A stretch of 64,000 nt of DNA, from NCBI RefSeq assembly GCF_038502225.1, contig NC_091382.1:9033113-9097112 (forward strand), in the 5' to 3' direction. A program made the translations under genes and the position numbers. Positions 1 to 64,000 of the stretch are shown piece after piece; positions within the stretch are counted from its first letter, which is position 1; every line of letters starts with the position of its first letter. The notes under the pieces were generated by a model. The model saw only the letters and a list, made by a program, of their open reading frames with translations, had not been told where the DNA came from and ran no database searches. This DNA comes from Cherax quadricarinatus. Taxonomy: Eukaryota > Arthropoda > Malacostraca > Decapoda > Parastacidae.

Positions 1-1440
1 AATATTTACACCACACATTGCCCTTAAACAGGACATCTCCACTGCCTCCAACCGTCTCCAACCGTCTCCTTGCTGCTGCATTTACCACCCAAGCTTCACA
101 CCCATATAAGAGTGTTGGTACTACTATACTTTCATACATTCCCTTCTTTGCCTCCATAGATAACGTTTTTTGACTCCACATATACCTCAACGCACCACTC
201 ACCTTTTTTCCCTCATCAATTCTATGATTAACCTCATCCTTCATAAATCCATCCGCCGACACGTCAACTCCCAAGTATCTGAAAACATTCACTTCTTCCA
301 TACTCCTCCTCCCCAATTTGATATCCAATTTTTCTTTATCTAAATCATTTGACACCCTCATCACCTTACTCTTTTCTATGTTCACTTTCAACTTTCTGCC
401 TTTACACACATTCCCAAACTCATCCACTAACCTTTGCAATTTTTCTTTAGAATCTCCCATAAGCACAGTATCATCAGCAAAAAGTAACTGTGTCAATTCC
501 CATTTTGAATTTGATTCCCCAAAATTTAATCCCACCCCTCTCCCGAACACCCTAGCATTTACTTCCTTTACAACCCCATCTATAAATATATTAAACAACC
601 ATGGTGACATTACACATCCCTGTCTAAGACCTACTTTTACCGGGAAGTAGTCTCCCTCTCTTCTACACACCCTAACCTGAGCCTCACTATCCTCATAAAA
701 ACTCTTTACAGCATTTAATAACTTACCACCTATTCCATATACTTGCAACATCTGCCACATTGCTCCTCTATCCACTCTATCATATGCCTTTTCTAAATCC
801 ATAAATGCAATAAAAACTTCCCTACCTTTATCTAAATACTGTTCACATATATGCTTCAATGTAAACACTTGATCTACACATCCCCTACCCACTCTGAAAC
901 CTCCTTGCTCATCCGCAATCCTACATTCTGTCTTACCTCTAATTCTTTCAATTATAACCCTACCGTACACTTTTCCTGGTATACTCAGTAAGCTTATTCC
1001 TCTATAATTTTTACAGTCTCTTTTGTCCCCTTTCCCTTTATATAAAGGGACTATACATGCTCTCTGCCAATCCCTAGGTACCTTCCCCTCTTTCATACAT
1101 TTATTAAACAAAAGTACCAACCACTCCAACACTATATCTCCCCCTGCTTTTAACATTTCTGTCATGATCCCATCAGTTCCAGCTGCTTTACCCCCTTTCA
1201 TTTTACGTAATGCTTCACGTACCTCCCCCACACTTACATTCTGCTCTTCTTCACTCCTAAAAGATGGTAGACCTCCCTGACCAGTGCATGAAATTACTGC
1301 CTCTGTTTCTTCCTTAACATTTAAAAGTTCCTCAAAATATTCTCGCCATCTACCCAATACCTCCATCTCCCCATCTACTAACTCCCCTACTCTGTTTTTA
1401 ACTGACAAATCCATATTTTCCCTAGGCTTTCTTAACTTGT
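1..1440 (-). pseudogene. RTE-like reverse transcriptase domain, open to the window edge
   Basis: My own minus-strand translation finds this frame open across the whole stretch, from just after the endonuclease ORF to the window edge. Visible motifs are GKAAGTDG (RT block 1), YRGISLL, FMDLEKAYDRVD (catalytic Asp), RQGCVMSPWLFNIF and the catalytic FADD in LLFADDTVLMGD. A 4-nt deletion relative to intact relatives, near 1440, puts it out of frame with the endonuclease. A tandem 10-bp duplication (aaccgtctcc twice, about 50-70) shifts the frame again just before the conserved SCLRAMCG segment. The copy therefore cannot make a full polyprotein but is otherwise little decayed. Confidence 0.7.
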
Positions 1441-2268
1441 TTAACTCCAAAATTTTTTCTTATTTTCATTAAAATTTCTTGACAGTGCCTCTCCCACTCT
1501 ATCATCTGCTCTCCTTTTGCACTCTCTCACCACTCTCTTTACCTTTCTTTTACTCTCCATATACTCTGCTCTTCTTATAACACTTCTGCTTTGTAAAAAC
1601 CTCTCATAAGCTACCTTTTTCTCTTTTATCACACCCTTTACTTCATCATTCCACCAATCACTCCTCTTTCCTCCTGCCCCCACCCTCCTATAACCACAAA
1701 CTTCTGTCCCACATTCTAATACTGCATTTTTAAAACTATTCCAACCCTCTTCAACCCCCCCACTACTCATCTTTGCACTAGCCCACCTTTCTGCCAATAG
1801 TCGCTTATATCTCACCCGAACTTCCTCCTCCCTTAGTTTATACACTTTCACCTCCCTCTTACTTGTTGTTGCCACCTTCCTCTTTTCCCATCTACCTCTT
1901 ACTCTAACTGTAGCTACAACTAAATAATGATCCGATATATCAGTTGCCCCTCTATAAACATGTACATCCTGGAGCCTACCCATCAACCTTTTATTCACCA
2001 ATACATAATCTAATAAACTACTTTCATTACGTGCTACATCATACCTTGTATATTTATTTATCCTCTTTTTCATAAAATATGTATTACTTATTACCAAATT
2101 TCTTTCTACACATAGCTCAATTAAAGGCTCCCCATTTACATTTACCCCTGGCACCCCAAATTTACCTACTACTCCCTCCATAACATTTTTACCCACTTTA
2201 GCATTGAAATCCCCAACCACCATTACTCTCACACTTGATTCAAAACTCCCCACGCATTCACTCAACAT
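1441..2268 (-). pseudogene. RTE-like AP endonuclease domain, partial
   Basis: A 275-residue open frame with the APE-type endonuclease motifs VVGDFNAKVG near its start and DISDHYLVVA in the middle, followed by a basic linker rich in KRK and RR. The first part of the domain (the segment that would read like NVHGCCANDKKE in the copy near 27.6 kb) is missing. The sequence jumps from MLSECVGSF directly into 5' untranslated-like sequence at about 2270. The ORF ends at KKKFWS because of the 4-nt deletion described for the RT. In the intact family this domain nicks target DNA for target-primed reverse transcription. Confidence 0.75.
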
Positions 2269-2320
2269 TTCTTTTTACATGTAGTAATTTATACAGGAAA
2301 AGGAGTTTTTAGCCCCTTGC

Positions 2321-2700
2321 AGCATGCATTAGTTGTTGCTACTGCACTATTTCATGTGCTTGTTTGCGTTAATCAATAAACTGTGTCATTGTTTTCCAGT
2401 CTCTTGCCATTTTTTTCAGTGAAAGAATTTGTCTGCATTTGAACATGTAACTGTTTTGCTGTAATATTTAACTGTTGTTTACATTTCAAGTTGGATTTCC
2501 TTGATGTTTTGTAGATTGGTTATTTTGACTCTCAAAATCGTAATGGCACGATTTTGTTTTTCATGATTTGTTGGCAGGCAGTGGTGTTCACTATGTTTTT
2601 CTGGTTAGGGAGGTTTAAAGTACAGTGTAGGCTTCATGGGGGGTTTAATATTTTTCACTGAGGCACTTTATTTTTGTTTTTTGGTCATTGACGAAATTGA
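2321..2700. other. Unannotated AT-rich stretch
   Basis: No open frame, splice-supported exon or recognisable repeat was found between the RTE copy and the CR1 3' tail. It is presumably intergenic or intronic sequence. Confidence 0.4.
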
Positions 2701-2853
2701 CATAAGAACATAGACATAAGAAAGGAGGAACACTGCAGCAGGCCTGTTGGCCCATACTAGGCAGGTCCTTTACAATTCATCCCACTAACAAACATTTGAC
2801 CAACCCAATTTTCAATGCTACCCAAGAAATAAGCTCTGATGTGCAAGTTCCAC

Positions 2854-4197
2854 TCAAATCCAACCCCTCCCACTCATGTACTTATCCAACCTAAATTTGA
2901 AACTACCCAAAGTCCTAGCCTCAATAACCCAACTAGGTAGACTGTTCCACTCATCAACTACCCTATTTCCAAACCAATACTTTCCTATGTCCTTTCTAAA
3001 TCTAAACTTATCTAATTTAAATCCATTACTGCGGGTTCTTTCATGGAGAGATATCCTCAAGACCTTGTTAATATCCCCTTTATTAATACCTATCTTCCAC
3101 TTATACACTTCGATCAGGTCTCCCCTCATTCTTCGTCTAACAAGTGAATGTAGCTTAAGAGTCTTAAATCTTTCTTCATAAGGAAGATTTCTAATGCTAT
3201 GTATTAATTTAGTCATCCTACGCTGAATGTTTTCTAACGAATTTATGTCCATTCTGTAATATGGAGACCAGAATTGAGCTGCATAATCTAGGTGAGGCCT
3301 TACCAATGATGTATAAAGCTGCAGTATGACCTCTGGACTTCTGTTGCTTACACTTCTTGATATAAATCCCAGTAATCTATTTGCCTTATTACGTACGCTT
3401 AGGCATTGCTGTCTTGGTTTAAGGTTGCTGCTTACCATAACCCCCAAGTCCTTTTTGCAATCTGTATGGCTAACTTCTACATTATTTAACTTATAAGTGC
3501 TAGGGTTATGGACACTCCCGAGCTTCAGAACCTTGCATTTATCTACATTGAACTGCATCTGCCACTTTTCTGACCAAGAGTAGAGTTTGTCTAAATCCTC
3601 CTGAAGTTCCCTAACATCTACTTTTGAATCAGTTATCCTACCTATCTTCGTGTCATCGGCGAATTTGCTCATATCACTAGTAATTCCTTCATCAAGATCA
3701 TTGATATATATTATAAACAACAACGGGCCCAAGACTGATCCCTGTGGAACGCCACTTGTTACTGATCCCCACTCGGATTTAACCCCATTTATGGACACAC
3801 ACTGCTTTCTGTCTGTGAGCCATGATTCGATCCACGAGAGCACCCTTCCCCCAATGCCATGAGCTGCTACTTTCTTCAACAGTCTTTGGTGCAGAACTCT
3901 ATCAAATGCCTTACTAAAATCTAAGTAAATAATATCAAATTCTTTATCGTGGTCAACAGCCTCAAAAGCTTTACTGAAGAAAGTTAATAAATTAGTTAGA
4001 CAAGACCGGCCTCTTGTGAATCCATGCTGAGTATCATTAATCAAGCTATGCTTATCGAGATGGCTTCTTATAATCTGAGCTATAATTGACTCTAGTAATT
4101 TGCCTACAATTGAGGTCAGGCTTATTGGGCGGTAATTTGACGGTAACGACTTGTCCCCTGTTTTAAAAATAGGAATTACATTAGCCATCTTCCACAT
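2854..4197 (-). pseudogene. CR1-like ORF2, reverse transcriptase part
   Basis: A 447-residue open frame that begins at the conserved WKMANVIPIF segment. It contains NYRPISLTSIVGK, IYLDFSKAFDRV (catalytic Asp), GVPQGSVLGPLLFI and the catalytic KFADDTKIG, then the C-terminal SVRNKANRLLGF and RKDIGKYWFGNRVV segments. This is the carboxyl half of a CR1-type ORF2. The endonuclease and the RT N-terminus are lost or out of frame through the deletion at about 4200, so the apparent start Met is just an internal residue. The RT itself is undisturbed. Confidence 0.85.
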
Positions 4198-4651
4198 AAT
4201 CAGACTGTGTTACTTCAGACTTAATACCCGTTTTTATGCAACAGTTCAAGCGATCTCGGACATACAATGCCACCCCACCCCCCTTTCCGACACTTCTATC
4301 TACTTGGAACAATTTAAAACCCTGGATGTGACATTCTGCAGGCATGTCTCGACTTTTTGAATTAAACCACGTCTCAGTAATGGCAAATACATCTATGTTA
4401 CCTGCACTAGCAACTAGTCTCAACTCGTCCATCTTATTCCTAGCACTGCGACTATTTGTGTAATAAATATTTAAAGACCCTCCTCTCTCTTGACCCTTCC
4501 TGCTCCTTTCTGTTTTTCCACTAAACCTATTACTGTCCTTGTCAATTAGTGCCACTGGCTTTCCAATATCCACCTCATTTTGCCTATTACTAGTTCTCCT
4601 AGTACTCATATTACTACCCTGCGACTTCACAGTTTTCCCGCAAAAACCCAT
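4181..4651 (-). pseudogene. CR1-like ORF2, N-terminal endonuclease fragment
   Basis: 156 residues beginning MGFCGKTVKSQG. It contains the APE motif YYTNSRSARNKMDELR, the catalytic Glu in ITETWFN, and KGGGVALYVRD. It breaks off after KSEVTQSD at the internal deletion and reads out of frame. Its start codon lies 14 nt after the ORF1 stop (4666), the same spacing as in the copy at 38817/38832. Confidence 0.8.
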
Positions 4652-4665
4652 ACCACTAACTATTC

Positions 4666-5631
4666 CTAGTTTAAAGACCTAACAGCTCCCTCCACTGCGT
4701 TGGCCAGTGCTCCCACCCCACACCTAGATAAGTGAACCCCGTCCCTGGCATACATGTCATTTCTGCCATAGAAGAGGTCCCAGTTGTCAATGAATGTTAC
4801 TGCATTTTCCTTACAGTATTTGTCCAGCCAGCAATTGACACCAATTGCTCTGGACAGCCATTCATTTCCAACTCCTCTCCTTGGCAAAATGCCACATATG
4901 ACAGGTTTCCCACCCTTCCTCCTAATTATCTCTATTGCTGACCTATACCTGCTAATCAGGTCCTCACTCCTACGTCTGCCAACATCGTTGCCTCCAGCAC
5001 TGAGACAGATAATAAGATTACTCCCATTACCTCTCATGATGTCATCCAGACGGCTAACAATATCCTTCATCCCAGCCCCAGGGAAACACACACTCTGCCT
5101 CCTACTCCTATCCTTCAAGCAGAATGCCCTATCCATGTACCTAATCTAGCTATCCCCAACAACAACAATGTTTTTACCTTCCTTGGCATCGTCCGTCATG
5201 ATGCTCCGAGTAGTCGACTCACATTCGCCAGGTAGCATTACACCACTTGTAGAATTCGTCAAGACGTTCTCGATGGTCTTCGTTGGGGTTTCTAGGGATG
5301 TCTCGCTCACGTCTGCCAATGCTTCTTTGGTGCTCGTTGTGGCATTCCCAGTAGAACACTCACATTCGTCAGGTAGCACCGAGAATGGGTTGGAAGTTTC
5401 CACGGTAGTCTTCTGGTTTCTCGTTGTTTCTGCCTCTCCAACCGTTTTCTTGATCTTCAGCTTGGTTCCAAGTTGCCCGGCCACTGACCAAGCTCCCCTC
5501 TTAACCTGGGGACTCACAACAGGAGGATTACTACGAATCCTCTTGTTCTCCTTCGTTAATCGCCGTATCTCCATCTTAGCAACTCTGAGCTCTTCTCTCA
5601 GCTGCTGGTAAAGTTGCTCAAGAGAGGGCAT
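4666..5631 (-). pseudogene. CR1-like ORF1 with SGNH esterase domain, one nonsense codon
   Basis: ORF1 has an N-terminal coiled-coil-like stretch (LYQQLREELRVAKMEIRRL), a low-complexity linker, and an SGNH/GDSL esterase domain with a GDS block, the GGND block (ICLSAGGNDVG) and the DGVHLS block. The two open pieces (5146-5631 and 4666-5136) are in the same frame. They are separated by a TAG directly after GDS, where the intact relative at 10894-11820 has Gln (GDSQVRY). A single CAG to TAG change therefore inactivates an otherwise complete ORF of about 320 residues. Esterase-type ORF1 is a known feature of CR1-like LINEs. Confidence 0.85.
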
Positions 5632-5640
5632 CCTGGTTCA

Positions 5641-6190
5641 GATTCACAGAGAGCACACAAACAGGTCTTCACAGAGCTAAGTACACGTCACCACGTTTTC
5701 TTGGGAGTTTCATCAAAATCCTGAAAGGAGTTCAGAGACAATACTCCTTGGTTAGCCATTTTAGGTTAGCCATTTTCTTTGAGGGTTGGTTGTTAGGGTA
5801 AGCAGTAAGAGTGGTGTCAGCCCTCAGGCTGCTCAAGGAAGAAGCTGATAGTGAGAAATTTTATTCCCTCGTGATCATATGTATCCTGCAAGTATTTTTG
5901 GTGCTGGTTCATCAGTGTTTTCCCTTACCCAAGTGCGGGAGGATTAATGCTCGAGGCTAGTGTAATATTCACCCTAGTCTGTTTTAATCAGGGTGCAGCT
6001 TGCCTGGTTGCAGTGTTTGGGGGGTGAGTTGGGGCAAATGCTAGCTGAATCTTGGTTACTTTCTGTATTAGTTTATTTTTCAGATTTATGCCATGAATTT
6101 TTATATATTCATTTCTGGATGTCTAGTTGTTAGATCATTCTAGGAGAGCAGGTTATCCTAAAGAAAAGTGAGCTGTGGAGCAAACACCTA
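5641..6190. other. Stretch without recognised gene
   Basis: It follows the 5' end of the CR1 copy. No coding exon or named repeat is supported. A duplicated ttagccatttt pair at 5753-5775 is the only local repetition I noticed. Confidence 0.35.
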
Positions 6191-6480
6191 CACTACAGTA
6201 GGGCCCCACTTATACGGCAGGTTAGGTTCCATGCTATCGCCGGAAAGCAGAACGCCATTTTTTCCATTTATAAATTCATATAAATGCCAGACATCAAGTT
6301 TACACTAAATTATATTAAGTTAGTAATAGAAGTAAGCATTAGAAACACACAAAGTAAAATACATTCACAGTACATTCATTACTTATCTTAAAGTATTTGT
6401 AATCTTAATGTAGGGAGAGAGGTGAGTAGTACTTATTTGTAGGGAGTCAGGTGTAGGTAGCCCTGGCTCCCTGTCTCTTA

Positions 6481-6690
6481 CTTTTTTTTTTTTTTTTTTT
6501 TTTCTCTCTCTCAACAAGTCGGCCGTCTCCCACCGAGGTAGGGTGACCCAAAAAAGAAAGAAAATCCCCAAAAAGAAAATACTTTCATCATCATTCAACA
6601 CTTTCACCACACTCACACATTATCACTGTTTTTGCAGAGGTGCTCAGAATACAACAGTTTAGAAGCATATACATATAAAGATACACAGCA
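6481..6690 (-). mobile_element. RTE 3' tail fragment
   Basis: Poly-T (the poly-A of a minus-strand element) is followed by caacaagtcggccgtctccc and the tttgcagaggtgctcagaat block. This is the 3' untranslated region seen at 24231-24440 and 48341-48540. It is heavily 5'-truncated with no coding part. Confidence 0.75.
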
Positions 6691-7948
6691 TCCCAGAGAG
6701 TTAAAATACACATACAGTACACTCGCTGTTTACCTTAAAATATGTGTCGTTTTAACACTTTCAGGGTCCAGAGGCCAAATTTCAAAGTGCGCACCAGTGT
6801 CCAAGAATTTTCAAAAAATAATTTTATTTTTTCTTATGAAATGGTAGAGAATGTTTTTCTGAAGGTAATAAAACACAAAGTATGAAATTTGATGGAAAAT
6901 TGACGAAATTATGCTCTCACGAATTTTGATGTGACAGCGATATTTACGCATCGTCGATTTTGCCGACTTTGACTCCTATTTTAGACCAATTATATTACTC
7001 CAGTCAAACAAATTCTTAGCTATTTCACTAGTATTACTTCTATTCTATTGCTTGGGCACAAATAATCGCCAAGTCAACTGTTTCAACTACAAAATAAAGT
7101 GATTGGAAATTGGTAATTTGGCCAATTTAATGCAAAGTTCAAAATATTCTAATTTCAAAGTAGGGTCCAGAATAAACAATACAAGCATTCCTGGAACTAA
7201 ACTAACATTTCCTCTGTTCATTAGTTACGTTTTCAGGCTTTACAAATGAATTCCATTTTGATTTTTTATTCACATAATAAATTTTTATTCAAACCAAAAA
7301 AATAGAAAATTTATTGTTATCCAATACTGTAATAATTGTATAAATAATATCACCACATTTGTGAACGTATATTAGACCCACCAGATGGCGTGTATTAGAC
7401 GTGTGGGATCATTTGTTTACTCATGAACATAGGCAAAAATTTAACATTTCTGCTATTTTGAGCTCGGTTTCAACCCATTTCCATTACTAAAACCAATCAA
7501 AATCATCTCCATTTCTGTAATATATCTTCCATTCTATCAAATGAGACCAAGAAATCACAAATACAACTATAAAAAACATACGAAAAAGCACTGCAAAGTC
7601 GCTGTTTTAATCGAAAATCCTGCAGCACACAGTGCTGCAGGATTTGTTTTATGTGGTGCATACATACCACATAGATGCATTCTTTCATATCTAGGCCCAA
7701 ATTTACCGCTCACAGCTTATCAGAGTGAGCTGAGCTCATGGCTTAGATCTACAGTTTGGACCCTCAATGTATAGAACATAAGAACATAAGAACGAAGGAA
7801 CACTGCAGAAGGCCTACTGGCCCATGCGAGGCAGGTCCAAGTCTCCTACCGGCTTAAGCCAAAGCACCCAACCTAGTCAGGTCAGGTCACATTGACTTAA
7901 GGGAGGAACACGGCAACCGACCTGTTAGCACAAGCTATCAGGTCTAAC

Positions 7949-10894
7949 TCACACCCACCCACATCTACTCATGTATTTATCCAACCTATTTTTAAAGCTA
8001 CACAACGTTCTGGCCTCTATAACGGTACTTGGGAGTTTGTTCCACTCATCCACAACTCTATTACCAAACCAGTACTTTCCTATATCCTTCCTGAATCTGA
8101 ATTTTTCCAACTTAAAACCATTGCTGCGAGTCCTGTCTAGGCTAGATATTTTCAGCACACTATTTACATCCCCTTTATTTATTCCTGTCTTCCATTTATA
8201 CACCTCAATCATATCCCCCCTAATTCTACATCTTTCTAGAGAGTGCAGTTTCAGGGCCCTTAGTCTATCCTCATAGGGAAGGTTTCTGATACATGGGATC
8301 CTCTTTGTCATCCTCCTTTGTACATTTTCCAGAGAATTTATATCCATTCTGTAATACGGTGACCAAAACTGTGCAGCATAATCTAAATGAGGCCTAACCA
8401 AGGATGTATAGAGTTGAAGAACAACCTGAGGACTCCTATTATTTATGCTTCTTGATATGAAGCCAAGGATTCTATTAGCTTTATTGCGAACACTTATGCA
8501 CTGTTGTCTTGGTTTCAGATTACTGCTAACCAGAACTCCTAAATCTTTTTCGCAATCCGTAATATTAAGATCTACATTATTTAGTTTATATGTGGCATGG
8601 TTATTGTCCTGTCCAACATTTAGAACTTTGCATTTGTCTATATTAAACTGCATCTGCCACTTCTCCGACCACTGCATCAGTCTATTCAAATCTTCCTGGA
8701 GTGCTCGAATGTCCTCGTCAGAATGAATTCGACGGCCTATTTTGGTGTCATCGGCAAACTTGCCGATGTCGCTCTTTATGCCCTCGTCTATGTCGTTTAT
8801 GTAGATTGTGAACAGCAGGGGGCCCAACACTGACCCCTGTGGAACACCGCTCGTGACGCTTCCCCACTCTGATTTCTCCCCATTTATGCAAACTCTCTGC
8901 TGCCTATTTGTCAACCATGCCTCTATCCAGGAAAAAATTTCTCCTCCTATTCCATGTGCTTTAATTTTCCTCAATAGTCTCTGATGTGGGACCCTGTCAA
9001 AAGCCTTACTGAAGTCCATATACACAATATCATATTCATTACCATGATCTACCTCCTCAAATACCTTAGTGAAAAAAGTTAATAAATTTGTAAGGCAGGA
9101 ACGCCCCTTTGTAAAACCATGCTGAGATTCGTTGATTAATTTATGCTTTTCAAGATGGCTACGAACTGCCTCGGCAATTATTGATTCCATAAATTTTCCC
9201 ACTATGGAGGTTAGGCTTATTGGTCTATAGTTCGAAGCTAAGGACCTGTCACCTGTTTTGAAAATAGGTATCACATTTGCCATTTTCCACTTATCTGGCA
9301 CCATGCCAGTTTGTAGTGATATGTTGAAAAGATTAGCCAAAGGTGTGCTAAGCTCCTCTTTACATTCCTTTAGAACCCTTGCATACAGTTCATCAGGGCC
9401 TGGGGATTTGTTAGGTTTTAATTTATCTATTTGCCTAAGGACCATGTCACTTGTGACCCTAATAGTGCACAGTTTATTATCGTCCTGTTCTACATAATTT
9501 ATCATTACTGGAATATCGCTGGTATCCTCCTGTGTAAAAACTGAGAGGAAGTATGTGTTAAAAATTCTACACATTTCCTTATCACTGTCAGTGAGCTGAC
9601 CCGAGGAACTTTTGAGTGGGCCTATCTTGTCCCTGATCTTACTTCTGTATACCTGAAAGAATCCTTTTGGGTTAGTCTTCGATTCTTTTGCAACTTTAAC
9701 CTCATAATCTCTTTTTGCTTTTCTAATTCCCTTTTTTATTTCTCTCTTTAACTGAATATATCGATTTCTTAATTGCGCCTCTCCTCTTTTGATTTGCCTA
9801 TATATGCCTCTCTTTTGACCAATCAGATATTTTAATCTATTGTTCATCCATTTAGGATCATTTTTGTTTGATCTGATTTCCCTATTTGGAACATAATTTG
9901 ACTGAGCAGCTAGAACTATGCCCTGGAAAGCATCATATCGGCAACCATCACCACCTACCTGACCCTTAGTCAGGTCATTCCAGTTCAGCCCACCTAAGTA
10001 ATTTTTCAGTCCTATGAAATCAGCCAAGCGAAAGTCAGGGACGGAGACTTGATTGCCATTATTAGGGGAATTCCATGATATATTAAAACTGAGTGATTTG
10101 TGATCACTCTCCCCAAGCTCATCATTAACCTCAAGATTATTAATTAGTGTTTCCCTACTGGCAAGAACCAAGTCAAGGAGGTTATTTCCCCTAGTTGGCT
10201 CTGTCACAAACTGTTTTAAAAAACAATCCTGGATCGTATCAAGAAAGTCACCCGACTCTAAATTTTCTGTCAAATTGCTCCAGTCAATCTGTCTATAGTT
10301 GAAATCTCCCATTAGCACAACATTTTCGTATGTAGATGCCTTACGAATTTCGTCCCATAGAAGTTTACTGCACTCCCTATCAAGATTTGGGGCCCTGTAA
10401 ATCACACCCAACATTAGTTTTTCTCGGCCCTCGAGAAGCTGTAACCAAACAGATTCAGTGGCTGACGCTTCTAATTTAATATCTTGTCTAACACAACAAT
10501 TTAAATTGTCTCTGACATACATCGCTACTCCACCACCTTTCCTGTTGACCCTGTCAGTGTGGAATAATTTATAGCCTTGTATGTGACATTCAGAGGGCAT
10601 CTCTCTATCTTTCAGATTGAGCCAGGTCTCTGTTATAGCAATAATATCTATGTTTCCTGCACTTGCAATTAATCTTAGCTCATCTATCTTATTTCTAACA
10701 CTCCTGCTATTAGTATAGTAAACCTTAAGGGAGCTAGTCCCTTGCTGCCCTCTGCTGTCCCCCTTTGTTTGCTGGCCTGTTCTATTGTCTTTATTTATAA
10801 CTTCATGCTGAATGCCTTTTATACATTTACTGTTTCCAACCCTAGTGTTGCAACCTGCTTGTTTCCCACACACACCCATACCTCTATCTTCCAT
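7949..10894 (-). CDS. CR1-like ORF2: AP endonuclease and reverse transcriptase, 981 aa
   Basis: A complete ORF2 polyprotein for target-primed reverse transcription. The APE endonuclease occupies about residues 58-275, with YTNSRSVRNK (60-69), catalytic Glu in ITETWLN (about 89), GDFN (196-199) and SDH (263-265). A linker leads to the RT: KSPGPDELYARVL (about 496), NYRPISLTSIVGK (about 555), DFSKAFDRV (627-635), GVPQGSVLGPLL (683-694) and FADD (713-716). The C-terminal domain ends at FKNRLDKYMSRCGWV. No stop or frameshift was found. The start codon overlaps the ORF1 stop as TGATG, which supports this start. Of all LINE ORF2s in the window this is the only full-length one. Confidence 0.9.
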   Translation of the reverse strand: MEDRGMGVCGKQAGCNTRVGNSKCIKGIQHEVINKDNRTGQQTKGDSRGQQGTSSLKVYYTNSRSVRNKIDELRLIASAGNIDIIAITETWLNLKDREMPSECHIQGYKLFHTDRVNRKGGGVAMYVRDNLNCCVRQDIKLEASATESVWLQLLEGREKLMLGVIYRAPNLDRECSKLLWDEIRKASTYENVVLMGDFNYRQIDWSNLTENLESGDFLDTIQDCFLKQFVTEPTRGNNLLDLVLASRETLINNLEVNDELGESDHKSLSFNISWNSPNNGNQVSVPDFRLADFIGLKNYLGGLNWNDLTKGQVGGDGCRYDAFQGIVLAAQSNYVPNREIRSNKNDPKWMNNRLKYLIGQKRGIYRQIKRGEAQLRNRYIQLKREIKKGIRKAKRDYEVKVAKESKTNPKGFFQVYRSKIRDKIGPLKSSSGQLTDSDKEMCRIFNTYFLSVFTQEDTSDIPVMINYVEQDDNKLCTIRVTSDMVLRQIDKLKPNKSPGPDELYARVLKECKEELSTPLANLFNISLQTGMVPDKWKMANVIPIFKTGDRSLASNYRPISLTSIVGKFMESIIAEAVRSHLEKHKLINESQHGFTKGRSCLTNLLTFFTKVFEEVDHGNEYDIVYMDFSKAFDRVPHQRLLRKIKAHGIGGEIFSWIEAWLTNRQQRVCINGEKSEWGSVTSGVPQGSVLGPLLFTIYINDIDEGIKSDIGKFADDTKIGRRIHSDEDIRALQEDLNRLMQWSEKWQMQFNIDKCKVLNVGQDNNHATYKLNNVDLNITDCEKDLGVLVSSNLKPRQQCISVRNKANRILGFISRSINNRSPQVVLQLYTSLVRPHLDYAAQFWSPYYRMDINSLENVQRRMTKRIPCIRNLPYEDRLRALKLHSLERCRIRGDMIEVYKWKTGINKGDVNSVLKISSLDRTRSNGFKLEKFRFRKDIGKYWFGNRVVDEWNKLPSTVIEARTLCSFKNRLDKYMSRCGWV

Positions 10895-10896
10895 CA
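10892..10896 (-). promoter_or_regulatory. TGATG stop-start overlap between ORF1 and ORF2
   Basis: The plus strand reads catca here, so the minus strand reads TGATG. TGA ends ORF1 and ATG starts ORF2 with a shared G-less overlap of one base. Such overlaps are known to couple translation by termination-reinitiation in some two-ORF LINEs. That it works this way here is inference. Confidence 0.75.
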
Positions 10897-11820
10897 GTTT
10901 AAAATCATAGGCATTTCACCAATGGCCTTCTCAATCGAGTCTGCAAGTGCTACCACCCCTGCCCCAGAGAGATGTACCCCATCCCTTGCATACATATCAT
11001 GTTTGCCATAAAAGTTGTTCCAGTTGTCAATGAATGGGATTGCAAGTTCCTTGCAGTATCTGTCTAGCCAGCAATTTACACCAATTGCCCTAGACAACCA
11101 TTCATTTCCTACTCCCCTTCTAGGCAAGATGCTACATATGATTGGGATCCCTCCCTTAGACTTAATGAAATCTATAGCTGACCTGTACTTATCTAGCAGC
11201 TCTTCTCTCCTACCCTTCCCAATATCATTTCCACCAGCACTGAGACAGATAATGGGCTTGTTCCCATTACCTGACATGATATTATCCAGCCTGTTGACAA
11301 TGTCCCCAACACCAGCTCCAGGGAAGCACACTCTATCTCTCATCTTCTTATTCCTATTACAAAAAGCACGGTCAATATATCTTACCTGAGAGTCACCAAC
11401 CACAAGAATGCGCTTACCTTCATTAGCAGGGGCAGTAGTACCCTTACCTTCACTGGCCACTGAAGTACATTCATCCTGGAGAACAGAGAAGCGATTTCCT
11501 ACCTTCAGATCTTCACTCTTAACTTTCCTTACTCTGATGCGCCTCCCATTACTGTGAACAACTCGCCACTTGTAGCAGGTGCTGGGCTGCACCTCACTGC
11601 TGGTAGCCGTTGCTACCTCCCCAACCACAGCCTCCTCACAGCGAGAGACAGACTGCACCTCACTGCTAGAAGTCTCATTCCCCACAACTCCAGCCACCTC
11701 ACACTCTCTCCCAGACCCATTGAGGTGGACCTTCAGCCTCCTAATCTCCTCCTGGAGAAGCAAGACCTCCTCCTTCAACTCTCCAACCTCAGTTTTTAAA
11801 ACACTGCAGAAGCAAGCCAT
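10894..11820 (-). CDS. CR1-like ORF1: coiled coil plus SGNH esterase, 308 aa
   Basis: The N-terminal part (about 10-33) is a leucine/glutamate-rich coiled-coil candidate. A Ser/Val/Glu-rich linker follows. An SGNH hydrolase domain begins at about 136: block I GDS at 142-144, GGND at 196-199 and the DGVH pair at 280-283, so the Ser, Asn, Asp and His positions are all present. Esterase-type ORF1 proteins are established for CR1-like LINEs. The enzymatic substrate is not evident. The ORF starts about 40 bp from the element's 5' end and ends in the TGATG overlap with ORF2. Confidence 0.9.
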   Translation of the reverse strand: MACFCSVLKTEVGELKEEVLLLQEEIRRLKVHLNGSGRECEVAGVVGNETSSSEVQSVSRCEEAVVGEVATATSSEVQPSTCYKWRVVHSNGRRIRVRKVKSEDLKVGNRFSVLQDECTSVASEGKGTTAPANEGKRILVVGDSQVRYIDRAFCNRNKKMRDRVCFPGAGVGDIVNRLDNIMSGNGNKPIICLSAGGNDIGKGRREELLDKYRSAIDFIKSKGGIPIICSILPRRGVGNEWLSRAIGVNCWLDRYCKELAIPFIDNWNNFYGKHDMYARDGVHLSGAGVVALADSIEKAIGEMPMILN

Positions 11821-11939
11821 GCTTTGTAACCGTCCACGCTAATCCCCAAAGCAGCTCAGGGTCTGTAGATCTATGGTACGGACCCTCAAAGGGTTAATGT
11901 AGGAAGAGAAATGAGTAGTATTTATTTGTAGGAAGTCAG

Positions 11940-11993
11940 TGTAGGTAGCCAGTAGGTGTAGCCCGCCTGGGCTGCACCTACCGGCTACCTACA
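11940..11993. repeat. 25-bp-arm hairpin inside the Tigger-type element
   Basis: The left arm 11940-11964 and right arm 11969-11993 are inverted repeats matching at 23 of 25 positions with a 4-base loop. The core is gtaggtagcc against ggctacctac. It lies just outside the right end of the TTAA MITE. Confidence 0.8.
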
Positions 11994-11999
11994 CTATGG

Positions 12000-13460
12000 C
12001 CCAGAGCCATATTATTAGCATCGACATACCTTGTTCACTGAATTTAATCATTTCTAACAACTACCTTTAGATGCCATCTTGAACGAAGGGAGAAGTAATG
12101 AATAATTCATGCCGAAAATTGTAAACAAAAGCAGAGCGGGAGAGTGGCTGGGCCAAACGCAGATTCATACACATTTTCTCTGGTGGCTGAGCAGAGAAAA
12201 CGTAAAATTGTCCCTCCGCCTGGCTACCACACACGTCCACGAGTATTATTATCAGAGCACTTACGAAACATGCAATAAATGCCAGACAACAAATTTACAC
12301 TAACTTGTATTAAGTTAGCAATAGAAATAGGCATTAAAAACACAATAAAAGGTAAGATACACACAGAGTACACTTATTACTTACCTTAAAATATTAATAT
12401 TAATGTGTGAGAGGTAAGTGGCAGGGTGTTTATTGAATAAAATCAGAATGGCACACCATCATCCTCTAACTTGGCACTTAAAGCAATAGGCTTACAACTC
12501 TTTTTATCACAGCTAAGCTTAGACGCCATCGTCAGTAAGAGCCAACTAGTTAACGAATGAGTAAACGAGAGAGAGAACGATATACAGAGTTCAGACAATG
12601 TAAGAACACAAACTGAACAGGTAGTGGACGATCACTTGGTCAGCTGAAATAGATGCGTATTAATATGTGTCTGCTTTTAGTTCATTCATGTACGTTTGTA
12701 AGAGTTTGTAAAACTTTTACCTCACAATATTTTTTTTTATTATAATAATTATCTCAATACAAATACTCTTACATTGTGTATAAGTTGTACAAGTTAGTAC
12801 AGAATAAACAAACAGCAACACTCCCATTCTCATGCAACGCATCATATTTAGAGTGAAGATGATGATATTATCATCATAATAAAAAAGCGCTAAACCCACA
12901 AGGGTTGTGAATTACTATATATAGAGTGAAGGCATACAAAAGGAATATTTTTCTACAGTTATCCCCCAGTGTTTGACTAGAGAAAAATCTTCTGATACTA
13001 CCTACACAGTCGCTTTGTAAACAAATCTCATATTTACATCAGTTTTTATTCTGGGAGTGTATGTATTATGTTTATATGCTATGTAACGTGTTTCTTATAT
13101 AATTTTGAGGAAAATATAATAGATGGATTAATGAAAATGTCTATATTAATGTAAAATAAGACATTTAATGTGCCCAAGAGTGATGATTATTACGTACTAT
13201 TGGCGTCATGAGTAGAGAGAGACTTAGCGATTTTAATGTGTACCTGCACACCAGCACAGTGTGTAAGTATATTTAGGTACAGGTACACATAAGTATAATT
13301 ATTAGAGTACATATAAAATACACAATAGTTATAAAACACTTGAAATTTTGGAACATTTCCAGACATAATAGATGTGGTCACGGAGAATGTAAACAAACCG
13401 GGTGGGGAGTGCCGTATTTGAAAGACCGCTTGCCGTATAGCAAATTTTGGTCATAATTTG
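12000..13460. other. Right interior of the Tigger-type element, non-coding
   Basis: No transposase or other gene is supported. Much of it resembles the parallel interior of the element starting at 45217: gagagagaacgagtaaac-type text, then the cagcacagtgtgtaagt block. A short stretch at about 12870-12910 (aagcgctaaacccacaaggg) is shared with the interspersed repeat at 17208. Confidence 0.5.
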
Positions 13461-13682
13461 ACATTGCCGTGTTAGCAGAACGCCGTAAGGTGAAACGCCG
13501 TAAAGCAGGGCCCTACTGTACTTGTATGGTAAAACTTTGAAAGTTTTGTCCTGAAGAGAATTCAGTACTTATAATATTTGTATGGTTTCCGTGGCTATCA
13601 TCACAAGTAACGCTGTGTTCCTGTGTTAGGATCAACCTGGTGCTCAGTCACTTGTAATCTGCAGACACACTAGTGAGTGACT

Positions 13683-13900
13683 CAGTAGTGAAGTGAGACA
13701 CTAAAAAGCAACAGTAGAGGTGAAGTGAGACAATAAAAAGCAACAGTAGAGGTGAAGTGAGACACTAAAAAGCAACAGTAGAGGTGAAGTGAGACACTAA
13801 AAAGCAACAGTAGAGATGAAGTGAGAGACACTACTGGACAACAGAGTAGTAAAGTGAGAAAATGACAGAGCAACATAGTAGTGGTGAAGTGAGAGACCAA
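13683..13900. repeat. Minisatellite, about 32-bp unit
   Basis: The unit gtgaagtgagacactaaaaa continues with gcaacagtagag. About four near-exact copies are followed by two or three decayed ones. It lies in the intron upstream of the first visible DNAJC11 exon. Confidence 0.85.
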
Positions 13901-14230
13901 TGAATAACAATTACATCTCTAGTGTTTTCTATGAATTACTTCATTTTTTGAATGCAGAGGTCCAGAAAGATACACAAAATTCTTATCCATTTATGAAATT
14001 ATGTATAATTTTCTAATAGATATATTTACTGTAATGGTATATATAATGTATTTTCTTAAAACATTTCTGTTTTTCATAATATCAGCACCTTGCTTGCAGT
14101 TTTATAGTTACTTCATTAGATCTGTATATTGATTTAATATGAGAGCAATTTACCAGTAAATGTTGATTGTGTATGTTCAAGTAACTGGCATTATAGCCTT
14201 TAGTAATGCTGATGTACTCTTCTTTATAAG

Positions 14231-14449
14231 GTAACCTTTCATCTCAAAACGGTAATGGAAGCGGTGGTATCAATTGCTCAATTCGAAGAGTAACATCAGA
14301 TAAGGGGTGGGGAGAGGTTGAAGTTGGAGCAGGAAATGGTCTGACTATAGCAGCCAAAGCCTTCAGAAACTTTTCCCGTGGTATGTTTGGAAATGGATCT
14401 GTCATTACACATTTCACTCCTAATGGACTACGTGTGGGCACAGTCACAA
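14231..14449 (+). CDS. DNAJC11: DNAJC11-like coding exon (first visible)
   Basis: 219 bp between the acceptor ttataag and donor gtaagt. The first two bases complete a codon from the previous exon and the exon ends one base into a codon. It encodes NLSSQNGNGSGGINCSIRRV, then TSDKGWGEVEVGAGNG and FRNFSRGMFG. This matches the region of DNAJC11 that follows the J domain and linker (the conserved STQNGNG and VTSAKGWGELEFGAG segment). DNAJC11 is a mitochondrial protein linked to the MICOS/MIB cristae complex. The J-domain exons would be upstream of the window. I found no convincing earlier exon in bases 1-14230. Confidence 0.9.
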
Positions 14450-14577
14450 GTAAGTGTTGAATGTCTCTTGATCTTGTACTTGTTCTGATAATTTTAGACA
14501 TAATTTGTAATTTAGAAAAGTAATACGGCCGGTGTGTTGAAAGAAAGATGTAATATACAGTATTTTACAAACATTAT

Positions 14578-14702
14578 CTCTCCGTCCACAGCAGAGTTCA
14601 AACCTGCACACTCACGCTTCTGGGGTCTGGCTGTGTGGCAAAAGTACTGTATACTTCGATGCAGTGTGTGCAGGTTCGAATCCTTCTGTGGACTGAGAGA
14701 GA
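14578..14702. repeat. Inverted repeat with tRNA-like B box
   Basis: The left part (ccacagcagagttcaaacct) is an imperfect reverse complement of the right part (gcaggttcgaatccttctgt). The right arm contains a tRNA-type B box (GGTTCGAATCC) and a possible A box near ctggctgtgtggc. It lies in the 361-bp intron between two DNAJC11 exons. It may be a degenerate tRNA-derived SINE. The T stem has a mismatch, so a functional tRNA gene is unlikely. Confidence 0.55.
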
Positions 14703-14810
14703 ATGTAAATAATTTTGCTCATTTGCAAATTGTTGAGCACTTGGTATTTTGTGTGTATTTTATGTATCATTGTTTATTATATGTACAGTATGCATTTATT
14801 TCTTTCCCAG

Positions 14811-15018
14811 CTTTAGCAAACCAGTTAGATAAGCATACAGTGGGTTATCTGACATGGAAGGCTGGGATGCAGAGTGGCATGAACACAATGATTATTCGTG
14901 ATACTCCCTTCCAGCATTTAGTGTGCTCTGCATATATTGGTATACCACACACCTATATTGCAGTGTCTTATACTCACAAGATGCCAGAACAGGAATACAA
15001 AGTAAAGTTAACGGGCAA
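14811..15018 (+). CDS. DNAJC11: DNAJC11-like coding exon
   Basis: 208 bp, from acceptor tctttcccag to donor gtaagt. The single leftover base of the preceding exon plus CT gives Thr and keeps the frame. It encodes LANQLDKHTVGYLTWKAGMQ, then SGMNTMIIRDT and IGIPHTYIAVSYTHK. This corresponds to the DNAJC11 segment with LDKNTVGYLQW, SAMNTSIVRDT and LGIPHSFALISYQHK. It ends two bases into a Lys codon. Confidence 0.93.
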
Positions 15019-17200
15019 GTAAGTGGGTATATTGTTTAAATTATATAGTCTTAAGTTACTTTTAATCTGAAGTGCTTTGCTTCTTAGGGCACAGTACTTG
15101 CCCTACTTCTGTTTCTCATTCTTACATGGACATAAATAAAGACATAAACCCTAGTGCTATGGAATGGAGGAAATAAAGACTGAAACAGAACTTTTGTTCT
15201 GTTGAACCATTCATTAGAGCAAAAGTTCCGTGTGAGACTTGTGAGTGATAATGTCAGAAGATCTCGCATTCAAGGATCACAACAATGTTGCTGTTGATAA
15301 GATACATTATCTTTGAAAGCTTAAGTCAGTCAACAGAAGAACTAGTTATAACACAGACCAATTTCTCAAAATTCACCAGCTCTTTAAATTTGAAGTCACT
15401 TAAAAGTTGGATTCTCAAGTTATTAACATTTAATGAGGCATTCACAAATTATATGCATGAAAACCAGGTTTTCAAGTTTTTTCAGTTTCTTCAATAAAAT
15501 TAGCACCTCCCCAGCCCTAGAACTATCCAAACAGTTCTGATTTCAGTTCACCAGGATTTAGGATTTGAAGTCGATCAGAAGAGGAATTTCCCAGTTATTG
15601 CTCGGAATCCAACAATAGTTTTTTTAATTTTGTTACTGAATTGGCTTAATGCATCTACACAGCCTAAGCTTATAGGGTATCATCCTGTCCATAAGATCCA
15701 TCTGTCATTAGGGATTGAACCCTCTCAGAAGAGGCATAGGACTTTAGTTATTTAATGAAAAATTTTGCAAATTGGCACCTGTGTATTCCAGTAACAATCC
15801 CAACCTCCTCCTAGGTAGCATGCACTGGTGTTGAAAGTTTGAAGCTAATCTAAAGCAGCTTTCCCTAGATACCATATGGAATACAGAATTGGAAATGGTC
15901 TATATAAAATTGACCAGAGGATACCTTCACAGTAGTTGTATGAGCTTTTCCCTAGTTACTGTACACCAGCACTGAATATTTGAAGTCGGTCGAATAAGGC
16001 ATTCTCAGGTTACAAATGGAAACCTTGCTAAAAGAAGAAAATACTGTCAGCCACTTAAAGTTATCCCTTCAGGGATGTTTGATAATTGTAACTTTCCACT
16101 GGTTGTATCACTACATCCTCATATCATCCATTCCATCGTTCTACAACTGTGAAGATTTTCTTAAATCCTTTCGGCCAGTATGTAGTTGTGGGATCTTTTT
16201 CTTCTGTTGTTGGTGCTAAGACATCTTTCTTAGCTTTTTGTTATATCTTTCGTACTTTTTAGTGCTGAATTCTTCCATTCTAATGCATAATTCACAGGTA
16301 ACGCGCACTGTAATGCAATTATTCCATTCATGGTATTGTCTTGTATTCTTTAACTCGTGGTTTTTGCTTTTAAAACCCATTTTGCAGCTGGGCTTCATGA
16401 TTTTTCCATCTTGTATTTGCTGATATCTCACCCCAGCTCTATATTGTAATTTTGGCCTGATATATTATGTGAACAGTTTTTCTAGTTTTTCTCCATCCAT
16501 ATATCTAAAGACCATTTTAAACTTTATCATTAAAACTTGAATATTTCTCAAATAGTATAATTTCTGTATATTGGTTTTGATAAACCACTAAAAATACACT
16601 TATCAGGTTTGTCTTCTGTATCACCAGTTGGAGGACCTTCCTACTTCATTTTGCTCAGTGTAGCTTTCCCTGCCACATTTTAATGAGAGAAGCCATTTTC
16701 TACCTTTCATAATCTAATGGATTCTTGTTTTCCATGCAGCCACAGGACTGCCCCAGTGGGCTGGACCTCATTCTTATATCAGGCATCTTCAGATAAGCAC
16801 CTCCCTTTTCTGTTGTCTATTAAGGGCAGATTTTTGTCTGCTAATGTAGAGTTGGGTAACAGGCTCAGATCAGGTGATAGCACTAGGCCCAATTGTTTAT
16901 GTAGAGCGAAGGAGTGATAGACTTACCCTGTGTTTAATACAGAGGCCTTGTAGAAAATGGTGTCCTCAGGATATAAAAGTACAGAATTCCATATAGAGGA
17001 ATGGAGGAGATTGTACAAACTTCTCAAGAAAGGTGCCTTAATGTTGGTAAAGGGACCTTCTGTTTCTTAAACATAATTACTTCCCATTCCAGACAATGTG
17101 TGATCCTCATGAGTTTAATATTAACTTTACTATGATAATATAGATCATAAATAGTACATAATATTACAGTTATTGAAGCTAATGACCTATTGAACAAACC
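15019..17200. other. Start of a 13.4 kb DNAJC11 intron, no gene seen
   Basis: AT-rich intronic sequence with only short random frames. No splice-bounded coding exon or dated element could be supported. Traces of duplicated phrasing (tttgaagtcgatcagaagagg near 15566 and tttgaagtcggtcgaataagg near 15978) suggest an old degenerate repeat. Confidence 0.5.
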
Positions 17201-17207
17201 TTCCCAC

Positions 17208-17400
17208 AATTATTATTATTATTATAATCAAGGGGGAAGTGCTAAACTTGTAGAATTATACAACACCTGTGGGGGGGGGGGGGGGGAGGTGGAAGGTATT
17301 CAGGCTTAATTCAGGGAACTGGAGCACAGATCCAATTCCCTAGATCAAGAGCCCCTTACCAGCATCAAGAAACCTTCCTTGAGGGGAGCATCCCATAAAC
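17208..17400. mobile_element. Interspersed SINE-like repeat
   Basis: An attattatt run is followed by gggggaagtgctaaacttgt, a 17-base poly-G, and a block reading ggtattcaggcttaattcag. A shorter relative lies near 12870-12910. I recall this consensus as common in decapod genomes, but that is memory rather than something checked here. It has no coding content. Confidence 0.45.
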
Positions 17401-17789
17401 AAAGCTCAGGAGTGGACAGCCAAGCAACTCACTAGCAACAGCATTTTGTTAAGTCCCTGTTAGGTATAATGTATCATTATAAGTATTAGTATTAGGCCAT
17501 GATCAAGGCTTGTGGTACGTATACAGATTGTCTGACGTGTATAAACAAGCCTTTAGCAATATGTAGAGGCTGTTCTTGTATTAGAATTGCTTATTTATTG
17601 CACATTATAGGTAAATTCAGTTTTCTTGTTAGAATGAATTTTACGGTTTGAAAATTTTAACACAAGCTGTCTTGAATCAGCGTAGGAGGATTAAAAAAAA
17701 AAAAAGTACATATTCACCATCATTCATTCGATAATTATCTTGCCAAAAGTGTGTAGATAATGCAGTTGGTAGAGCTGGGTAGGTTGGTA

Positions 17790-17945
17790 GACAGCAACCA
17801 CTCAGCAAGGTACTTCTGTCATGCCATATGAATGTTGAATGGAAATCTGTTAACCGTTTTACAATGGCAGGATTGCTGATCTCTCTTCTTTTTTGTAAAC
17901 ACTAAAGATGGCAGGTAAATTTTACTACTACTGCTACAGGTACAC
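17790..17945 (+). mobile_element. RTE 5' region fragment
   Basis: It contains ggttggtagacagcaacca, ggcaggattgctgat and related text. This is the sequence that precedes the endonuclease in the RTE copy at 27721-28110 (minus strand) and that starts at 63750 on the plus strand. It looks like a solitary copy of the element's 5' untranslated region. Confidence 0.6.
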
Positions 17946-18660
17946 ATTCCTATATCCAAAACCCTTGGGGCCAGCAGTGTTTTGAATTTCAGAATGAAGG
18001 TGGCATCTAGGGCAGCACCCCATAATCAAACATTAACACTGCAGCAAAAATGTATGAATACTCATACTAAGTGGGATAAATAAAGACTACAAACACTACA
18101 ACTAGTGATGAAAGAGTACTATGACAGATGGAATTTTTAAAGACTTAACTGATAACACATTTTCACCATATCGTGTATGGGGACTTTTTCACCTGTATTC
18201 GCAATGTCATCATCATCATCATCATCACTTCTGTTCTCATGCTTATTTGTATTTAACACCATTTCTTTAAATCATAAACAGTGGTAGTTCCAACACCATA
18301 TTCTTCAGTAAGTGGCTGCACTGACACTCCACAATCGAGCTTCTGCAGTAACTCTACTTTCTGCGTTATTGTTAACGTCAGATGCTTCCTTTTCTTTTTC
18401 TCGCTGTTACCCATAGGGGTATCTGCAGCTCTTTTTGACATTTTCACAGTGAAATTTAAGTCACAAAATAAAAAGTAAAAACAAAATATCAGCAAACAGC
18501 AGACGCACGTGTGAACACTACAGGCACTGAGACACAACTGACGCCTGCCACTCTGGCTCTCAGTGACTTACGCTCCACACTCCATGAAAAAACTTCGGTT
18601 TTCGGAACCTTTCGAATTTCCGAATTTTGGATAAAGGATCATGGACCAGTACTACCACTG
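17942..18660 (-). mobile_element. Jerky/pogo-type element fragment
   Basis: The ends are imperfect inverted repeats: attcctatatccaaaaccc on the left, and gaattttggataaaggatca on the right with additional ttcggttttcggaacc. The interior carries a minus-strand frame for the start of a CENP-B/jerky-type transposase. The remaining transposase, including its DDE domain, is absent. Confidence 0.6.
18253..18450 (-). pseudogene. N-terminal CENP-B-like HTH of a jerky/Tigger transposase
   Basis: The frame reads MSKRAADTPMGNSEKKKRKH, followed by LTITQKVELLQKLDCGVSV and a second helix segment EYGVGTTTVYDLKKW. This is the DNA-binding helix-turn-helix that opens jerky/Tigger/CENP-B family transposases. It ends after about 67 residues at a stop, with no catalytic domain downstream, so it is a fragment. 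An upstream Met would extend it with a hydrophobic stretch that is probably not coding. Confidence 0.75.
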
Positions 18661-18669
18661 CTTACATCC

Positions 18670-19235
18670 AGCAGTAGAAATGGATCCTGCACACAGTACA
18701 CAGTACATGCAGTCGTGGGTGCATATACGTACAGTATATGTGTATACACACTCGTCTGGGTTTCATTCTAATTTCATAACAATTATTCCTCTTGTAGTGT
18801 TTCCTCTAGTTCCATGAAGTGAATTGGAATCCATCATCCATAAGCAGTAAGTAAGGGATTGTTAACCCCTTTATCATATGTAAATTACTAAAAGGGTAAA
18901 GAAAAAACAAGAACAAATATTGTGGAATATAGGGGTCCTCGAGAGCTAGTATGGTGGCCAGTCAGGATGTTATACCAACACTTAAAACCAAAAATGACTA
19001 CTACTTTCTGTTAAATACAAGATCTTTTGATTTAATAGAGGTAGAAATTCCTAGTTATATCTTCAAGATTCTCCAGCAACCTTAGTCGAGGAAAAGTCAA
19101 CAGGCTAGTAGGCAACATGTATTATGAACACAGGTGTGGTCTTGTGGCCTGTACACCTGCTCGTAGCGACGTCAGCATGGCAACCAATAATAATGAGGAA
19201 CGAGCACTAAGTGATTCACGTGGACTTGACCCTAC
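18670..19235. other. Intron sequence, no gene seen
   Basis: No conserved frame or obvious repeat boundary was recognised. Short dinucleotide-like text (cagtacacagtacatgcag) occurs near 18690. Confidence 0.4.
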
Positions 19236-19237
19236 CA

Positions 19238-20500
19238 ATTTTTTTTTTTTTTCATCAACCCAGCCATATCCCACTGAGGCCGGGTGACCTAAAAAGAAAA
19301 ATGATGGTTTCTCTTTTTAACTTAAGTAATGTATACAGGAAAAGGAGGTTACTAGCTCCTTGCTTCCAGCATTTTAGCTGCCTCCCAAGACACACATGGC
19401 TGCTTCTTTCTTTCAACACACCAGCCATATCCGACTGAGGCGGGGTGGCCCAAAAGGAAAAACAAAAGTTTCTCCTTTTACATTTAGTAATATATACAGG
19501 AGAATTTGGTAGGGTGTGCAAAAGAAGAAAATTAAAAGTGAATACAGGAAAGAGTAAGGTTATGAGGATAACAAAAAGATTAGATGATGAAAGATTGAAT
19601 ATCAGATTGGAGGGAGAGAGTATGGAGGAGGTGAACGTATTCAGATATTTGGGAGTGGACGTGTCAGCGGATGGGTCTATGAAAGATGAGGTGAATCATA
19701 GAATTGATGAGGGAAAAAGAGTGAGTGGTGCACTTAGGAGTCTGTGGAGACAAAGAACTTTGTCCTTGGAGGCAAAGAGGGGAATGTATGAGAGTATAGT
19801 TTTACCAACGCTCTTATATGGGTGTGAAGCGTGGGTGATGAATGTTGCAGCGAGGAGAAGGCTGGAGGCAGTGGAGATGTCATGTCTGAGGGCAATGTGT
19901 GGTGTGAATATAATGCAGAGAATTCGTAGTTTGGAAGTTAGGAGGAGGTGCGGGATTACCAAAACTGTTGTCCAGAGGGCTGAGGAAGGGTTGTTGAGGT
20001 GGTTCGGACATGTAGAGAGAATGGAGCGAAACAGAATGACTTCAAGAGTGTATCAGTCTGTAGTGGAAGGAAGGCGGGGTAGGGGTCGGCCTAGGAAGGG
20101 TTGGAGGGAGGGGGTAAAGGAGGTTTTGTGTGCGAGGGGCTTGGACTTCCAGCAGGCATGCGTGAGCGTGTTTGATAGGAGTGAATGGAGACAAATGGTT
20201 TTTAATACTTGACGTGCTGTTGGAGTGTGAGCAAAGTAACATTTATGAAGGGATTCAGGGAAACCGGCAGGCCGGACTTGAGTCCTGGAGATGGGAAGTA
20301 CAGTGCCTGCACTCTGAAGGAGGGGTGTTAATGTTGCAGTTTAAAAACTGTAGTGTAAAGCACCCTTCTGGCAAGACAGTGATGGAGTGAATGATGGTGA
20401 AAGTTTTTCTTTTTCGGGCCACCCTGCCTTGGTGGGAATCGGCCAGTGTGATAATAAAAAAAAAAATACAGGAGAAGGGGGTTACTAGCCCTTTGCTCCC
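19238..20500. mobile_element. Two non-autonomous RTE-derived tail units, the second interrupted
   Basis: Two units each start with a poly-T or T-rich stretch, then an RTE-like 3' terminal block (catatcccactgaggccggg and catatccgactgaggcgggg). Each then runs into text otherwise found in the RTE 5' region (acaggaaaaggaggttactagc). This pattern suggests internally deleted derivatives that keep both ends of the LINE. The second unit is split by the RTE insertion at 19505-20465. Confidence 0.55.
19505..20465 (+). mobile_element. 5'-truncated RTE LINE with 11-bp target duplication
   Basis: A 961-bp copy starts inside the RT (FGRVCKRRKLKVNTGKSKV) and ends in ataataaaaaaa. The direct repeat atacaggagaa is at 19494-19504 and 20466-20476. 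The coding part (about 19505-20212) is open through LLYGCEAWVMNV, RWFGHVERMERNR and RGRGRPRKGW to the family stop after QMVFNT. The apparent ORF start at 19445 lies in flanking sequence. It is almost identical in sequence to 31135-32096. Confidence 0.9.
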
Positions 20501-20899
20501 GAGTAGTTGCTAGGACTCTACCAAATATAGTTTTATTATCAAAAGTGGATGCATCACATTGTGTGCGCTGTTCTATAAGACTTGTATGTAGTTAAAGCAA
20601 GAGCTAACTATATTTACCTAACACCCATTGTACAAGATGGCTTTTTTTTCTTTTGTTTCTCCCATCAGCTGGTAGATTTCAGTAGGATTCAGTAGCTTTG
20701 GCTGCTGTTCAGCAGTCACCGTGTATGGTCGTGAGTGAATTGTCAATCTTCACTCTGCCATTATTACATTCCTTTTAGGTGTCATGCTTTAACCTCATCC
20801 ATTGCTCCCTCTTGGGTAGGGAAATGTAGAAATTCTTTAATCTGATCTATTGGTTAGGGTCTTAAAAATCTAGGATTTTTAAGACTTCCTTTGGTAGCA

Positions 20900-22350
20900 A
20901 TTCTCATAGCATATGCTCCTCAGGTATCCAAATCATGTTACACCTACTGTACTGGAGCATGTAGTAAGATTGGTACACTACCTTCTCTCTATAAACACAA
21001 CATTTTTTGTTTCCATTCATAGATCTTTAGTTAGTAATGTATCCTTGAATCCTCTCTTTAATATTTACATTTTATCACAATCAAATTCTTCACTTGGGCT
21101 CAAATTGTCTCCTATTTCATTTCATAACTGTCTATGTTAAATTCCATCATTCATCTATCACTTTGTCTACCTAATACTGTAAATCCAAGTCATCTTATAG
21201 AAATTTCTATGCAAAAATAAATTTAGTGAACTAAATTTATTTTTGTATAGGATCTTTGTATCAAATGATAACATAGTCATATAGCTTTTATTCCTTCAGG
21301 TAAGTCATTTATATAAATTAGGAACATTGTGGTGAACACCTGAACCTTGTGGCGCCTCATAGAAACATTTTCTCATGGTATTTTTCCTTTTATAACTACT
21401 TTCATTTTCCTTTCAAACGAAAAATTTTCTCATCTGTTGTAATAGTGATTTTTGAATACTTCTGTATTTTATGTATTCCTGACTATTTCATGGGAACTCT
21501 TATCAAAAGTTTTTTGAAATACAAATAAATTCAGGTCTGCCCATCTATTTCTTGAATAATTTCTGTAACTGCTGTTGTACCTTTAATACATTTGATACAT
21601 AGAAATTTGCTAATCAAAAATTTCCTTGTTAGGACGTAAGCAGCATTCCTTAAAATTTTCCCAATATTTTGTGAGACAGACAGGTTTATAGTTTAGACGG
21701 TTGTTCCTATTTGTTTTTTTTAATGTTGGCACAATGTATGTCTTGCTGTCTTGCAATGAATTCCTCCTAGCTCTTCTATACATTCTTTTAAAATCTATTG
21801 TTATATCTCATCTAGCTCATTTGCTTTTGCTTCTTCTTTGGATATTTCAGAGCAGAGAAGCTGAAGGGCCCCAGAATTCCATCAGCCCTCTAATGCCTCC
21901 CCCAAAATATAATTTTGCTTCTAGTCCTCTACCTAGCCTTTCCCCCCCTCCTCTTCCAAACCAGACTGCCTCTATTTCAAAGGCCTCTATTTTAGCTGGC
22001 CTTTTTTAATTCAAGTCTACTACATTTACAGTGTCTTCTTCTGTAAATACACAATGTAACTTCATATTTGTCATCTTAGACATCTCTTCTGCTTCAGTAA
22101 TACTGCTATCCTTGATTTTTCGTATTTTGCCTTTCAGATTTAGTTTGACTTTTATAAGCTAAAAATAAAAGATTTGGTTCCATTTTGGTCTTGTCCATTA
22201 TTTGTTTTAAAAAATTTGTTTGTGTTTCCTCATTATATTTGTATATTCATTTCTGGCTTATTTTAATCTCTAGTAAGTCTCTGGGTTGGCATGCATCCTC
22301 TATTAGTTTCAAATCTTTTTCATGGCTTTGTAGTACTTTTCATTAAACTA
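20900..22350 (-). mobile_element. Highly decayed CR1-like LINE
   Basis: The reverse complement keeps recognisable pieces of CR1 ORF2. Around 21310-21360 it reads like GAPQGSG followed by a degraded LYI-type segment. Around 21660-21720 it resembles the PISLTSIVGK region. No frame is open for more than a few dozen codons, so this is an ancient copy. Confidence 0.5.
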
Positions 22351-22358
22351 TTCCTTAT

Positions 22359-22565
22359 TACAGTGGACCCCCGGTTAACGATATTTTTTCACTCCATAAG
22401 TATGTTCAGGTGCCAGTACTGACCGAATTTATTCCCATAAGGAATATTGTGAAGTAGATTAGTCCATTTCAGACCCCCAAACATACACGTACAAACGCAC
22501 TTACATAAATACACTTACATAATTGGTCGCATTCGGAGGTAATCGTTATGCGGGGGTCCACTGTA
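22359..22565. mobile_element. Short TA-flanked MITE (CAGTGGACCCCC family)
   Basis: Ends are CAGTGGACCCCCGGTTAACG and the inverted GTTATGCGGGGGTCCACTG, flanked by TA on both sides, with total length 207 bp. A second copy is at 25611-25817 and a longer relative at 46976-47949. Terminal sequence and TA target point to a pogo/Tigger-dependent MITE. Confidence 0.85.
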
Positions 22566-22696
22566 TTTCATCTTTTCTCCTTTCTGGTATAAAACTGTTA
22601 GACTTAAAGTAATTTTTATACATGTTTCATTTCTATTCCTGATGTAATATTTCATTCTGTTTTGTTTCATTGAAATACTATATTGCATCACATTAG

Positions 22697-23456
22697 GGAA
22701 TTATGCTCTCGTGAAGTTAGCGGTCTTGACGATGTTTACGCATCGGCGATTTAACCCACTTTGAACCCTATTTTCAGCCAATTCCAGTGTACTAGTCGAC
22801 AAAAATCATAATTATTTCGCTAGAACTCCATTTTTTCTATTGAATGACTACAAGAAACCACCCATTTACCGATTTCAACTATCCAATAAAGTGGTCAGAA
22901 TTTAGCAATTTTGCCAATTTCACACAAATTTCGAAAGATGCCAATTTCCAAATAGGGTCCAGAATAAACAAGAAAGACATTCCTGGCACTAAAATAACAT
23001 AAAATAACAGTTGACGTGTATTGGATGCGTGGCATGATTTGTTTACTTTTGAACTTTGGCAAAAATCGAAGATTTCTGCTAAATTGAGCTCAATTTCAAG
23101 GTACTTTTCATTGTAAAACCAATCAAAATCATCTCAATTTCTGTAATATGTCTTCCATTCTATAAAATGAGACCAAGAAAACTAGAATACAACAATAAAT
23201 ACCATACGAAAATACAGTGCAAAGTCGCTGTTTTAAACCAAAAACACTGTCAAAGTTTTTTTTTCTCATTACGCACTGTGTGCTGCAGGATTTTTTTTAT
23301 ACTGCGCACACTGACCACATAGACCCATTCTTTCATATGTAGGCCTACCAGCTTTCTCTCACTAGATTTGAGGGCGCTAGAATTTAGGTGTACTAGTACG
23401 TCAAAAACCCTGGTGCATAAGCTGTACTAGTACGTCAGAAACCCTGAAAGGGTTAA
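22697..23456. mobile_element. TTAA MITE, left end missing
   Basis: The right end is CCCTGAAAGGGTTAA. The interior matches the MITE at 32100-33105 and, more distantly, 45549-46620. It starts abruptly near attatgctctcgtgaag, so roughly 250 bp of the left end is absent. It has no coding capacity. Confidence 0.7.
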
Positions 23457-23486
23457 GTATAGCAGTTTCCAACTTTAGCTACATGA

Positions 23487-23652
23487 TCCTAGGGATGGGT
23501 CATGACCCTGGGGTTGGGTCATGACCCTGGGGTTGGGTCATGACCCTGGGGTTGGGTCATGACCCTGGGGTTGGGTCATGACCCTGGGGTTGGGTCATGA
23601 CCCTGGGGTTGGGTCATGACCCTGGGGTTGAGGCATGGCCCTGGGGTTGGGG
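23487..23652. repeat. 19-bp palindromic minisatellite
   Basis: About eight copies of gggttgggtcatgaccctg. Each unit holds the perfect 12-bp palindrome GGGTCATGACCC. Copies are nearly identical, with divergence only at the edges. Confidence 0.95.
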
Positions 23653-23659
23653 TCACTAA

Positions 23660-24037
23660 GCATTTTTCTTGGGGGTCTTGTATCAAAAATTTCTTGACTT
23701 GTGTTGTGAACATTAATTCCGGAGTTCATTTGTATATTTACTATAAAAGTAACAATCTGAGGTACAGTATTAATGCTTCTGTTTTACAGAAATATTAATA
23801 CTGTACAATATTAATGTTTTTTTTTCACATACAGTAGCCATACTTTACCTAGTTTTCTAGTTAAAGTTAATATCTGATCTTGAATAAGGTGTTGTAGTTT
23901 TAAGGTTGGGTCATACTTATTGTGAAGGAGGTAAAGGGAATTATCATAAGTAATAATTTGGCACTCACTGGTCTATTTGTTTTTGTGTTCGTTTTTTTTT
24001 ATATGCAAGTCATATATCAGTACTTAGTATGTTAAAT
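23660..24037. other. Intron sequence, no gene seen
   Basis: AT-rich, including an aatattaatactgtacaatattaatg pair near 23790-23815. No feature beyond short self-complementary text is supported. Confidence 0.4.
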
Positions 24038-24581
24038 TACAGGAGGGCCCTACATATACAGGTTAGGTTAGGTTCTGGGTTACTGCTTTAAAGCAAAAAT
24101 TGCTGTAAGGTGAAACATAGTCTTTTTTCACTTTCAAATGCATATAAGAGCCTGTAAACATGCTTACACTATCATATATTAAGTGAGCAATAGAGAGTCA
24201 TAAAAAATTCATACACAGCTCACACATTACTTTTTTTTTTTTTTTCCTTCAACAAGTCGGCCGTCTCCCACCGAAGCAGGGTGACCCAAAAAAAGAAAGA
24301 AAATCCCCAAAAAGAAAATACTTTCATCATCATTCAACACTTTCACCACACTCACACATTATCACTGTTTTTGCAGAGGTGCTCAGAATACAACAGTTTA
24401 GAAGCATATATGTATAAAGATGCACAACATATCCCTCCAAACTGCCAATATCCCAAACCCCTCCTTTAAAGTGCAGGCATTGTACTTCCCATTTCCAGGA
24501 CTTAAGTCCGACTATATGAAAATAACCGGTTTCCCTGAATCCCTTCACTAAATATTACCCTGCTCACACACCAACAGATCG

Positions 24582-27500
24582 TCAGGTCCCAAGTACTATT
24601 CGTCTCCATTTACTCCTATCTAACACGCTCACGCACGCTTGCTGGAAGTCCAAGCCCCTCGCCCACAAAACCTCCTTTACCCCCTCTCTCCAACCCTTTC
24701 GAGGACGACCCCTATCCCGCCTTCCTTCCCCTATAGATTTATATGCTTTCCATGTCATTCTACTTTGATCCATTCTCTCTAAATGACCAAACCACCTCAA
24801 CAACCCCTCTTCTGCCCTCTTGACTAATATTTTTATTAACTCCACACCTTTTCCTAATTTCCACACTCCGAATTTTCTGCATAATATTTACACCACACAT
24901 TGCCCTTAGACAGGACATCTCCACTGCCTCCAACTGTCTCGTCGCTGCTGCATTTACCACCCAAGCTTCACACCCATATAAGAGTGTTGGTACTACTATA
25001 CTTTCATACATTCCCTTCTTTGCCTCCATAGATAACGTTTTTGACTCCACATATACCTCAATGCCCACTCACCTTTTTTCCCTCATCAATTCTATGATTA
25101 ACCTCGTCCTTCATAAATCCATCCGCCGACACGTCAACTCCCAAGTATCTGAAAACATTCACTTCTTCCATACTCCTCCTCCCCAATTTGATATCCAATT
25201 TTTCTTTATCTAAATTATTTGATAACTCTCATCACCTTACTCTTTTCTATGTTCACTTTCAACTTTCTACCTTTACACACATTCTCAAACTCATCGATCA
25301 TTAACCTTTGCAATTTTTCTTTAGAATCTCCCATAAGCACAGTATCATCAGCAAAAAGTAACTGTGTCAATTCCCATTTTGAATTTGATTCCCCATAATT
25401 TAATCCCACCCCTCTCCCGAACACCCTAACATTTACTTCTTTTACAACCCATCTATAAATATATTAAACAACCATGGTGACATTACACATCCCTGTCTAA
25501 GACCTACTTTTACCGGGAAGTAGTCTCCCTCTTCTACACACCCTAACCTGAACCTCACTATCCTCATAAAAACTCTTTACAGCATTTAGTAACTTGCCAC
25601 CTATTCCATATACAGTGGACCCCCGGTTTACGATCAGCTCCCAATGCGACCAATTATGTAAGTGTATTTATGTAAGTGCGTTTGTATGTGTATGTTTGTG
25701 GGTCTGAAATGGACTAATCTAATTCACAATATTCCTTATGGGAACAAATTCAGTCAGTACTGGCACCTGAACATACTTCTGGAATGAAATAATATCGTGA
25801 ACCGGGGGTCCACTGTACTTGCAACATCTGCCACATTGCTCCTCTATCCACTCTATCATATGCCTTTTCTAAATCCATAAATGCAATAAAAACCTCCCTA
25901 CCTTTATCTAAATACTGTTCACATATATGCTTCAATGTAAACACTTGATCTACACATCCCCTACCCACTCTGAAACCTCCTTGCTCATCCACAATCCTAC
26001 ATTCTGTCTTACCTCTAATTCTTTCAATTGTAACCCTACCGTACGCTTTTCCTGGTATACTCAGTAAACTTATTCCTCTATAATTTTTACAATCTCTTTT
26101 GTCCCCTTTCCCTTTATATAAAGGGACTATACATGCTCTCTGCCAATCCCTAGGTACCTTCCCCTCTTTCATACATTTATTAAACAAAAGTACCAACCAC
26201 TCCAACACTATATCCCCCCCTGCTTTTAACATTTCTGTCATGATCCCATCAGTTCCAGCTGCTTTACCCCCTTTCATTCTACGTAATGCCTCACGTACCT
26301 CCTCCACTCTTACATACTGCTCTTCTTCACTCCTAAAAGATGGTATACCTCCCTGGCCATTGCATGAAATTACCGCCTCCCTTTCTTCCTCGACATTTAA
26401 AAGTTCCTCAAAATATTCTCGCTATCTACCTAATACCTCCATCTCCCCATCTACTAACTCCCCTACTCTGTTTTTAACTGACAAATCCATACTTTCCCTA
26501 GACTTTCTTAACTAGTTTAACTCCAAAAATTTTTCTTATTTTCATTAAAATTTCTTGACAGTGCCTCTCCCACTCTATCATCTGCTCTCCTTTTGCACTC
26601 TCTCACCACTCTCTTCACCTTTCTTTTACTCTCCATATACTCTGCTCTTCTTATAACACTTCTGCTTTGTAAAAACCTCTCATAAGCTACCTTTTTCTCT
26701 TTTATCACACCCTTTACCTCATCATTCCACCAATCACTCCTCTTTCCTCCTGCCCCCACCCTCCTATAAACACAAACTTCTGCCCCACATTCTAATACTG
26801 CATTTTTAAAACTATTTCAACCCTCTTCAACTTCCCCCCCACTGCTCATCTTTGCACTAGCCCACCTTTCTGCCAATAGTGGCTTATATCTCACCCGAAC
26901 TTCCTCCTCCCTTAGTTTATACACTTTCACCTCCCTCTTACTTGTTGTTGCCACCTTCCTCTTTTCCCATCTACCTCTTACTCTATAGCTACAACTAAAT
27001 AATGATCCGATATATCAGTTGCCCCTTTATAAACATGTACATCCTGGAGCCTACCCATCAACCTTTTATCCACCAATACATAATCTAACAAACTACTTTC
27101 ATTACATGCTGCATCATACCTTGTATATTTATTTATCCTCTTTTTCATAAAATATGTATTACTAAATCTCTTTCTACACATAGCTCAATTAAAGGCTCCC
27201 CATTTACATTTACCCCTGGCACCCCAAATTTACCTACTACTCCCTCCATAACATTTTTACCCACTTTAGCATTGAAATCCCCAACCACCATTACACTCAC
27301 ACTTGATTCAAAACTCCCCACACATTCACTCAACATTTCCCAAAATCTCTCTCTCTCCTCTACACTTCTCTCTTCTCCATGTGCATACACGCTTACTATA
27401 ACCCACTTTTCACATCCAATCTTTATTTTACTCCACATAATTCTTGAATTAATACATTTATAGTCCCTCTTTTCCTGCCATAGCTTATCCTTCAACATTA

Positions 27501-27700
27501 TTGCTACTCCTTCCTTAGCTCTAACTCCATTTGAAACCCCTGACCTAATCCCATTTATTCCTCTTCATTGAAACTCCCACCCCCTTCAGCTTTGTTTCAC
27601 TTAGTCAGGACATCTAGCTTCTTCTCATTCATAACATCCACAATCATCTCTTTCTTATCATTTGCACAACATCCATGGACATTCAGACTTCCCACTTTGA
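24582..27700 (-). pseudogene. RTE endonuclease-RT polyprotein, multiply frameshifted
   Basis: Endonuclease pieces include SLNVHGCCANDKKE near 27650-27700, VVGDFNAKVGKN (about 27250-27290) and ATDISDHYLVVA (about 27000). RT pieces include GKAAGTDGIMTEML, GISLLSIPGKAYGRV, AFMDLEKAYDRVDRGAM, the FADD motif at about 25340-25350, and the C-terminal RWFGHLERMDQSR. Several single-base indels and the 207-bp MITE break the frame. The order of motifs matches the long open copies at 30397-31842 and 60169-61995. Confidence 0.85.
25611..25817. mobile_element. TA-flanked MITE inside the RTE reverse transcriptase
   Basis: Inverted ends CAGTGGACCCCCGGTTTACG and AACCGGGGGTCCACTG. Removing it with one TA restores ccatatacttgcaac, which is exactly the uninterrupted sequence at about 736-750 in the other RTE copy. 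Together with 22359-22565 it defines a family of about 207 bp. Confidence 0.92.
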
Positions 27701-28229
27701 CAATTTTCTTCTTCTTATTCTTTTTAGTAATCTTTACAGGAAAAGGGGTTACTAGCCCATTGTTCCTGGCATTTTAGCTGACTTTTACAACATGCATGGC
27801 TTACGGAGGAAAGATTCTTATTCCACTTCCCCAGGGATATAAAAGGAAAATAATAAGACCAAGAACTATTAAGATAAAATCAAAGAAAACTCAGATGAGT
27901 GTGTATAAATAAACGTGTACATGTATGTGTAGTGTGACCTAAGTGTAAGTAGAAGTAGCAAGACATACCTGTAATCTTGCATATTTATGAGACAGACAAA
28001 AGACACCAGCAATCCTACCATCATGTAAAACAATTACAGACTTTCATTTTACACTCACTTGGCAGGACGGTAGTACCTCCCTGGGTGGTTGCTGTCTACC
28101 AACCTAGTACCTTAAAATATTTCCAGTCTTAGCTTCTAGGGTTTGTTGAATATATTTATTATAAGAAGCCTGAGTAAATGAAAAATGGGTATAATTAAAA
28201 ACCACTGCATTAGTGGGGCCCTCCCGTAC

Positions 28230-28453
28230 TATATTTCCTCTAGAATATGATTAGTTTGATATATAAGAAAAATGTCATTACTTGTGGAATTTAGCTGCTT
28301 ATTTTGTAGGCTACCCAACCTATGTATTTGTTTATTTTTTTAATACTCTGCTACATATTTCCACAACTTGTCTCTGTACAGTACTTTGAGAGACCTTAAA
28401 AAACACTGTTATTTTTTGACATAATCACTAACATTACATGTTACATTTTGCAG
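28230..28453. other. Intron end upstream of a DNAJC11 exon
   Basis: AT-rich sequence ending in the acceptor acattttgcag. No other feature. Confidence 0.6.
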
Positions 28454-28570
28454 AGCTGGTACATTTGGAGCCATATTAGAGTATGGAGCAGAGAAGAAAA
28501 TTTCCCAGAACAGCTCTCTTGCTGCATCTCTTGCACTAGGTATACCAACAGGTGTTCAACTCAAAATCAA
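28454..28570 (+). CDS. DNAJC11: DNAJC11-like coding exon
   Basis: 117 bp, from acceptor ttttgcag to donor gtgagt. Two bases carried from the exon ending at 15018 plus the first A give Lys. It then reads AGTFGAILEYGAEKKISQNS and LALGIPTGVQLKIK. This matches the DNAJC11 AGFFGTVVEYGAERKIS and GVPQGVSLKVK region. It ends two bases into the next Lys codon and is separated from the previous exon by about 13.4 kb of element-rich intron. Confidence 0.93.
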
Positions 28571-28644
28571 GTGAGTGTAGTACTGGAGTTTGAATATTAT
28601 GTGTGAAAGTATATTTATAAACGTGGGAGAAGATCACTTTTAAA

Positions 28645-29799
28645 TACAGTGGAAGCCCGGTTTTCATCTGGTCTGGTTATCATACAATTCAGTTTTCGAC
28701 CACTTTTTTTGGCGAAATTTTCCTCGTTTTCGTACATCTGCTCGGAAATTGTCCATACCAGATGCATCCGCCTGCCCGTGGGACGCGGCCACTCACATGT
28801 TCGTGACTCAGTCTGCCTTTGTTACTCGTTCAGTGAGCATTACTCCATGCGATCCTCTGAAACATTTCGTAATCCATTGTTTTTTGTGCTTGCAACTGCT
28901 AAATAAGCCACCATGGGGCCAAAGAAAGTTCCGAGTGCTACAAGGATTTTGAAGGGTTTGAGGCTAACCCTCCCTCCCTTATGCCTGTTGTGGTATCTAT
29001 TGTGTCTTTGGGGAAGTCCATGGGGCTGGAGGCGAGTGGCCAGGATGTGGAAGAGTTGATGGACGATCACAGGGAAGAGCTAACCACTGAAGAGCTGCAA
29101 GACCTTCATCTGGAACAACAACAGACCTTAGCTGAGGAAATTGCTTCCAAGGAGGAGGAAGAGAGAGGGAAGAATGTGCCTTCTTCAACAATTAAGGACA
29201 TTTATGCAAAGTGGAGTGAGATGCAAAGTTTTGTGGAGAAATATCACCCTAACAAAGCTGTTGCAAGCCATGTCAGCAACATGTTCAATGACAGTGCCTT
29301 GTCCCATTTTAGGCAAATCTTAGAGACACCAGAAACAGGCCTCTCTGGACAGATTTTTTGTGTGACAGGGGTCCAGTGACTCTCAAGCTGGTCTTAGTGC
29401 CAGTAAAAGACAAAGAAAGGAAGTAACCCTGGATAGGGCTTTGATATCTGAAGTCCGTATGGAGGGGGATTCCCCTTCTAGACAATAACCTCTCCTCCCT
29501 CTCACCTCCTCGCCATCTTCCATGTGCCAGCAAGAGTCTTAAGTAAAGTTAAAAGTGATGTTAAATGTTCATTTATCCATTTCATTAGTGTGTTATATTT
29601 ATTTCTCATTGTTTTATGTATGTAAAACTATAGTTATTCTCTATAAAATGTATTTTTTGTTGATATTTTTGGGTGTCTCGAATGGATTAATTGGAGTTAC
29701 ATTATTTCTTATGGGAAATATTACTTGAGTTATTGTGCAAATTGGTTTTTGGCCGACCTTCTGGACCAGATTAAAGATGAAAACCAGGGTTCCACTGTA
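28645..29799 (+). mobile_element. Tigger deletion derivative
   Basis: Inverted ends CAGTGGAAGCCCGGTTTTC and GAAAACCAGGGTTCCACTG, flanked by TA, 1155 bp. The interior joins the start of a Tigger transposase (MGPKKVPSATRI at about 28912) to its C-terminal region. The DNA-binding and catalytic core is missing. The right inverted repeat was probably built from the poly-A-adjacent end of the autonomous element. Confidence 0.85.
28912..29379 (+). pseudogene. Tigger transposase remnant (N-terminal tip and C-terminal tail)
   Basis: The frame 28981-29379 (132 residues) contains EELTTEELQDLHLEQQQTLA, SSTIKDIYAKWSEMQSFVEK, HPNKAVASHVSNMFND and ALSHFRQIL. This is the conserved C-terminal tail of TIGD1-like transposases. 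The start at 28912 (MGPKK) is in a different frame. No CENP-B HTH or DDE region lies between, so the protein is non-functional. Confidence 0.75.
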
Positions 29800-29965
29800 C
29801 GTGACTACAAATACAAAAGAGCCCAGTTTGTACGGCTTTTAGGTTCTCAACCCTGTATGGTAAATAAAAATCACTGTTGGGTGGAAAAGAGCAGTTTTTT
29901 TCATCATTGAATACATCAGAAATGAAAGATAATGTGCTTATACAGTATTATATATACATATTAAG
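29800..29965. other. Intron sequence between elements
   Basis: Short unannotated spacer between the Tigger derivative and the outer RTE copy. Confidence 0.4.
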
Positions 29966-30392
29966 TGCAGAAAGGTAGGCTAGTGCAAATATGGGTAGTG
30001 GGGTGGTTGAAGAGGGATGGGATAGTTTTAAAAATGCAGTATTAGAATGTGGGGGCAGAAGTTTGTGGGTATATGAGGGTGGGTGCAGAAAGAAAGAGGA
30101 GTGATTGATGGAATGATGAAGTAAAGGGTGTGATAAAAGAGAAAAAGGTAGCTTATGAGAGGTTTTTACAAAGCAGAAGTGATATAAGGAGGACAGAAAA
30201 AAGAAAGGTGAAGAGAGTGGTGAGAGAGTGCAAAAGGAGAGCAAATGATACAGAGGGAGAGGCACTGTCAAGAAATTTTGCTGAGAATAAGAAAAAATTT
30301 TGGACTGAGTTATACAGGTTAACCCTTTCAGGGTTTTGGCCATACTAGTATGGCTTACGCTCCAGGGTTTTTGACATACTAGTACGCCTAAA

Positions 30393-32096
30393 AGAAATGT
30401 TAAAAGCAGGTGGGGATATAGTTTTGGAGTGGTTGGTGCAATTATTTAATAAATGTATGGAAGAGGGTAAGGTACCTAGGGATTGGCAGAGAGCATGCAT
30501 AGTTCCTTTGTATAAAGGCAAAGGGGATAAAAGAGAGTGCAAAAATTATAGGGGGATAAGTCTGTTGAGTGTACCTGGTAAAGTGTATGGTAGAGTTATA
30601 ATTGAAAGAATTAAGAGTAAGACGGAGAATAGGATAGCAGATGAACAAGGAGGCTTTAGGAAAGGTAGGGGGTGTGTGGACCAGGTGTTTACAGTGAAAC
30701 ATATAAGTGAACAGTATTTAGATAAGGCTAAAGAGGTCTTTGTGGCATTTATGGATTTGGAAAAGGCGTATGACAGGGTGGATAGGGGGGCAATGTGGCA
30801 GATGTTGCAAGTGTATGGTGTAGGAGGTAGGTTATTGAAAGCAGTGAAGAGTTTTTACGAGGATAGTGAGGCTCAAGTTAGAGTATGTAGGAAAGAGGGA
30901 AATTTTTTCCCAGTAAAAGTAGGCCTTAGACAAGGATGTGTGATGTCACCGTGGTTGTTTAATATATTTATAGATGGGGTTGTAAGAGAAGTAAATGCGA
31001 GGGTCTTGGCAAGAGGCGTGGAGTTAAAAGATAAAGAATCACACACAAAGTGGGAGTTGTCACAGCTGCTCTTTGCTGATGACACTGTGCTCTTGGGAGA
31101 TTCTGAAGAGAAGTTGCAGAGATTGGTGGATGAATTTGGTAGGGTGTGCAAAAGAAGAAAATTAAAGGTGAATACAGGAAAGAGTAAGGTTATGAGGATA
31201 ACAAAAAGATTAGGTGATGAAAGATTGAATATCAGATTGGAGGGAGAGAGTATGGAGGAGGTGAACGTATTCAGATATTTGGGAGTGGACGTGTCAGCGG
31301 ATGGGTCTATGAAAGATGAGGTGAATCATAGAATTGATGAGGGAAAAAGAGTGAGTGGTGTACTTAGGAGTCTGTGGAGACAAAGAACTTTGTCCTTGGA
31401 GGCAAAGAGGGGAATGTATGAGAGTATAGTTTTACCAACGCTCTTATATGGGTGTGAAGCGTGGGTGATGAATGTTGCAGCGAGGAGAAGGCTGGAGGCA
31501 GTGGAGATGTCATGTCTGAGGGCAATGTGTGGTGTGAATATAATGCAGAGAATTCGTAGTTTGGAAGTTAGGAGGAGGTGCGGGATTACCAAAACTGTTG
31601 TCCAGAGGGCTGAGGAAGGGTTGTTGAGGTGGTTCGGACATGTAGAGAGAATGGAGCGAAACAGAATGACTTCAAGAGTGTATCAGTCTGTAGTGGAAGG
31701 AAGGCGGGGTAGGGGTCGGCCTAGGAAGGGTTGGAGGGAGGGGGTAAAGGAGGTTTTGTGTGCGAGGGGCTTGGACTTCCAGCAGGCATGCGTGAGCGTG
31801 TTTGATAGGAGTGAATGGAGACAAATGGTTTTTAATACTTGACGTGCTGTTGGAGTGTGAGCAAAGTAACATTTATGAAGGGATTCAGGGAAACCGGCAG
31901 GCCGGACTTGAGTCCTGGAGATGGGAAGTACAGTGCCTGCACTCTGAAGGAGGGGTGTTAATGTTGCAGTTTAAAAACTGTAGTGTAAAGCACCCTTCTG
32001 GCAAGACAGTGATGGAGTGAATGATGGTGAAAGTTTTTCTTTTTCGGGCCACCCTGCCTTGGTGGGAATCGGCCGGTGTGATAATAAAAAAAAAAA
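30393..32096 (+). mobile_element. 5'-truncated RTE LINE with 13-bp target duplication
   Basis: The copy begins within the RT at EMLKAGGDIVLEW and ends in gataataaaaaaaaaaa. The direct repeat tagtacgcctaaa is at 30380-30392 and 32097-32109, both within the MITE. The 3' UTR of about 250 bp contains ggccaccctgccttggtggg. It is very close in sequence to the copy at 59911-62011, which suggests a recent insertion. Confidence 0.95.
30397..31842 (+). CDS. RTE reverse transcriptase, 5'-truncated open frame, 481 aa
   Basis: An open frame encoding the RT from just after block 1 to the natural C-terminus. Motifs are YRGISLLSVPGKVYGRV, AFMDLEKAYDRVDRGAM (Asp), LRQGCVMSPWLFNIFIDGVV, FADDTVLLGDS (catalytic Asp pair), RYLGVDVSADGSM, LLYGCEAWVMNV, RWFGHVERMERNR and RGRGRPRKGW. 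The Met is an internal residue rather than the element's start, and the endonuclease is absent. In the shared region it differs from 60169-61995 at about one residue (SGVLRS versus SGALRS), so the frame is young, but the copy cannot move by itself. Confidence 0.85.
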   Translation: MLKAGGDIVLEWLVQLFNKCMEEGKVPRDWQRACIVPLYKGKGDKRECKNYRGISLLSVPGKVYGRVIIERIKSKTENRIADEQGGFRKGRGCVDQVFTVKHISEQYLDKAKEVFVAFMDLEKAYDRVDRGAMWQMLQVYGVGGRLLKAVKSFYEDSEAQVRVCRKEGNFFPVKVGLRQGCVMSPWLFNIFIDGVVREVNARVLARGVELKDKESHTKWELSQLLFADDTVLLGDSEEKLQRLVDEFGRVCKRRKLKVNTGKSKVMRITKRLGDERLNIRLEGESMEEVNVFRYLGVDVSADGSMKDEVNHRIDEGKRVSGVLRSLWRQRTLSLEAKRGMYESIVLPTLLYGCEAWVMNVAARRRLEAVEMSCLRAMCGVNIMQRIRSLEVRRRCGITKTVVQRAEEGLLRWFGHVERMERNRMTSRVYQSVVEGRRGRGRPRKGWREGVKEVLCARGLDFQQACVSVFDRSEWRQMVFNT

Positions 32097-33367
32097 TAGT
32101 ACGCCTAAATTCCAGCACCCTCAAATCTAGTGAGAGAAAGCTGGTAGGCCTACATATGAAAGAATGGGTGTATGTGGTCAGTGTGCGCAGTATAAAAAAG
32201 TTCCTGCAGCACACAGTGCGTAATGAGAAAAAAAAAACTTTGACCTTGTTTTTGGATTAAAACAGCGACTTTGCACTGTATTTTCGTGTGGTATTTATTG
32301 TTGCATTCTAGTTTTCCTGGTCTCATTTTATAGAATGGAAGACATATTACAAAAATTGAGATGATTTTGACTGGTTTTACAATGAAAAGTACCTTGAAAT
32401 TGAGCTCAAAGTAGCAGAAATGTTCGATTTTTACCAAAGTTCAAAAGTAAACAAATCATGTCAAGCGTCCAATACATGTCAACTGGCGAGTTTAATATTC
32501 TTTCACAAGTGCGCTGATATTATTTCTACACTAATGCAGTAGTCTGCATAACAGTAAATCTTCTATATTTTGTAAGAATAAAAATTCAAAGTGGAAAGCC
32601 AAAGAAATATAAGAGGGGCCTGGGGATGTGACTAACGAACAGAGAACTTGTTATTTTAGTGCCAGGAATGTCTTTCTTGTTTATTCTGGACCCTATTCGG
32701 AAATTGGCATCTTTTGAAATTTGTGTGAAATTTGCAAAATTGCTAAATTCTGACCGCTTTATTAGATAGTTGAAATCGGTAAATGGGTGGTTTCTTGTAC
32801 TCATTCGATATAAAAAATGGAGTTCTAGTGAAATAGTTATGATTTTTGTCGACTAGTACACTGGAATTGGCCGAAAATAGGGCTCAAAGTGGGCAAAATC
32901 GCCGATGCATGAACATCGTCGAGACCGCTAACTTCGCGAGAGCATAATTCCGTAAGTTTTCCATCAAATTTCATACTTTGGGTGTCATTATTGTCGGGAA
33001 AAGATTCTCTATCTTTTCTTAAGAGTTTTTTTTTTTTTTTTTTTTTAAATTTGGGGACCATGAGAACAAGTCTTGGAGAGGGCCTGGGGACCCTGAAAGG
33101 GTTAAGAAAGCCTAGGGAACAAATGGATTTGTCAGTTAAAAATAGAGAAGGGGAGTTAGTAGATGGGGAGGTGGAGGAATTGGGTAGATGGAAGGAATAT
33201 TTTGAGGAACTATTAAATGTCGACGAAAAAAGTGAGGCGGTAATTTCATGCACTGGCTAGGGAGGTATAACATCTTTTAGGAGTGAAGAAGAGCAGGATG
33301 TGAGTGTGGGGGAGGTGCACGAGGCATTAAGTAGAATGAAATGGGGATAAAACAGCTGGAACTGTAA

Positions 33368-33731
33368 GTGTTTCTGTTCAGTTGTTTTTTCACTGTAATA
33401 GTTTTTCATAAATCCAGGAATATGTAATTAATGTAATGTGGAATGTAAAGTACAATACACCACTGAATGGAAACCTAGGTTAAACTATCATTAAACACAG
33501 TATTTCCTCTTCTGTTTAAATAAGTTATTTAACTTAAATATAAGGTGAGATAGAAAATTGTGGACATTGCTAATTTGTTACAAAATTTAGCCTTAAGGTA
33601 CAGTAATGGGGAATGTCATTTACAACAGTGTATCTACTGCAAATATTGGCAAGTGTCATCTGTCAGTGAACACAGTATTTACTCTTCAGCTATTTTTGTA
33701 CAGGCTGTTTATTTGATTTAAATATTGCTTG
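33368..33731. repeat. Unclassified repeat, copy 1
   Basis: The stretch resembles 34665-34800: gacattgctaatttgttaca here against aaattgctagtgcattataa there, and ttggcaagtgtcatctgtca against ttggcaagcattatctgctg. It seems to be part of a duplicated or interspersed repeat that took two RTE insertions. No coding content. Confidence 0.5.
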
Positions 33732-34657
33732 TGAATACAGGAAAGAGTAAGGTTATGAGGATAACAAAAAGATTAGGTGATGAAAGATTGAATATCAGAT
33801 TGGAGGGAGAGAGTATGGAGGAGGTGAACGTATTCAGATATTTGGGAGTGGACGTGTCAGCGGATGGGTCTATGAAAGATGAGGTGAATCATAGAATTGA
33901 TGAGGGAAAAAGAGTGAGTGGTGCACTTAGGAGTCTGTGGAAACAAAGAACTTTGTCCTTGGAGGCAAAGAGGGGAATGTATGAGAGTATAGTTTTACCA
34001 ACGCTCTTATATGGGTGTGAAGAGTGGGTGATGAATGTTGCAGCGAGGAGAAGGCTGGAGGCAGTGGAGATGTCATGTCTGAGGGCAATGTGTGGTGTGA
34101 ATATAATGCAGAGAATTCGTAGTTTGGAAGTTAGGAGGAGGTGCGGGATTACCAAAACTGTTGTCCAGAGGGCTGAGGAAGGGTTGTTGAGGTGGTTCGG
34201 ACATGTAGAGAGAATGAAGCGAAACAGAATGACTTCAAGAGTGTATCAGTCTGTAGTGGAAGGAAGGCAGGGTAGGGGTCGGCCTAGGAAGGGTTGGAGG
34301 GAGGGGGTAAAGGAGGTTTTGTGTGCGAGGGGCTTGGACTTCCAGCAGGCATGCGTGAGCGTGTTTGATAGGAGTGAATGGAGACAAATGGTTTTTAATA
34401 CTTGACGTGCTGTTGGAGTGTGAGCAAAGTAACATTTATGAAGGGATTCAGGGAAACCGGCAGGCCGGACTTGAGTCCTGGAGATGGGAAGTACAGTGCC
34501 TGCACTCTGAAGGAGGGGTGTTAATGTTGCAGTTTAAAAACTGTAGTGTAAAGCACCCTTCTGGCAAGACAGTGATGGAGTGAATGATGGTGAAAGTTTT
34601 TCTTTTTCGGGCCACCCTGCCTTGGTGGGAATCGGCCGGTGTGATAATAAAAAAAAA
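33732..34657 (+). mobile_element. 5'-truncated RTE LINE with short target duplication
   Basis: The 926-bp copy starts in the RT at NTGKSKVMRITKRL and ends in gataataaaaaaaa. The direct repeat attgcttg is at 33724-33731 and 34658-34665. The frame to 34405 is open, with a few substitutions relative to 30393-32096 (EEWVMNV for EAWVMNV, MKRNR for MERNR). Confidence 0.88.
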
Positions 34658-34880
34658 ATTGCTTGAGAATAAAAAATTCATGGAAATTGCTAGTGCATTA
34701 TAAAATTCAACCTTTAAGATGGGGATTTATATTTGTTGTAAGACATCCAATGCAATCATTGGCAAGCATTATCTGCTGTCAGCTACAATTCATGCACTGT
34801 AAATCAGCAGGCAATCAAGGGGGGGAGATTATCTCTGTATAACAAAACATAATAATAATAATATATAATAGCTTTGTATA

Positions 34881-36112
34881 GAGGATAGTGAGGCTCAAGT
34901 TAGAGTATGTAGGAAAGAGGGAAATTATTTCCCAGTAAAAGTAGGCCTTAGACAAGGATGTGTGATGTCACCGTGGTTGTTTAATATATTTATAGATGGG
35001 GTTGTAAGAGAAGTAAATGTGAGGGTCTTGGAAAGAGGCGTGGAGTTAAAAGATAAAGAATCACACATAAAGTGGGAGTTGTCACAGTTGCTCTTTGCTG
35101 ATGACACTGTGCTCTTGGGAGATTCTGAAGAGAAGTTGCAGAGATTGGTGGATGAATTTGGTACGGTATGCAAAAGAAGAAAATTAAAAGTGAATACAGG
35201 AAAGAGTAAGGTTATGAGGATAACAAAAAGATTAGGTGATGAAAGATTGGATATCAGATTGGAGAGAGAGTATGGAGGAGGTGAATGTATTCAGATATTT
35301 GGGAGTGGACGTGTCAGCGGATGGGTCTATGAAAGATGAGGTGAATCATAGAATTGATGAGGGGAAAAGGGTGAGTGGTGCACTTAGGAGTCTGTGGAGA
35401 CAAAGAACTTTGTCCTTGGAGGCAAAGAGGGGAATGTATGAGAGTATGGTTTTACCAACGCTCTTATACGGGTGAAGCATGGGTGATGAATGTTGCAGCG
35501 AGGAGAAGGCTGGAGGCAGTGGAGATGTCATGTCTGAGGGCAATGTGTGGTGTGAATATAATGCAGAGAATTCGTGGTTTGGAAGTTAGGAGGAGGTGCG
35601 GGATTACCAAAACTGTTGTCCAGAGGGCTGAGGAAGGGTTGTTGAGGTGGTTCGGACATGTAGAGAGAATGGAGCGAAACAGAATGACTTCAAGAGTGTA
35701 TCAGTCTGTAGTGGAAGGAAGGCGGGGTAGGGGTCGGCCTAGGAAAGGTTGAAGGGAGGGGGTAAAGGAGGTTTTGTGTACGAGGGGCTTGGACTTCCAG
35801 CAGGCATGCGTGAGCGTGTTTGATAGGAGTGAATGGAGACAAATGGTTTTTAATACTTGACGTGCTGTTGGAGTGTGAGCAAAGTAACATTTATGAAGGG
35901 ATTCAGGGAAACCGGCAGGCCGGACTTGAGTCCTGGAGATGGGAAGTACAGTGCCTGCACTCTGAAGGAGGGGTGTTAATGTTGCAGTTTAAAAACTGTA
36001 GTGTAAAGCACCCTTCTGGCAAGACAGTGATGGAGTGAATGATGGTGAAAGTTTTTTCTGTTTTGGGCCACCCTGCCTTGGTGGGAATCGGCCAGGGTGT
36101 TAATAAAAAAAT
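34881..36112 (+). mobile_element. 5'-truncated RTE LINE, frameshifted
   Basis: It begins at gaggatagtgaggctcaag (RT, EDSEAQVRV) and ends in ttaataaaaaaat. A possible target duplication taatagct occurs at about 34867-34874 and 36117-36124. The frame is broken near 35260-35275 (loss of bases in GGESMEEV), near 35470 (GCEAW), and by a TGA at about 35752 in PRKGW. It is older than the neighbouring copies. Confidence 0.85.
34962..35752 (+). pseudogene. RTE reverse transcriptase remnant
   Basis: Three overlapping frames (34962-35339, 35236-35475, 35375-35752) carry successive pieces: MSPWLFNIFIDGVVREVN with FADDTVLLGDS, then MEEVNVFRYLGVDVSADGSM, then MNVAARRRLEAVEMSC with RWFGHVERMERNR. The frame changes come from small indels in an otherwise conserved sequence. 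Confidence 0.8.
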
Positions 36113-36180
36113 ATTTAATAGCTATAATTTACTACAAGCACATGTAGAACGTATACAGGCCTAGTTGACATCAATGACAT

Positions 36181-36385
36181 GCTATTATATAGAAAGCCCC
36201 TTGTTATGCAGAGCATTTCAGGCAAATTAGGTCAGTTTAGTCTCAGAATGCGACCCATACCAGTCGACTAAGACCCAGGTACCCATTTTACTGATGGGTG
36301 AACATAGATAGCCAGTGTAAGGAAACCCAGACCCTCACCATGTGAAGCCAGAGCTTTTGCCACCAGGCCACGGGGCACCGTGTGT
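36181..36385 (-). mobile_element. tRNA-derived SINE, 5' variant
   Basis: The minus strand reads a tRNA-like head with A box tggcctggtggcaaaagct (36352-36370). A body block follows with gggtacctgggtcttagtcg and ggtatgggtcgcattctga, and an end at tgaaatgctctgcataac. The B box is degenerate and merges into the body. It shares the body block with the SINE at 37876-38170. Confidence 0.75.
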
Positions 36386-36744
36386 ACTGTATATCCAGCC
36401 CCAATGTATAATGCCACACCAGCTTGTAACATAGTTGCTAATACGGTGGTCCCTCGTTTTTCGTAATTAATCTGTTCCTGGAGGTGCTACTATTATTGAA
36501 ATCTACGATTTTCGAATCAATTTTCCCCATAAGAAATAATGTAAATACAATTAATCCGTTCCTGACACCCAGAAGTATCAACAATTTTTTTTTACCTTAA
36601 AGATAGATTTTCATGCACAAAAGAATGAACATTCAACATGACAGTTACCTTTATTGAAGGCTGTTGTTGAAGAATGGTAGACAGGGAGGAGGAGAGAGGG
36701 AAGAGAGGTTATTGTTTGGAAGGGGAATCCCCCTCCATAAGGAG

Positions 36745-37820
36745 GAGAGGTTGGATAAATGCATGAGTGAGAGGGGTTGGATTTTAGTGGGACTTGCATA
36801 TCAGGGCTTATTTCTTGGTTGTGCAAGAATGGTATATAATACCGACAATTTCTTGGGTAGCATTGAAAATTGGGTTGGGCAAATGTTTTGTTAGTGGGAT
36901 GAATTGTAAAGGGCCTGCCTAGTATGGGCCAACAGGCCTGCTGCAGTGTTCCTCCTTTCTTATGTTCTTATGACTCCAGGTCACTTCAGGGGCCACTTAC
37001 CTAGCTTAAATATAGATTTACATGCAGAAAAGAATGCCAAATAAATGTAGAGCACTAATAAAATGTATAAATGAACATTGGTAATAGGGGTAGTTGATGA
37101 GTGGAACGGTCTGCCTAGTAGGGTGATCAAAGCTAAAACATTGGGTAGTTTCAAATTTAGGTTGGATAAATACATTAGTGAGAGGGGTTGGCTTTGAATC
37201 GGTCTTGCACATGAGTAAATAGGTTTATCAAAGCTTATTGCTTGGGTATAGCAGTTATGCTGTTAGTGGGTTGGATTTGTGAAGGACTGGCCTAGTATGG
37301 GCCAACAGGCCTGTTGCACTGTGCCTCCTTTCTTATGTTCTAAAAGCTATGGCTGGATAAATATGTACATGAGTGAGAGGGGTTGGATTTGAGTCGGACT
37401 TGCACCTGAGCTTATTGCTTGGGTAGCATTTGTTCTGTTAGTGGGTTGGATTTGTGAAGGACCTGCCTAGTATGGGCCAGCAGGGGTGTTGCAGTGTTCC
37501 TACTTTCTTAAGTTCTTATGTTCTTATTTAACATCACACTTACCAGTAGGGTGATCGAGGCTAGGACCTTGGGTAGCTTTAAGAAGAGATTGGACAAATA
37601 TATGAGTGGGAGGAGCTGAGTTTGATTTGTGTCATTGGGTACGGAAGTAAATTCTTGGGTAGCTTTGTGTAGAGGTCATTTTGATAAGGACCTGCCTTGT
37701 ATGGGCCAGTAGACCTTCAGTGTTCTTCCATTGTTATGTTCTTAGTGGGAAGGATTGTAAAGGACTTGCCTAGTATGGACCAACCGGCCTACTGCAGTGT
37801 TCCTCCTTTCTTATTGGAGA
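36745..37820 (+). mobile_element. Cluster of about five CR1 3' ends
   Basis: Successive 5'-truncated CR1 3' termini lie at about 36745-36972, 37090-37340, 37355-37525, 37548-37742 and 37742-37817. Each carries the gttggataaatacat-type C-terminal coding tip or 3' UTR, the cctagtatgggccaacaggcc block and a ttcttatgttct tail. All point the same way. Several start directly in the tail of the preceding one. No intact coding region. Confidence 0.8.
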
Positions 37821-37875
37821 CTTTGTTTGTGTGAGGGAGGGATGGAAAGTTTATTGTTGGAGAATATGACAGAAG

Positions 37876-38170
37876 ATAAGATAAGATTTCGTTCGGATTT
37901 TTAACCCCGGAGGGTTAGCCACCCAGGATAACCCAAGAAAGTCAGTGCGTCATCGAGGACTGTCTAACTTATTTCCATTGGGGTCCTTAATCTTGTCCCC
38001 CAGGATGCGACCCACACCAGTTGACTAACACCCAGGTACCTATTTGCTGCTAGGTGAACAGGACAACAGGTGTAAGGAAACGTGTCGAAATGTTTCCACC
38101 CGCCGGGAATCGAACCCAGGCCCTCTGTGTGTGAAGCGGGAGCTTTAGCCACCAGGCCACTGGGCCACCG
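37876..38170 (-). mobile_element. tRNA-derived SINE, about 295 bp
   Basis: On the minus strand there is an A box in tggcctggtggctaaagct (38141-38159), a perfect-looking B box GGGTTCGATTCCCGG (38103-38117), a body with gggtacctgggtgttagtca-like text, and an end of repeated gataagataaga (written in plus orientation at 37875-37890). This is a Pol III-type SINE head plus an unrelated body and simple tail. Confidence 0.85.
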
Positions 38171-38303
38171 AATATCAACTCTACAGCTTATTTATCTATC
38201 ACAATTCAACTAATATGACATAATAAACAATATTAATAACATAGATAAGGAGAATCTTGAAGAACATGTCGGTTCTCTGAACCATTCATCTACAAACCTG
38301 TCA

Positions 38304-38817
38304 GACAGGCAAGAATATTGTTGTTGGGGATAGCCAGGTTAGCTACATGGATCGGGCATTCTGCTTGAAGGACAGGAGTAGGAGACAGAGGGTATGCTTT
38401 CCTGGGGCTGGGATGGAGGACATTGTTAGCCGGCTTGACAACATCATGAACGGTAATGGGATCAATCCTATTATTTGCCTCAGTGCTGGAGGCAATGATG
38501 TAGGCAAGCGTAGAAGTGAGGACTTAGAAAGTTCAGGACAGCTATAGACATAATTAGGAAGAAGGAGGGGGGGGCGCCCTGTTATATGTGGCATTTTGCC
38601 AAGAAGAGGTGTTGGTAATGAATGGTTGTCCAGAGCAATTGGTATTAATTGTTGGCTGGATAAACACTGTAAGGATAATGCAGTACCATTCATTGACAAC
38701 TGGGACAACTTCTATGGCCGAAATGACATGTATGCCAGGGATGGGGTTCACTTATCCAGGGCAGGTGTGGGTTTTCTTGCTAACTCAGTTGAGGGGGTTG
38801 TTAGGACTTTAAACTAG
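38304..38817 (+). pseudogene. CR1-like ORF1 esterase domain, truncated and frameshifted
   Basis: It starts in the esterase domain at IVVGDSQVSYMDRAF and continues through VCFPGAGMEDIVSRL and LSAGGNDVGKRRSEDL. A frameshift follows near 38530. A second frame (38596-38817) continues RRGVGNEWLSRAIGINCWLD and DMYARDGVHLSRAG to the natural end. The N-terminal coiled coil is absent. The blocks GDS, GGND and DGVH are all still readable. Confidence 0.85.
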
Positions 38818-38831
38818 GATTAGTTAGAGGT

Positions 38832-41774
38832 ATGGGTTTAGAAATGATAAATAAGGAGTATGGATATGATATTAAGAATCTTAATAGTAACTGTCATGGA
38901 GTAACTCTGGGTAATGATAATTTCAGAAATTGTGTAAAAACAAAGATGAATAGGAAAAATGTGCAGAAGAAAAAACATATGATGGTATTTTATGCTAACA
39001 GTCGAAGTGCAAGAAATAAAATTAATGAACTACGTTTGGTAGCATGTGCTGGGAACTTTGATATCATTGCATTAACTGAAACGTGGTATGATTTAAAGAG
39101 TCGGGATATGACTGCTGAGTGTAATATTCAGGGATTTAAGTTGTTCAATGTGGATAGATGTAAAGGGAAGGGGGGTGGAGTTGCATTGTATGTTCGAGAA
39201 AATATTAATTGTTGCATAAAAACAGGTATAAAAATAGATGGAGCAGTAACAGAGTCTGGGTAGAGTTCGTGGAGGGTCAAGAAAAACTAATTCTAGGTGT
39301 AATATACCGACCTCCAGGCTTGGATCACGATAGAGGGAGACTTCTTTGGGACGAAATTGTTAGGGCTTCTGGACACAGTAACATAGTCATAGTAGGGGAC
39401 TAACTTTAGTCAAATTGACTGGAATTCTTTGACAGGTAATCTAGAGTCCAGTGACTTTATGGAAACGGTTCAGGACTGTTTTCTGAAACAGAGCGTAACT
39501 GAGCCTACCAGGGGTAATAATTTGCTAGACCTAGTCTTGTCAAATAAGGAAACACTCTTGAATAAACTGGAGGTCACTGAAGAGCTTGGCGCAAGTGATC
39601 ACAAATCCATCACTTTTAGCATTAATTGGGAATGCAAGAATAATGATAATACAGTAAAAATACCTGATTTTCGTTCTGCCGATTATAATGGACTTAGGGG
39701 ACATCTGTCTAATCTTGATTGGGGTTATCTAGCTAATGATTTTATTGATGATAATCATGCTTATGAATATGAAGGGATCTGCTTTTATGATTGTTTTCTT
39801 ATTAATGTACACAGTGCCCAGAGTATATACATTCCCCAGAGAGAAATTAGGTCTAATAATAACGATCCCAAATGGGTTAACAGGAGGCTAAAGCATCTAT
39901 TAGGGGAGAAAAGGGGAATTTATAGGCGCATCAGAAGAGGAGAGGTTAACCTTACTGACCAATATGTTCAGCTTAAAAGAGAAGTAAAAAAGGCGATTAG
40001 AAAGGCTAAACGTGACTATGAAATTAGAGTTGCTAATGAATCAAAGACTAATCCAAAGGGGTTCTTTCAAATGTATAGGACGAAGGTGAAGGAAAAAGTA
40101 GGACCTCTGAAAACTGGGAATGGACAGCTGACTGATAATGAACTGGAAATGTGTTCCTTATTTAATGACTATTTTTTGTCAGTTTTTACACAGGAAGATG
40201 TAAATGAGATTCCAGTAATTAACAATTATTTAGTTCCTGATGAATTTAAGTTAACTAATATTACTGTCACGAGGGACATAGTTATTAAACAGATAGACAA
40301 ACTGAAACAAAATAAGTCCCCGGGACCCGATGAGTTGTTTTCAAGGGTACTTAAGGAATGCGAGATGGAGCTTAGTCAGCCATTAACGTGTGTGTTTAAT
40401 GAGTCCATCCTTACCGGTGTTGTGCCAGAGTTGTGGAAGATGGCTAATGTGGTTCCTATATTCAAATCAGGGGATAAGTCCACTCCTTCAAATTACCGTC
40501 CAATAAGCCTGACATCTATAGTGGGCAAGTTATTAGAATCAGTTATAGCTGACATTATCAGAAGTCACCTTGAGGAGCATAACTTGATAAATGAATCTCA
40601 GCATGGATTCACGAGAGGTCGTTCCTGCCTGACAAACTTACTGACGATCTTCAATAGAACATTTGAGGCAGTTGACAGTGATAGGGAGTGTGATATTGTT
40701 TATTTGGATTTTAGTAAGGCCTTCGACAGAGTACCTCACAAGAGACTCTTAAGAAAAGTGGCAGCTCATGGTATAGGAGGTAAAGTTCTAGCATGGATTG
40801 AGGCATGGCTTACCAATAGAAAGCAGAGAGTTACCATTAATGGAGTGAAATCTGAATGGGGATTAGTCACTAGTGGCGTTCCACAAGGATCAGTTTTAGG
40901 CCCTCTCCTGTTCATAATTTACATTAATGACCTTGATGAAGGGATTACTAGTGACATGAGTAAGTTTGCTGATGATACAAAGATAGGCCGTATAATTCAC
41001 TCTGAGGAGGATATCAATGAACTCCAGGACTATTTGAACAAATTAATGTCTTGGTTTGAAAAATGGCAGATGAAGTTTAATGTGGATAAGTGTAAGGTAC
41101 TTGCCCTTGGTAATGAAAATAACCCTCGAAGCTATAATCTAGGTGAAGTAGAGCTTGGTCATACAGAATGTGAAAAAGACTTGGGAGTCATGGTAAGCAG
41201 AAATCTAAAGCCAAGACAGCAGTGCCTTAGTGTGCGCAACAAGGCCAACAGATTACTTGGATTTATCTCAAGAAGTATAAGTAACAGAAGTCCAAAAGTT
41301 ATTTTACAGCTCTATACATCACTAGTGAGGCCTCATTTAGATTATGCTGCTCAGTTTTTGTCCCCTTACTACAGGATGGACATAGACTCATTAGAGAACA
41401 TACAGAGAAGAATGACTAAAATGATTTACTGTGTAAGGAACCTCCCGTATGAAGATAGACTTAAAGCCTTAAATCTCCACTCTCTGGAGAGGCGTAGAAT
41501 GAGGGGAGATATCATTGAAGTGTATAAGTGGATGACGGGCATAAACAAGGGAGACATTAATAAAGTACTGAGGGTGTCGAACCAGGTAAGAACCAGGAAT
41601 AATGGATTTAAGTTGGATAAATTTAGATTTAGAAAGGACATAGGTAAGTACTGGTTTTCTAACAGAGTTGTAGATGCGTGGAACAGTCTTCCCAGTGGGG
41701 TGATAGAGGCTAGGACCTTGGGTAGCTTTAAGAAGAGACTGGACAAATATATGAGTGGGAGGGGCTGGGTTTGA
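38832..41774 (+). pseudogene. CR1-like ORF2, two short deletions in the endonuclease
   Basis: The endonuclease starts at 38832 (MGLEMINKEYGYD) with YANSRSARNKINELR and ALTETWYD. The frame is lost near 39255 (after VTES) and again at about 39400 in the GDFN motif, where the bases read gggactaacttt. From 39429 to 41774 the frame is open for 781 residues: SDHKSITF, the RT with KSPGPDELFSRVL, LDFSKAFDRVPHKRLL, GVPQGSVLGPLLF, KFADDTKIG, and the natural end at KYMSGRGWV. One or two small restored indels separate it from an active-looking sequence. Confidence 0.88.
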
Positions 41775-42140
41775 TTGGTGTCATGGGGTACAGGAGTTAT
41801 TTCTTGGGTAGCTTTAGGTAGATGTCGTTTTGATAAGGACCTGCCTCGTATGGGCCAGTAGGCCTTCTGCAGTGTTCCTACATTCTTATGTTCTTATGTT
41901 CTTAACTTCTTGGGATCTTAATACTTGGGAATTCTTCGCTTGCCTAATTCTTGGGCACGACCTACTTCCACATTGAACAAATGTGACACCACCTATGACT
42001 GCTGCACCTCTCCTGCCTGCGGTTTATAAGCTCCTTCTCCGTACGTATGCCGTATTCTATTCAAGATTGATGGACTGACCACATCGACTCAAGGTTGAGG
42101 GACTGATTAACTCATTCTCCTCCTGTTCTTCAAGATTCTC

Positions 42141-42194
42141 CTTTGTATGGACTGATGAAGCCACTGTGTGGCGAAATGTTTCCTCAATAAAGAT
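42141..42194 (+). ncRNA. Hammerhead-ribozyme-like motif
   Basis: The core CTGATGA is at 42152-42158. A stem II candidate GCCAC/GTGGC has loop TGT (42160-42172), followed by GAAA (42173-42176) and a near-palindromic stem III region (tgtttcc). Flanks can pair as a stem I (GGA with TCC, then CTTT with AAAG across an internal loop). One extra A lies between CTGATGA and stem II, and stem III is minimal, so it would be weak as a monomer. Minimal hammerheads with short stem III are known in Penelope-like retroelements. Identification here is tentative. Confidence 0.35.
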
Positions 42195-42199
42195 ACCCT

Positions 42200-42780
42200 A
42201 GAGTTGCACATGTGTCTAATTTATCAAAATGTTGGTTCTCTGAACCATTCATCTACAAACTTTTTCTTAAATTGTGTGTTTCTCACATTCTTTACCAAAG
42301 GGCTGGCACTAGAAGCTTTCCTTGGAGCCATGGTGACTTATTTAGCAGTTGCAAACACTAAAACGAATGGAATATTATAAAATATATCGTATGAACTCGT
42401 GGGATCATCCTCACTCACTGATAAACAATGGCGCACTGGCTGGGAAAGGAGTGTGAGGCGGCTCGGGGCTGTGTGTACCTGTCCCAGACGAACTACTATT
42501 TGCGAGTCAATCTATGATTAGCGAGCCCATGTTTATGTGAAAATATCCCTATGATTTCCGAAATTTACGATTCTCGAGAACTACGATAATCGAGGGACCA
42601 CTGTACTTTTTTCATTACTAATGCTGTTTTTGTATACGCTTTAGTGTGGTAATATATTTATTTGAGGATTTTTGAGCTATTGCATGGAGAAGCGGTGACT
42701 GAATTAAAAAATTGAATGCATACTATATATTAGCTTTATAAGTATTATTTAGTACTGTATTGGCTTTTAACTGTTGACAG
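42200..42780. other. Right end of the Tigger-type element and intron end
   Basis: Repeat text (ggttctctgaacc block), a decayed Tigger N-terminal stretch on the minus strand at about 42294-42350, the element's right inverted end at 42585-42605, and then intron to the acceptor tgttgacag. Confidence 0.5.
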
Positions 42781-42972
42781 GCTTCATCGTGCATCTCAGA
42801 CCTATGCTGCAACTATAATGCTGTGCGAGGAAATCTTGCCAGCACCAGTAATCTATGGGACATTGGTACCTCTTATGAGTTGGTTAGCTGTTCAAAAACT
42901 CATCATTCAACCATATATGCGGCAACAGAAACAAGCAGAGCTACTTAAGCAGAGAGAAGCAAACAGAAGCAG
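42781..42972 (+). CDS. DNAJC11: DNAJC11-like coding exon
   Basis: 192 bp, from acceptor ctgttgacag to donor gtatga. One base completes the Lys codon begun at 28570, then LHRASQTYAATIMLCEEILP, VIYGTLVPLMSWLAVQKLII and PYMRQQKQAELLKQREANR. The match is to DNAJC11 LNRASQTYFFPIHL, the predicted hydrophobic segment, and the charged KPYLRAQKEKELEKQRE helix. It ends two bases into an Arg codon that the next exon completes. Confidence 0.94.
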
Positions 42973-42998
42973 GTATGATAAATTGCTTGTTAAGAAGT

Positions 42999-43315
42999 TA
43001 CACCTACCATCCGACTTACGACCTGCTTGACATACGGCCACTCGAGTTACGACTGTGTTTTTTATGCCAAATTTCTGGGAAATAAACAACTGTTTGTGTT
43101 GTACACAGTGTTTATCCTAAACCTTAAAGTATAAAATACGGTTCTAACAGCATAAAAAGTAAAGTAAAAAATGAAATACCAAAATAAAACAATAAAATAA
43201 AGTCATTACAAAAATGTGATGTTGATATTCAGTAGTAAAGTTCGACTTACATCCATTTTGACTTACGACCGGTTGGTCGGAACCAAGCTCCGTCGTAAGT
43301 CGGATGGTAGGTGTA
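42999..43315. mobile_element. TA-flanked MITE 26 bp after a splice donor
   Basis: Perfect 22-bp inverted ends, beginning CACCTACCATCCGACTTACG on the left and ending CGTAAGTCGGATGGTAGGTG on the right, lie inside TA duplications (42999-43000 and 43314-43315). Total 317 bp, no coding frame. The structure fits a Tc1/mariner- or pogo-dependent MITE of a family not otherwise present in the window. Confidence 0.92.
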
Positions 43316-43761
43316 TATTTCTTATTTTTGGGGGGTCACTCTCTTCTTTGTGGGAAATGGTCGGTGTGTTAAAAAATAGTATTTTTTATTTCAAGTAAAC
43401 CATGCACAAAGTACACTGTCTTATTTTTGTTTTACTTTACTACAGTTAGTGATGGCTTCTTTGTTATCATCAACACTGAATAAATTTATCATGAGAAAGC
43501 TTGTGACAATAACAAGGGTATTTTTTGATCCTTTGGTTAGTTTTCATTCACTTGTAAGTGTATCTTTATGATTCCTGACATTTTTGGATAGTTTTCATTC
43601 ACTTGAGCTGATATTTTAGTAATATTATTGCTAGCAGCTGAATGTATAATTCCTGGAATATTTTTTATCTCTTACATTTTAATAAAAGATTAAGGACCAT
43701 TTAATTTTAAATTCCATATTGTAAAAATGTGACCTCAAGATAGATTTTTATGCATTATTAG
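43316..43761. other. Remaining intron before the last visible exon
   Basis: AT-rich, with a direct repeat of ggatagttttcattcacttg-type text (about 43535-43610). A block at 43330-43370 resembles the RTE 3' end (gtgggaaatggtcggtgtgt). No gene. Confidence 0.5.
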
Positions 43762-43869
43762 ATTATTAGAGAAACGTCGTGAGGCTCTGGCAGCTGTGGA
43801 GTTGATGCGAGAAACAGTGAGAAGAATAGTAGAGCAAGAAGAAGCACGGAAAGGTCTCGTCATACTCCA
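43762..43869 (+). CDS. DNAJC11: DNAJC11-like coding exon (last visible)
   Basis: 108 bp, from acceptor tgcattattag to donor gtaagt. A completes Arg, then LLEKRREALAAVELMRETVR and RIVEQEEARKGLVIL. This matches DNAJC11 [21 protein letters not shown] and MGLIIV. The acceptor has a weak pyrimidine tract. The alternative AG a few bases later would break phase. The following exon (expected to start with an AWYGKF-like segment) was not found to 64000, so the next intron may exceed 20 kb. Confidence 0.92.
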
Positions 43870-43904
43870 GTAAGTTCTATATTGATTTGGCTTCCTAACA
43901 CAAA

Positions 43905-44955
43905 ACACAAAAGGTAGTAGTGAACAGAGCAAAATCCAGCATCAGCGAGGTCAAAAGCTCAGTGCCCCAAGGCACTGTCCTGGCACCTCTGCTGTTTCCA
44001 TCCTCATAGCAGACATAGATAAAATCACCCATCACACTTTTGTATCATTTGCAGATGACACTAAAATAAGCATGAAAGTCACTACAGTAGAGGACACTGA
44101 AAAATTACAGGAAGACATAAGCAGGGTTTTCCAGTGGGCAGTGGAGAACAACATGACGTTCAGTGGTGATAAGTTACTGCTGCTTAGGTATGTATAGAAT
44201 GAAGAACTCAAGAGGAACACTATATACAAAACTCAAGAGGGTCACCAAATAGAGTGAATGGAACACACAAAAGACCTTGGAATAATTATGTCAGCTGACC
44301 TTTCTTTGAAAGATCATAACAAGACAAAGATCATGACACTCAGGAAGATAACGGGGTGGGTATTGAGAACTTTCGAAACGAGGTAAATAATGCTGATTGT
44401 GACACTCTTCAAATCGCTAGTGCTCCCTTATTTAGAATATTGCTCAGTGCTGACGGCCCCATTCAGAGCAGGAGAAATATCAGAGCTGGAACAAATACAG
44501 AAATCGTTTACGGCTCACATTAAGCCAGTAAATCACTTTAAATTACTGGGAATGCCTTTAAGTCTTGAACATGTACTCATTGGAGCAGAGGAGAGAGATG
44601 CATAATAATATGTACCTGGAAAGTACTTGAGGGCCTGGTCCCAATGGGAGGAAGTGTAATATAAATCCAGTGAGAAGCAGGGGTGTGGTGGGGACAATAA
44701 GGGAATGCTGTATCAACATTCAGGGTCCCAGACTATTTAACATCTTACCAGAAGGTATCAGAAACATGGCTGGAACAAGTATGGAAGTCTTCAAGAGGAA
44801 ACTAGACAGGTATGTTCACCAGGTTGATCAGGCAAGCACCAGACAAGCCTGGCCCATGGCCAGGCTCAGTAGTGAAATTCTCAAAACTCTTCAAATGTTC
44901 AAAGGTAACGGTTGTTTGGGGATTTCACAGGAAGTAAGGGTGTTTAGTATACAGT
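43905..44955 (+). mobile_element. LINE fragment (CR1/Jockey-like), degenerate
   Basis: A 5'-truncated copy entering at VVVNRAKSSISEVKSSVPQG (RT), then a degraded DDT region (tcatttgcagatgacact). Open pieces follow at 44390-44605 (LFKSLVLPYLEYCSVLTAPF) and 44670-44957 (IQGPRLFNILPEGIRNM). It is related to the minus-strand LINE at 54372-62945 (VVVNRVKSEEATVKSSVPQG). It starts only about 35 bp after the exon ending at 43869. Confidence 0.8.
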
Positions 44956-45548
44956 AATGGACCTTGATTTAAAAGACTCTTAATATTATGGGAAAAGTCC
45001 ACTGGTTAAATTGTACCTTTAATTCCATTAATTTTAATGTATATTACAGTATAGAAGTAAATTGTGTATACTACAGTAATATATTAAGCATATAGTAGAG
45101 TACTTTAGTAGTGCTTTCTATTGCTATTTTTTAACATTCCGATTTAATGGGCATTTAGACAATCCCCCACAAGTTTGTAATAAACTTTGTGATAACTAAG
45201 TGTATATACAGTAGGGCCACACTTACACGGCTGGTTAGGTTCCAGGCTACTGCCAGTAAGCGGACATCGCCGGAAAATGAAATGCCATTGGAAAGTGGAA
45301 TCCATATAAATGCCAGATAACAAGTTTACACTAACACACATTAAGATGGCAATAAAACTAGGCATTAAAAACAATAAAATGTAAAATACACACACTACAC
45401 CCATTACTTACCTTAAAATATTTGTAGTTTTAATGTAGGGTGAGAGGTGAGTAGTATTTATTTGTAGGAAGTCAGGTGTGGGAGGTATGGTAGCCAGCCA
45501 GGTCAGCCCACCCACCCTACCACACCCACACGTAATATACTATGACAT

Positions 45549-46620
45549 TTAACCCTTTTAGGGTCCAGAGGCCAAATTTCGAAGTGCACACCAGTGTCCA
45601 AGAATTTTCAAAACAATAATTTTGTTATTTTTTCTTTTGAAATGGTAGAGAATCTTTTTCTGAAGGTAATAAAACAAAAAGTACAAATTTTGATGGAAAA
45701 TTGACGAAATTATGATCTCGTGAATTTTGATGTGTCAGCGATATTTACGCATCGGCGATTTTACCAACTTTGACTCCCATTTTAGGCCAATTACCTTATT
45801 CCAGTCAACCAAATTCTTAGCTATTTCACAAGTACTACTTCTATCGATTGAGCACAAGAAATTACTAATTCAACTTTTTCAACTACAAAATAAAGTGATT
45901 ATAAATTGGTAATTTGGCCAATTTAGTGCAAAGTTCAGAATATTCCAATTTCAAAATAGGGTCCAGAATAAACAATGCAGGCATTCCTGGCACTAAACTA
46001 ACATTTCCTCTGTTCATTAATTATGTTTTCAGGCTTTACAAATGAATTCAATTTTGATTTTAATTCACATAATTAATTTTAATCAAACCAAAAAATAGAA
46101 GATTTACTGTCATGCAATATTGTAATAATTGTATAAATAATATCAGCACATTTGTGAACACATATTAGACCCACCACCTGGCGTGTATTAGACGTGTGAG
46201 GTCATTTGTTTACTCTTGAACATCGGCAAAAATTTAACATTTCCGCTACTTTGAGCTCAGTGTCAAGCCATTTTTCGTACTAAAACCAATCAAACTTATC
46301 TCTATTTCTGTAATATATCTTCCATTCTATCAAGTGAGACCAAGAAATCGCAAATACAACTATAAAAAACATGAAAAAACACTGCAAAGTCGCTGTTTTA
46401 ATTGAAAATTACGATCTCGTTTTTTTTCTCTCATGCACTGTGTGCTGCAGGATTTGTTATATGTGGTGCACACATACCACATAAATGTATTCTCTCATAT
46501 CTAGGCCCAAATTTACCACTCACAGCTTATCAGAGTGAGCTGAGCTCATACGCGTAGATCTACAGTTTGGACTCTCATCGTAAAGCCGTAGATCTATGGC
46601 ATGGACCCTGAAAGGGTTAA
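45549..46620. mobile_element. Complete TTAA MITE, 1072 bp
   Basis: TTAACCCTTTTAGGGTCCA at the left and TGGACCCTGAAAGGGTTAA at the right. It is the uninterrupted relative of 6752-11897 and more divergent from 22697-23456 and 30319-33105. The CCC terminus inside TTAA is the signature of piggyBac-superfamily elements. It contains no transposase frame. Confidence 0.9.
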
Positions 46621-46975
46621 AGTGCCCCAGAGTGACAAAATGAAATACAGTGTATTCATTAATTACCTTAAAATATTTGTAGTCTTAATGTAGGGTGAGA
46701 GGTGAGTAAATGAAGTAAAACGAATAAACAAGAGAGAGAAAACGAGTAAACGAGAGAGTAGAGAGACACGGATGATGTAAACAAATGGACGAATGCGTCT
46801 GGTTATGGTTGATACTCGTTCATCTACATCTAGCATCTCATATTTATGTTAATTTATTCTACTGTGGGGTGTATTTATCATGTTTATATGTTATGTAGCA
46901 TGTTTATTATATAATTTCGAGAAAATATCATAGATGGATTAATGAAAATGCTTATATTAACGTAATACAGTGGAC

Positions 46976-47949
46976 CCCCACCTTATGATATCAATCCATT
47001 CCTGAGAGATCATCGTAAGGCAAATTAATTTTCTCCATAAGAATAATGGAAATCAAATTAATCTGTGCAGGACACCCCAAAGTATGAAAAAAATATATTT
47101 ACCACACAAAATATTAATTTTAATACACACACATTGAAGAAGACATGCACAGATTACTACTGTACTAAGAATAGAATACATGACACTTACCTTTATTGAA
47201 GATCTGGTGGTGATTGATGGGATGGGAGGAGGGGAGTGTGTTGAAGTTATTGTTTAGAAGGGGAATCCCCTTCCATTAGGACTTGAGGTAGCAAGTCTTT
47301 TTCTGGGGTTACTTCCCTTCTTCTTTTAATGCCACTAGGACCAGCTTGAGAGTCACTGGACCTCTGTCGCACAACAAATCTCCATAGAGGTCTGTACCTC
47401 CCGTTCCTTTAAGATTTGCCTAAAATGGGCCACAACTTTGTCATTGTAATAGTCACATGCACGGCTTGCAATAGCTGTGTTAGGGTGATTTTCATCCATA
47501 AAGGTTTGCTCTTCAACTCACTCTGCACACGTTTCCTTAATCTTTGAAGTAGGCACAATGGATTCCAGAACTGGCATAGGCTTCTCAGGGTTAGCCCCAA
47601 ACCCTTCAAAATCTTTCTTAATTTCCATACTAATTCTCACCCTTTTTACCACAGGGTTGGCACTAGAAGCTTTCTTGGGGCCCATGGTTACTTATTTTGA
47701 AGTTACAAGCACAAAAAACACTGAGATAAGGTGAAATGTACCGAATGTATGCATGGATGTGACCACACTGGCTGGCTTGTAAACATTGGCACCCACGGGG
47801 CAGCTGAGGCCACACGTGGGAAGCGTCCCGGACGAATCACTTAAGGCGAGTTTTTTATCGTGAGACTAGGCAAATTTTTTTGCGTTCAAATGCTTTGTAC
47901 GGCGGATTTAACGTAACGCGATGCGTTTGTAAGACGGGGGTCCACTGTA
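46976..47949 (-). mobile_element. Tigger deletion derivative, 974 bp
   Basis: Ends CAGTGGACCCCCACCTTATG and CGGGGGTCCACTG inside TA. On the minus strand it encodes a decayed transposase tip (MGPKKASSANPVVKRVRIS at about 47685-47630) and tail pieces (DENHPNTAIASR, AHFRQILKE) with stops. The catalytic core is missing, as in 28645-29799. Its termini match the 207-bp MITEs at 22359 and 25611, suggesting those are shorter derivatives of the same lineage. Confidence 0.85.
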
Positions 47950-48007
47950 GTACGTGACATTTAATACGCCTCAGAGTGACTATTATTGTGTATTATTATT
48001 GTCATTA

Positions 48008-48222
48008 TTAACCCGTAAATGGTCCAAGCAGATCTACGTTCACATGTGTAGTGCTCCAAATGTAGATCTACGTTTTTTTTTTTTTTACATATTTTCAAAC
48101 AAAAAAATAGATCAAATTTTTTTACACAATTTCAAATGTAAAAAAAAAAAAGATCTACTTTTTCTACATACTTTCAAATGTTGAAAAAACGTATATATAC
48201 GTTTGGATCGTTTACGGGTTAA
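48008..48222. mobile_element. Short TTAA MITE, 215 bp
   Basis: TTAACCCGTAAATGGTCCAA at the left and the inverted GGATCGTTTACGGGTTAA at the right. The interior has several copies of an agatctac and tttcaaatgt theme with poly-A and poly-T runs. It has a TTAA duplication like the larger MITEs but distinct ends. Confidence 0.8.
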
Positions 48223-48340
48223 TATGACGTCCTCAAGATTAATAAGACACTTTTAGTGATTTTAAAGTGTACCTGCATGCCAGCACAGTGTGTAAGTTTA
48301 TTTAGGTACAATTACACACAAGTATAATTATCGGAGTACA

Positions 48341-48864
48341 TTTTTTTTTTTTTCAACAAGTCGGCTGTCTCCCACCGAGGCAGGGTGATCCAAAAAGAAA
48401 GAAAATCCCCAAAAAGAAAATACTTTCATCATCATTCAACACTTTCACCTCACTCAAACATAACCACTCTTTTTGCAGAGGTGCTCAGAATACAACAGTT
48501 TAGAAGCATATACGTATAAAGATACACAACATATCCCGCCAAACTGCTAATATCCCAAAACCCCTCCTTTAAAGTGCAGGCATTGTACTTCCCATTTCCA
48601 GGACTCGAGTCCGGCTATATAAAAATAACCGGTTTCCCTGAATCCCTTCACTAAATATTACCCTACTTACACTCCAACAGATCGTCAGGTCCCAAATACC
48701 ATTCGTCTCCATTCACTCCTATCGAACACGCTCATGCACGCCTGCTGGAAGTCCAAGCCCTTCGCCCACAAAACCTCCTTTACCCCCTCCCTCCAACCTT
48801 TTCGAGGACGACTCCTACCCCACCTTCCTTCCACTACAGATTTATACGCTCTCTGTGTCATTCT
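48341..48864 (-). mobile_element. RTE LINE 3' end, truncated
   Basis: Poly-T at 48341, the 3' UTR, and the last 60 or so codons (48685-48873: KSVVEGRWGRSRPRKGW, FQQACMSVFDRSEW, end at VFGT). It is cut at 48865 by the left end of another element (TACAGTACAACCTCTACTTG). It belongs to the same subfamily as 24231-28110 by its 3' UTR. Confidence 0.85.
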
Positions 48865-49169
48865 ACAGTACAACCTCTACTTGCGAGTTTAATCCGTTCC
48901 TTGACTTTGCTCGCCTCAGGATTTGCTCGTTTGCAGAGTCGATTTTACTCATTTAAATTAATTGAAATAGAATTAATCTGTTCCAGTGGAATTCTGTTCT
49001 TCAATACGTAATTTCCCTGACATCAACTCTATGGTTTATTTATCTATCACAATTCGTCTAATATGACAATAAACAATATAAATGACATAGAAACCTGATA
49101 TATACTCTAGAATGAATAAAATACATGTATGTCATTATGTGACAAGTGCAGGCAGCCATAAAGACGCAC
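48865..49169. mobile_element. Left end of a Tigger-like element
   Basis: TACAGTACAACCTCTACTTG followed by gcgagtttaatccgttcctt has the sense of a TA-flanked Tigger end. The text atttatctatcacaattcgt near 49040 also occurs at about 38190. No right end was identified. It may be lost in the adjoining satellite. Confidence 0.45.
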
Positions 49170-50550
49170 TCACTACAGTAGTGTAGCTACATACACTACA
49201 GTAGTGTAGCTACATACACTACAGTAGTGTAGCTACATACACTACAGTAGTGTAGCTACATACACTACAGTAGTGTAGCTACATACACTACAGTAGTGTA
49301 GCTACATACACTACAGTAGTGTAGCTACATACACTACAGTAGTGTAGCTACATACACTACAGTAGTGTAGCTACATACACTACAGTAGTGTAGCTACATA
49401 CACTACAGTAGTGTAGCTACATACACTACAGTAGTGTAGCTACATACACTACAGTAGTGTAGCTACATACACTACAGTAGTGTAGCTACATACACTACAG
49501 TAGTGTAGCTACATACACTACAGTAGTGTAGCTACATACACTACAGTAGTGTAGCTACATACACTACAGTAGTGTAGCTACATACACTGCAGTAGTGTAG
49601 CTACATACACTACAGTAGTGTAGCTACATACACTACAGTAGTGTAGCTACATACACTACAGTAGTGTAGCTACACACACTACAGTAGTGTAGCTACACAC
49701 ACTACAGTAGTGTAGCTACACACACTACAGTAGTGTAGCTACATACACTACAGTAGTGTAGCTACATACACTACAGTAGTGTAGCTACACACACTACAGT
49801 AGTGTAGCTACATACACTACAGTAGTGTAGCTACATACACTACAGTAGTGTAGCTACACACACTACAGTAGTGTAGCTACATACACTACAGTAGTGTAGC
49901 TACATACACTACAGTAGTGTAGCTACATACACTACAGTAGTGCAGCTACATACACTACAGTAGTGCAGCTACATACACTACAGTAGTGTAGCTACATACA
50001 CTACAGTAGTGTAGCTACATACACTACAGTAGTGCAGCTACACGCACTACAGTAGTGCAGCTACACGCACTACAGTAGTGTATGTAGCTGCACTACTGTA
50101 GTGTATGTAGCTGCACTACTGTATTGTATGTAGCTGCACTACTGTAGTGTATGTAGCTACACTACTGTATTGTATGTAGCTGCACTACTGTATTGTATGT
50201 AGCTGCACTACTGTAGTGTATGTAGCTACACTACTGTAGTGTATGTAGCTACACTACTGTAGTGTATGTAGCTACACTACTGTAGTGTATGTAGCTACAC
50301 TACTGTAGTGTATGTAGCTGCACTACTGTATTGTATGTAGCTGCACTACTGTATTGTATGTAGCTACACTACTGTAGTGTATGTAGCTACACTACTGTAG
50401 TGTATGTAGCTGCACTACTGTATTGTATGTAGCTGCACTACTGTATTGTATGTAGCTACACTACTCTAGTGTATGTAGCTACACTACTGTAGTGTATGTA
50501 GCTGCACTACTGTAGTGTATGTAGCTTCACTAGTGTGTGTAGCTACACTA
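49170..50550. repeat. 23-bp satellite arranged head to head
   Basis: About 39 forward copies of tacagtagtgtagctacata plus cac run from 49170 to about 50075, then about 20 copies of the exact reverse complement to about 50540. Each unit contains the palindromes CACTACAGTAGTG and GTAGCTAC. Variants (gcagctac, cacacac, tattg) are grouped in blocks, as expected for local amplification. The switch lies within cactacagtagtg at about 50069-50081. Confidence 0.95.
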
Positions 50551-50935
50551 CATCTTAACTATAATACATTCACTACATCTTAACTATAATACATTCACTA
50601 CATCTTATAATACATTCACTACATCTTAACTATAATACATTCACTACATCTTAACTATAATACATTCACTACATCATAACTATAATACATTCACTACATC
50701 TTACCTCTTATACATTCACTACATCTTAACTCTTATACATTCACTACATCTTATAATACATTCACTACATCTTATAATACATTCACTACATCTTATAATA
50801 CATTCACTACATCTTATAATACATTCACTACATCTTATAATACATTCACTACATCTTATAATACATTCACTACATCTTATAATACATTCACTACATCTTA
50901 CCTCTTATACATTCACTACATGGTATCTATAATAT
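50549..50935. repeat. Second satellite, 21- and 25-bp units
   Basis: About 17 units of cattcactacatcttataata (21 bp) or the longer form with cttaactataa (25 bp). It adjoins the 23-bp satellite directly and shares its cactac theme. Confidence 0.9.
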
Positions 50936-51928
50936 ATTCACAAAAATATTATGTTAGTTCTGATGTAACTATAAAGTTTATAGTTACTATGAACATGAAC
51001 GTGGTGGTGATATCTTTAGTTAATATTGTATTTCAGTTGTCACTGATCGAAACAAAATGAATATTAAAGATTAATTTTCTGGTTTGTGCGTCAAGGGCGG
51101 TGTAACACTTGAGATGCCCGGCGACGCTTATTAGCAAGATGTTTGCAACTTTATTTTGGAACGAATTAATGGAACGAAATCACCTTCCCTGAAAAGCGTA
51201 TGCTAAAGCATAATAACCGAGCTAAAACAGCTAAGGAAAATGGATGAGAATGGGTTGTTTGTTTTTTCAGTATTGTGCAGGCGGGAGGAAGACGAGGATT
51301 ATAAAATAGTGTTAAAAACTGTTGTTCCTCCTCTGAAAATTAAGTCTCTTCAGATGCGAGCAAAGATAGGAGGGATCGACACTTCCCTCCTTGAAGAAAT
51401 GTAACAGGAGGAACGACTCCGCCAGAAGGCCATGGAGAAGGAACGACTCCGCCAGAAGGCCCTCGAAGAGGAGCGGCTGAGGCAGGAGGCCGTGATTGAG
51501 GAGCGACGACTCCAGGCCCTAAGACTACTGCCGGAATTTTCCGACATGAGTATCAAGGGAGCGGTAACCGTTGAAATACCCGGTGATATATGTATTTAAA
51601 ACGTAACCAACTTCATCTGGGAAGCTATTAACGGTACCAAGTCACCTACCCTGAAAAAGGTGTACACAAGCATAATAACGGAAGTGCAGGAGATAAGAAA
51701 AATGACTGAGAACGGGTTGTTTGTATTCTCAGTCCTCTGCAGACGTGACGAAAATGAAGAATATAAAGTTTTGGTAAAAAAAGTGATCTCCCCTTTAAAA
51801 ATCAAGTGTCTACAACAGCGGACAAAGATAGGAGGGATTGACACTTCTCTGCTTGAAGAAATGTGGCAGAGGTCAGAAAAAGCAGTTCCACAGCTTCAGC
51901 AACAGACTGTGGAGCAGTAGCAGCTCCG

Positions 51929-53068
51929 GCAGCAGGCCGAGGATGAAGAACGTGTCCGGCAGCAGGCCGAGGATGAAGAGCGTGTCCGGCAGCAGGCCGA
52001 GGATGAAGAGCGTGTCCGGCAGCAGGCCGAGGATGAAGAGCGTGTCCGGCAGCAGGCCGAGGATGAAGAGCGTGTCCGGCAGCAGGCCGAGGATGAAGAG
52101 CGTGTCCGGCAGCAGGCCGAGGATGAAGAGCGTGTCCGGCAGCAGGCCGAGGATGAAGAGCGTGTCCGGCAGCAGGCCGAGGATGAAGAGCGTGTCCGGC
52201 AGCAGGCCGAGGATGAAGAGCGTGTCCGGCAGCAGGCCGAGGATGAAGAGCGTGTCCGGCAGCAGGCCGAGGATGAAGAGCGTGTCCGGCAGCAGGCCGA
52301 GGAGGAAGAGCGTGTCGTGTCGGCAGCAGGCCGAGGATGAAGAGCGGCTCCGGCAGCAGGCCGAGGATGAAGAGCGGCTCCGGCAGCAGGCCGAGGATGA
52401 AGAGCGTGTCCGGCAGCAGGCCGAGGATGAAGAGCGTGTCCGGCAGCAGGCCGAGGATGGAGAGCGTGTCCGGCAGCAGGCCGAGGATGGAGAGCGTGTC
52501 CGGCAGCAGGCCGAGGATGGAGAGCGTGTCCGGCAGCAGGCCGAGGATGAAGAGCGTGTCCGGCAGCAGGCCGAGGATGAAGAGCGTGTCCGGCAGCAGG
52601 CCGAGGATGAAGAGCGTGTCCGGCAGCAGGCCGAGGATGAAGAGCGTGTCCGGCAGCAGGCCGAGGATGAAGAGCGTGCCCGGCAGCAGGCCGAGGATGA
52701 AGAGCGGCTCCGGCAGCAGGCCGAGGATGAAGAGCGTGGGCCGCCGGCCGAGGATGCAGAGCGGGTCCGGCAGCAGGCCGAGGATGAAGAGCGTGCCCGG
52801 CAGCAGGCCGAGGATGAAGAGCGTGCCCGGCAGCAGGCCGAGGATGAAGAGCGTGCCCGGCAGCAGGCCGAGGATGAAGAGCGTGCCCGGCAGCAGGCCG
52901 AGGATGAAGAGCGTGCCCGGCAGCAGGCCGAGGATGAAGAGCGTGCCCGGCAGCAGGCCGAGGATGAAGAGCGTGCCCGGCAGCAGGCCGAGGATGAAGA
53001 GCGTGCCCGGCAGCAGGCCGAGGATGAAGAGCGTGCCCGGCAGCAGGCCGAGGATGAAGAGCGTGTCC
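51929..53068 (+). repeat. 30-bp coding-type tandem array, about 38 units
   Basis: The unit cggcagcaggccgaggatga is followed by agagcgtgtc. Because 30 is divisible by 3, all six frames can stay open. The frame consistent with both flanks reads RQQAEDEERV. Unit variants (gtgtc, ggctc, gtgcc, gatgg) are grouped in runs. The array is GC-rich against AT-rich surroundings. One unit is altered to gtgtcgtgtcgg (about 52310-52325) and one to gtgggccgccgg (about 52736). Confidence 0.95.
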
Positions 53069-53334
53069 GGCGGCAGCTGGCCGTGGAGGAGCAGCAGCTC
53101 CGGCAGCTGGCCGTGCAGGAATAGCTCCGGCTCCGGCAGCTGGCCGTGGAGGAGCAGCAGCTCCGGCAGCTGTCCATGGAATAGGAGCTCCGGCTCCGGC
53201 AGCTGGCCGTGGAGGAGGAACAGCTCCGGCAGCTGGCCGTGGAGGAGGAGCTCCGGGTCCAGCAGCTTGCCATGTAGGAGCAGCAGCTCCGGCAGCTGGC
53301 CCTGGAGGAGGAGCTCCGGCTCCGGCAGCTGGCC

Positions 53335-53766
53335 GTGGAGGAGGAGCGGCTCCGGCAGCTGGCCCTGGAGGAGGAGCTCCGGCTCCGGCAGCTGGCCATG
53401 GAGGAGGAGCGGCTAAGGCAGCTGGTCGTGGAGGAGGAGCTCCGGCTCCGGCAGCTGGCCGTGGAGGAGGAGCTCCGGCTCCGGCAGCTGGCCGTGGAGG
53501 AGGAACGTCTCCGACAGCTGGCCGTGGAGGAGGAGAAGCTCCGGCAGCTGGCCGTGGAGGAGGAGTTCCAGCTCCGGCAGCTGGCCGTAAAGGAGGAGCA
53601 GCTCAGGCAGCTGGCCCTGGAGGAGGAGCGTTGCCGACCAAAGTTCACAAATGCACTTACTCGCTTTTACCAAAAATATAAGTTCCTTCTTGTGGTTATG
53701 ATCACAATGTTTTTGGTTATGGCGGGATTATTTGCCTACCACATGTTCTTAAATTACAGAGAATAA
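53335..53766 (+). CDS. Clean C-terminal frame of the coiled-coil locus, 143 aa
   Basis: It is open from the last in-frame stop region to the natural stop. Residues 1-105 are LRQLAVEEE-type repeats of 9-11 residues that predict a continuous charged helix. Residues about 114-136 are a single hydrophobic segment preceded by basic residues (YQKYK), then HMFLNYRE. Topology is inferred as cytosolic N-terminus with a C-terminal anchor. This piece could be translated alone only if a local promoter and start existed, for which I see no evidence. Confidence 0.45.
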   Translation: MEEERLRQLALEEELRLRQLAMEEERLRQLVVEEELRLRQLAVEEELRLRQLAVEEERLRQLAVEEEKLRQLAVEEEFQLRQLAVKEEQLRQLALEEERCRPKFTNALTRFYQKYKFLLVVMITMFLVMAGLFAYHMFLNYRE

Positions 53767-53767
53767 A
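53762..53767 (+). terminator. AATAAA overlapping the stop codon
   Basis: The stop TAA (53764-53766) lies inside aataaa (53762-53767). It is the canonical poly-A signal hexamer, but a function is not shown. Confidence 0.35.
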
Positions 53768-54370
53768 ATTTGAGTTCATACATGTAGTTTGATAATTTGT
53801 GCGCCGAGGTATCTCACATGTGTTTTTTAAAGTATAATTATTGAACAAATTTCAATATAGTCCGAAGGCCACCTCCTCCAGAATGATTAATTGACAGACG
53901 TGATTAGAAGGATTTGCTTGTTGGTTATTTAGATTTTTGTGTTTATGTTCTTGAGTTTGTTTTATTGCAGAGTTGATAGTAAATGGTACAGTGTTACTGA
54001 CCTAGTTTTGGCCTGCTGGTCAGTACACAAATAACCCACACATAGGAGAGAGAAGGTCATTACGATGTTTCGGTATGACTTGAACTATTTACAAGTCACA
54101 CTGTAACTTGTAAATGATTGAAGTTGAGCCAAAATGTCGCCATAAACTTCTCTCTCCTATGTCTGGATATTTGTGTATTGAAATCTATTTCCACCCACAT
54201 TATTCCATCCTTATGCTAATGCTACCCAAGAAATTAGGGGGCATTGACCCCCGAAACCCTCTCCAGGTAAACTTCAGGTATGTTATGCAGGTTGTAATCA
54301 AATCTAACTCTTAAGTAAGTTTACTCGGGAATAGATACACACAAATACAGTTACACAAATTATTATACAT
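53768..54370. other. Stretch without recognised gene
   Basis: No supported frame. A self-complementary pair occurs near 54077-54110 (tgacttgaactatttacaag and cttgtaaatgattgaagttg), and gggggcattgacccccgaaa lies near 54237. Confidence 0.4.
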
Positions 54371-54644
54371 AGCTGTTTACCTGAAAAGAGTTCCGGGGGT
54401 CAACGCCCCCGCGGCCTGGTCTGGGACCAGGCCTCATGGTGGATCAGCGCCTGATCAACCAGTCTGTTACTACTGGCTGCACGCAATCCAACGTACGAGC
54501 CGCAGCCCGGCTGGTCAGGTACCGACTTTAGGTGCTTGTCCAGTGCCTGCTTAAAGACAGCTAGGGGTCTATTGGTAATCCCCCTTATGTATGCTGGGAG
54601 GCAGTTGAACAGTCTCAGGCCCCTGGCACTTATTGTATTGTCTC

Positions 54645-55695
54645 TTAACCCTTTGACTGTTTCAGGCCCCTGTCGCTATGTCGCCAAATATTCGAAAAAA
54701 GAAAAATTATTTTTTCTTATGAAATGATAGAGAATCTTTTCCCGATGGTAATGACACCAAAAGTTCGAAATTTGGTCGAAAACTCATGGAATTACGCTCC
54801 CGCGAAGTTAGCGGAATCGGCGACATGTGTATCGGCGATTTTGCCGACTTTGAGCCCTGTTTTCAGCCAATTGACCGAACTCATAGCTATTTCTTTAGAA
54901 CTTCATTTTATCTATCAGCTGAGTACAAGAAACTGCCCATTTACCAATTTGACCTACCCAATATAGTGGTCAGAAATTGGCAATTTGGCCAATTTCACGC
55001 AATTTAAAAAAGATGCCAGTTTCAAAATATGGTCCAGAATAAACAAGGTAGACATTCTTGGCACTAAAATAGCATATCCTCTGTTCATTAGTCACATCTC
55101 TAGGCCCCTCTTATATTATTATTGCTTTCTAATTTTATTTTTTATTCATACAAAAAAATACAAAATTTACTATTATGCAGACTACTGCATTATTGTAAAA
55201 ATGGTATAAATAATATCAGTGCACTAGTGAAAGAATATTGGACTCCCAGTTGACGTGTATTGGACGTGTGTTGTGATTTGTTTACTCCTGAACATTGGTA
55301 AAAATCGAACATTTCCGCTAATTTGAGCTCAGTTTCAAGGTCGTTTTCATCGTCAAAGTAATGAAAATCATCTCTATTTCTGTAATATGTTTTCCATTTT
55401 ATCACCTAAGACCATGAAAACGCGAATACAACGATAAATATTATACGAAAATACACCTCAAAGTCGGCGTTTTATTAAAAAAAAAAAGTTTTTTTTTTTT
55501 TTCTTATTACACAATGTGTGCTGCAGGATTTTTTTTATGTGGTGCACACTGACCACACAGACCCATTCTCTCACATGTGGGCCTACCAGCTTTCTCCCAC
55601 TTGATTTGAAGCTGCTAGTATATATTTAGTATATATACGTCAGAAACATTGGCTTGTAAGACGTATTTATACGTCGAAAACAGTCAAAGGGTTAA
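54645..55695. mobile_element. TTAA MITE with the same ends as the neighbouring piggyBac
   Basis: 1051 bp between TTAA duplications. The left end ccctttgactgtttcaggcc corresponds to the inverted right end of the piggyBac at 62260. The right end (inverted) ccctttgactgttttcgacg, followed by gtataaatacgtctta, corresponds to the piggyBac left end at 57257. Similarity extends well over 100 bases on at least the piggyBac-left side (tcaaatcaagcggg, gagagaatgggtctc). There is no transposase frame. Confidence 0.9.
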
Positions 55696-57250
55696 CGTGC
55701 TAGTGACCCCTGCTTTTCATTGGGGGGATGTTGCATCGTCTGCCGAGTCTTTTGCTTTCGTCGCGAGTGATTTTCGTGTGCAAGTTCTGTACTAGTCCCT
55801 CTAGGATTTTCCAGGTGTATATAATCATGTATCTCTCCCGCCTGTGTTTCAGGGAGTACAGGTTCAGGAACTTCAAGCACTCCCAGTAATTGAGGTGTTT
55901 TATCTCCATTATACGCGCCGTGAAGGTTCTCTACATTTTCTAGGTCAGCAATTTCACCTGCCTTGAAAGGTGCTGTTAGTGTGCAGCAATATTCCAGCTT
56001 AGATAGAACAAGCAACCTGAAGAGTGTCATCATGGGCTTGGCATCCCTAGTTTTGAAGGTTCTCATTATCCATCCTGTCATTTTTCTAGCAGATGCGATT
56101 GATACAATGTTATGGTCCTTGAAGGTGAGATCCTCCGACATGATCACTCCCAGGTCTTTGACGTTGGTTTTTCCTTCTATTTTGTGGCTGGAATTTGTTT
56201 TATACTCTGATGAAGTTTTAATTTCCTCATGTTTACCATATCAGAGTAACTGAAATTTCTCATTGTTGAACCTCGTATTGTTTTCTGCAGCCCATTGAAA
56301 AATTTGGTTGATGTCTGCCTGGAGCCTTGCAGTGTCTACAATGGAAGACACTGCCATGCAGATTCGGGTGTCATCTGCAAAGGAAGACACGGTGCTGTGG
56401 CTGACATCCTTGTCTATGTCAGATATGAGGATGAGAAACAAGATGGGAGCGAGTCCTGTGCCTTGTGGAACAGAGCTTTTCACCGTAGCCTCCTCAGACT
56501 TTACTCTGTTGACTACTACACTTTGCGTTCTGTTTGTAAAGAAATTATAGATCCATCTACCAACTTTTCCTGTTATTCCTTTAGCACGCACGTTGTGCGC
56601 TATTACGCCATGGTGACACTTGTCGAAGGCTTTTGCAAAGTCTGTATATATTACATCTGCATTCTTTTTGTCTTCTAGTGCATCTAGGACCTTGTCGTAG
56701 TGATCCATTAGTTGGGACAGACAGGAGCGACCTTCTCTAAACCTATGTTGCTCTGGGTTGTGCAATTGATGGGTATCTAGATGGGTGGCGATCTTGCTTC
56801 TTAGGACCCTTTCAAAGATTTTTATGATATGAGATGTTAGTGCTGTCGGTCTGTAGTTCTTTGCTATTGCATTACTGCCCCTTTTGTGGAGTGAGGCTAT
56901 GTCTGTTGTTTTTAATAACTGTGGGACGACCCCCGTGTCCATGCTCCCTCTCCATAGGATGGTAAAAGCACGTGATAGGGGCTTCTTGCAGTTCTTGATG
57001 AACACTGAGTTCCACGAGTCTGGCCCTGGGGCAGAGTGCATGGGCATGTCATTTATCGCCGTTTCAAAGTCATTTAGTGTCAGGATAACATCAGATAGGC
57101 TTGTGTTTACCAAATTCTGTAGCTTTCTCATAAAAAATTCATTTTGATCTTCGACTCTCAGTCTGGTTAGCGGCTTGCTAAAAACTGAGTCATATTGGGA
57201 CTTGAGTAGCTCATTCATTTCCTTGCTGTCATCTGTGTAGGACCCATCTT
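55692..57250 (-). pseudogene. Reverse transcriptase of the decayed LINE
   Basis: The frame 56241-57218 (325 residues) includes APGPDSWNSVFIKNC, KNYRPTALTSHIIKIFERVL, YTDFAKAFDKCHHGVIAHN (Asp), SSVPQGTGLAPILFLILISD and SFADDTRICMAV (catalytic Asp pair). The frame 55692-56147 continues MTGWIMRTFKTRDAKPM and LFRLLVLSKLEYCCTLTAPF. The frame change at about 56200-56240 and further lesions beyond make it non-functional. The style is that of CR1/Jockey-group LINEs; the clade is not settled. Confidence 0.8.
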
Positions 57251-57471
57251 ATTTAACCCTTTGACAGTTTACAATGTATAAATACGTCTTAGGAGCCAAT
57301 GTTTCTGACGTATTTATCGCACAAATTCTAGCGGCTTCAAATCAAGCGGGAAAGGCCTGGTAGGCCTACATGAGAGAGAATGGGTCTCAGTGGTCGGTGT
57401 GCACCCTGTGATAAAAATCTGGGACCCAGCGGTGCATTGTGGGAATGCCATCTTGTTAGTCCATTTTCATC

Positions 57472-57966
57472 ATGCCTCTCGGTAAGAAGTTCCTCACTCC
57501 TTGGCGGATTGGAGGTCTTTTGTTCCCAAGTGATAGCTCTAACAGCAATGAAAATGTCAGTGACAGTGAATTCCAGGGTTTTGAAGTGAGTGTTACCGGA
57601 AAAAGTGCCCAGGATAACGTAATTAGTGATGAAAACCCAGATGACCCACAACCTTCCACCTCTGGTGCTGGGCCGGCTTGTTAACGTTCATGTTCGCTGG
57701 TACCAGGACGAAAGAGGAAACTATTTGGTCGTGTACAACACCCAGATGTTAGCAGTGAATGTGATAGTGATAGTGATTTCAAGGTCATTGAAAGCAGTTC
57801 TAGTGACAGTGAGAGTGAATATTCCCCAGTGAAGCGGCAGTATGTACGACGTAGCATGCGGTCTGGTAGTGTTTCATATGTTGTTCCAAGGGGAAGGAGA
57901 AACTCTGGGAGCACATCCCGTGGCCCTACACCATGACCTGATAGTGAAGATGACGATATTATAACG
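57472..57966 (+). pseudogene. Damaged N-terminal part of the piggyBac transposase
   Basis: 57472-57684 reads MPLGKKFLTPWRIGGLLFPS, then a Ser/Asp/Glu-rich stretch ending PQPSTSGAGPAC at a stop. In another frame the text continues with a basic and acidic region (GRKRKLFGRVQ, ECDSDSDFKVIESSSSDSES, RGRRNSGSTSRGPTP) until TGA at about 57936, after which DSEDDDI enters the main frame. Acidic Ser-rich N-termini are usual in piggyBac transposases. The lesions suggest the gene is no longer fully intact, unless the main frame alone suffices or an intron is removed here. Confidence 0.65.
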
Positions 57967-59679
57967 ATGGGTATGAATGATGTGAGTGAGGGAGCAGGCA
58001 GTGGTGGTGATAGTGAGGGTGGCATGGCCCATGTGGCACCATCAGCGGGCCAAGCTACTACCCACGCTGCTGACTCTGCACAACAACCAGCCTCACCCTA
58101 CCCCACACTCCCACAACCTGCACAACCACGGTACAATATCCAGACCCCACCAGCAGACCACATCTGGGATTGGCAGGACGGTGACGAGTTTGTTCCCAGT
58201 CCCCATGACTTTGATGAAACACAAAGTGGAATAAAGCCATCTTGTCCACTTGGGAACAATGCCAGTGAACTGGACTGCTTTGAGTTATTCTTCAATGAAC
58301 CCCTGATGGACATCATTGTCAGGGAAGCAAACACATACTGTGATTACACCATGGCAAATACAATTCTCTCACCAAAATCACGGCTACACAAGTGGAAGGA
58401 GACAACTGTGGCAGAGATGTACCTGTTTTTTGCCACAATAATGCTTATGCCACATGTGTATAAGCACACTGTCACCACATACTGGGCAACAGAACACCTG
58501 ATTTCAACTCCAGGTTTTAGTGACATTATAGGTGTCAATCGTTTCCTGATACTGTTATGTATGTTACACTTTTCAGACAAAACCAGGCCTGACAGAAGCG
58601 ACAGGTTATATAAGATAAGAAATGTGCTTATGTACATGAAACAAAAGTGCTGCATGTATTTTTATCCCTTCAGGAAGCTTGTTATTGATGAGTCCTTGAT
58701 TTTATTCAAAGGAAGACTCTCATTCAAGCAATATATACCAAGCAAGAGGAAACGCTTTGGTATAAAGCTATTTGTACTGTGTGATTGCAGAAGTGGTCTA
58801 GTTTTGGATATCATTGTGTACACTGGCAGTAATACTTTGAGAGATACCATGAAGTTATTGGGTATCTCTGGTGATGTGGTTCGAACAATGATGGAACCAT
58901 ATCTTGGTAAGGGGCATATGTTATTTACTGATAACTGGTACACAAGCCCCTTACTCAGTGATTTCTTGCGAGTGAACTTGACAGACGTGTGTGGCACAGT
59001 GCGTCGTAATCGTAAACATATACCAAGGTTCGATGCTGGCACTCGCAGAGGTGAGGTGCAAGCCTTTGCTGCCAATGACATCATGACATTTCGGTGGCAT
59101 GACAAATGTGATGTCACATTTTTGACATCAGTTCACAGAAACGAAATGGTACACAGTGGCAGGCACAACAGAGAGACCAATGAACCCATTCTAAAGCCTG
59201 CAGCTGTCATGGACTACAACCTCAATATGCGCTTAGTGGACAAATGTGACATGCAGATTGGGTTTGCAGACTGTGTACGCAAGAGTTATAAGTGGTATAT
59301 AAAACTTTTTTTCCATCTTGTTGATATCTCTCTGCTAAATGCTTATAACATATACAAGTTGAAGACCAACAAAACACCAAAATATGGTGAATTTTGCCTG
59401 TCAGTAATCAGACAAATAATTGCAAAGTACCAAGGAGCAACTCCTGCAATAGACCAGCGCCCACACTCGTCATCTCGTTTCAGGCCTGGTGATCACTACC
59501 CCATACAACTGCCTCCTACTACTGCCAATAAAAATGCTCAGAAGAGGTGTTATGTATGTATGCATACCACAAAACGCCCACAAACACGCAGAGACACTCG
59601 TTTTATGTGTGAGGAGTGTGAAGTGCCCCTCTGCATATACCCATGTTTCAAAGAGCTCCACAAGCTGCAGCAGTTCTAG
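57967..59679 (+). CDS. piggyBac (PGBD-type) transposase, 570 aa
   Basis: A cut-and-paste DDE/D transposase that inserts at TTAA. The DDE_Tnp_1_7 region spans about residues 100-470. Catalytic candidates are Asp241 in VIDESLILFKGR, Asp322 in FTDNWYTSPLL and Asp425 in MRLVDKCDMQ, with the usual DNWYTS and GIKLFVLCD surroundings. A C-terminal Cys-rich domain has Cys at about 528, 531, 548, 551, 556 and 560 (CYVC, CEEC, CIYPC), the metal-binding domain of the family. Upstream coding-like sequence (57472-57966) suggests the original protein began earlier, so this Met may be internal. It lies within matched ends and is the best transposase candidate for the MITE at 54645. Confidence 0.9.
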   Translation: MGMNDVSEGAGSGGDSEGGMAHVAPSAGQATTHAADSAQQPASPYPTLPQPAQPRYNIQTPPADHIWDWQDGDEFVPSPHDFDETQSGIKPSCPLGNNASELDCFELFFNEPLMDIIVREANTYCDYTMANTILSPKSRLHKWKETTVAEMYLFFATIMLMPHVYKHTVTTYWATEHLISTPGFSDIIGVNRFLILLCMLHFSDKTRPDRSDRLYKIRNVLMYMKQKCCMYFYPFRKLVIDESLILFKGRLSFKQYIPSKRKRFGIKLFVLCDCRSGLVLDIIVYTGSNTLRDTMKLLGISGDVVRTMMEPYLGKGHMLFTDNWYTSPLLSDFLRVNLTDVCGTVRRNRKHIPRFDAGTRRGEVQAFAANDIMTFRWHDKCDVTFLTSVHRNEMVHSGRHNRETNEPILKPAAVMDYNLNMRLVDKCDMQIGFADCVRKSYKWYIKLFFHLVDISLLNAYNIYKLKTNKTPKYGEFCLSVIRQIIAKYQGATPAIDQRPHSSSRFRPGDHYPIQLPPTTANKNAQKRCYVCMHTTKRPQTRRDTRFMCEECEVPLCIYPCFKELHKLQQF

Positions 59680-59910
59680 GAACGTGTTTAGTGACTGTAC
59701 ATATGTATATATATTATGGAACAATAGTAATAAACATTGTTTTGTATTGTTTGTGTAAACAAAGTGTATACACAAACTAATAGTGATAGTTTGTTCTGTT
59801 ATTGTGTTGTAAACAATGAGTGTATATTTGAAGAATGCACCTTACATTGGTCTCACAGGCCACATAAGTTACCTGGAACAGAAAAATATTGAAAAATGCA
59901 AGAAACCTTT

Positions 59911-62011
59911 ATTTTTTTTTATTTTATTATCACACTGGCCGATTCCCACCAAGGCAGGGTGGCCCGAAAAAGAAAAACTTTCACCATCATTCACTCCATC
60001 ACTGTCTTGCCAGAAGGGTGCTTTACACTACAGTTTTTAAACTGCAACATTAACACCCCTCCTTCAGAGTGCAGGCACTGTACTTCCCATCTCCAGGACT
60101 CAAGTCCGGCCTGCCGGTTTCCCTGAATCCCTTCATAAATGTTACTTTGCTCACACTCCAACAGCACGTCAAGTATTAAAAACCATTTGTCTCCATTCAC
60201 TCCTATCAAACACGCTCACGCATGCCTGCTGGAAGTCCAAGCCCCTCGCACACAAAACCTCCTTTACCCCCTCCCTCCAACCCTTCCTAGGCCGACCCCT
60301 ACCCCGCCTTCCTTCCACTACAGACTGATACACTCTTGAAGTCATTCTGTTTCGCTCCATTCTCTCTACATGTCCGAACCACCTCAACAACCCTTCCTCA
60401 GCCCTCTGGACAACAGTTTTGGTAATCCCGCACCTCCTCCTAACTTCCAAACTACGAATTCTCTGCATTATATTCACACCACACATTGCCCTCAGACATG
60501 ACATCTCCACTGCCTCCAGCCTTCTCCTCGCTGCAACATTCATCACCCACGCTTCACACCCATATAAGAGCGTTGGTAAAACTATACTCTCATACATTCC
60601 CCTCTTTGCCTCCAAGGACAAAGTTCTTTGTCTCCACAGACTCCTAAGTGCACCACTCACTCTTTTTCCCTCATCAATTCTATGATTCACCTCATCTTTC
60701 ATAGACCCATCCGCTGACACGTCCACTCCCAAATATCTGAATACGTTCACCTCCTCCATACTCTCTCCCTCCAATCTGATATTCAATCTTTCATCACCTA
60801 ATCTTTTTGTTATCCTCATAACCTTACTCTTTCCTGTATTCACCTTTAATTTTCTTCTTTTGCACACCCTACCAAATTCATCCACCAATCTCTGCAACTT
60901 CTCTTCAGAATCTCCCAAGAGCACAGTGTCATCAGCAAAGAGCAGCTGTGACAACTCCCACTTTGTGTGTGATTCTTTATCTTTTAACTCCACGCCTCTT
61001 GCCAAGACCCTCGCATTTACTTCTCTTACAACCCCATCTATAAATATATTAAACAACCACGGTGACATCACACATCCTTGTCTAAGGCCTACTTTTACTG
61101 GGAAAAAATTTCCCTCTTTCCTACATACTCTAACTTGAGCCTCACTATCCTCGTAAAAACTCTTCACTGCTTTCAGTAACCTACCTCCTACACCATACAC
61201 TTGCAACATCTGCCACATTGCCCCCCTATCCACCCTGTCATACGCCTTTTCCAAATCCATAAATGCCACAAAGACCTCTTTAGCCTTATCTAAATACTGT
61301 TCACTTATATGTTTCACTGTAAACACCTGGTCCACACACCCCCTACCTTTCCTAAAGCCTCCTTGTTCATCTGCTATCCTATTCTCCGTCTTACTCTTAA
61401 TTCTTTCAATTATAACTCTACCATACACCTTACCAGGTACACTCAACAGACTTATCCCCCTATAATTTTTGCACTCTCTTTTATCCCCTTTGCCTTTATA
61501 CAAAGGAACTATGCATGCTCTCTGCCAATCCCTAGGTACCTTACCCTCTTCCATACATTTATTAAATAATTGCACCAACCACTCCAACACTATATCCCCA
61601 CCTGCTTTTAACATTTCTATCTTTATCCCATCAATCCCGGCTGCCTTACCCCCTTTCATTTTACCTACTGCCTCACGAACTTCCCCCACACTCACAACTG
61701 GCTCTTCCTCACTCCTACAAGATGTTATTCCTCCTTGCCCTATACACGAAATCACAGCTTCCCTATCTTCATCAACATTTAACAATTCCTCAAAATATTC
61801 CCTCCATCTTCCCAATACCTCTAACTCTCCATTTAATAACTCTCCTCTCCTATTTTTAACTGACAAATCCATTTGTTCTCTAGGCTTTCTTAACTTGTTA
61901 ATCTCACTCCAAAACTTTTTCTTATTTTCAACAAAATTTGTTGATAACATCTCACCCACTCTCTCATTTGCTCTCTTTTTACATTGCTTCACCACTCTCT
62001 TAACTTTATAT
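59911..62011 (-). mobile_element. 5'-truncated RTE LINE inside the piggyBac
   Basis: The 3' end lies at the left (tttattttattatcacactgg, the complement of the gataataaa tail), the 3' UTR at 59930-60168, and coding to 61995. It is truncated in the endonuclease-RT linker at about 62011. No clean target duplication was found. It is nearly identical to 30393-32096 over the shared 1.7 kb. Confidence 0.92.
60169..61995 (-). CDS. RTE reverse transcriptase, longest open copy, 608 aa
   Basis: An open frame from the end of the endonuclease-RT linker (MVKQCKKRANERVGEML) to the family stop (QMVFNT). Order of motifs: KPREQMDLSVKNRRGELL, KGGKAAGIDGIKIEMLKAGG (RT block 1), YRGISLLSVPGKVYG, AFMDLEKAYDRVDRG, LRQGCVMSPWLFNIF, FADDTVLLGD, RYLGVDVSADG, GCEAWVMNV and GRGRPRKGW. 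All RT blocks with catalytic Asp residues are intact. The endonuclease is missing, so the copy is not autonomous. It is the best reference for the RT of this family in the window. Confidence 0.88.
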   Translation of the reverse strand: MVKQCKKRANERVGEMLSTNFVENKKKFWSEINKLRKPREQMDLSVKNRRGELLNGELEVLGRWREYFEELLNVDEDREAVISCIGQGGITSCRSEEEPVVSVGEVREAVGKMKGGKAAGIDGIKIEMLKAGGDIVLEWLVQLFNKCMEEGKVPRDWQRACIVPLYKGKGDKRECKNYRGISLLSVPGKVYGRVIIERIKSKTENRIADEQGGFRKGRGCVDQVFTVKHISEQYLDKAKEVFVAFMDLEKAYDRVDRGAMWQMLQVYGVGGRLLKAVKSFYEDSEAQVRVCRKEGNFFPVKVGLRQGCVMSPWLFNIFIDGVVREVNARVLARGVELKDKESHTKWELSQLLFADDTVLLGDSEEKLQRLVDEFGRVCKRRKLKVNTGKSKVMRITKRLGDERLNIRLEGESMEEVNVFRYLGVDVSADGSMKDEVNHRIDEGKRVSGALRSLWRQRTLSLEAKRGMYESIVLPTLLYGCEAWVMNVAARRRLEAVEMSCLRAMCGVNIMQRIRSLEVRRRCGITKTVVQRAEEGLLRWFGHVERMERNRMTSRVYQSVVEGRRGRGRPRKGWREGVKEVLCARGLDFQQACVSVFDRSEWRQMVFNT

Positions 62012-62264
62012 TAGAGTAAATAAAAGAATACCGGGTGGGCGGCAGTCGCCACTGTTGCCGTACGCACGTCACTTTCTGCAAACTTTGCAACTCTATATCT
62101 CGGTAAGTACTGATGGCAAAAAATTTTTTAAGGCTTAAAACACTCAGAAAAATATTCCTAACATTTTCATAAGAAAAAATAATTTTTGTTTTTTTCGAAT
62201 ACGTATTTGGCGACAGAATGACAGTTTCAGAGAGGGGCCCTGAAACAGTCAAAGGGTTAAGTAG

Positions 62265-62945
62265 GGGCCCAATACTGGATGTTGTTCTCGACTTTGATTT
62301 GGCATAAGAAAAGAAATACTTTGGGTTTCTTTCGATTTCATTTATGGCTTTTAGTTCTTCCTGCGATTCCTGACTCCTATAAGATTCCTTTATCTTAAGT
62401 TCGATGTTTGCTATTTCTCTGAGCAGTGTCTCCCTATGCATTTCAGATATATTGGCCTCTTTTAGCCGCTCTGATATTCTTTAACATCGCCTGTAGAGGG
62501 AGCACCTGCCTCTTTCTATTTTAGATCTACTCCTTTTTCTTAAAGGAATAAGCCTTGAGCATACATCGAGTGCCACCAAGTTAATTTGTTCTAGGCATAA
62601 GTTGGGGTCTGTGTTGCTTAATCTATCTTCCTAGCTCATATCGTTTAGGATTTGGTTTACTTGGTCCCACTTTATGTACTTGTTGTTGAAGTTGAATTTG
62701 GCGAAGGCGTCTGAACCTCGATTATGTTGTGATCTGTGTATATTGTTTTTGATATGGTGATATTTCGTATCAGATCATCATTGTTAGTGAAGAAAGGTCT
62801 AGTGTATTCTCCAGTCTAGTAGGCTCTATTATTTGCTGGTTTAAGTTGAATTTTGTGCAGAGATTTAAAAGCTCATGTGTGTGTGAGTTCTCGTTAGAGC
62901 TGCCTCCTAGTGTTATCACTCGCCCTAGATTACCTAGAATAACCT
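62265..62945 (-). pseudogene. Endonuclease and linker remnant of the decayed LINE
   Basis: 62265-62441 encodes LLREIANIELKIKESYRSQE and NPKYFFSYAKSKSRTTSSIG followed by PLL, the typical bridge between endonuclease and RT. Farther right only scattered homology remains: a GNLGRVITLGGSS-like stretch near 62930-62900 and LNQQIIEPTRLENTLDL near 62840. All frames are interrupted. Confidence 0.7.
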
Positions 62946-63240
62946 AAAAATGTAGATATATTAGTAATAAGGTAAACTGAGTTATTTACATTAACATTAA
63001 AGATATGATCAGATCAAGGTATGGGCGGGGATTGAACTCGCAGTGAGTGGGTCGTAAAACTCAAAATAATAGGTGCTTTATGTTAGCTATACCAGAAATC
63101 ACTCTCCTTCCTTTCTGTAGTTACATTAATTAGACACATTTTGGCTATCTTCTTGAACTGGCTCATGCTAGGACAAGCTTTGACGTGTGGAGGCAGTCCG
63201 TTCTGTTCCTTTATTTCTGATATATGGAGGCAGTCGTTCC
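62946..63240. other. Stretch with a possible SINE trace
   Basis: A B-box-like complement (ggggattgaactcgcagtga at about 63027-63046) could be the remains of a tRNA-derived SINE on the minus strand, but no A box or body is convincing. Confidence 0.3.
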
Positions 63241-63530
63241 ACTCCATTATTTCTGACAACCTCTCCACACCTTTGACAACCTGTCAACACCCCTGACAAC
63301 CTGTCTACACCCTTGACTACCTTCCCACACCCTTGACAACCTGTCAACACCCCTGAGAACCTGTCCACACCCTTGACTACCTTCCCACACCCTTGACTAC
63401 CTTCCCACACCCTTGACTACATTCCCACTCTCTTGACTACCTTCCCACACCCTTCACTACCTTCTCACACCCTTGACAACCTGTCAACACTCCTGACTAC
63501 CTTTCCTCTCGCCTGACAACCTGCCCACAC
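63240..63530. repeat. 20-bp minisatellite
   Basis: About 13 units alternating between cccttgactaccttcccaca and ccctgacaacctgtcaacac types. The two types are interspersed rather than grouped, then decay toward 63530. Confidence 0.9.
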
Positions 63531-63745
63531 ACAAGATCTTGGATAAAGTGAAATAGTCAGCTCTGTTATAAAGCTCCTGAGTATAGTTTTTTTTTTTTTA
63601 ATGTAATTGAAAAAGTGTATTCAAAATGGAATAGCATGTACTTGAATTCCTTTCCACATGCATTACTGCTGGACATGCACAGCATGCTAGTGGTGTTCTT
63701 GTATATTTAGCAATATTTTATTACATATAAACTACATCCTAGGTA
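63531..63745. other. Stretch without recognised gene
   Basis: AT-rich, with a t-run at 63588-63599. Nothing else is supported. Confidence 0.4.
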
Positions 63746-64000
63746 GTAGGTTGGTAGACAGCAACTGCCCAGGGAGGTACTACCGTTCTGCCAAGTGAGT
63801 GTAAAACAAAAGCCTGTAATTGTTTTACATGATGGTAGGATTGCTGGTGTCCTTTTTTCTGTTTCATAAACATGCAAGATTTCAGGTACTTCTTGCTACT
63901 TCCTCTTACACTTAGGTCACACTACACATACATGTACAAGCATATATATACACACACTCCTCTGGGTTTTCTTCTATTTTCTTTCTAGTTCTTGTTATTG
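63746..64000 (+). mobile_element. RTE 5' region, cut by the window end
   Basis: It starts with gtaggttggtagacagcaac and continues tgccaagtgagtgtaaaac, gatggtaggattgctggtgt, and so on to base 64000. It is the plus-strand counterpart of the 5' UTR at 27721-28110. The element's coding part may follow beyond the window. Confidence 0.75.

Follow-up and report, generated by a model that had tools for sequence, protein, structure and literature searches.

The window analysed here is a stretch of 64,000 nucleotides from the crayfish Cherax quadricarinatus. Protein comparison located five exons of DNAJC11 on its + strand, at 14197-14451, 14813-15019, 28452-28571, 42779-42973, and 43760-43870; the exon at 28452-28571 is part of isoform X2 (P0002) and is absent from P0001. 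The ORF at 14813-15019 is 100% identical to DNAJC11 of Cherax quadricarinatus and 80-87% identical to that of decapods of other genera, which bears out the decapod origin given in the original prediction, a reading made from the sequence alone. Because the exons run to 43870 and the next DNAJC11 coding piece has no match within the window, the locus described below, which begins near 51057, lies, as had been guessed, in an intron of DNAJC11; it is on the same strand, and the intron is at least 20 kb long. Its placement between satellites and LINEs was likewise found as predicted: two adjoining satellites with 23-bp and 21/25-bp units occupy 49171-50941, directly upstream of the gene, and LINEs lie beside it. 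GC and AT skew change sign near 50000-50500 within the 23-bp array, which may contain an inversion. The DNAJC11 introns of 13-14 kb that flank the exon at 28452-28571 also contain LINE frames.

Read from an ATG at 51057 (+), the locus yields a 903-letter reading with two modules, followed by coils and a repeat array, and a single hydrophobic segment at the C-terminal end. An acceptor-like TTTCAG, a weak signal read by eye, ends at 51036, and the sequence is open from there to the ATG; positions 51037-51056 may thus be the 5' part of the module exon, and a former 5' exon may have lain upstream. The ATG and module A (eRF1-N-like, see below) span 51057-51404, with the module starting at about 51075 and in-frame stops at 51072, 51132, 51204, and 51402. 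A stop-free, E/R/Q-rich coil linker of 10-residue repeats (51405-51539) leads to module B (about 51540-51866), which is also eRF1-N-like and has a single in-frame stop at 51597. A short Q-rich spacer (51867-51920) ending with an in-frame TAG at 51918 precedes a stop-free 30-bp minisatellite of about 38 units encoding RQQAEDEER(V/A/L) (about 51921-53076), in which the frame shifts near 52316. The C-terminal coil (53071-53640) consists of mixed 10/11-residue units of the RQLAVEEELRL type, with in-frame TAG codons at 53122, 53182, and 53275. The last part (53641-53766) contains a basic juxtamembrane piece, the hydrophobic segment FLLVVMITMFLVMAGLFAY, and an 8-residue tail, and the terminal TAA at 53764 overlaps an AATAAA.

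Several features of this architecture had been recognised correctly. The module does occur twice, with a length nearer 110 residues than the roughly 95 proposed. The 30-bp array encoding an E/R/Q-rich helix was detected by TRF as 38.4 copies at 51925-53076 (37 exact anchor words), and related units continue to 53630. The single C-terminal hydrophobic segment was recovered in a Kyte-Doolittle scan that covered 52318 onward, the earlier part of the reading being judged by eye. The segment has a mean hydropathy of 2.5 over 19 residues and ends 8 residues before the stop; by hydropathy, the reading therefore has a single membrane segment in roughly its last 30 residues, the pattern that defines tail anchors. 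The description of the locus as GC-rich applies to the array and coils only and fails for the modules, which have GC3 values of 0.43 and 0.47 (0.71 in the linker). Since a coil of the 10-residue type also sits between the modules (51405-51539), the repeated unit comprises a module together with a coil.

Modules A and B align without gaps over 262 nt at 74% identity with a fixed spacing of 462 nt, and their translations, with each stop taken as Q, are 65-69% identical according to how they are trimmed. The differences between them are distributed over codon positions 1, 2, and 3 as 27/16/53 (111 sites each; chi-square P 1.3e-7). This bias indicates that the likeness did not arise by chance and was maintained at the level of the protein. 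Analysis of 106 of the 109 codon pairs, leaving out the three that contain a stop, gave pS 0.66, pN 0.16, and pN/pS 0.25 (bootstrap 0.16-0.36), with dN 0.19 and dS 1.58, so that synonymous differences per site are about four times as frequent as nonsynonymous ones. The value of pS is near saturation; the duplication is therefore old, and 1.58 is a rough estimate of dS. The two modules thus diverged under protein-level selection, and the locus was once a gene. A chance ORF or a pure minisatellite is ruled out by the codon-position and pN/pS tests, and the long minus-strand ORFs that cross the array seem to result from the composition of the repeat.

The small domain had been thought to belong to no known family, and this part of the original prediction did not hold. 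Pfam contains no match for the modules. The a/eRF1 profile TIGR03676 matched module A with an E value of 1.4e-4 and an intact 65-aa piece of it with 2.3e-4; A plus B together reached 4.1e-7 in two stretches (29.2 bits, against a whole-protein cut-off of 234.7), and module B alone gave no match to this profile. A release-factor HMM that we built from 82 rows (80 archaeal N domains plus those of human and yeast) scored module A at 17.8 bits, module B at 13.5, and the pair at 29.8, compared with 9.6 for the best of 10,000 shuffles. Alignment to the same 82 rows with hhalign gave 91% in local mode (P 1.2e-6, 98 columns) and 81% in global mode (P 1.5e-6). When low-confidence models of the single modules were compared with the PDB using Foldseek, a/eRF1 structures took ranks 1-15 of 217 with one model and 1-12 of 377 with the other. 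Balon, a bacterial ribosome hibernation factor that we take to be kin to the aeRF-1 superfamily, was a weak match to a low-confidence module model (8v9j, 8v9l). Together, these profile and model comparisons indicate that the module is a remote homologue of the stop-codon-recognition (N) domain of a/eRF1, a relationship that is new in this analysis. The profile and structure searches that had been recommended, with a clear family match named as the outcome that would speak against an undescribed gene, therefore returned a remote match that goes part of the way in that direction.

The resemblance to the a/eRF1 N domain (TIGR03676; PDB 2llx, 1dt9, 4af1, 3vmf) extends to the predicted order of strand, helix, helix, and hairpin in the model of module A, and the modules are colinear with the domain over 98 columns at about 20% identity. 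The best-matching region is ENGLFVF / PPNGLVxF, followed by a PP..I..xxR segment. Unlike a/eRF1, the 903-letter reading contains none of the motifs NIKS, YxCxxxF (searched as Y.[CT]...F), GTS, or GGQ. In the hhalign alignment, the modules are about seven residues short at the position of the NIKS protrusion of eRF1, and the letters nearest to YxCxxxF are LQMRAKI and LQQRTKI. A further difference is that the locus has tandem N-like modules, a coil rod, and a membrane anchor. Pfam gave no match to the eRF3-binding C domain in the C-terminal ORF; outside the modules, the reading consists of coil and membrane segment. The absence of the stop-codon motifs and of GGQ argues that the modules were not stop-codon readers of a known kind and, judged from its sequence, the encoded protein was not a release factor.

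The available part of one survey describes NIK and YxCxxxF as near-universal in a/eRF1, with exceptions among ciliates and in a few archaea, and Dom34 as lacking both and not reading stop codons (PMC2613156). Dom34/Pelota, an eRF1 paralogue, resembles the locus in that it belongs to the eRF1 family yet lacks NIKS, YxCxxxF, and GGQ and does not decode. By description, it is set apart from the present locus by its M and C domains and its differently built N domain. In the VLRF-1/baeRF-1 families, as far as the available part of a second survey goes, architectures vary, some retaining the stop-codon-binding domain and others lacking it, and in archaeal aVLRF-1 this domain is fused to a long coiled coil; in contrast to our locus, the catalytic RNase H-fold core is what stays, and that account mentions neither a membrane anchor nor tandem N domains (PMC6514570). 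The main text of a release-factor survey contains no word that starts with membrane or transmembrane.

The coils allow some of the history of the locus to be traced. The linker coil best matches the C-terminal coil (up to 75% over 111 nt, E 4e-15) and is less similar to the array (73% over 86 nt, E 1e-8). Its closer resemblance to the C-terminal coil suggests that the array probably arose late, by expansion of a single coil unit. Variants within the array cluster in local blocks of identical units (34 regular-register units compared), and three of the five base differences from the commonest unit alter an amino acid. No in-frame stop is present in the array, against 8.3 expected from the stop density of the other parts (Poisson P 2.4e-4, or 0.0027 when the nine stops are simply distributed over the parts), even though array codons lie one step from a stop more often than codons elsewhere. 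The simplest reading of a stop-free array amid stop-bearing parts is that tandem copying homogenised it after decay; the array as it now stands would then be younger than the death of the gene, which we consider probable.

The frame outside the array is interrupted by the nine in-frame stops given above, all of them TAA or TAG, and the frameshift near 52316 is the only one. The present copy reads as a broken gene, a pseudogene, and hence does not testify to a working gene at this place. The original prediction had allowed for either a membrane-anchored helix fused to a small domain or the remains of one; the remains are what the stops and the frameshift indicate. In the modules, stops are numerous for the few amino-acid differences, with four stops and 33 differences in 110 codon pairs. 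A coarse simulation with 18 settings of 400 runs each gave 0.07 as the best joint P for at least as many stops with at most as many differences. Among stops that can arise in one step, the share expected to be TGA is 26% in module A, 21% in module B, 27% in the linker, 7% in the C-terminal coil, and 1.5% in the array, and the absence of TGA among the nine is therefore mildly unlikely at most. Neither the stop excess nor the TAA/TAG-only set is strong.

Relatives were sought in several collections. None was found at an E value of 10 or below among 5.77 billion proteins (4730 and 4857 candidates) in a search that required shared 5-residue words, covered lengths of roughly 230-733 and 497-1580 residues, and by our estimate could miss relatives under about 45% identity or shorter fragments. 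The database contains C. quadricarinatus and other decapods, as the DNAJC11 control demonstrated, which makes a close annotated relative of similar length unlikely and leaves room for divergent or short ones. IMG/VR, from which endogenous crustacean viruses may be absent, held no relative with module B or the A/B alignment; for viral eRF1, used there as a yardstick, 41 stretches fit a pattern and none was confirmed. Module B gave no confirmed relative in the prokaryote genomes searched, and sequence comparison with the PDB returned chance-level matches or none. Anti-phage and phage families were likewise matched at chance level only (Cmr5 with E 0.018 in PADLOC; best E in PHROGs 0.14), and no structured RNA reached the Rfam gathering thresholds in 49000-55500. 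In agreement with the statement that the whole architecture belongs to no known family, we found no described family that shares it in four profile libraries or in literature titles and the opening parts of abstracts. Literature on nimaviruses, repeats, and Cherax added background only.

Three other readings of these data deserve consideration. The likeness to eRF1 might reflect nothing beyond a shared simple fold, as with ThermoDBP, the module being an unrelated and undescribed domain; this we consider improbable, given that three sequence-profile tests (TIGR03676, the HMM, and hhalign) agree on a/eRF1 in the same register and that Foldseek places a/eRF1 first with both models. The gene might also be alive, with TAA and TAG read as an amino acid through readthrough or recoding, which would be striking for a protein whose domains resemble those of release factors. 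TAA and TAG do make up the full set of nine internal stops, which are more numerous than the amino-acid differences would lead one to expect, and three of the nine are followed by CAR. The stop excess and the TAA/TAG-only set together leave a small probability for such decoding, but it is one we regard as slight in the extreme: the frameshift breaks the frame too, the lack of TGA carries little weight given the codons present, nine events in one message are hardly credible, and under the standard code the long frames of LINEs, transposase, and DNAJC11 run uninterrupted in the window. An alternative code in which TAA and TAG specify glutamine, considered because no other stop occurs among the nine, was judged unlikely.

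A fossil gene of a large DNA virus or mobile element, inserted into the crayfish genome and left to neutral decay, would account for the single coding exon without introns, and tandem domain duplications and tail anchors occur in such genes. It would also suit the absence of any relative among the proteins searched even though C. quadricarinatus is included, which fits repeat masking, and endogenous nimaviruses are known in crustaceans according to the available part of one report (PMC10871703). However, IMG/VR provided no relative, as noted above, and no flanking repeats were found, the gene's own coil accounting for the only matches longer than 44 nt between 48001-51925 and 53081-57000. Inspection by eye recognised no other viral gene among the nearby ORFs, the neighbours being satellites, LINEs, and a piggyBac-like transposase. 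We consider a viral or mobile origin a minority possibility.

On balance, we favour with moderate confidence a decayed gene of the host lineage that encoded an undescribed tail-anchored rod protein with two a/eRF1-N-related modules. Its setting, in an intron of a conserved host gene and between LINEs and satellites, speaks for a host origin. In the intact protein, the C-terminal segment would have been inserted after translation as a tail anchor, leaving the remainder in the cytosol, and the repeats, in which E and R recur at intervals of 3-4 residues, would have formed a long helical rod. The array alone, about 385 residues, would extend for approximately 58 nm at 1.5 A per residue, a length that today says little about the ancestor. 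At the far end of this rod, the modules would descend from, or share ancestry with, the a/eRF1 N domain and would most likely have retained the type of function found in their relatives, attachment to the ribosomal A site or another structured RNA with no decoding, so that the rod would tether such binding to a membrane. By analogy with this ancestry, a membrane-tethered ribosome or RNA binder is the most likely role.

We raise only tentatively the wider idea of a crustacean family, present or recently lost, of membrane-tethered tandem eRF1-N-like modules on rods that would bind ribosomes or RNA and modulate or compete with termination; its living members would be unannotated or too divergent for word-based searches. 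The gene was clearly under past protein-level selection, and yet no relative was found in a database that includes decapods. The eRF1 N domain is usually viewed as a constant component of a universal factor with three domains. If the assignment is correct, tandem non-decoding N domains on a membrane-anchored rod would add an architecture to the release-factor relatives and would suggest that animals can put this domain to uses other than reading stop codons. The same architecture does not appear in the available parts of two surveys of release-factor evolution (PMC6514570, PMC2613156) or in literature titles and the opening parts of abstracts.

The window also contains mobile elements of some interest in their own right. 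An uninterrupted 580-aa transposase ORF at 57937-59679 (+), presumably of the piggyBac type, matches DDE_Tnp_1_7 (E 2.2e-76) and carries a zf-Tnp_2 finger; it is possibly a young copy. A 158-aa ORF at 28903-29379 (+) had no Pfam match at 1e-3 and resembles, we assume, part of a Tigger/CENP-B-type transposase. The LINE at 2854-4678 (-) has a separate ORF upstream of its RT frames (4666-5145, -) that matches Lipase_GDSL_2 of the GDSL esterases (E 1.9e-10), and a similar esterase-like ORF was recognised by eye at 10894-11838 (-), beside the RT frame at 7949-10915. CR1-like LINEs are known to carry an esterase ORF1.
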